Positions 1-25,311 of a stretch of 25,311 nt of DNA are shown piece after piece. Every line of letters starts with the position of its first letter. Position 1 is the first letter of the stretch. The DNA comes from a virus. The DNA lies in IMG/VR virus record IMGVR_UViG_3300037189_023016, positions 1 to 25,311 of that record; one strand, written 5' to 3'. Made by a program: the position numbers and the translations under genes. The notes under the pieces are model-generated. The model ran no database searches. It had not been told where the DNA came from and was given only the letters and a program-made list of their open reading frames with translations.

Positions 1-149
1 GCATATGAAGCAGATGTAGTAAATATAACGTAACTAGCAGTGCGTGAAAATGAAGAAAATGAAGAAGTGACAGCATATGAAGCACTAGTAGCATTTTCTA
101 CAGTGAGAGCATTTAATGTTTGACGTGAATATCTACTAACTCTAGACAT
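1..149 (-). CDS. Fibre-like protein, N-terminal fragment (runs off left edge)
   Basis: This is the first 49 codons of a gene continuing beyond the window edge. It begins with an ATG at 149-147, nine bases after the stop codon of the gene before it. The readable protein starts MSRVSRYSRQTLNALTVENA and then becomes Ser/Thr/Ala/Tyr-rich with SASYAV, TASYV and SASYA units. Those units resemble the hexapeptide repeats of the 503-aa fibre protein at 5586-4075, so I infer another tail-fibre or appendage protein. No Shine-Dalgarno precedes it; the upstream bases are A/T-rich. Only the N-terminus is visible, so function is an inference from repeat type and location after the neck genes. Confidence 0.6.
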   Translation of the reverse strand, partial: MSRVSRYSRQTLNALTVENATSASYAVTSSFSSFSRTASYVIFTTSASY

Positions 150-158
150 AACTTATTT

Positions 159-1046
159 TTATAATTTTTCTATATAATATGAATACCCAGTAATTGTATC
201 TGATTCTTTAGTGTTTTGTGCTGCAAAAAATAAATATTGAGATTGACCCCAGTCTATATTTAGGAATTCTAGGTCATTAGTTTCAACATCATCTGAAAAT
301 CCATTGTATTTTGGAGAAATAATATGAGGAGATGATCCATCCGAGGGTATGATAATATCTCGTTTCATTTGTAAGTACTTGGATGAGGGGCCAGATTGAG
401 AAGCGGCGATTAAAGTAGAAAAATTAAAATCGGGGTCGGTTCCTATATACATTCTAATGAAGGAAGAATTACTGGTTTGCTTTTTGTAGGCTCTATAATG
501 AATACGAATTATATTTCCTTTAGTAAAAGTTCCACCGGGTATTAGTAAAGTATAAGTAGGGAGAGGACTTAGAGTACCAGTTACATCTGTTCCTTTTTTA
601 GTTTCTTTAAATATGGGCCCAGAAGAATTTGTTTCAAATTCTACAGATCCATTTTCAGCATCTTGGAGAACAAGAATTTGTCCTACAAATGCGTTTCTTG
701 AGTCTATTTTAGGAGTGTAGATATTAATTTGAGAATTATCTAGAAAAATCTGGGTTTTTTTTCCTTCATTTACTGCCTCAAGTTGGATACCTTTAGCATT
801 GTTAAGAAAAAATGCATTAGTTTTTCCATTTATAGTAGTGCTTTGGGTTAGATCTCCTCCTAGCTGGATGTTGTCTCCGGTTTTGGTTAAACCATTATCT
901 GCAGTAACATTATTTCCACTAGAGCCAGTGTCTACGGTAACTGTAAATTCATCTCCGTTTCCTCTAGTAAAAGTTACTTCATTAAGGTTAGTAGATGCAG
1001 TTACTACATATAATCCTTCAAGTTGTTTATCTTTAAGTATACTCAT
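159..1046 (-). CDS. Putative tail fibre/appendage protein (295 aa)
   Basis: This 295-residue protein starts MSILKDKQLEGLYVVTAS and begins two bases after the stop of the gp15-like gene, so it is probably co-transcribed with it. Residues ~45-75 contain an Asn/Gly/Thr-rich segment (TADNGLTKTGDNIQLGG, then DLTQSTTING) of the kind seen in shaft regions of phage fibres. The C-terminal ~150 residues look like a mixed globular domain (PLPTYTLLIPGGTFTKGN) ending in YSYYIEKL. No enzymatic motif, signal peptide or membrane segment is visible. Composition and its place between neck and fibre genes suggest a virion appendage protein. I do not recognise a precise family for the C-terminal domain. Confidence 0.55.
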   Translation of the reverse strand: MSILKDKQLEGLYVVTASTNLNEVTFTRGNGDEFTVTVDTGSSGNNVTADNGLTKTGDNIQLGGDLTQSTTINGKTNAFFLNNAKGIQLEAVNEGKKTQIFLDNSQINIYTPKIDSRNAFVGQILVLQDAENGSVEFETNSSGPIFKETKKGTDVTGTLSPLPTYTLLIPGGTFTKGNIIRIHYRAYKKQTSNSSFIRMYIGTDPDFNFSTLIAASQSGPSSKYLQMKRDIIIPSDGSSPHIISPKYNGFSDDVETNDLEFLNIDWGQSQYLFFAAQNTKESDTITGYSYYIEKL

Positions 1047-1048
1047 TT

Positions 1049-2326
1049 TTATGCAAATTTACCTATAGCTACTACTTCATCTGTTGATTCTAATACAAAT
1101 CCTAATCTAGTTGTATTTAAAATTAAAGTACATGTTCCATCACCATTATCAACAAAGTCATCTACCGCATCAGGTTCAACCAATTGTCCATTTACAAAAT
1201 AGGTAAATGAAGTTTTATCAACTGGTGGGAAACCATCAGGTGCTGTTAAAAATGCAGCAGCAAATGTTGCTGTTGAGTCTGTAGGGATAGAGGTAGCTAA
1301 TAGGGGTTTATTAGTGTTTAAATATACTAATATATTATTATCTAAATTTATATTAACATTCGTAACATTAGTAACATTATTTACAATGTTTGGAGAATCA
1401 AGGATTTGAGTTGATGCTAATCTTGCGGGTGCCATATCAGTTGGAGTATTAATAATATTTTTAGTTCCTTCTACAGTTTCTAAAGTAAAAGATAATTTAG
1501 TTTTACTAGAGAATTTCCTTACAGCATTTAAATCTTTTTGAGGAATATCAGGTATAATATAACCAAATAATTTAATAGTAAAAGCACTTCTTACTACTCT
1601 TTCACTTCTTTCTGAGAGTTCAGTAGTAGTAGAAAAAGAATCAATTTTAACTTGAAATTTAAATCTTTCAGGATCTCCCCAATATGAATCTGAAGCATAT
1701 TCAACTGTTTCAATTATTTTGGCTAATTGGTCATTGTAATAAGTAAAAATTACACAGTCATAGGTAATGCTTAAATAATCAGGTACTACAGTAGCATAAT
1801 ATGTTTTTTCAGGTAAAATACCATTTAAAGCATTAAATTTACTATATTCATTTTTTTTACTGTATCTGGTTCCATATACTGCAATGTTATTAGCTTCATT
1901 AGCATCTAACTTATTGGTTATATTTCTAAGCTTCTCAATATTATTTCTTTTAAACATAATAAGAGGAGCCATTATACGGCCGTTTAAATCCCTATAGTAA
2001 CCATCAGCTTGATATGATTTCCATTTTTCAGGAGAACCATATATAATGGGGACAGGAATTCTTTCTCCATTCTGTATCACAAAAGGTTTAATAACGTTTT
2101 GAAAATAATACATTATGGACTCATCTATATCTTGAATACCAATAGATAAAGGTTTAACAGTATCATTTTTAAATGAAGTTTGCTCTGCTCTATTAAGAGT
2201 ACCATCAGTACTAGGATTTCCGGTAGATTGAAAACCAGGAGAACCTGGGGGTGGATTATAAGGCTCTTGAAGAGAAATGCTAATTTCTCTTTGGGTTTTG
2301 GGTATAGGTTTTCTTGGGGTAGCCAT
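1049..2326 (-). CDS. gp15-like tail completion / sheath-terminator protein with extra C-terminal domain
   Basis: This 425-residue protein resembles T4 gp15, the hexameric protein that caps the tail tube and sheath and joins the tail to the neck. Supporting stretches are MYYFQNVIKPFVIQNGERIP (~72-91) followed by PVPIIYGSPEKW, and ITYDCVIFTYYNDQLAKIIE (~187-206). These match the order in T4 gp15, where 'RVPITYAS' precedes 'YELSIFTRYEDDMFQIVEQ'. A further stretch is RSAFTIKLFGYIIPD (~246-260). T4 gp15 has 272 residues; this protein carries about 150 more at the C-terminus, including an Asn-rich linker and a small beta-type domain with YFVNGQLVEPD and a terminal TDEVVAIGKFA. A Pro/Gly-rich N-terminal tail precedes the core. 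The start overlaps the preceding stop by one base (TAATG). The T4 order 13-14-15 supports the call. Confidence 0.65.
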   Translation of the reverse strand: MATPRKPIPKTQREISISLQEPYNPPPGSPGFQSTGNPSTDGTLNRAEQTSFKNDTVKPLSIGIQDIDESIMYYFQNVIKPFVIQNGERIPVPIIYGSPEKWKSYQADGYYRDLNGRIMAPLIMFKRNNIEKLRNITNKLDANEANNIAVYGTRYSKKNEYSKFNALNGILPEKTYYATVVPDYLSITYDCVIFTYYNDQLAKIIETVEYASDSYWGDPERFKFQVKIDSFSTTTELSERSERVVRSAFTIKLFGYIIPDIPQKDLNAVRKFSSKTKLSFTLETVEGTKNIINTPTDMAPARLASTQILDSPNIVNNVTNVTNVNINLDNNILVYLNTNKPLLATSIPTDSTATFAAAFLTAPDGFPPVDKTSFTYFVNGQLVEPDAVDDFVDNGDGTCTLILNTTRLGFVLESTDEVVAIGKFA

Positions 2327-2835
2327 TATAATCTTTGTTTAATAATGTTTAATCTATCAGCAGGTGTGTAGTGAGTTTCACAAATTACACTTACACTATA
2401 ACCAAAATTTTCTAGTCCAGGATTTAATGGGTTAGCAGTATATGGGTAGTCAGGATCTTTACCTACAAAATATTGAGTATCATATGTGTTATCTACTTCA
2501 AAGTAACTTTCTTGATATAAAATGATATCTCCAATTTGAGGGACAACGTTAGCATCTAACAAATCATCTCTTAAAAAAGCTACTTTGATACTCCAATTAA
2601 AATCTACTCCCAATTCACTAGTACCATCAGTTTTGTTTTCAATAGTAATTAATGAATTAAATAATGATGGACCTTCATAGTATTTGCCTCCAGAAGCTTC
2701 ACCATACATATTTACTATGGTTTTGTCTAAAACAAATTTATACAGAGCACATTGTTGAGTAATAATATTTCCCATCAACTCTCGGTTAATTTTTCTAATT
2801 AGACTTACATCTCTACTACCTCCAAATAGTGCCAT
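2326..2835 (-). CDS. gp14-like neck protein
   Basis: This 169-residue protein lies between gp13-like and gp15-like genes and overlaps both by one base, giving a translationally compact 13-14-15 cassette. In T4, gp13 and gp14 complete the head by forming the neck to which the finished tail binds. Visible features are an N-terminal helix (SLIRKINRELMGNIITQQCA), a central beta segment (LGVDFNWSIKVAFL) and a C-terminal block with GDIILYQESYFEVDNTYDTQ and YSVSVICETHYTPADRLNI. The last block resembles the conserved gp14 pattern in which a statement of an interface plane is followed by 'FEI..V....FY..GK...Y...CELF'. Similarity is recognised by pattern, not by alignment. The position makes gp14 the best call. 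Confidence 0.55.
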   Translation of the reverse strand: MALFGGSRDVSLIRKINRELMGNIITQQCALYKFVLDKTIVNMYGEASGGKYYEGPSLFNSLITIENKTDGTSELGVDFNWSIKVAFLRDDLLDANVVPQIGDIILYQESYFEVDNTYDTQYFVGKDPDYPYTANPLNPGLENFGYSVSVICETHYTPADRLNIIKQRL

Positions 2836-3995
2836 TATCCTATGTATATTACCATTGGTACATTATTAATTTCTTGCTTTCTAAAATCACTTTCTTGAGC
2901 TCTTCTTTCAAGTAAAGATCTTTTAGAAGTTTCATCAAAGTATGCTCTAATTCTTTCAATTAAGGCTTGCTTTTCAGCTGTAGCAGCAGCTAATAAATCT
3001 GATTGGTTAAGAGTTACTTCTCTATCCGGGATAGGGACAGTACTGTATTTACCTCTAATATATCCAAGCATTTCTTTACATAGTGCCAGTGTGTATTCAA
3101 AAATCCATTGTCTACCAATAGAATTTATATATGAATACGTTGGATTAACATATGGAGCGTTAGAAGCATTACTTACTCCACCCGTTGATACTAACCCATT
3201 GTTAGCTCTATCATATATTTTTATATAATTAAACCACAAACGTCCTCCTCTAGTATCTGAATCTGAAGGGATTGGGAATATACGGAGTTTATTATTAATG
3301 AGTTGAAATGTGTAGTTAGATAAGCGTACTGTGTTGCTCATTTCAATAGCTTGCATAGTGCCCAAATCATAGGATAAAGGCATCATAAGATAACCAACAC
3401 CATATCCACTACCTAGCATACCTCCACCATAAAGTCCAGCAGAAGGTACACCTCCTAATCCAGCAAATCCACCATACGGAGCATACAATTGGTTAATTGC
3501 AGGTAAAGGATAGTAGAATACTTGTTTAATTTCAATACCTCCAGAAATGTTATTATCTAAAGCCCATTGGGTTAAGTCATAATCTTGGATGCTAGAAGTT
3601 AAAGCAATAGAACCACTATAATAAGTTACATTTCCTCCTACTCCTGCTTCTTCACCATATTGTTGAGATAATCGAATTATACCTCCCATATTAGGGGTAA
3701 ATACGGAGTTATTTGCAATTGAACTTGTGGATGCCCCCTCCAATGATAATAAATTATCTCGCACTTGATACGCATATAATTCATTACCATACGTGGTAAT
3801 AGCCTCTTCAAATGCTGTGTAAAAATTTACATCTTGTAACTCAACATCTGTTAATGGATACCCTAATCTGCGAGCACAAAAAGTAACTACTTTATCAGCA
3901 TCAGATTGGAATTGGAAATCATAATCATAAAATCCAAAGGGTGTATCTCCAGGTGTAAATGAAGAACTACCGGGATATATAGGGATATTAGCCAT
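2835..3995 (-). CDS. gp13-like neck protein
   Basis: The gene is read from ATG at 3995 (protein start MANIPIYPGSSS). A TTG further upstream at 4031 would add 12 residues, but it overlaps the conserved TATTTATA element at 4017-4010, so I reject it. The protein is about 386 residues. Near residues 35-70 it has the layout VTFCARRLGYPLTDVELQD followed by AFEEAITTYGNE. This matches T4 gp13, where 'LRRIGDPTIKLNLTDDQIFDSIQDAIDYFIE' opens the protein. A Gly-rich insertion (AGLGGVPSAGLYGGGMLGSG) lies in the middle. A conserved-looking C-terminal helical segment begins GRQWIFEYTLALCKEMLGYI. Together with the gp14-like and gp15-like genes that follow, it should form the head-tail neck. T4 gp13 is about 309 residues, so this is somewhat long. 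Confidence 0.6.
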   Translation of the reverse strand: MANIPIYPGSSSFTPGDTPFGFYDYDFQFQSDADKVVTFCARRLGYPLTDVELQDVNFYTAFEEAITTYGNELYAYQVRDNLLSLEGASTSSIANNSVFTPNMGGIIRLSQQYGEEAGVGGNVTYYSGSIALTSSIQDYDLTQWALDNNISGGIEIKQVFYYPLPAINQLYAPYGGFAGLGGVPSAGLYGGGMLGSGYGVGYLMMPLSYDLGTMQAIEMSNTVRLSNYTFQLINNKLRIFPIPSDSDTRGGRLWFNYIKIYDRANNGLVSTGGVSNASNAPYVNPTYSYINSIGRQWIFEYTLALCKEMLGYIRGKYSTVPIPDREVTLNQSDLLAAATAEKQALIERIRAYFDETSKRSLLERRAQESDFRKQEINNVPMVIYIG

Positions 3996-4009
3996 GGATA
4001 GGGTTTGTG

Positions 4010-4017
4010 TATAAATA
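4010..4017 (-). promoter_or_regulatory. TATTTATA element before the gp13-like gene
   Basis: The coding strand reads TATTTATA, then 14 bases, then ATG at 3995. It is preceded by A (ATATTTATA) and followed by CACAAACCC. It sits just downstream of the terminator at 4031-4053, so it is well placed to start the 13-14-15 unit. Confidence 0.6.
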
Positions 4018-4030
4018 TTAGGAGAAAACA

Positions 4031-4053
4031 AAAGACCCTCAAATGGGGTCTTT
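4031..4053 (-). terminator. Intrinsic terminator after the 503-aa fibre gene
   Basis: A perfect eight-base stem AAAGACCC/GGGTCTTT encloses a seven-base loop. It is followed on the minus strand by TGTTTT and on the plus strand by a T run, so it could act in both directions. It lies about 20 bases after the stop of the 5586-4075 gene. A second TATTTATA (4069-4062) sits between that stop and the stem. Confidence 0.8.
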
Positions 4054-4074
4054 TTGTATTATATAAATAATAAA

Positions 4075-5586
4075 TTATAGAGTTTCTACACTTACGTATC
4101 TTACAACACTGCTATCTCCAGTATTACTATTTTGAAGATGAACAGTTATGAATTGACTTTGACCACCTCCAATAGGACGATATGTTATAGGTAATGCATT
4201 AGAAGCAGTAGTACTAGCAGTTACATCAGTAAGTGCTGATGAAGCTGTAGGAAATACAACGGTTCTGCCTGAGCTACTAACTACTAAAGTTCGCTCAAAT
4301 TGGGCATATAATTGGTTTGCATCCATAGTGTACTGTCCTAAGAGATTAGTATCAGCTCCAGCAGTAGAGTCATCGTTGTAAACAGAAATAGTTGTAGTTC
4401 CAGCAGTACCTGTTTTAGTAATTAAAGCCTTTATGTGGTATATACTTCCCGTACCTATAGTTCCAAGAGATAAAGAACTTGATAAAGATAATGTTCTACC
4501 AGTAGTACCTGTTACTGTAGCGCCACCAGCTTGTCTAGCTACTACATGAGAAAAAGGATATGCACCGTCACCTGGAGGGGTAATGCTTCTATAAACTCCA
4601 TTAACACTATCATTAGATATAACATATTTAGGAGTATATACTTTTGAAAGATCGTATTGTGCAAAAGAACCAGTAGGTGTATTACTTATAATATTCCCTG
4701 TAATTGTTGTAGTGCTTCCACTTAATGTAACACCATTAGCACCTACGAATGTTATTGTGCCGTTGGCAGGTCCAGTTAAATTAGTAAATCTACCTAAAGT
4801 TAAAGTAGCAATCCCCGATCCATCACTTCCAGTTATAGATCCAGTTAATATCATTCGGTTCTGTAATGTTAGTGAACCAGATATTATGGCTGAGCCGGTG
4901 TATGGGAAAGTAGCTCCTCCACCTCCAAGGGCACTTGAAGCTGTAGCATATACTCTACCACTGCCATCTATACCTAATACATTTACTATTGAACTTGTAG
5001 TTACAGAAGGTAATGAAAGGTATGATGGGTTACTCCAATCTAAGTGAACAGTAGTTCCATCATTAGCGTATAAATTTCTATTTTCCCAATCAATTGAGGT
5101 ATTGGCTGAGCTATCGTAGGTTGCATTAGTAGCAAAATCTACAGTTGTACTACCAGCTGAGTTAAGATATCCATTCTCCCAATCTACAGCTACATTGCCA
5201 CTACTATCATATAAAGAATATTGGGTTGTGTCTAGAACATTAGATGCTCCACTTTTAATTTTAAGGGAACCAGTTATAACAGCACTACCTGAGTATGGAA
5301 ATGGTTGGGTTGAGGGTGAAGTTAAAGCATATGATGCTGTTAAAGCATTAACAGAGTAGCTAGATGTTAAAGCATATGATGATGTTCTAGCAAAACTAGC
5401 TGTTAAAGCATATGAGGAAGTTCTTGCATTACTAGCACTTACAGCATATGATGCTGTTACAGCATATGATGCCGTAATAGCATTTGATGCGGTAACTGCA
5501 GATGATGCTGTAACTGAAAGACTACCTGAAATGGTAATAGTATCTCCTGAATATGGTTGGATGAGGTTTACTTTTATAGTGCTCAT
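4075..5586 (-). CDS. Tail fibre protein with hexapeptide repeats (503 aa)
   Basis: The N-terminus MSTIKVNLIQPYSGDTITIS is closely similar to the starts of the three paralogous fibres to its right (MSTLQVN...PYSGDTL), so all four probably share an attachment peptide. Residues ~25-89 are hexapeptide repeats of the form [T/S]-[A/S]-S-[Y/N/F]-A-x. These are followed by Ser/Gly-rich beta segments (PYSGSAVITGSLKI, PYTGSAIISGSLTL) typical of trimeric phage fibre shafts. The C-terminal ~130 residues (from about TPTGSFAQYDLSKVY) look like a globular tip, ending SNTGDSSVVRYVSVETL. The gene is flanked by its own TATTTATA element and by terminators on both sides, so it looks monocistronic. The receptor is unknown. 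Confidence 0.7.
   Translation of the reverse strand: MSTIKVNLIQPYSGDTITISGSLSVTASSAVTASNAITASYAVTASYAVSASNARTSSYALTASFARTSSYALTSSYSVNALTASYALTSPSTQPFPYSGSAVITGSLKIKSGASNVLDTTQYSLYDSSGNVAVDWENGYLNSAGSTTVDFATNATYDSSANTSIDWENRNLYANDGTTVHLDWSNPSYLSLPSVTTSSIVNVLGIDGSGRVYATASSALGGGGATFPYTGSAIISGSLTLQNRMILTGSITGSDGSGIATLTLGRFTNLTGPANGTITFVGANGVTLSGSTTTITGNIISNTPTGSFAQYDLSKVYTPKYVISNDSVNGVYRSITPPGDGAYPFSHVVARQAGGATVTGTTGRTLSLSSSLSLGTIGTGSIYHIKALITKTGTAGTTTISVYNDDSTAGADTNLLGQYTMDANQLYAQFERTLVVSSSGRTVVFPTASSALTDVTASTTASNALPITYRPIGGGQSQFITVHLQNSNTGDSSVVRYVSVETL
5320..5514 (-). repeat. Degenerate 18-bp coding repeats (hexapeptide TASYAx)
   Basis: About ten degenerate units encode TASSAV, TASNAI, TASYAV, TASYAV, SASNAR, TSSYAL, TASFAR, TSSYAL and similar units inside the 503-aa fibre gene. 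The DNA shows the recurring core gcatatgatgctgt on the plus strand. Related units occur in the gene entering at the left edge. Confidence 0.75.
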
Positions 5587-5605
5587 TGCTGATGTATGGT
5601 TTTGT

Positions 5606-5613
5606 TATAAATA
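5606..5613 (-). promoter_or_regulatory. TATTTATA element before the 503-aa fibre gene
   Basis: TATTTATA is followed by ACAAAACC and lies 19 bases before the ATG at 5586. It comes immediately after the terminator at 5622-5645, which isolates this gene from the fibre array upstream. Confidence 0.6.
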
Positions 5614-5621
5614 TACACAAA

Positions 5622-5645
5622 AAAAGGCCTCCTTAGAGACCTTTT
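5622..5645 (-). terminator. Intrinsic terminator after the 120-aa partner gene
   Basis: The stem AAAAGG-C-CTC/GAG-A-CCTTTT has ten positions with one mismatch and a four-base loop. On the minus strand it is followed by a run of seven T. It lies 20 bases after the stop of the 6028-5666 gene and closes the paralogous fibre array. Confidence 0.75.
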
Positions 5646-5665
5646 AATTTTTAAATTCAAGGTTA

Positions 5666-6028
5666 TTAAACAGATCCTGAGAGGATACCTATTTGGAGTT
5701 GGAATGGTCCCTTGATAAGGCTATCACTTAATCCACCAGTTGAAAAGGTTTGGATAATTAATGCATTAGAGGAAGTAGTATATACTATAAATCCACTACT
5801 TGTATCACTTTGGTTTAAAGGAGTATAGGCGAATTGAATACCTAAACTACCTGTTGTAGATCCTGAAGAGACGGTGGGGGCAAAGTTACCTGAGGATACA
5901 AGTCGATATGTTCCGGCACTTAGTCTAGACCAAGATCCGGTAATGGAATTTTTGCCTCCTAATGAGGCGGTGATTGAGCCGGTTCCAGTTTGGGTTAAGC
6001 TTGCAGAATATAGTACGTAAAGGGGCAT
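5666..6028 (-). CDS. Small fibre-associated protein, copy B (120 aa)
   Basis: This 120-residue, Ser/Thr/Gly-rich protein of predicted beta character starts MPLYVLYSASLTQTG. It is a paralogue of the 123-aa protein at 7845-7474. The shared pattern is LYSASLTQTG, ITAS, ITGSW, a Tyr-plus-Ser stretch, TGSL.I...YTP, a hydrophobic strand, then LIKG..Q..IGI near the C-terminus. Each copy directly follows a paralogous large fibre gene, so the pair looks duplicated as a fibre-plus-partner cassette. A role as a fibre tip, fibre-capping or assembly partner is inference from context. I do not recognise a known family. The gene is closed by the terminator at 5622-5645. Confidence 0.6.
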   Translation of the reverse strand: MPLYVLYSASLTQTGTGSITASLGGKNSITGSWSRLSAGTYRLVSSGNFAPTVSSGSTTGSLGIQFAYTPLNQSDTSSGFIVYTTSSNALIIQTFSTGGLSDSLIKGPFQLQIGILSGSV

Positions 6029-6055
6029 GTTATTTTATTTTTTGATAATGTTATT

Positions 6056-6063
6056 TATAAATA
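6056..6063 (-). promoter_or_regulatory. TATTTATA element before small partner copy B
   Basis: TATTTATA directly abuts the stop codon of the upstream fibre gene (6064-6066). It lies 27 bases before the ATG at 6028, the longest spacing of the set. Confidence 0.5.
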
Positions 6064-7449
6064 TTACAATGATTCGTAATCTATCACTATTTTTACTTTA
6101 AGACCATTTATATATGCATTTTGGTTATGTTCGAGAAATACACCAAAATTACTTACATAATACATATCTAATGTTATTAATGAATAATCCTCTGCAATAG
6201 GGTCATATACAAGTCCATTGGGAATAGCTCCTAAAAGTGTCATTCCCGCTCCTTTACCTAAAAACATGTATGGTTGAGAATTATTAAAATATGGATTTGC
6301 ATTTAAATCCAATTGATAATAAGTTGTCCCAGGATCACCAGGGTTAGCGGATAAATTTCCTGTAAAATCATATGCTGAAAGAGGCACATATCCTGGATTG
6401 AGGGGTACTAAAGTGCCTGGTGTTGAAAATGCAGTAGTTCCTAAGCTGTTTAGGATTAATCCACCTTGCCAAAATCCGGAAGTGTTAATAGAGTTAGCAA
6501 ACGGAGTGTAAATATTAGTAATAAGAGTTTCTGCAACTGAACTATTAAGGAATTGAGGGTCAGCATGGATAGTAGTTCCTTGTTGATAAAAATCTAATCT
6601 AGCATCAGCTGAGTAATTTATGGATAGATATGATCCTATAGAAGAAGATAGATTAGTATATACCTTTATACTGTTTATTTTTTTCCAAGCAGTACTTGGG
6701 AGTTGAGAAACATTTGTATAAGCATATGTTACGTATTGGTTTCCAAATACAGTACTCCCTAAATAGGCATCATGTAAAGGTCTATTAAGTATATTATAGC
6801 TATCTATGTTTTGACCTATTCCTATCCCACCTGTTACATATATGTTATTACTAATTATACCTATAGCTTGATAAAAGAATTGATTTGGAGCAAGGCTTTG
6901 AGTTACAAGTATACCTCCAATTACATCAGATTGAACCACTCCACTAGGAGTAGGAGGAGATACAATAGACCAACCACCAGGGAGTGGATTCTCCCAACAT
7001 ACAAATTTATATGCTATACCATCAGAAGGAAGTGTAGTAGAGCTATTTGTGATACCATTAATACTTCCACCACTAACACCTGGAAAGATGTGAATTGGGA
7101 TTCCACTAAGGTTGATTAATGTTACTTCTTTGCCTTTATTAGGGATTTGAGGAAGTTTAACACAGTAGTTATCAGCATTAGCATAACTTATAACATTTAC
7201 CCCATAATTTAAAAATACAGTTCCGTTAGTAGTTGAAAATCCTAAAGAATCTAAAGATGAAGTTCCACTAGCAGAAATATTAGCTACAGGATTAACTACT
7301 CCATTACCTATATTTGGGAATCTTAAGTCTCCACTAGATGTAATAGCAGTACCTACAGATAAAGCACCTGAAATATAAGTAATAGAGGAGCTTAAATGTA
7401 AAGTATCACCAGAATAGGGTTGGGTGTTATTGACTTGTAATGTGCTCAT
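6064..7449 (-). CDS. Paralogous tail fibre, copy 3 (461 aa)
   Basis: This is the last of three tandem fibre paralogues. It starts MSTLQVNNTQPYSGDTL. Residues ~36-175 form the conserved N-terminal module (SSGDLRFPNIGNGVVNPVAN; NYGVNVISYANADNYCVKLP; NKGKEVTLINLSG; VCWENPLPGGWSIVS). Residues ~176-340 are unlike the other copies. Then LNPGYVPLSAYDFTG and NPGDPGTTYYQLD mark the second conserved block. The C-terminus YINGLKVKIVIDYESL matches the other copies. No chaperone or peptidase domain is visible. The inferred role is host recognition, with conserved ends for virion attachment and trimer closure and a divergent centre. It is followed by small partner copy B. Confidence 0.7.
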   Translation of the reverse strand: MSTLQVNNTQPYSGDTLHLSSSITYISGALSVGTAITSSGDLRFPNIGNGVVNPVANISASGTSSLDSLGFSTTNGTVFLNYGVNVISYANADNYCVKLPQIPNKGKEVTLINLSGIPIHIFPGVSGGSINGITNSSTTLPSDGIAYKFVCWENPLPGGWSIVSPPTPSGVVQSDVIGGILVTQSLAPNQFFYQAIGIISNNIYVTGGIGIGQNIDSYNILNRPLHDAYLGSTVFGNQYVTYAYTNVSQLPSTAWKKINSIKVYTNLSSSIGSYLSINYSADARLDFYQQGTTIHADPQFLNSSVAETLITNIYTPFANSINTSGFWQGGLILNSLGTTAFSTPGTLVPLNPGYVPLSAYDFTGNLSANPGDPGTTYYQLDLNANPYFNNSQPYMFLGKGAGMTLLGAIPNGLVYDPIAEDYSLITLDMYYVSNFGVFLEHNQNAYINGLKVKIVIDYESL

Positions 7450-7462
7450 GTTGGTTTTTGAG

Positions 7463-7470
7463 TATAAATA
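7463..7470 (-). promoter_or_regulatory. TATTTATA element before fibre copy 3
   Basis: TATTTATA, then CTCAAAAACCAAC (13 bases), then ATG at 7449. It lies three bases after the stop of the 123-aa gene. Confidence 0.6.
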
Positions 7471-7473
7471 TTA

Positions 7474-7845
7474 TTAGGAATCAATGCCAATTATAAATTG
7501 TAGATTTCCTTTAATGAGGTTATTAGCTAAAGAGCTACTTGTTTCTCCAGCTATAGTATTAACAACTATATGCCTAAGAGAAGAACTCTGATATATAAAA
7601 ATACTAGCTGTATCAGTGCTTGAAAAAGAAGGAGTATAGGTATAACCTATAACTAAACTTCCTGTTGCTGAGCCAGACGGTCTATAATCTGGGAATAGTC
7701 TAATAGACGAAGAAAAGATATATTTTCCTGGGGATGAGTATAACCATGATCCAGTGATGGTTGTATCTTTAGCGCTAACAGAAGCAGTTATAGGAGCTGA
7801 TCCGGTTTGAGTTAAGCTAGCTGAGTATAGGGTTCTGAATGCCAT
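7474..7845 (-). CDS. Small fibre-associated protein, copy A (123 aa)
   Basis: This is the paralogue of the 120-aa protein at 6028-5666. It starts MAFRTLYSASLTQTGSAPIT and ends LIKGNLQFIIGIDS. It is Ser/Thr-rich with alternating hydrophobic residues, consistent with an all-beta fold, and has no signal peptide or membrane segment. It begins 19 bases after the stop of fibre copy 2 with no TATTTATA element or Shine-Dalgarno in that gap, so it is likely expressed from the same transcript. No copy follows fibre copy 1, which suggests that the duplication unit was fibre plus partner and that one partner was lost or never present. Function is unknown. Confidence 0.6.
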   Translation of the reverse strand: MAFRTLYSASLTQTGSAPITASVSAKDTTITGSWLYSSPGKYIFSSSIRLFPDYRPSGSATGSLVIGYTYTPSFSSTDTASIFIYQSSSLRHIVVNTIAGETSSSLANNLIKGNLQFIIGIDS

Positions 7846-7864
7846 TTTATTATAGGGGGTATTA

Positions 7865-9349
7865 TTAAATAGGGGTATATTCTATTACCATTTGGAGTTG
7901 TAAGCCATTAATATAAACAGGAGTATAAAATATAGGTATAACTCCAAATCCACCATTCCATCTCATGTCATATACTCCAGATACTCCATTATCATTGGTT
8001 GCAGAAATAGTATCTACAATATAAGAACCAATTCCTTTAGTTATAAACGAAAAATATGGATCAGCAGTAGTCATATTAGATAAATTGTAGGTGTAATAAG
8101 TAGTACCCGGATCACCAACATTAGCTGCTAAATCTCCAGTAAAATCCATTTCACTAATAGGAACATAACTTGGATCAACAGGTGTAAAAGTACCAGGTAC
8201 GTTATTAACAGTTAAAAGTCTTTGGTTAGAATAAGACATTATTCCTCCTCCTGCCCATATTGTAGGATCCCAGTATGGATCAATTTCTAAAGTATTGTGA
8301 GCGAAATCAAGGAGCTGGGTGTTATTAAAGTTAGTAAGAGCAGCAGTTGACGTAAAGTCACTGTTATATAGCGCAACAGTTCCAGGGTCATATAGCTCTA
8401 CATATTCTGTAGTGCCTGCTATATATGGAGTAACATAAAAACTACCTGCAAATCTAATACTAGCTAACCCATTAGTGTGGGGAGAAATAAATTGTGCATA
8501 ATTATTTGATTGCACATTTGATGCTGAGAAGTTGGTATAAATTGTTATAGTATTAATTTTAAGCCAAAATTCACTAGGATCGGATATATGGGTATACCAA
8601 TTGTTAGGGGATATAGTAATTAATGCTGTTCCAACTGTTGCAATAGGTTGAATAAAGTAATTATTTGGGTTTGTTTGGGGAAAATAATTTCTAGAATACC
8701 CTGTAAACCCAGACGAACCTTCTCCTGAATATAGATACATAGCATCATTTACCATGGGAAGTTCATCCCACCATGCAAATCCTCCAGCAGCAGGCATACT
8801 AGCAGAAATAAGGATACCGCCAATAACCCCACTATTAACTACATTAGTGGTTCCAGTACTAACTAAAGACCAACCACCAGGAAGCGGATTTTCCCAGCAT
8901 ACAAATTTATACGCAGTGCCATTAGATGGAATAGTAATATCATTATTAATAAGACCATTCAAACTTCCACTAGTAGACCCAGGGAAGAGGTGAATATTCA
9001 TACCACTATTATTAACAACTGTTACTTCTTTACCTTTAGTAGGAGTAAGAGGTAATCTTACACAATAGCTTTGGCTATTGGCAAATGTAATAACATTAAC
9101 TCCATAATTTAAATAAGTAGAAGTATTAGTAAAATTATTTCCATTTGGATTTAAAGATGAAGTACCACTAGCGGATATGTTAATCACAGGATTAACTACT
9201 CCATCACCCATGTCTGGGAATCTTAGGTCTCCACTTGAAGTGATAGATCTATTAGCTATTAAATTTTCACTAGCTTCTACAAAAGTCCCGCTAACATTAA
9301 GGGTACTTCCAGAATATGGAAATATAGTATTTACTTGTAAAGTACTCAT
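7865..9349 (-). CDS. Paralogous tail fibre, copy 2 (494 aa)
   Basis: This is the middle member of the array, starting MSTLQVNTIFPYSGSTLNVS. Its N-terminal module (SSGDLRFPDMGDGVVNPV; NYGVNVITFANSQSYCVRLP; KGKEVTVVNNSG; VCWENPLPGGWSLVS) aligns codon for codon with copies 1 and 3. The centre (~175-385) is the longest and most different of the three, Tyr/Trp/Asn-rich (for example GGFAWWDELPMVNDAMYLYS). The conserved PGTFTPVDPSYVPISEMDFT and NPGDPGTTYY-type block (here NVGDPGTTYYTYN) follow. The protein ends YINGLQLQMVIEYTPI. It starts 20 bases after the previous stop and has no TATTTATA element, so it is probably transcribed with copy 1. The likely role is as an alternative receptor-binding fibre, inferred from architecture. 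Confidence 0.7.
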   Translation of the reverse strand: MSTLQVNTIFPYSGSTLNVSGTFVEASENLIANRSITSSGDLRFPDMGDGVVNPVINISASGTSSLNPNGNNFTNTSTYLNYGVNVITFANSQSYCVRLPLTPTKGKEVTVVNNSGMNIHLFPGSTSGSLNGLINNDITIPSNGTAYKFVCWENPLPGGWSLVSTGTTNVVNSGVIGGILISASMPAAGGFAWWDELPMVNDAMYLYSGEGSSGFTGYSRNYFPQTNPNNYFIQPIATVGTALITISPNNWYTHISDPSEFWLKINTITIYTNFSASNVQSNNYAQFISPHTNGLASIRFAGSFYVTPYIAGTTEYVELYDPGTVALYNSDFTSTAALTNFNNTQLLDFAHNTLEIDPYWDPTIWAGGGIMSYSNQRLLTVNNVPGTFTPVDPSYVPISEMDFTGDLAANVGDPGTTYYTYNLSNMTTADPYFSFITKGIGSYIVDTISATNDNGVSGVYDMRWNGGFGVIPIFYTPVYINGLQLQMVIEYTPI

Positions 9350-9369
9350 GTTTTTTTTATATATTTTTA

Positions 9370-10773
9370 TTATGGGTATGGAACGTAATCTATAATAACT
9401 TTTAATTTTAAGCCATCTATGTATGCTCTTCTATCTAAAAGAAAACGGAAACCAAAATTTGAAAAATACCAAATATCTATCTGGTCACCATCAGCATCTG
9501 TAATTCCTGGAGGTGTTGTGGCTATATTAAACATACCTACACCCTTACCAAAACTATTACCCCAAGAACTGCTAGAGTTATCACTATTGCTACGATCAGT
9601 ATAATAATATGTTGTACCAGGATCGCCTGGGTTAGTAGATAAGTACCCGGTCCAGTCAAAGGTAGAAGTAGGAACATAGTTAGGGTCTGCAGGAGTAAAA
9701 GTACCAGGTATATAGTCTATAATAGAAGAATTACCATTATAAGTACTATAAAAAGGACCCATTGAAGCATATCCGTATCCCCCTGGGAAACTAAGATCAT
9801 CTAGCGCTAAGTCGTTAAAAAATTCAGGCACTCCTGAAGTATTGTTAAACCAGTTTACATAGGTAGGGTCTTCATAATCAAAATAATTTGCTTCTGTAGT
9901 AGTACCTGTTTTAAAGAACCCTATATTACCATGATATACAACGACAAAATTAATAGGGTCAGGGGATGAAGATTCTCCAGAAGAAGATAAATTAGTAAGT
10001 ATTGTTATATTATTTATTTTTCTAATATTAGGTTCTGGGGTGAAAAACGCATATGGAGATGTAGGGCCTGTACCATAGTGACCAGCACCATGAAGATTTC
10101 CATTAAGTAAATAAGAGCCGTTGGCGAATTCAGCAGCAGAAAAAGTGGTTTGACCTCCTAAATCATATAAAGTATTACTAACAAATGCGTTAACTTGGTA
10201 AAAAGTTGAGGTAGAAAACGCGCTTTGGGTTATAAGTAAACCTCCAATTACATCGGATTGAATAACGGTAGAAGCACCCGCACTAACTAAAGACCAACCT
10301 CCAGGAAGCGGGTTTTCCCAACACACGAATTTATATGCTATACCATCAGAGGGAATAGTAATATCATTACCTACAACACTATTAACACTTCCTCCTTCTA
10401 CTCCAGGAAACACATATACTGGGAGTCCACTGAGGTTGACTAGGGTTACTTCTTTACCTTTAGTAGGTGTAGAAGGTAATTTAACACAGTAGTTATCTGC
10501 ATCTGAGTAATTTATAACATTAATTCCATAGTTTAGGAATGTTGTAGAGGTAGTAGTAGATATACCTATAGGGCTAAGTGATGAGGTTCCGCTAGCAGAA
10601 ACATCAGTTACAGGGTTAACTACCCCTGTTCCCATATTTGGGAATCTTAAATCTCCACTAGAAGTAATAGAAGTATTAACTGTTAGTGATCCAGATATTA
10701 ATACGGTAGATCCACTTAAAATTAGTGTATCTCCGGAATATGGTTGGAGGGTATTTACTTGTAAAGTACTCAT
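9370..10773 (-). CDS. Paralogous tail fibre, copy 1 (467 aa)
   Basis: This is the first member of the array, starting MSTLQVNTLQPYSGDTLILS. The N-terminal module covers residues 1 to ~174 and includes SSGDLRFPNMGTGVVNPV, NYGINVINYSDADNYCVKLP and VCWENPLPGGWSLVS, then DVIGGLLITQS. A divergent centre follows, then PGTFTPADPNYVPTSTFDWT and NPGDPGTTYYYTD. The last 30 residues contain FGFRF and YIDGLKLKVIIDY. The ATG lies seven bases after the stop of the SHAEG-repeat fibre gene, so translational coupling is likely. Unlike copies 2 and 3, no small partner gene follows; copy 2 starts 20 bases after its stop. No enzymatic motif was seen. Confidence 0.7.
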   Translation of the reverse strand: MSTLQVNTLQPYSGDTLILSGSTVLISGSLTVNTSITSSGDLRFPNMGTGVVNPVTDVSASGTSSLSPIGISTTTSTTFLNYGINVINYSDADNYCVKLPSTPTKGKEVTLVNLSGLPVYVFPGVEGGSVNSVVGNDITIPSDGIAYKFVCWENPLPGGWSLVSAGASTVIQSDVIGGLLITQSAFSTSTFYQVNAFVSNTLYDLGGQTTFSAAEFANGSYLLNGNLHGAGHYGTGPTSPYAFFTPEPNIRKINNITILTNLSSSGESSSPDPINFVVVYHGNIGFFKTGTTTEANYFDYEDPTYVNWFNNTSGVPEFFNDLALDDLSFPGGYGYASMGPFYSTYNGNSSIIDYIPGTFTPADPNYVPTSTFDWTGYLSTNPGDPGTTYYYTDRSNSDNSSSSWGNSFGKGVGMFNIATTPPGITDADGDQIDIWYFSNFGFRFLLDRRAYIDGLKLKVIIDYVPYP

Positions 10774-10780
10774 GTGTATA

Positions 10781-12400
10781 TTAAGATAATCTTATTTGTA
10801 ATGTGTTTCCATTTCTATAAATTCCACCAACGACTACACCTAAAAGAGCAGCAGCAGCATCACTTATAGCATTAGGAAGGGTATTTAAATCTAAAGTTAC
10901 ACTTCCGTTAAGGTTAGTTTCACCACTAACTTGCAATGTTTGTGATTGAAGTTGTTGTGGAGTAGCTATTTCACCTAAAACAGTAAGGAATGAATTATTT
11001 TGTACAATAGCTTCATTAGGTAATCCAACAGTAGGTCCAAATAATACAGCATTGTTATTTGAAGGTACATCTATGTTATAGTTAACAATCTGTGGAGTAA
11101 CAAATGTACCATCTACAGTTACAGATCCTGTTACTGTTACAGTATCATTAGCATATGTAAAGCTTGGGCTACCAGCAAATGTATCATTATCATTGAATTG
11201 TATCTCAGTATTGTTACCACCTGGAGTTCCACTTCCACCGCTACCTGATGATGCTTCTATATATCCTAATCTGCCTGTAGTAGGATTAAAACTTACTACA
11301 TATCCTGAAGCGGATAATGGGATGCCTTGAAGGAATACATTAGATGCGCTTATTTGGAAATGAGAAGCAGATGCAAATAATAAATTGCGTCTGTTACTAA
11401 CTGATGTGCCTCCACCTATAATAAATGCGCTTTGAGAAGCAACAGCAAGGTTATATTGACCTACTACAGTTTGATATGAACCTGTAGCTATGGAATATAA
11501 ACCTTCAGCGTGGGAATAATTACCTGTTGCTGTTGTAAGGCGTCCTTCAGCATGTGAACCTACACCTGTTGCTTGAGTAGAATCACCTTCAGCATGTGAG
11601 TAGTTACCAGTAGCAGAAGCATTATTACCTTCAGCATGTGATGCTTCACCAGTAGCAGAGGTTTTAGAACCTTCAGCATGTGCTCCTATTCCTGAAGCTG
11701 TATTACCTGTACCTTCAGCATGTGAATAAAGACCTGATGCTACAGTAAGTTGTCCTTGTGCGTGTGAAAAATTACCGCTAGAAGTTACTGAGACACCTTG
11801 AGAAAATGATCCTGTTCCTGAAGCTTGGTTAAGTCTACCAACAGAAAATGAACCTCGTCTGCCTATACTACCTGAACCAGCTATAAGGGTTTCTACATAA
11901 ACCATCCCACTAGATAATGGATTTCCGGTTACTCCTAATTCGCCTATGGCTTTAATAGAAGCTACTACTCCTCCTGTAGCTGTAGTAAAGTTTACAGATC
12001 CAGTTCCTACATAAACCGATTTCCAGAATTGGGTTTCAGAACCCAAGGATAAATCATTATTACCTGAAGGAGGGAGGAGTGGGGAGGAAAGTTGAATACC
12101 ACCACTTGAATTAATGCTTATACTTGAGGTGGTTTTATTACCACCTGAACCTGATACAAATTTGATAGATCCATCACCTACCCATACATCAGCCCAAGCA
12201 TGGTTTTCATCTCCTAAACTAAAGCTAGAAGTTACGATTCCATTTATTGGATCTAGATCATAGCCAGATGCAGGAATAATACTTCCTGATATGGACATAG
12301 ACCCAGAAATACCGTGGGATCCGGTGAAGTATCTAAAATTATTATCAATTTCGTCAGTAGTTAACGGGCGATTGATTTCACTTCTAAATGTTAATGCCAT
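10781..12400 (-). CDS. Tail fibre with YadA-like SHAEG head repeats (539 aa)
   Basis: The protein begins MALTFRSEINRPLTTDEIDN, a leader common to phage fibre and baseplate-attached proteins. Two similar beta segments follow (SLGDENHAWADVWVGDGSIK and SLGSETQFWKSVYVGTGSVN). Residues ~181-310 hold about nine to ten 14-residue units with the core SHAEGxxTxATG. These resemble the left-handed parallel beta-roll repeats of YadA/Hia-type trimeric adhesin heads (established for that family). Next come QSAFIIGGGTSVSNRRNLL and a second shaft (GGNNTEIQFNDNDTFAGSPS). The C-terminus ends GIYRNGNTLQIRLS. I infer a trimeric fibre or whisker-like appendage, possibly adhesive. It has its own TATTTATA element and leads into the paralogous fibre array. 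Confidence 0.7.
   Translation of the reverse strand: MALTFRSEINRPLTTDEIDNNFRYFTGSHGISGSMSISGSIIPASGYDLDPINGIVTSSFSLGDENHAWADVWVGDGSIKFVSGSGGNKTTSSISINSSGGIQLSSPLLPPSGNNDLSLGSETQFWKSVYVGTGSVNFTTATGGVVASIKAIGELGVTGNPLSSGMVYVETLIAGSGSIGRRGSFSVGRLNQASGTGSFSQGVSVTSSGNFSHAQGQLTVASGLYSHAEGTGNTASGIGAHAEGSKTSATGEASHAEGNNASATGNYSHAEGDSTQATGVGSHAEGRLTTATGNYSHAEGLYSIATGSYQTVVGQYNLAVASQSAFIIGGGTSVSNRRNLLFASASHFQISASNVFLQGIPLSASGYVVSFNPTTGRLGYIEASSGSGGSGTPGGNNTEIQFNDNDTFAGSPSFTYANDTVTVTGSVTVDGTFVTPQIVNYNIDVPSNNNAVLFGPTVGLPNEAIVQNNSFLTVLGEIATPQQLQSQTLQVSGETNLNGSVTLDLNTLPNAISDAAAALLGVVVGGIYRNGNTLQIRLS
11455..11860 (-). repeat. 42-bp coding repeats (14-residue SHAEG units)
   Basis: About ten degenerate 42-bp units lie inside the 539-aa fibre gene. 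The plus strand shows repeated ccttcagcatgtga. Amino-acid units include YSHAEGTGNTASGI, GAHAEGSKTSATGE, ASHAEGNNASATGN, YSHAEGDSTQATGV and GSHAEGRLTTATGN. The outermost units are degenerate (GSFSQG, FSHAQG, YQTVVG). Confidence 0.8.
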
Positions 12401-12412
12401 GTCTGTTTTATT

Positions 12413-12420
12413 TATAAATA
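12413..12420 (-). promoter_or_regulatory. TATTTATA element before the SHAEG fibre gene
   Basis: TATTTATA, then AATAAAACAGAC (12 bases), then ATG at 12400. It sits 10 bases after the stop of the 161-aa gene. Confidence 0.6.
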
Positions 12421-12430
12421 TGTTGTAATT

Positions 12431-12916
12431 TTATGAGGATGCCACAAAATACTCGAGTTGAACATTAGCTACTTCTGCTTTTGCTTTTATTGTATCATAA
12501 TAAATAAAGCTAGAGTAATAATCTTCATCTCCGATTCCAGTTACAACATAGTCGCCGTTTTGTGAAGCATTAAAGTCAGCATTACCAAACATTAATGATT
12601 TTCCGGCTTCTAATTTAAATAAAACACTTTCTTGAGATATATTGAGTATATATATTAATACGTAATTTTCTGAATCTAGATTAGTAATTCGAATGTATTT
12701 AACATCCGATTTAACAAACGATCCAGCAACTTGTTCTTCTTCACTATCAACAAACTTTAAAAGCTGGATACCAGAACCACTAAAATTAGTAGCGATAGTA
12801 TCAATTCTTCTAAGAGTTTGATTGACTCCTGAGATAATATGGGAGTTAAAGAGATTTTCTTTATTACCATTAGGCAGGGTTATGTTCTCTTGAATAGTTA
12901 CTGTTAAGTCGGCCAT
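12431..12916 (-). CDS. Probable virion structural protein (161 aa)
   Basis: This 161-residue protein starts MADLTVTIQENITLPNGNKE. It has alternating hydrophobic segments suggestive of a beta-sandwich (KYIRITNLDSENYVLIYILN; VLFKLEAGKSLMFGNADFNA) and ends VANVQLEYFVASS. Small proteins with a similar 'ITNLD..N.V.L.I...' core followed by 'F.L..G.S..' occur as structural proteins in T4-like phages of aquatic bacteria. Its place between PhoH and the fibre locus fits a baseplate, head-decoration or fibre-attachment protein. It has its own upstream element and stands alone or with the fibre gene that follows. The exact role is not recognisable. Confidence 0.5.
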   Translation of the reverse strand: MADLTVTIQENITLPNGNKENLFNSHIISGVNQTLRRIDTIATNFSGSGIQLLKFVDSEEEQVAGSFVKSDVKYIRITNLDSENYVLIYILNISQESVLFKLEAGKSLMFGNADFNASQNGDYVVTGIGDEDYYSSFIYYDTIKAKAEVANVQLEYFVASS

Positions 12917-12929
12917 GTCTAGATTTTGT

Positions 12930-12937
12930 CATAAATA
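12930..12937 (-). promoter_or_regulatory. TATTTATG element (variant) before the 161-aa gene
   Basis: The only variant of the set (TATTTATG), still preceded by A. It is followed by ACAAAATCTAGAC (13 bases) and ATG at 12916. It lies 10 bases after the phoH stop codon. Confidence 0.5.
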
Positions 12938-12946
12938 TGGGAAAAA

Positions 12947-13639
12947 TCAGTTTAGATCCCTATATTCAGAATATGTTTTCAAAATCGGTTCTACAATTTC
13001 ATGGCGATGATTTGTTTTTAGTGCTATGATTTTTACTCCGGAAATATTTTCTTCTAGTCTAAGAAAAAACCCAATACCACTATCTTTTCTGTTTTTTAAA
13101 TCGGTTTGAGTAATATCTCCACAGAATACCATTTTACCTCCTTTACCCAAACGACTCAACATCATTTCTGTTTGACTATGGGTAATATTTTGACATTCAT
13201 CTACTATAACAAAAGAATTAGGGAAGGTTCTACCTCTCATAAACGCAAAAGGTACAATTTCAATTTCACCTTCTGCTATCATTTTGTCAATTTTAGCTTT
13301 GTCATACAATAAGTACAAATTAGCATAGATAGGAGCCAACCATGGATCCATTTTTTCTTTAAGATCACCTGGTAGAAAACCAATTTCTTCTTTAGATACA
13401 GTAGGGCGAGTAATAATAATTTTTTCAAGTTCACGTTTAAAGACCAGGTCTAAAGCTGCTTGACATGCCACTAAAGTTTTACCACTACCAGCCATACCTT
13501 TTATAAGTACGACTGGGTTGTCTAAAATGAGTTGCTTGGCTTCTTTTTGCTCAGCATTAAGCTCAATTTTAAACTTAATAGGATTTTTGGGTTTTCTTTT
13601 GTTTTGGAAAACCTCATCATTGTAATCGTTTGATGACAT
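12947..13639 (-). CDS. phoH: PhoH-like P-loop ATPase
   Basis: This 230-residue protein has a Walker A motif GMAGSGKT at ~48-55 and a Walker B VIVDECQN at ~144-151. It also has the PhoH-family blocks ITRPTVSKEEIGFLPGD (~76-92), FMRGRTF (~133-139) and FCGDITQTD (~172-180). A helicase-like sensor stretch KTNHRHEIVEPIL lies near the C-terminus. These identify the cytoplasmic PhoH-like NTPase family. phoH is one of the most common auxiliary genes of aquatic phages; its biochemical role there is unsettled, with links to phosphate stress and RNA metabolism. The start lies one base after the stop of the decarboxylase gene, so the two are probably co-expressed. Stop codon is TGA, unusual here because nearly all others are TAA. 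Confidence 0.9.
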   Translation of the reverse strand: MSSNDYNDEVFQNKRKPKNPIKFKIELNAEQKEAKQLILDNPVVLIKGMAGSGKTLVACQAALDLVFKRELEKIIITRPTVSKEEIGFLPGDLKEKMDPWLAPIYANLYLLYDKAKIDKMIAEGEIEIVPFAFMRGRTFPNSFVIVDECQNITHSQTEMMLSRLGKGGKMVFCGDITQTDLKNRKDSGIGFFLRLEENISGVKIIALKTNHRHEIVEPILKTYSEYRDLN

Positions 13640-13640
13640 A

Positions 13641-14363
13641 TTATTTATATATTAGTTTTACTAGTTTGTCTACTCCTGCTTCTACGTGCATTGTATCGGA
13701 GTGAATAAGTTCAAAATCATAACGCTTATCTAATGGTAATACTAAGTCTACTTGACTTCCCCAACGAATTAAACTAAACCTATCATTTTGTGAAACTAAT
13801 GTATTTTGGTCATGAACAAAATGAGCTATAACATCTACATCTTCGTCTGCAATTTGGATTAAGTAGTAAGTATAATCTAGTCTAGGAGAGTAGATTTTAT
13901 TAAACATTCGTTCATTGTTTTTTAAATACTCTATCATATTTTTAGGGTTGATAGCAGCATTTAAAATATCTTTCTCTAAAGCCAACATGGGTTTATTAGT
14001 AGATTCTATTGAATCTAACGGTTTCCATGATAAATGACCTCCATATGGTATACGATTAATATGTACATCATAAAATGACATAAAAATACCAATAACTAAA
14101 GAAGGTTGATTATAATCTTTATCCCCCATTACATCCTTAAGGGTGTAATTTTTACCTTTAATTTCTACAATGGCTTCATCTGGGTTTTCTATATATTTTT
14201 GATATAAAATAGTTCCATCAGCTGGTGAGTAGAAATGTTCATTGTCAATATAGTTAGGACGCATCGGATCTCTAAAGAAAAATACGTTACCTAATTGATC
14301 TAAAGGGAGTTTTTCTAATTTGGCTACGTCAGTATCGAGCCATTCTTCCATTGGTTTAGCCAT
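13641..14363 (-). CDS. psd: Phosphatidylserine decarboxylase-family protein
   Basis: The 240-residue protein has the ordered motifs of pyruvoyl-dependent phosphatidylserine decarboxylases. These are FFFRDPMRP (~28-36), FYSPADGTI (~44-52), FMSFYDVHINRIPYGG (~94-109) and the processing site RWGSQVDLVLP (~200-210). In this family self-cleavage occurs between Gly and Ser of the GS-x motif (here Gly202-Ser203), and the Ser becomes the pyruvoyl group. Many enzymes have GST; GSR/GSQ-type sites occur in the compact, archaeal-like subgroup, which this resembles. The enzyme would convert phosphatidylserine to phosphatidylethanolamine. No membrane helix is evident. It lies between the pentein enzyme (5-base gap) and phoH (1-base gap). 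The phosphatidylserine substrate is inferred from the family. Confidence 0.85.
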   Translation of the reverse strand: MAKPMEEWLDTDVAKLEKLPLDQLGNVFFFRDPMRPNYIDNEHFYSPADGTILYQKYIENPDEAIVEIKGKNYTLKDVMGDKDYNQPSLVIGIFMSFYDVHINRIPYGGHLSWKPLDSIESTNKPMLALEKDILNAAINPKNMIEYLKNNERMFNKIYSPRLDYTYYLIQIADEDVDVIAHFVHDQNTLVSQNDRFSLIRWGSQVDLVLPLDKRYDFELIHSDTMHVEAGVDKLVKLIYK

Positions 14364-14368
14364 GTCTA

Positions 14369-15280
14369 TTAGATCAAAGTTTTATTGTAATCAACATAAT
14401 TTAAATGCATCAACATACAGCTCAATAAAGCTCCTGATTTCATATATTCAGAGAGATTAAAAATAACAGGTTCCATACCTTCATGAGCACATATTTTTTC
14501 CAGTGACTGGATTTTGTGGGCTTCAAGGGTATAAAGTTCGTCTGTCTTTTTAAGTTCAGAAATATTAGAAGCACATAAGATGGCATTACCTAAACGCACA
14601 GAATTTGTAATACCTCCAAATGCATCATCTTCACTTACATCTACAATATCGGTGTATTTACTTAATATATTCAATTCATCTTGTGAATATAACGAAGTAC
14701 ATATCATTGTTTTATCTTTAGATATAGGAAATACTGAGCAATCTAAATGGTATAGATATTCTTCTATCATTTCTACGGTAATAATATTCATATCAAATTC
14801 TTTAGACATCCATTCGTATGTTTCTTTTTGTGAACGGATACCATATCCTCCTATATACGTGTTACCATGTAAATACTTTAAATCCGCTTCACCTTCCCAC
14901 TTATGTGGGCTGATGTGTGTTTTGTAACCCATCATATCAAAGAATTTTTTACCAACATGTTCTTCACCTTGTCTAGGTTCTGAAGTGTAGTTGGAAAGCA
15001 ATATGGTATTTTCTTTTAGATGAGGCAAATATATACCAAGATTAGCTACATATACTTGATCTTGAAAATTACCTTCAGCTGGGAGAACATAGCATAATCC
15101 GGAGCCGGCTATAAAATTATAAAGATCTAGAAATTGTTTATATGCTTTATTGCGATTTACTTTTAAATCATCCGGAGAAAGTTCTTTCATCCAGATATTA
15201 TTTGGACTTGAAGTGTCCAAAGTAAATGGAAAATTCATTACATAGGACGGAACACTTAATTGCGACGGAGTTTCTTTCAT
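14369..15280 (-). CDS. Pentein/amidinotransferase-family enzyme (DDAH/arginine deiminase-like)
   Basis: This 303-residue protein carries the layout of guanidino-group modifying enzymes of the pentein fold. An early substrate loop QDQVYVANLGIYLP occurs at ~73-86. An acidic block WEGEADLKYL (~128-137) and YIGGYGIRSQKETYEW (~142-157) follow. A His motif YHLDCSVFPI lies at ~177-186 (His178 as general acid/base), and a C-terminal SGALLSCMLMHL holds the probable nucleophile Cys288. Known members hydrolyse methylarginine, arginine or agmatine, or transfer amidino groups. The precise substrate cannot be told from sequence. It has its own TATTTATA element after the capsid terminator and heads a three-gene non-structural unit with the psd-like and phoH-like genes. 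It is likely host-derived, an inference from family distribution. Confidence 0.75.
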   Translation of the reverse strand: MKETPSQLSVPSYVMNFPFTLDTSSPNNIWMKELSPDDLKVNRNKAYKQFLDLYNFIAGSGLCYVLPAEGNFQDQVYVANLGIYLPHLKENTILLSNYTSEPRQGEEHVGKKFFDMMGYKTHISPHKWEGEADLKYLHGNTYIGGYGIRSQKETYEWMSKEFDMNIITVEMIEEYLYHLDCSVFPISKDKTMICTSLYSQDELNILSKYTDIVDVSEDDAFGGITNSVRLGNAILCASNISELKKTDELYTLEAHKIQSLEKICAHEGMEPVIFNLSEYMKSGALLSCMLMHLNYVDYNKTLI

Positions 15281-15302
15281 TTTATATATACTTTTATTTT
15301 CA

Positions 15303-15310
15303 TATAAATA
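15303..15310 (-). promoter_or_regulatory. TATTTATA element before the pentein enzyme gene
   Basis: TATTTATA lies 22 bases before the ATG at 15280, in the gap after the capsid-gene terminator. It is placed to start the pentein-psd-phoH unit. The spacer is A-rich (TGAAAATAAAAG and onward). Confidence 0.55.
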
Positions 15311-15351
15311 TAAGTAAAACCTACTAAATATAAAAACCTATATAAAGAAAA

Positions 15352-15380
15352 GAAAAAAAAAGGCCGGATAAATCCGGCCT
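15352..15380 (-). terminator. Strong intrinsic terminator after the major capsid gene
   Basis: A perfect GC-rich inverted repeat (15361-15380) has an eight-base stem AGGCCGGA/TCCGGCCT with a four-base loop. On the minus strand it is followed by nine T at 15360-15352. It lies 22 bases after the capsid stop codon and is the strongest terminator in the window. Confidence 0.9.
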
Positions 15381-15402
15381 CTTTTAATTTATAAAATTAT
15401 GA

Positions 15403-17085
15403 TTAGAGAGCATTCAAGCCACTAACAAAAATTCTACCATAGAATTCAGGACGTAACATCTTCTTAGCGTAGCGAGTCAACAGACCTTTACGTGGAGTGA
15501 AGGTATTTGGATCGTACACAAGAGGAGTCATAATCAACGGAATATATGGAGCAAATACAGCACCAGCTTCCAAGAATTGGCTACCACGGAAACCTAACAA
15601 GATCACGTTTTCGGTCATGTATGGGTTCTTATAAACTTGGTAGCGACCATTCAATGAACCGGCTTTCTGTACACCAAATGCATATTCCATCTGAGCAGCA
15701 TCACCATTGTTGTTAGCAGCGAATCCTGGGATTGATTCGAGAACTGTAGCAACTGTTGGAGAGCATACCAAGAAGTTAGCACCACCACGAAGAGTCAACT
15801 GGTGAATCTTGTTGCTAAGCTTTTGAATCTTAGTACCAAGAGTTTGGAACCATTGGCCCTGGGTGTTGTAGAAACCAGTTTGTGAGGTTGAAGTTGGGAA
15901 GTCGAATCCATTAGTGTTTGCACTGTTGTAAACACCGTTGTTCAACACAGTCCAGTATTCATCACCAGCACCAGCATCTTCAATCAACATATCCATGATT
16001 TCGAGGTCAATTTCCAATGAAATATACTCGCTCATGATGTTAGTCAATTCAGCTTCAGCATCCAAGTTTTGATATGCATTCAAGTCTTGAGCAAATTCAG
16101 GAGTCCATACTGCCTTTAACTTTTTAGTCTTAGCTGTAATGGCTTGAGATTGCATCGAGATGTTAATTTCTGGGATAGAAATTGTAGTTGCACTCTGAGC
16201 GTTTGGAACTGAGTATGAAGTAGCTGCAGTATCTTCAAAATCACCACGAGCATTATCAGCAGTCTTCTTGTTATAGAAAACAGTGAATGTAGAAGCAGCT
16301 ACTGGAGTAGTGTTAGAAGCAGTAACAAAGAAGGTAATCAATGAGTTAGTGTAATCATAGGTTGTAAATGCAGGCAAGTTATTACCAGCAGTAACTACAG
16401 AAGCTGAAGTGATTACAAATGCTCTTACACCATCTGGGTCGAAGTTAGCAGAAATAGAACCAGTTGGGATGGTAATTTTTCTAACTTGGCTAGCAGCAAC
16501 AGAAGCAGAAAGCGAAGAGTCAAAACCAACCTCAGCCCAAGTAGCAGCACCTGCAGCATAACCTGAAACAGATGAGCTTACTGAAGAAGAGAATTGGTTA
16601 GTAGAGTAAGCAAAGCGACCAGCACCATACAAACCACCAGAAGGAGCTGGGGTTGCGAATGGATATCGGCCACCAGTATTGCGATTACCGTACATAGAAC
16701 CACCTGAAGAGAATGGGTTTTTATCAGTGCCGTACTGGAAATCCAAGAAGAATACCAGACCAGAAGGCAAGTTCATTGGTTGAACGCTAACGAATTCTTT
16801 CGCTGCGATCTGACCAAATACCTTACGTACCAATGGCAGTGCGATACCAGCCCACTGCTCACCAGTACCTACAGTAAATGTAGCACCAGTGCCAGTTTGA
16901 GATGATTCAATTACTAATTGTTTTGCTTGGTTTTCAAGCATAAGAGACATGTTGTTCTTATCAGTCTCACTTCCGAGACCTTCCAACAACCCTGTCTTAG
17001 CCCACTTGTGGGCCAGTTTAGCTGCATCGCTTTGGAGTGATTTCCAAGGATTTGCAGATTCTAAAAGGTTCTGAATTGTGTTCAT
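15403..17085 (-). CDS. Major capsid protein (gp23-like)
   Basis: This 560-residue protein is the head shell subunit, somewhat longer than T4 gp23 (521). The N-terminal prodomain contains WAKTGLLEGLGSE (~28-40). A likely gp21 cleavage site is QLVIE60/S61, close to the T4 position (after Glu65). VRKVFGQIAAKEFVSVQPMN (~86-105) and the following PSGLVFFLDFQYG match the HK97-fold gp23 family. So do KTKKLKAVWTPEFAQDLNAY and AELTNIMSEYISLEID, the equivalents of T4 'LKAAYSIELAQDL...AELSGILATEIMLEIN'. A Ser/Thr-rich region at ~155-290 looks like an inserted surface domain. Local base composition is richer in G+C and C-ending codons than the neighbours, fitting very high expression. It follows the scaffold gene by 33 bases and ends at a strong terminator. 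Confidence 0.95.
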   Translation of the reverse strand: MNTIQNLLESANPWKSLQSDAAKLAHKWAKTGLLEGLGSETDKNNMSLMLENQAKQLVIESSQTGTGATFTVGTGEQWAGIALPLVRKVFGQIAAKEFVSVQPMNLPSGLVFFLDFQYGTDKNPFSSGGSMYGNRNTGGRYPFATPAPSGGLYGAGRFAYSTNQFSSSVSSSVSGYAAGAATWAEVGFDSSLSASVAASQVRKITIPTGSISANFDPDGVRAFVITSASVVTAGNNLPAFTTYDYTNSLITFFVTASNTTPVAASTFTVFYNKKTADNARGDFEDTAATSYSVPNAQSATTISIPEINISMQSQAITAKTKKLKAVWTPEFAQDLNAYQNLDAEAELTNIMSEYISLEIDLEIMDMLIEDAGAGDEYWTVLNNGVYNSANTNGFDFPTSTSQTGFYNTQGQWFQTLGTKIQKLSNKIHQLTLRGGANFLVCSPTVATVLESIPGFAANNNGDAAQMEYAFGVQKAGSLNGRYQVYKNPYMTENVILLGFRGSQFLEAGAVFAPYIPLIMTPLVYDPNTFTPRKGLLTRYAKKMLRPEFYGRIFVSGLNAL

Positions 17086-17118
17086 TTTGTAAAAAAATAT
17101 AATTTTAGTTAATAGTTT

Positions 17119-18069
17119 TTATTTAATCCCGGCGAGTTTTTGCATACGAGCAAATACTTCATTGGTTTCAATAATTGGTTGTTTTTGTGCAACACCCATT
17201 GCTTTAGAAGCAGATCCTAATGATTCTTTAATAGGTGAAGGTTTAGTTTTAGTAGCAAGACCTTCGCTTAAAGTTTCAAATACGAGTTTAGCTTCTTTAA
17301 CAGTTGTCGCTTTATCAAAAGTAGTTAATACTTTGATTTTTTCAGCTTCAGTAAGGTTTTTAGCTTTGAAGATTTTATTAGTGTAAAGAAGTTTAGCATT
17401 TAATAAATTTACTTCATTCAACTCAGCTTTCAATTGAGTAATAACGTCTAATGCTTCTTCTAATTCCTTATTAACATTAGGAACAGGAATTGCATTTTCA
17501 GCTACAGTATCATCAGCTAAGGCTTCAAATAATTCTAATTCAGCTAAAAGTTCATCTACATTAATTTCATCTACAGGTTCTAAAGGCATTTCACCTTCTT
17601 CATCTGCTTCACCCCCCATCATTTCTGAATCTTCTGGGGTGAGACCTAAATCTGCTAAAACGTCACGTACAAGGTCTGTAAAGGTTTCCATGTCCATGTC
17701 TTCGAAATCAATTTCCTCTTCAGATTCTTCTTCAGATTCTTCTTCTTTCATAGCATCTTCACTTTCACTCACCATTTCTTCAGCTTCATCCATTACTGGG
17801 TCAGCTTCTTCAAGGGCTTCGAGTTCCTTTAAGATTTCTTCTAGGTCCATTTCTTCAAGATTTTCTTGGGCAGGCTCCATTGATTCTTCATACCCCATGT
17901 TCTCAGTTTCAATTTCTTCAGCTTCATCTAATTGTTCTAGCTTAGCGGAAAACATATTTTTGAGATGGGGAGTGAATGCTTCTTCAAGAGCTGCTTTTGC
18001 ACTAGCGATAGCTGTTTCTTTAACAGCTTTAGCATCGGCGATGGCTTCTTTAAATAAGTCTTTACTCAT
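17119..18069 (-). CDS. Prohead scaffold protein (gp22-like)
   Basis: This 316-residue, very acidic protein has long Glu/Asp runs at ~47-185 and predicted helix and coiled coil, typical of the internal core scaffold of T4-like proheads. The C-terminal part (LNEVNLLNAKLLYTNKIFKA, then KNLTEAEKIKVLTTFDKATT and VKEAKLVFETLSEG, ~218-270) matches the conserved core of gp22-type scaffolds. The protein ends FARMQKLAGIK. Candidate gp21 cleavage sites of type [L/I]-x-E followed by A, G or S are frequent (LEEA, LDEA, LTEA, LSEG, IKES), as expected for a protein degraded during maturation. The ATG is eight bases after a GAGGAGA Shine-Dalgarno, the only clear one in the window. It stands immediately before the capsid gene. 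Confidence 0.85.
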   Translation of the reverse strand: MSKDLFKEAIADAKAVKETAIASAKAALEEAFTPHLKNMFSAKLEQLDEAEEIETENMGYEESMEPAQENLEEMDLEEILKELEALEEADPVMDEAEEMVSESEDAMKEEESEEESEEEIDFEDMDMETFTDLVRDVLADLGLTPEDSEMMGGEADEEGEMPLEPVDEINVDELLAELELFEALADDTVAENAIPVPNVNKELEEALDVITQLKAELNEVNLLNAKLLYTNKIFKAKNLTEAEKIKVLTTFDKATTVKEAKLVFETLSEGLATKTKPSPIKESLGSASKAMGVAQKQPIIETNEVFARMQKLAGIK

Positions 18070-18077
18070 TTTGATTT

Positions 18078-18084
18078 TCTCCTC
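18078..18084 (-). promoter_or_regulatory. Shine-Dalgarno (GAGGAGA) of the scaffold gene
   Basis: GAGGAGA lies eight bases before the ATG at 18069. It is the only canonical ribosome-binding site I found among the genes here and supports the start chosen. Confidence 0.75.
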
Positions 18085-18139
18085 AATTAAATTGTTTTTG
18101 GAAATACGTTTATTATAAAACGTAATGGAAAGTTAATTA

Positions 18140-18178
18140 GTAAATATCGCATAAGAATGATCAAAGAGATCGCGATAT
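18140..18178 (-). promoter_or_regulatory. Candidate promoter/operator region for scaffold-capsid unit
   Basis: The gap 18070-18280 is the longest in the window and holds the terminator, the Shine-Dalgarno and this segment. An inverted repeat ATATCGC/GCGATAT (18144-18150 with 18172-18178) encloses a second one, GATC-AAAGA-GATC. A TATTTA-like stretch (ATATTTAC at 18147-18140) lies ~70 bases before the start, leaving room for a true leader. The role as a promoter is inferred from position. Confidence 0.35.
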
Positions 18179-18230
18179 ATTCTAATATACATATATGGGG
18201 ATTTATCAAAATTACCCAGGGCAAAAAGAA

Positions 18231-18252
18231 ATGCCTCTTTTTCAAGAGGCAT
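18231..18252 (-). terminator. Intrinsic terminator after the prohead protease gene
   Basis: A perfect eight-base stem ATGCCTCT/AGAGGCAT has a six-base loop and is followed on the minus strand by TTCTTTTTGC. It lies 28 bases after the protease stop codon and separates the portal-to-protease unit from the scaffold-capsid unit. Confidence 0.85.
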
Positions 18253-18280
18253 CAGTCTTAAAATTCTATTTTAAGAGGGG

Positions 18281-18880
18281 TTACCATATAGGACAAGTTC
18301 CATTAGAACACAATATATCAGTAATAATAGAATTGACTTTAGCATGCTTGTTATCGTTATCTGTTTTTCCTTCATTTAATTTACCCATATATGAACCTGG
18401 GTTAGAAGGGGTTGATACGAAATCCCAACATAAAAGTTCAAAATCATCTTGTACTTCCATTAATTCACCCATTTGTTTAAGTGAACCCATACCACGAGAT
18501 GAAACACCTACTGGTATGTTGTTTTGAAAGAGAGATGTAAGGATATTACCTGAAGGGGTAGGGAGCAGTTCAATAACCCCCATTACATTATCTCCATCCC
18601 ACCAAATTTGTTTGATATTATGGGAAACATTCTTTAGGTTAATAATAGAAGAATCAGGGTGGTCAAGTTCACCTAATGCTCTATTAGTGTTAACATTTTC
18701 CATATACTTATTGATTTCTCTTTCCCATAACTCTCTTGAGTAATAACGACCATTGCCATTTTTAACCTCAGCAGTTGCTAAGATACCTTTAACCAGTAAA
18801 TTACCATTCTCACTTCTTTCTTCAGTGAGCATAGCAGATTTACCTGCAAAAAGTTGAGTTTCAATAAGTATTTGTTTCAT
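18281..18880 (-). CDS. Prohead core maturation protease (gp21-like)
   Basis: This 199-residue serine protease cuts scaffold and prohead proteins during T4-type head maturation; T4 gp21 has 212 residues. Diagnostic motifs are NGNGRYYSRELW (~41-52), GELDHP with the catalytic His (~70-75), VGVSSRGMGSL with the catalytic Ser in SSRG (~124-134) and CWDFVSTPSNPGSY (~151-164). These match T4 gp21 'GELNHP', 'LGVSSRGLG' and 'IDVVADPSAPDAF'. A candidate self-cleavage site KLNEGKT lies near the C-terminus, which ends unusually with CSNGTCPIW. The start lies two bases after the stop of the 530-aa core protein. It is the last gene before a terminator. Confidence 0.93.
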   Translation of the reverse strand: MKQILIETQLFAGKSAMLTEERSENGNLLVKGILATAEVKNGNGRYYSRELWEREINKYMENVNTNRALGELDHPDSSIINLKNVSHNIKQIWWDGDNVMGVIELLPTPSGNILTSLFQNNIPVGVSSRGMGSLKQMGELMEVQDDFELLCWDFVSTPSNPGSYMGKLNEGKTDNDNKHAKVNSIITDILCSNGTCPIW

Positions 18881-18882
18881 AA

Positions 18883-20475
18883 TTATTTAGCGTCTTTTGT
18901 GCCTGGGATTTCCTTCATACCTGCTTTTTTAAGTGCAGTTGTAGATGCTGAACTAGTAGCTACTACAGGTTTATCGGTTGAGGTAGTAGGGTCATCAAAT
19001 AATGCTTCATCAACATCTTTTTTACCTTTATTTAATTTCTTTTTAGCTGATTCTAGTTTTTTAATATCAGCATTTAATTCTTTAATTTTTTTAGGATTAA
19101 CAGAATCTTCTTCGAGTTCAGTTAAAGTAGTTAACGCTTTAAGTTTTTTCTTGCGCTTGGTAATTTCTTCATCAATTTTTTTACCCATAGCTTTTTTCTT
19201 AGCATCTTCACCTACTTCTTCAATTTCTTTCATATTAAGTGCTTCCTTAATAAGAGTAGATATTGTTGAGCGTAATTTAGATTCTTCTAAAGATTCATTC
19301 ATTGAGTTATATGGGGGAAGATCTACTTCAGTCCAACCTAACCATGCACCTGCTTTTAGTGCTGCTTGATAGTATTCTTCAGCTTTTGTTAAGTCACCTT
19401 CACTGTATGCTTCTAAACCTTTTTCGTAATATTCATTAGCCTGGGCCATACTTTCCATATCCGAATCTCTATCACCATCTGAATCATCATACATTGCTGA
19501 TTCGCTTAGATTACCGTATCCTGAAGATTTATATTTACCCTTAGCTGGTTTTGATTCGCCTAATCCTGGGGCATCTGTGGTGTAACCTATGCCTTTAATA
19601 CCAAATTGAGCATTTTCAACATAGTGGTTAATATTTTTAACTAAATTTTTAGCCACAATAGACTTTACTTCATCTACACTTTTATCCTTATTTTTAGGAT
19701 CTTTAATTTCAGCATAGTATCCTACTAAAAATGCTTGACCATAAACATTATCAATGTTTTTAGGATCTTTATAATCATAGCCTTGAGTAGCCATATCGGT
19801 TACTTCTTTAGTAGTTTCTTTTTCTATAGCTTTAGCTTCTTTAGCTTCAGTTAAGTTTTTTAGGTACTGTAGGCCAAAATCTTCTATGTTTTTCTTTAAC
19901 AGCTCATATTGGGCTATCATTTCTTCATATTGGGCATCATCCTCTTCTTCCCCTTCATTTTGAGGCTTTTTAGCATCTTTAGCTGCTTGTTTCATAGATT
20001 CTTTTTTATTGCCATCGTTATCTAAATCTAAGAAATCAGGTTTAGCTTTTTTAGCTTCTGTTGTATTTTCAAATTTAATACCACTAGTAGCTCCTTGTTG
20101 TAAAGCCATTACTACATCAAATTCTCCAACATTAAATTTAGAAGCGGCATCTTTCATTGAAACACGACCTGCATTTTGATTATAATATTCAACAGCTTTT
20201 TTGATGTTTTCTTGATTTTTAGCAGTATCATCTTCTTTAAGTTTATTCATATTCTCATTAAAGATAGAATGCCAATCAGGTGTTTTACCTTTAGTAACTA
20301 CACCACCAATACCCTCACTTAAAATACTTTTATTTTTTAAGATACCAACAGCATCATCATATGATGTATATTGATTTACGTATTCTGGGAAGATATTGCG
20401 TACTGATTTCATGAAGAAATCTTTATTGCCCTTACCTTCTTTAATAAGGTTATATTGTTCTTGAAGTGTTTTCAT
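18883..20475 (-). CDS. Putative prohead core protein (530 aa, charged)
   Basis: This highly charged, largely helical protein starts MKTLQEQYNLIKEGKG, between the portal and protease genes where core proteins are encoded. Residues ~90-127 resemble a helix-turn-helix-like segment (GRVSMKDAASKFNVGEFDVV). Residues ~146-166 carry DFLDLDNDGNKKESMKQAA, similar to a calcium-binding DxDxDG loop. Residues ~345-378 resemble a single tetratricopeptide unit (ANEYYEKGLEAYSEGDLTKA). Lys-rich coiled coil follows at ~425-490. At least seven [L/I]-x-E sites precede A, G or S (IKEG, LSEG, LTEA, LGES, LSES, LEES, IKEA), suggesting cleavage by gp21. A core or internal head protein role is inferred from place, charge and cleavage sites. 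No close T4 homologue was recognised. Confidence 0.55.
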   Translation of the reverse strand: MKTLQEQYNLIKEGKGNKDFFMKSVRNIFPEYVNQYTSYDDAVGILKNKSILSEGIGGVVTKGKTPDWHSIFNENMNKLKEDDTAKNQENIKKAVEYYNQNAGRVSMKDAASKFNVGEFDVVMALQQGATSGIKFENTTEAKKAKPDFLDLDNDGNKKESMKQAAKDAKKPQNEGEEEDDAQYEEMIAQYELLKKNIEDFGLQYLKNLTEAKEAKAIEKETTKEVTDMATQGYDYKDPKNIDNVYGQAFLVGYYAEIKDPKNKDKSVDEVKSIVAKNLVKNINHYVENAQFGIKGIGYTTDAPGLGESKPAKGKYKSSGYGNLSESAMYDDSDGDRDSDMESMAQANEYYEKGLEAYSEGDLTKAEEYYQAALKAGAWLGWTEVDLPPYNSMNESLEESKLRSTISTLIKEALNMKEIEEVGEDAKKKAMGKKIDEEITKRKKKLKALTTLTELEEDSVNPKKIKELNADIKKLESAKKKLNKGKKDVDEALFDDPTTSTDKPVVATSSASTTALKKAGMKEIPGTKDAK

Positions 20476-20480
20476 TGTGT

Positions 20481-20978
20481 TTATTGGGGTTGAAAAAGTT
20501 CTATTAAATCATCTAAATATTCCTTAGCAGTACTAGTACTATAACGTAAATCATACGATGGATTAGCTTTATAGTAATTTAATGTATCTTGTTTAGCTGC
20601 GGATATTAATGGGATGAGCTCATTAATTTGAGACTCAAGTTTATCATAATCTGTAATGCGGCCAGCTACATGCTGTTTTAATTCTTTATCGTCTATACCA
20701 AGACTATCAAGATAACTTTGTAAATCAAATGCCGCTTCTTCTTTAAGCGGTTTACCCCATAAATGTTTTATAATAAATTTAGATTTTTTATTTAATTGGG
20801 ATTGATTTACTTTTTTAAAACCTAACTTATCTACATAATAATTTTTAGCTACCCCAGCAACCGGAGTAGGATATGACATATCCTGTCCCGGAGAATAAGA
20901 AGCACCAGTACCCGTAGCACTCATTTCTTTAATAGTAGTGCGAATAAGTTCTTTTATGTGTTTGGGGAGAGTGGTCAT
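20481..20978 (-). CDS. Conserved-type head-module protein (165 aa), function unknown
   Basis: This 165-residue protein starts MTTLPKHIKELIRTTIKEMS. Residues ~22-31 (TGTGASYSPG) resemble the segment just after the predicted cleavage site of the major capsid protein (TGTGATFTVG). Here too it follows an I-x-E sequence (IKE18). The rest is helical with a C-terminal segment STAKEYLDDLIELFQ. The start overlaps the previous stop as ATGA, and the next gene starts five bases after its stop, so it belongs to the portal-to-protease unit. An internal-head or assembly role is inferred from context only. Confidence 0.5.
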   Translation of the reverse strand: MTTLPKHIKELIRTTIKEMSATGTGASYSPGQDMSYPTPVAGVAKNYYVDKLGFKKVNQSQLNKKSKFIIKHLWGKPLKEEAAFDLQSYLDSLGIDDKELKQHVAGRITDYDKLESQINELIPLISAAKQDTLNYYKANPSYDLRYSTSTAKEYLDDLIELFQPQ

Positions 20979-21829
20979 GAAATTTGTTTTAATTCTTCTA
21001 ACAATTCATAATATTGGAGTAAACTAACCATATGATCATTAGTTACTGGGGATGTTTTGTCTAATTCAGTTAAGAATGTGGTTACTTCTGTTAACTTAAT
21101 TTTGGTTACAGCATCCTTAATATTAGGAAGAAGTTGAAGGATTTCTTCTTTAATTTCAGATATCTTAGTGTTGTAAAAAGTTTTTAATTTTACAACCGAG
21201 TCAGTAGAATTGATAAATTCTTTTAGGACTAGTTTTTGGTTAGAGTTTAAGTTATTATACTTAGTATTAAACTTTTCTAAAAGAATCTTATATGTTAAAG
21301 TGCGTAAATCTTTATCATATGATTTAAATTCTTCCATAACTTCTTCTTCTACAGTCTTTTTATCCACATTAGAAGAAGTCAAATGCTCTAATAAAGTTAA
21401 CTTATTGTTAATAATTTGATTAGGATTTGAAGGAGAATTTTGGGTATAATTTTCTAATAAAATATATATAGAAGCTTGGGTTTTATAATTAGGAAGTTTA
21501 GTTTTAAAAAACTCATCTATATTATAGTGTTGCTTAACTTCTTTTATCAAATTATATTTTTGTCTTTTTAATACGGACTGGTTAAGGTGTTTAGCCGAGT
21601 CAATGACTGTTGAGATAACTATATCTGCTTTGGCTTCACTAATGTTGGTATGCTTTAGGAGAGTTTCATATAGTTTATATTCTCTTCCTAATTCAGTTTT
21701 GATAAAATGTTTTTTAAGAATATCAACAGCCTTAGATTCTTTGTTAGATAGTGTATCAGATGTAATCTGTCTTACTAACAATTCAAAAATAATCCCAGTA
21801 TTTTTGTATTTGGAATGTTTGATTTCCAT
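20975..21829 (-). CDS. Head-module helical protein (284 aa), function unknown
   Basis: The ATG at 21829 gives MEIKHSKYKNTGIIFELLVR. A TTG three bases upstream would add one residue, but ATG is preferred and keeps a 12-base distance to the TATTTATA element. The protein is almost entirely predicted helix, Lys/Leu-rich, with no enzyme motif, signal peptide or membrane segment. It lies directly after the portal gene, where T4-like phages encode prohead core or portal-associated proteins. It ends in the four-base ATGA overlap with the 165-aa gene. I infer an assembly or core role from position; I do not recognise a named family. Confidence 0.5.
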   Translation of the reverse strand: MEIKHSKYKNTGIIFELLVRQITSDTLSNKESKAVDILKKHFIKTELGREYKLYETLLKHTNISEAKADIVISTVIDSAKHLNQSVLKRQKYNLIKEVKQHYNIDEFFKTKLPNYKTQASIYILLENYTQNSPSNPNQIINNKLTLLEHLTSSNVDKKTVEEEVMEEFKSYDKDLRTLTYKILLEKFNTKYNNLNSNQKLVLKEFINSTDSVVKLKTFYNTKISEIKEEILQLLPNIKDAVTKIKLTEVTTFLTELDKTSPVTNDHMVSLLQYYELLEELKQIS

Positions 21830-21841
21830 CAAATTTTTTAT

Positions 21842-21849
21842 TATAAATA
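21842..21849 (-). promoter_or_regulatory. TATTTATA element before the 284-aa head gene
   Basis: TATTTATA, then ATAAAAAATTTG (12 bases), then ATG at 21829. It lies 11 bases after the portal stop codon. It would serve the unit running to the protease terminator. Confidence 0.6.
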
Positions 21850-21860
21850 TATATGAGCCC

Positions 21861-23774
21861 TTATTCCTTTATTTGAGATTCGTCTAATAGTGATTCCTTT
21901 TCCTTATCAGTATTAAATACTAATTTTTTGTTTAGACTTTCAAATAAAATTCTATTTTTAGATAATGAAGAGTGGGCTGTTTCTAAAGCTAAAGGTGAGC
22001 CTCCTTTAAAATTATTTTTTAAATTTTTATCCTCACCAGTATCATCACCTTGTTTCATACCCATTGCTCCTAATCTATCTTTACCAAGTGCATTGTCTTG
22101 GGTACCAATATCAGAAACTTTCTCTTCAGGACGACCTTGTTCTAAATCCTCTCCATATCCTGCAGGTACTCCTTCGGAATTACTAGCATATCGACCTTTA
22201 CCATATAAATAAGCTAAATCATGTGGGGTACCATAAGATTTACCAGATTCAACAGGATCGTTACCTTCATTTTCAATTTGTTTTAATCTGAAGATACGTT
22301 TTTGGTCTTGGATAATTAGATCTCTATATTCATCGTATTGGTCTTCACTGAGGTGGAATATATTATCGTAGATCCAGTCTGTGGGGAGCAATTTACCATC
22401 AACTATGTTTTTAGCTAAATCTACTTTTTCTTTCATCAATGCTATTCTCTCTTGGTCATAAATGATTGAAGGAGTAGTTAATGAAATTTCAAAGTTGGTT
22501 AGATTATCACCTTTGTAACCCTGTGTATATAAATGTACTAAAGCAATTTTATACAACTCAGATAACATAATACGTTGTATGCGGTCAATAGTACGAGCAA
22601 AACGAATATCTTCAGCTGCTAATGTTGCTTTACCCGTTAAATCTTTTTCATAGCCCATAAATGCTTTAGGTACTTTTAGAGCAGCAAATAGTTTATCTCT
22701 TAAATAAACTACGTCATCCATACCTGTATATTCTAAGCCTTTAGTAGGTTCAATTCTAGTAGTAGTATCATTACCTCTAACTGGTATGTAAAAGTCCTCT
22801 AGTGAGTTTTGGAGGTTATATTTTAAATTATATTCCCCACTTTCAGGGTCCATGTATGGAGTGCGCTTCATAGAAGTAATAGTCTTCTGCATGAAGTTTT
22901 CAACTTCATTTGGAGGAATAGAACCTACATTAACATAAAAAATACGTTTTTCTGGAGCGCGGACAATACGGTGAATGAGCATTGCATCTTCCATAAGTAC
23001 GTATTGCTTAAATAGCTTACGAGCTGGTTCTAGATATGAGCGGCCGTATGGGAGGTAATTGACATCAGTCATGAGTCTAAAGTGAGCCATTTCATAATTG
23101 TCAAAATACAAAGCATTTTCATCTTGTTTCTTATAGGAACCAAAAGAATTTGGAACTCCATAATATCCTGTTCCTCCAGCATATCCATCAGGATTAAACT
23201 TAAATCTAATAGCAGCCGGGGAATCTCTATCATATCCCTCTTCACGCATTATATGATATGCTGTGTATGGAATAACATTGTAGACTCCAAATTTTTCTGC
23301 GATTTCTAGTTTAAGGAAAAAATCACCGTATTTACACATTTGGCGAACCCAAGACCAAAGATTAAATTCAATATTCAATACATCATAAAATAAATTATAA
23401 AGTATTCTTTGAACATCTTCATCACTACTTCTTATTTGAAGTACTTCTCCCATGTCATTTTTAAGAGTACACTCATCTGCTATTATATCTAATGCTGAGG
23501 AAATAATGGCATCAGTATCCATAGAATCATAGTCTGAGTAAAGTTGAGGGCGAAGATACTGGTAGTTAAGATTTAATTGGGAGCCATATAATGAAGTGGT
23601 GTTGGTGGAATAGATTCGATTAAAACGATCCATAAGGGAATTATTCATGTATTCCCCAGTAGTTTGGATGCTATTAACATCCATTACTTTTAATTCATTC
23701 CCCCCGGCATTACGAATTATTACATCAGTAGAAAATAAACGTCTTAGTCGGGTAAATATATTTGTATCTGCCAT
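21861..23774 (-). CDS. Portal vertex protein (gp20-like)
   Basis: This 637-residue protein forms the dodecameric ring at the head vertex through which DNA enters and leaves; T4 gp20 has 524 residues. Diagnostic stretches are TDAIISSALDIIADECTLKN (~87-106) and LMEDAMLIHRIVRAPEKRIF (~260-279), matching T4 'LEDALVIYRLSRAPERRVWY'. Others are TRIEPTKGLEYTGMDDVVYL and the following KLFAALKVPKAFMG. The C-terminal ~110 residues are Gly/Asp/Ser-rich and low in complexity. They include candidate gp21 sites (LFES, LDES) near the end, so the tail may be trimmed during maturation (inference). It has its own TATTTATA element and starts 25 bases after the terminase nuclease stop. Confidence 0.93.
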   Translation of the reverse strand: MADTNIFTRLRRLFSTDVIIRNAGGNELKVMDVNSIQTTGEYMNNSLMDRFNRIYSTNTTSLYGSQLNLNYQYLRPQLYSDYDSMDTDAIISSALDIIADECTLKNDMGEVLQIRSSDEDVQRILYNLFYDVLNIEFNLWSWVRQMCKYGDFFLKLEIAEKFGVYNVIPYTAYHIMREEGYDRDSPAAIRFKFNPDGYAGGTGYYGVPNSFGSYKKQDENALYFDNYEMAHFRLMTDVNYLPYGRSYLEPARKLFKQYVLMEDAMLIHRIVRAPEKRIFYVNVGSIPPNEVENFMQKTITSMKRTPYMDPESGEYNLKYNLQNSLEDFYIPVRGNDTTTRIEPTKGLEYTGMDDVVYLRDKLFAALKVPKAFMGYEKDLTGKATLAAEDIRFARTIDRIQRIMLSELYKIALVHLYTQGYKGDNLTNFEISLTTPSIIYDQERIALMKEKVDLAKNIVDGKLLPTDWIYDNIFHLSEDQYDEYRDLIIQDQKRIFRLKQIENEGNDPVESGKSYGTPHDLAYLYGKGRYASNSEGVPAGYGEDLEQGRPEEKVSDIGTQDNALGKDRLGAMGMKQGDDTGEDKNLKNNFKGGSPLALETAHSSLSKNRILFESLNKKLVFNTDKEKESLLDESQIKE

Positions 23775-23787
23775 TTTTGGGTTTGTT

Positions 23788-23795
23788 TATAAATA
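23788..23795 (-). promoter_or_regulatory. TATTTATA element before the portal gene
   Basis: TATTTATA, then AACAAACCCAAAA (13 bases), then ATG at 23774. It sits inside an ATATTTATTTATA stretch. Confidence 0.6.
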
Positions 23796-23799
23796 AATA

Positions 23800-24432
23800 T
23801 TAGAATAACCACCTTAGGTCTTCTTGTTGACCTTTTATACCCATATTATACGGATTATTTTGAGAACTCCCACCATAAATGCCCTTAGATGCATTATTTG
23901 TTGAAGAAATATTATTTAAAGCGGTTCGAGTCATATCTAAACTCTGTTGTTGAAACTTTAGTGATGTGTCTCTTAAAAACATAGCCATCCCAAAACTCAT
24001 TACCAAGTCATCATTGTAACCAGATTGAGCTTCAGGGCGACCGTTTTTCCAAACGAACACCTTCATTTCTTCCAATAAACGTTTTGATTGAATAGTCACA
24101 GAGCGATCACCGATATACTCTCTAAATTTATTTATAACCAAAGGTCTGGTTCTTAAAGACATTGTAAATCCAGGAGTCATTGAAGAATCTCCTTCATATA
24201 CTCTTAAATAAGATTCAGCGGTAAGTTGTTCACTTTTGGGTGAGTGATAAAGATTTCTATATCCTCTTTCAATTATGGAGTCTAATGTAGCCCAGCCTAT
24301 GTTAGCATTTTCTACTACTAGTAAAGCATTATTATACTCAGATGCTAATCCTACTAAGAAATAACCAAATTCTTTAGGAGGTAATTGACCTCTATATTCA
24401 GCTACTTGAATGTTAGTTGCAATGTCAATCAC
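23800..24432 (-). CDS. Terminase large subunit, nuclease half (separated by in-frame TAA)
   Basis: This is the C-terminal RNase H-like nuclease domain of a gp17-like terminase, in the same frame as the ATPase half. The frame is open from 24498; the first usable start is a GTG at 24432. The 22 codons before that GTG encode TRDYIITADVARGDGKDFSA, which contains the first catalytic Asp (T4 gp17 Asp401 region), so a protein starting at the GTG would lack it. The other catalytic residues are present: Glu in LLVVENANIGW (T4 Glu458) and Asp in GYNDDLVMSFG (T4 Asp542). There is no ATG near the break and no Shine-Dalgarno. The stop is TAA followed by ACT. It could be a nonsense mutation, sequencing error or readthrough site. 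It ends EDLRWLF. Confidence 0.7.
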   Translation of the reverse strand: MIDIATNIQVAEYRGQLPPKEFGYFLVGLASEYNNALLVVENANIGWATLDSIIERGYRNLYHSPKSEQLTAESYLRVYEGDSSMTPGFTMSLRTRPLVINKFREYIGDRSVTIQSKRLLEEMKVFVWKNGRPEAQSGYNDDLVMSFGMAMFLRDTSLKFQQQSLDMTRTALNNISSTNNASKGIYGGSSQNNPYNMGIKGQQEDLRWLF

Positions 24433-24498
24433 ATGAGCTGCAGAAAAGTCTTTGCCATCTCCTCTAGCTACGTCAGCAGTAATGATGTAATCACGAGT

Positions 24499-25311
24499 TT
24501 AGTCTGCTGGTTCCCATACCCATAAATTTTGGTCGGCTCCTCGTTTTTCAATAGGGTCCTTGATGTTAGTTTCTTTAATAAAATCTATCCATTCAGGATA
24601 AAATACTACATCGCCTGAGGTGCTAAAGTCACAGTCACACTCTTGTGCTGCTATTCTAGGATCACCTAATAATTCATCTTGTTTTTTTCTCCAAGCATCA
24701 TCACGTTCAGGGTGAACAAACCATGGAAGTTTAATAGGCAAAAAATCATTTTCTTGAGATTCTGCTCTAACCCATGTTTGGTGAAACCAGTTACCTGTGC
24801 CATATGGTGTAGATAATACTATAGCTCCACCACCCGTTGCTAAGGTTTGTTGGGCTGAAGCCCAGATTTCACCAATTCCTTCAATAAATGCTGCTTCATC
24901 TACAATAAGAAGAGATACTGCTTCTGATCGACCTGCATCACTGCTAGCAGAAGTGGCTTTAATTTGAGAGCCATTACTAAGGCGTAGAGATAATTTGTTG
25001 TTCTCTTCAGCAGGTACTTTTAGCCAAGATGGTAAATTTTCAAACATGAATTTAACCTTGGTAACCATGTTACGGGCTGTTTCCTGTTTGGTAGCTATAC
25101 AAAGTACATTTTTATCTTTATGAAACAACATTAGCCACAGAGAATAACCTGCAGCTAATGTTGAAATTCCTAGTTGTCGAGATTTAAGAACTATAGAGTA
25201 TGGATTATCTTTCCATAAATTTAGTACTTTACCTTGAAATGGATAAAGATTAAAATGCACTCTACCTCGTTGAGGATGCTGGATAAAGCAGTATTTGTTC
25301 ATAAAGTGCGC
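24499..25311 (-). CDS. Terminase large subunit, ATPase half (5' end outside window)
   Basis: The ATPase motor domain of gp17, which drives DNA into the prohead. Walker A is SRQLGIST (compare T4 SRQLGKTT), Walker B is LLIVDEAAF, and the coupling motif is LSTPYGTG. The frame stays open to the right edge: the bases before the ATG at 25302 read GCG CAC TTT. The conserved FIQHP...RGRVHFNLYPFQ segment is usually internal in this family, so the true start probably lies outside the window. The reading frame ends at TAA 24501-24499 after LWVWEPAD, exactly where the linker to the nuclease domain lies, and resumes in the same frame. Together both halves would give a normal gp17 layout with no insertion or deletion. 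Confidence 0.9.
   Translation of the reverse strand, partial: AHFMNKYCFIQHPQRGRVHFNLYPFQGKVLNLWKDNPYSIVLKSRQLGISTLAAGYSLWLMLFHKDKNVLCIATKQETARNMVTKVKFMFENLPSWLKVPAEENNKLSLRLSNGSQIKATSASSDAGRSEAVSLLIVDEAAFIEGIGEIWASAQQTLATGGGAIVLSTPYGTGNWFHQTWVRAESQENDFLPIKLPWFVHPERDDAWRKKQDELLGDPRIAAQECDCDFSTSGDVVFYPEWIDFIKETNIKDPIEKRGADQNLWVWEPAD

Follow-up and report, generated by a model that had tools for sequence, protein, structure and literature searches.

Three paralogous genes encoding putative virion-surface proteins with a shared stem and divergent heads in a T4-like aquatic phage

Known stem proteins and the three-gene locus

Phage T4 gp9 is described as an XD1-fold domain followed by a C-terminal domain, with the long fibre attached coaxially (PMC8825819, PMC3004832). 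TSP1-4 of CBA120 and the Kuttervirus are described as binding proteins that are encoded together, with a preserved N-terminus and a diverse C-terminus (PMC8825819, PMC8432352). The DALI set given for the XD1 domain of TSP4 comprises gp9, gp10, 6O38 and 4DNY (PMC8825819).

We report here a cluster of three genes in a window of 25,311 nt, i.e., the whole stretch of DNA analysed, which carries the head/neck block of a T4-like aquatic phage whose portal protein has its closest cultured relative in a Flavobacterium phage (59.5%). The genes are three intact reading frames on the minus strand, namely copy 1 (467 aa, 9370..10773), copy 2 (494 aa, 7865..9349) and copy 3 (461 aa, 6064..7449), the other two being 44% and 51% identical to copy 1 at the protein level. 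Two DNA repeat families join the three copies: D1, which is 300 nt long and has 70-72% identity to its reference, and D5, which spans 98 nt (81-84%). Together with the alignment they uphold the paralogy, so that the triplication announced by the original prediction is confirmed. An assembly duplication is unlikely because overall DNA identity among the copies is only 54-60%.

The interval 5666-10773 also contains two small minus-strand genes, A (123 aa, 7474..7845) directly after copy 2 and B (120 aa, 5666..6028) directly after copy 3. These are 45% identical over 121 columns (E 5e-23) and thus paralogous as well, suggesting that a cassette made of a stem-head gene and a small gene was probably duplicated. 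Small paralogue A gave one weak pectate-lyase-like match, below the cut-off.

Two candidate fibre genes adjoin the copies, both on the minus strand: a 539-aa neighbour with SHAEG (YadA-head-like) repeats (10781..12400) and a 503-aa repeat-rich protein (4075..5586) that has the N-terminal tip MSTxxVNxxxPYSG in common with the copies. This tip occurs in only six of 778 ORFs, i.e., the three copies, the 503-aa gene, and the genes immediately preceding the family member in L017 and in L005, the IMG/VR records that hold the nearest single-copy relatives. The copies lie upstream of a gene for a gp13-like head-tail adaptor (phrog_211, 2835..4031, minus strand), the T4 order for comparison being 9-10-11-12-wac-13. 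This neck gene forms the far border of a slot whose cargo varies among relatives, since both flanks were visible in 15 of 24 backbone loci and the copy family was present in none of these 15. No reverse transcriptase was found among the scanned genes of the window, which is a fragment, and no template-type repeat of a diversity-generating retroelement was recognised in 4500-12500.

Relatives and segmental divergence of the copies

Each of seven other records encodes a single copy of the family. The heads of the window copies are homologous to those of L017 (E 1.7e-17) and L005 (E 3.8e-5), where a SHAEG gene also stands beside the family member. In trees with these two relatives, the window copies form one clade for the stem (support 100/99) and for the head (100/98), showing that the duplication is lineage-specific relative to them. 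The L005 copy follows a homologue of the gene at 1049-2326, outside the slot that precedes the gp13-like gene. In L043 and L044, the family gene follows the terminase and portal genes at a short distance, and for members of the L043 type, demonstrable homology to the window copies is limited to the stem. Members of the L031 type were likewise matched by hhalign in the stem alone (probability 99.7, 92 columns). Whole-protein homology with them, suggested by an alignment with common head core strands, was rejected, since profile tests did not bear it out, the best shuffled sequence reaching 12.9 bits and the best real one 5.0. The L031 head model gave jelly-roll matches (Z ~6), which we do not extend to the window because these profile tests did not uphold head homology. 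Among isolated phages (50,697 records), tblastn with copy 1, L017, L005, L031, L045 and small paralogue A retrieved nothing, no family member was confirmed in the genome contigs searched, and a single-protein scan with copy 1 gave no further members.

The copies align over 167 columns before the first gap, somewhat further than the ungapped ~154 residues initially claimed. Up to column 165 they are 50-90% identical in 30-column windows (pairwise amino-acid identity 47-73% over columns 1-165), whereas identity is 21-31% in columns 187-405 and again in columns 442-500. The expected motifs are present, NPGDPGTTYY in copies 1 and 3 and NVGDPGTTYY in copy 2, within a 36-column island that is 67-69% identical, as well as YIDGL, YINGL and YINGL near the C-terminus, where the last 28 columns (the final strand) are 37-44% identical. 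The divergence is hence not uniform and the strong similarity goes beyond short motifs, which leaves the claimed triplication standing. The idea of a diversity confined to the middle was right as to its segmental nature but too narrow, as the entire C-terminal domain of ~285 residues is divergent (~20-30% identical) except for the conserved island and the weakly conserved last strand. On the minus strand, the conserved stem (residues 37-166) is encoded at 10276..10665 in copy 1, 8852..9241 in copy 2 and 6952..7341 in copy 3, and the divergent head at 9373..10233 (residues 181-467), 7868..8809 and 6067..6909, respectively.

The stem is under purifying selection (dN/dS ~0.2 in columns 81-165). 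Silent sites are heavily diverged within the conserved blocks (pS 0.42-0.75 up to column 165), and the DNA identity of the blocks by segment is mostly 54-74%, reaching 84% over 98 nt. Within this phage, the heads diverge faster than the stems predict: the ratio of head to stem distance, computed from tree path lengths, is 4.4-6.6 in the three paralogue pairs versus 1.6-2.2 in seven other pairs. Moreover, in the variable core the copies resemble one another (19-31% identity) no more than they resemble the single-copy relatives (21-28%). This excess of head divergence may result from diversifying selection or from head replacement.

Predicted folds of stem and head

The AlphaFold2 model of copy 1, built from a 5-row alignment, is poor overall (pLDDT 36), with the stem at ~60-66 and values below 50 past residue 166. 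Residues ~40-166 of this model matched the KP1 baseplate chain 9f4b_FA, the Solidus tailspike and CBA120 TSP4 (Z 8.8 each), followed by the T4 baseplate chain 5iv5_AC (Z 7.6), which has the length of gp10 (602 aa), T4 gp9 (1qex, Z 7.4), and 6o38, 9ny6 (the Pa223 capsid spike, with an XD1-like fold) and 4dny at Z 7.0, 6.6 and 5.4; below this XD1-type set, Z falls to 3.6 or less. As Z scores of 7-9 are near the level of many models without a clear match, the argument leans on the consistency of the set, in which gp9, gp10, 6O38 and 4DNY are common to our stem model and to the set described for TSP4 XD1 (PMC8825819). For L031, a distant relative, the model (stem pLDDT 69-80) ranks T4 gp9 first (Z 9.2, 89 aligned, rmsd 3.0), and its sole Foldseek match against the PDB at E<=0.001 is a KP1 baseplate chain. 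At the sequence level, Pfam PF07880 (gp9/10) remained without a hit up to E<=10 across the window and six other member records, while it detected T4 gp9 (2e-75) and gp10 (5e-65), and hhalign to T4 gp9 and gp10 gave probabilities of 0.1 and 0.3. From the models, we predict an XD1 fold for the conserved part (residues ~40-166), as in T4 gp9/gp10 and the CBA120 tailspike-4 stem. The initial reading as virion-type proteins with a shared stem and differing heads is supported, but the label of tail fibres is too specific, because the predicted XD1-like fold occurs in baseplate connectors, in tailspike stems and in a capsid spike.

For the head, no confident fold or family was found. A Pfam and PHROG scan of the three copies returned no significant match, beta-helical tailspike bodies included. 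XD2 and XD3 are missing from the fold list of copy 1, whose model is of low confidence in this region (pLDDT below 50), and neither they nor Kuttervirus tailspike bodies are conspicuous in the lists of the copy 1 and L031 models. A sequence search of solved structures gave chance-level matches only (azurin, E 0.15; nucleus accumbens protein, E 0.95).

Interpretation and comparison with described systems

The reading that we favour is that these genes probably encode three paralogous proteins of the virion surface, built on a common stem but each with its own head. In each copy, residues 1-36 would be a short tip at the N-terminus, ~37-166 an XD1-type stem and ~180-467 a large head that evolves fast; by analogy with T4 gp9/gp10 and CBA120 TSP4, each would form a homotrimer. 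The tip and stem would attach to the virion, the baseplate periphery being the likeliest site, and the head may provide the surface that binds either the host envelope or a partner fibre. The stem-head gene and its small partner would have been duplicated in this lineage, purifying selection holding the stem while the heads diverged, which suggests that one phage probably carries three head types. All three proteins would be present in the virion, and a single virion may carry more than one head type.

At least one head, copy 2 foremost, could instead have been swapped in from another phage onto the common stem, a reading we hold to be possible if rather unlikely. The distance ratios and the low identity of the variable cores agree with it, as do the codons used at identical amino acids, which are shared in excess in the stems (182 of 320 versus 139 expected, three pairs pooled) and not in the heads (122 of 256 versus 117). 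This stem/head contrast has a pooled p of 0.03 and a p of 0.016 for copies 1-2, in uncorrected tests on non-independent pairs; however, it is absent in copies 1-3 (p 1.0), reaches p 0.14 in copies 2-3 and p 0.19 for the well-aligned NPGDPGTTYY island alone, and could be produced by saturation and poor mid-alignment. Furthermore, the three heads form one clade, and for the head as a whole, a grouping of copy 2 with L017 is rejected (p-AU 0.007).

Alternatively, each head may be a socket that docks a different tail fibre with no host contact, its divergence following that of the partner fibres. Such a role is known for T4 gp9, whose C-terminal domain docks the long tail fibre, and would suit the two adjoining candidate fibre genes and the small partner directly after two of the three copies. 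We nevertheless consider it unlikely, since the head comprises ~285 residues versus ~123 in gp9 (288 aa, of which the matched stem extends to 165) and the sequence links no copy to a particular fibre.

The match to the Pa223 capsid spike and the gene position in L043/L044 also make a location on the head (capsid) possible, and in T4 the whisker gene, wac, is immediately upstream of gene 13. That the capsid or neck, and not the baseplate, bears the proteins nonetheless seems doubtful, given that the majority of XD1 matches are baseplate or tailspike stems and that the L043-type members share only the stem with the window copies.

Finally, a host range switch by recombination between copies at the conserved blocks, as originally proposed, is in keeping with the divergent sequence flanked by such blocks and with the conserved-motif recombination proposed for Kuttervirus tailspikes (PMC8432352), but is highly improbable here, as no identical stretch between copies exceeds 23 nt, the longest identical runs in codons 1-165 do not exceed chance (reached in 133, 182 and 403 of 2000 permutations), silent sites are heavily diverged, no gene-conversion tract was detected and the copies group together in both the stem and the head tree.

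Returning to three surface proteins on one stem type, a more conjectural extension, improbable as a whole, is that a Bacteroidota T4-like phage mixes three interchangeable heads (two with a small partner) on equivalent baseplate sockets through the XD1 stem, the head cassettes being replaced from related phages while the stem remains fixed. T4 gp9/gp10 and enterobacterial tailspikes are known to have the XD1 stem, and the predicted fold would extend it to a sequence family of environmental phages that matches neither Pfam nor PHROGs. The locus is also an example of a stem and a head evolving at unequal rates within a single genome. If these proteins are the adhesins, the stem sequence could be used to find binding proteins in numerous phages that lack annotation.

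The copies resemble T4 gp9 and the N-terminal part of gp10 in their predicted stem fold, in their position just upstream of a gp13-like gene and, for gp9, in the C-terminal domain that follows the stem. They differ from them by the lack of detectable sequence relation, by the presence of three near-equal copies and by a much larger and divergent head. With the CBA120/Kuttervirus tailspike cluster, described as having XD1-XD2-XD3 stems, they have in common clustered proteins, a predicted XD1 stem, a kept N-terminus and a diverse C-terminus. However, an XD1-like stem is predicted for every one of the three copies, unlike in CBA120, where TSP4 possesses XD1 but TSP2 has XD2-XD3 alone; the copies have no tailspike-body profile match and no recognised XD2/XD3, and they show no sign that a crossover motif common to them is being used. 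Also close are L017 and L005, whose stem and head are both homologous to the copies and which also lie beside a SHAEG gene and a gene with the PYSG tip, but which have one copy each and carry this tip on a separate preceding gene.

Segmental divergence of the tandem copies

The three paralogous genes lie in tandem on the minus strand at 9370-10773, 7865-9349 and 6064-7449 (copies 1, 2 and 3; 467, 494 and 461 aa). The gapless N-terminal alignment described in the original prediction was borne out and reaches column 167, the copies being pairwise 47-73% identical over columns 1-165. Identity is 21-31% in columns 187-405 and in columns 442-500, 67-69% in an island of 36 columns carrying NPGDPGTTYY, and 37-44% in the last 28 columns. 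These segment identities uphold the predicted segmental pattern, but rather than conserved ends around a divergent centre they are better described as a conserved N-terminal stem and a divergent C-terminal domain, or head. By the Nei-Gojobori method, copy pairs have a dN/dS of 0.20-0.25 over columns 81-165, against 0.46-0.81 over columns 187-405; these ratios are only rough because silent sites are heavily diverged throughout (pS 0.42-0.75 up to column 165 and 0.63-0.70 in the middle). Copies 2 and 3 are each followed by a small gene within the same interval, and these two genes are mutual paralogues (45%, E 5e-23).

Fold and relatives of the stem

Modelling of copy 1 gave a pLDDT of 36 overall and of about 60-66 in residues 91-150. 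Residues ~40-166 of this low-confidence model match the known set of XD1 proteins: KP1 baseplate chain 9f4b_FA, the Solidus tailspike and CBA120 TSP4 (Z 8.8 each), KP1 9f4a_LS (7.7), T4 baseplate 5iv5_AC (7.6; its 602 aa are the length of gp10), T4 gp9 1qex (7.4), 6o38 (7.0), the Pa223 capsid spike (6.6) and 4dny (5.4), the next match listed being at Z 3.6. The model of a relative, L031, has a better stem (pLDDT 69-80), with T4 gp9 as top match (Z 9.2) and, in a viral structure library, the tail fibre connector of Vibrio phage nt-1 (E 3.9e-5). By predicted fold, the copies thus look like XD1 proteins. Neither Pfam PF07880 nor hhalign detected a sequence relation to gp9/gp10, so the copies are not placed in that sequence family. 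PMC8825819 names gp9, gp10, 6O38 and 4DNY as structurally related to XD1 of TSP4 and proposes that the domain is a spacer separating interaction modules.

Matches to the stem alone were found in seven further distinct virus records: L005 with the first alignment, L017, L030 and L031 with backbone-gene and alignment scans, and L043, L045 and L046 with L031 and L030, L044 encoding the same protein as L043. Each has one copy in the searched sequence, which was the whole record for L005, L017, L030 and L031 and only the retrieved stretch for L043-L046; any of these records, from L005 to L046, may be a fragment. The stem was present in 5 of the 24 records scanned, with three copies only in the window. 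In L043 and L044, the gene (5845-6867 in both) lies shortly downstream of terminase and portal genes matching other PHROGs than their counterparts in the window, an unusual site for a tail adhesin.

Head homology links the copies to L017 (E 1.7e-17) and to L005 (E 3.8e-5); homology to L031-type heads was not demonstrable, shuffled controls scoring equally well. A PYSG motif marks the N-terminal tip (residues 1-36) and occurs in 6 of 778 ORFs. Four of these are in the window (the three copies and 4075-5586); the other two, one in L005 and one in L017, are separate genes immediately preceding the stem-head gene. Fusion of tip and stem, or their separation, has therefore taken place within the family. 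A neighbouring SHAEG-repeat protein (10781-12400; 42-nt period, YadA-head-like below the Pfam cut-off) has another N-terminal motif, LTxxEIDNNF, also seen at the N-terminus of stand-alone genes of 108-132 aa in relatives, a distribution that suggests tip swapping.

Genomic setting and a possible late-promoter element

The main genes of the window (25,311 nt, G+C 34%) are all on the minus strand. PHROGs matches to terminase, portal, head maturation protease, major head protein, PhoH and a gp13-like head-tail adaptor mark it as the head and neck region of a T4-like phage. Among 2,418 records, the closest portal belongs to Flavobacterium phages of the immuto group, with 59.5% full-length identity, and their record likewise runs from terminase through portal, protease, capsid and PhoH to head completion. 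Inside the head block, an amidinotransferase-like gene (14369-15280) encodes a product 38-41% identical to those of Campylobacter and Bacteroides thetaiotaomicron phages.

A backbone gene of the window is common to 24 loci, which are not 24 independent cases since several (L010-L012 and L008-L009) resemble near copies of one phage. No family member was found between PhoH and the gp13-like gene in the 15 loci with both flanks visible, and the content of this slot ranges from empty to several unrelated genes. The single member of L017 follows a homologue of 12431-12916, on a contig that stops before the gp13-like gene, and that of L005 follows a homologue of 1049-2326.

Of 23 gene starts, 8 are preceded by TATTTATA in the 60 nt upstream, at distances of 17-38 nt (minus strand; 4069, 5613, 6063, 7470, 12420, 15310, 21849 and 23795), versus a mean of 0.19 and a maximum of 2 in Markov shuffles. 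ATATTTATA is found seven times on the coding strand and never on the opposite strand of the window, a bias shared by 18 of 18 relatives counted. The T4 late element is TATAAATA, and the motif may be a late-promoter element. For 2835-4031, the annotated TTG is probably not the true start: initiation at an ATG 36 nt downstream would yield MANIPIYPGSSSF, in line with the starts of relatives, and TATTTATA is also present at 4017, 22 nt before this ATG.

Divergence of the copies and tests for recombination between them

The copies form one clade in both the stem (100/99) and head (100/98) trees, so the duplications occurred later than the split from L017 and L005. Within the window, tree paths are 0.40-0.63 for stems and 2.35-3.65 for heads, a head/stem ratio of 4.4-6.6 versus 1.6-2.2 between phages, L017-L005 included, although such long branches are imprecise. 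Variable-core identity is 19-31% among copies and 21-28% between copies and L017 or L005. At identical residues, stems share codons more often than expected from codon usage (182/320, expected 139), whereas heads show no excess (122/256, expected 117). The p values of this contrast, uncorrected and sensitive to alignment, are 0.03 pooled, 0.016 for copies 1-2, 1.0 for copies 1-3, 0.14 for copies 2-3 and 0.19 using the island alone. There is a weak hint here that the heads are older or were replaced, in copy 2 most of all.

Host-range switching by recombination between copies, as originally proposed, is not supported: copy pairs share uninterrupted identity over at most 23, 23 and 19 nt, lengths reached in 133, 182 and 403 of 2000 permutations, and no conversion tract was seen between copies. 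We conclude that the window encodes, in a variable slot adjoining the neck genes, three probable virion proteins that combine a predicted XD1 stem with divergent heads, and that these tandem copies are a variation on the already known multi-adhesin arrangement.

What the first reader, a model, noticed from the sequence alone, without database searches (positions are those of the whole stretch)
24432..24501. Terminase large subunit split by one in-frame stop at the ATPase-nuclease linker
The frame reads ...LWVWEPAD-TAA-TRDYIITADVARGDG... with no shift, insertion or gap. Homologues of this linker generally have an aromatic residue in 'PDY..-Y...ADVARGD', so the TAA may replace a Tyr codon (TAT/TAC), one substitution away. 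The first nuclease Asp sits in the 22 codons between the stop and the first downstream start (a GTG). Reinitiation there would make a catalytically incomplete nuclease. Options: a real nonsense mutation in a defective or suppressor-dependent phage, stop readthrough that limits full-length terminase, a two-chain terminase using an ATT/ATC start, or a sequence error.
Basis: partly seen in the sequence, partly recalled or inferred. Interest (0 to 1): 0.75.

Follow-up and report, generated by a model that had tools for sequence, protein, structure and literature searches.

The report
Isolated stop codon in phage terminase
One DNA fragment of a T4-like phage has a single stop codon in its DNA-packaging gene, but an almost identical fragment of the same phage species and 218 other distinct related sequences do not, so this is a sequence error or a chance defective copy and not a new kind of split gene.

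Summary
A TAA at 24499-24501 (- strand) interrupts an otherwise uninterrupted T4-type large terminase (TerL), with no frameshift, and both halves match T4 gp17 collinearly. The interpretation as a split, read-through or two-chain terminase is not supported. A same-species contig (L230/L310, IMGVR_UViG_3300032304_002219) aligns to window 18902-25311 at 99.64% identity without gaps. It differs at 23 positions: 22 are synonymous, and the 23rd is this stop, where the sister contig has tyrosine and an intact 525-aa TerL. Every relative covering the codon (219 distinct pieces) has Tyr, and a scan of 2.9 million viral contigs for a stop in this context found none. The half after the stop shows no decay. 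TAA is the normal terminator in this record (21 of 23 genes), so reassignment is excluded. Two relatives carry similar lone stops at other TerL codons, which gives a background rate of about one TerL in a hundred. Best reading: a private single-base event, probably a consensus error, otherwise a nonsense allele in a defective genome. Reads are needed to tell these apart. Interest is low. Noticed in passing: a hairpin with strong synonymous covariation near the start of terL, cut by the window's end.

The parts
24499..24501 (-). in-frame TAA, codon 293 of the 525-codon terL (residue 268 counted from the ATG at 25302)
   Evidence: Tyr in the same-species contig and in all 219 distinct relatives
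24502..25311 (-). terL part before the stop (ATPase domain), 5' end cut by the contig end
   Evidence: Pfam Terminase_6N 1e-14; T4 gp17 alignment; full start seen in L310
23800..24498 (-). terL part after the stop (nuclease domain), frame open, three catalytic acidic residues present
   Evidence: no excess of amino-acid changes
24430..24432 (-). first downstream ATG/GTG/TTG codon (GTG, His-Val-Ile); ordinary sense codon
21861..23774 (-). portal protein (gp20-like), intact; context
   Evidence: PHROG 213, 3.5e-57; full-length in relatives
15403..17085 (-). major capsid protein (gp23-like), intact; context
   Evidence: PHROG 138, 6.8e-73

Best explanation
The window is a fragment of a T4-like phage of the group whose nearest isolates infect Flavobacterium. 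Its terL is an ordinary, continuous gene for a 525-residue terminase large subunit (ATPase motor plus RNase H-fold nuclease). In this one record a single base differs, turning a tyrosine codon that is invariant in the relatives compared into TAA. Shown: the change is private to this record and is the only protein-changing difference from a same-species contig. Inferred: it is a consensus (sequencing or assembly) error (about 0.6), or a recent nonsense allele carried by a defective genome (about 0.33). If real, it should block packaging, because separating the two domains of T4 gp17 abolishes DNA translocation. No programmed mechanism is involved.
For: Same-species contig L230/L310: 6,410 bp, 99.64%, no gaps, 23 differences; 22 synonymous plus the stop, with an intact 525-aa ORF. 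By my count, 21 of the 23 are transitions and the stop is one of only two transversions. Tyr at the codon in 219 of 219 distinct relatives (172 TAT, 47 TAC); 80 of 80 nearest hits. No decay after the stop: no private change at otherwise invariant columns, C/N divergence ratio 1.35 against 1.31 between relatives, and catalytic Asp, Glu and Asp kept. Background of lone stops elsewhere in TerL: L145 (TGA for Gly) and L272 (TAA for Gln), 2 in 222 pieces and 101,452 codons. Splitting gp17 at the linker abolishes translocation (PMC3012670).
Against: Reads, coverage and allele frequency were not available, so error and true allele cannot be separated. Only one same-species contig was found. The tools may hide records nearly identical to the window, so a second record with the stop could exist unseen.
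Confidence: 0.93

Rival explanations
1. The stop is real and is read through, by a phage or host UAA suppressor tRNA or a recoding signal, so that little full-length TerL is made.
For: The frame after the stop is fully conserved. One large relative (170 kb) carries 14 tRNA genes, so tRNA-rich members of the group exist.
Against: 21 of 23 genes in the window end in TAA, so a UAA suppressor would hit nearly every gene. Both large relatives scanned lack a UAA-reading tRNA; their 'taa' hits are tRNA-Leu with anticodon UAA, which reads UUA. RNA folding around the stop is no better than shuffles, z = -0.28 and 0.52. The same-species contig lacks the stop.
Confidence: 0.03
2. A functional two-chain terminase: an ATPase chain ending at the stop and a nuclease chain starting at the GTG or at an ATT/ATC codon.
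For: The stop lies close to the domain boundary, and T4 gp17 domains keep ATPase and nuclease activity when separated (PMC3012670).
Against: Not shared with any relative, including the same species. A GTG start loses the first catalytic Asp. Other genes in the window start with ATG, or with TTG in two cases, mostly after A/T-rich stretches, unlike the GTG context. Separated T4 domains do not translocate DNA.
Confidence: 0.01
3. Stop-codon reassignment in the late genes of this phage, as in crAss-like phages.
For: Late-gene reassignment is known in phages of Bacteroidetes and was detected through stops in TerL, MCP and portal (PMC7886860).
Against: The cases described there reassign TAG or TGA, not TAA. 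TAA is the usual terminator here, and no other gene aligned to relatives is interrupted by it.
Confidence: 0.005

Closest known systems
T4-type terminase large subunit (gp17; Pfam Terminase_6N, PHROG 2)
   Same: Collinear ATPase and nuclease domains over residues 3-445, catalytic acidic residues in place, next to portal and major-capsid genes of T4 type.
   Different: This record has one nonsense codon nine residues before the position of D401; the same-species contig does not.
Conditional-lethal (nonsense) mutants of T4 head and packaging genes
   Same: A single nonsense codon in an essential packaging gene; the phage would need a suppressor or a helper. From general knowledge; T4 gene 17 mutants are cited in PMC9026906.
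   Different: Laboratory mutants are verified. Here neither the allele's reality nor its frequency is known, and the codon is ochre.
Stop-codon reassignment in crAss-like phages (PMC7886860)
   Same: In-frame stops inside TerL of phages of Bacteroidetes.
   Different: Those genomes reassign TAG or TGA; here there is one TAA while TAA ends nearly every gene.

Membership tests
T4-type terminase large subunit | ATPase domain with Walker motifs, Terminase_6N | tested here: met
   Pfam PF03237 3.4e-14; SRQLGIST and LLIVDEAAF align to gp17
T4-type terminase large subunit | RNase H-fold nuclease with three catalytic acidic residues (T4 D401, E458, D542) | tested here: met
   Present after the stop at residues 277, 331 and 431/432, conserved in 139-140 of 140 relatives
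T4-type terminase large subunit | One continuous chain | tested here: not met
   Broken by TAA in this record only; intact in the same-species contig
Programmed stop-codon read-through | Stop conserved among relatives | tested here: not met
   0 of 219 distinct relatives, 0 matches in viral contigs
Programmed stop-codon read-through | Stimulating RNA structure at the stop | tested here: not met
   Folding no better than shuffles
Stop-codon reassignment | The stop codon recurs inside genes and is avoided as terminator | tested here: not met
   21 of 23 genes end in TAA; no other gene aligned to relatives interrupted
Stop-codon reassignment | Cognate suppressor tRNA in the genome | tested here: inconclusive
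   None in the window, in the two large relatives or in the sister contig; the rest of this genome is not held
Two-chain (split) terminase | Split shared within the lineage, with a start for the second chain that keeps the catalytic residues | tested here: not met
Sequencing or assembly error | Reads show the sense codon | not testable with these tools
   No reads available

The most novel reading that the evidence does not exclude
The stop is a true allele at appreciable frequency in one population of this phage and full-length TerL is made at a low level by natural UAA suppression, or the genome survives by complementation from intact co-infecting sisters.
Probability: 0.04. Interest if true: 0.5.

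Novelty: not a real feature. Interest (0 to 1): 0.08.

Why it matters
As a finding it matters little. It is a worked example of how to judge lone stops in metagenomic viral genes: look for a same-species contig, test for decay after the stop, and count background stops in the same gene. It also warns against reading domain-boundary stops as split genes. If the allele were real and common, it would show an essential packaging motor surviving on suppression or complementation in nature.

Tried and rejected
Frameshift, insertion or intron at the junction: none, alignments are gapless across it. Genetic-code change: rejected. Suppressor tRNA: none found where sequence was held. Recoding structure: rejected. 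Pseudogene decay: not seen; the synonymous/non-synonymous split against the nearest cross-species relatives was too diverged to add much. A first search for near-identical contigs missed the sister contig because it differs at a synonymous site inside the pattern; a protein search with a fast-evolving neighbour gene found it, and a degenerate pattern then returned it as the only viral contig with this local sequence. A scan of genome contigs for the stop version found nothing. A near-identity search of phage records found nothing.

Full report
Observation. The - strand of the window carries a TAA at 24499-24501 in an otherwise open frame. The two halves are one protein: read through, it matches T4 gp17 collinearly from residue 3 to 445 (E about 1e-31), Pfam Terminase_6N and PHROG 2. 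Neighbouring genes are the T4-type portal and major capsid protein. The closest isolate records are Flavobacterium phages vB_FspM_immuto (58% identity). By the printed alignment to 3ezk the stop corresponds to about residue 392 of gp17, nine residues before D401. It therefore lies at the beginning of the nuclease domain.

Relatives. A protein search gave 80 contigs at 75-86% identity; all have Tyr (TAT or TAC) at the position and none has any stop in the gene. With all loci fetched later, 219 of 219 distinct pieces have Tyr (172 TAT, 47 TAC).

Same species. A search with the fast-evolving 285-aa protein at 20975-21832 found IMGVR_UViG_3300032304_002219 (L230; whole record L310), 100% identical for that protein. 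It aligns to window 18902-25311 over 6,410 bp at 99.64% with no gap and 23 differences. Twenty-two are synonymous; the remaining one is the stop. By my count, 21 of the 23 are transitions, and the stop is one of two transversions. In L310 terL is an intact 525-aa ORF starting 25 codons upstream of the ATG at window 25302; the window is cut inside that leader. No other contig with this local sequence was shown. The tools warn that records very near the window may be left out.

Selection. The part after the stop shows no decay: no private amino-acid change at columns otherwise invariant among 140 near-full relatives, although this test has little power (only 4 of 140 relatives have one there). 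The ratio of divergence after and before the stop has a median of 1.35 for the window against 1.31 among relatives. The catalytic acidic residues are kept. So the stop is very recent, not real, or harmless. The first two are favoured, because 22 of 22 other differences within the species are synonymous: the lineage is under strong purifying selection, and a protein-ending change is the sole exception.

Background rate. In 222 distinct TerL pieces (101,452 codons) two other lone stops occur, at other codons: L145 has TGA where relatives have Gly, and L272 has TAA where relatives have Gln. Lone stops of this kind therefore appear in roughly one TerL in a hundred in this collection. Of the five further stops listed for portal, protease and PhoH-like genes, most lie in misaligned or frameshifted ends; L183 in the portal gene looks like another lone stop.

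Recoding. TAA terminates 21 of 23 genes of the window, and no other gene aligned to relatives is interrupted. No tRNA is found in the window or in the sister contig. Two large relatives have 14 and 4 tRNA genes, none reading UAA. RNA folding around the stop is not exceptional. Known phage reassignments described for crAss-like phages concern TAG and TGA (PMC7886860).

Function if real. In T4, gp17 cut at the linker keeps ATPase and nuclease activities but completely loses DNA translocation (PMC3012670). The chain before the stop here would lack the nuclease domain, and a chain from the GTG would lack the first catalytic Asp. A genome with this codon would thus be expected not to package its DNA without suppression or complementation (inference).

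Verdict. The stop is in the record, but it is a private single-base event and not a feature of the phage: probably a consensus error (about 0.6), otherwise a defective allele (about 0.33). Reads are needed to separate these.

In passing. The window ends inside a strong hairpin near the start of terL (codons about 15-26 of the 525-codon ORF; complete at L310 6400-6430; RNA -22.1 kcal/mol, z = -6.6). In relatives the stem joins wobble positions of separate codons. For the wobble bases of Lys17 and His24, 127 of 160 distinct sequences form a Watson-Crick pair against 77 expected by shuffling; none of 557 out-of-register wobble pairs shows as large an excess. On a FastTree tree, 16 of 16 same-branch changes at that pair are compensatory, against at most 4 for 101 control pairs. 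No Rfam family reaches its threshold, and the Flavobacterium phage immuto lacks the stem. The cause may be selection on an RNA or DNA structure, or templated mutation in a quasi-palindrome; this was not resolved. (Notebook entry 2 numbers these residues K19/H26; the correct numbers are K17/H24.)

Noticed in passing
L310 6400-6430 (- strand), half of it at window 25303-25311: Hairpin inside the first codons of terL (z = -6.6 in the sister contig) with strong synonymous covariation in relatives: wobble bases of Lys17 and His24 pair in 127 of 160 distinct sequences (77 expected), and 16 of 16 same-branch changes are compensatory (controls at most 4). No Rfam family. Possible RNA or packaging signal, or quasi-palindrome templated mutation.
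   Followed up: partly
L145 (terL, residue 347) and L272 (terL, Gln codon before TLATGG): Lone in-frame stops at other TerL codons in other contigs (TGA for Gly, TAA for Gln), giving the background rate.
   Followed up: yes
window 4075-12400: Series of related 461-503 aa proteins beginning MSTLQVN/MSTIKVN, alternating with 120-123 aa proteins, and one 539-aa protein with repeated SHAEG motifs; most have no match in the fetched relatives. They look like a variable fibre or adhesin cassette.
   Followed up: no
window 25303-25311: The ATG at 25302 is not the gene start; the sister contig shows 25 further codons upstream, so annotation of this contig would misplace the start.
   Followed up: yes
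L200 1763-5886: A 170-kb relative carries a cluster of 14 tRNA genes, including one with an odd four-base anticodon call (aaat); another relative (163 kb) has only four.
   Followed up: no
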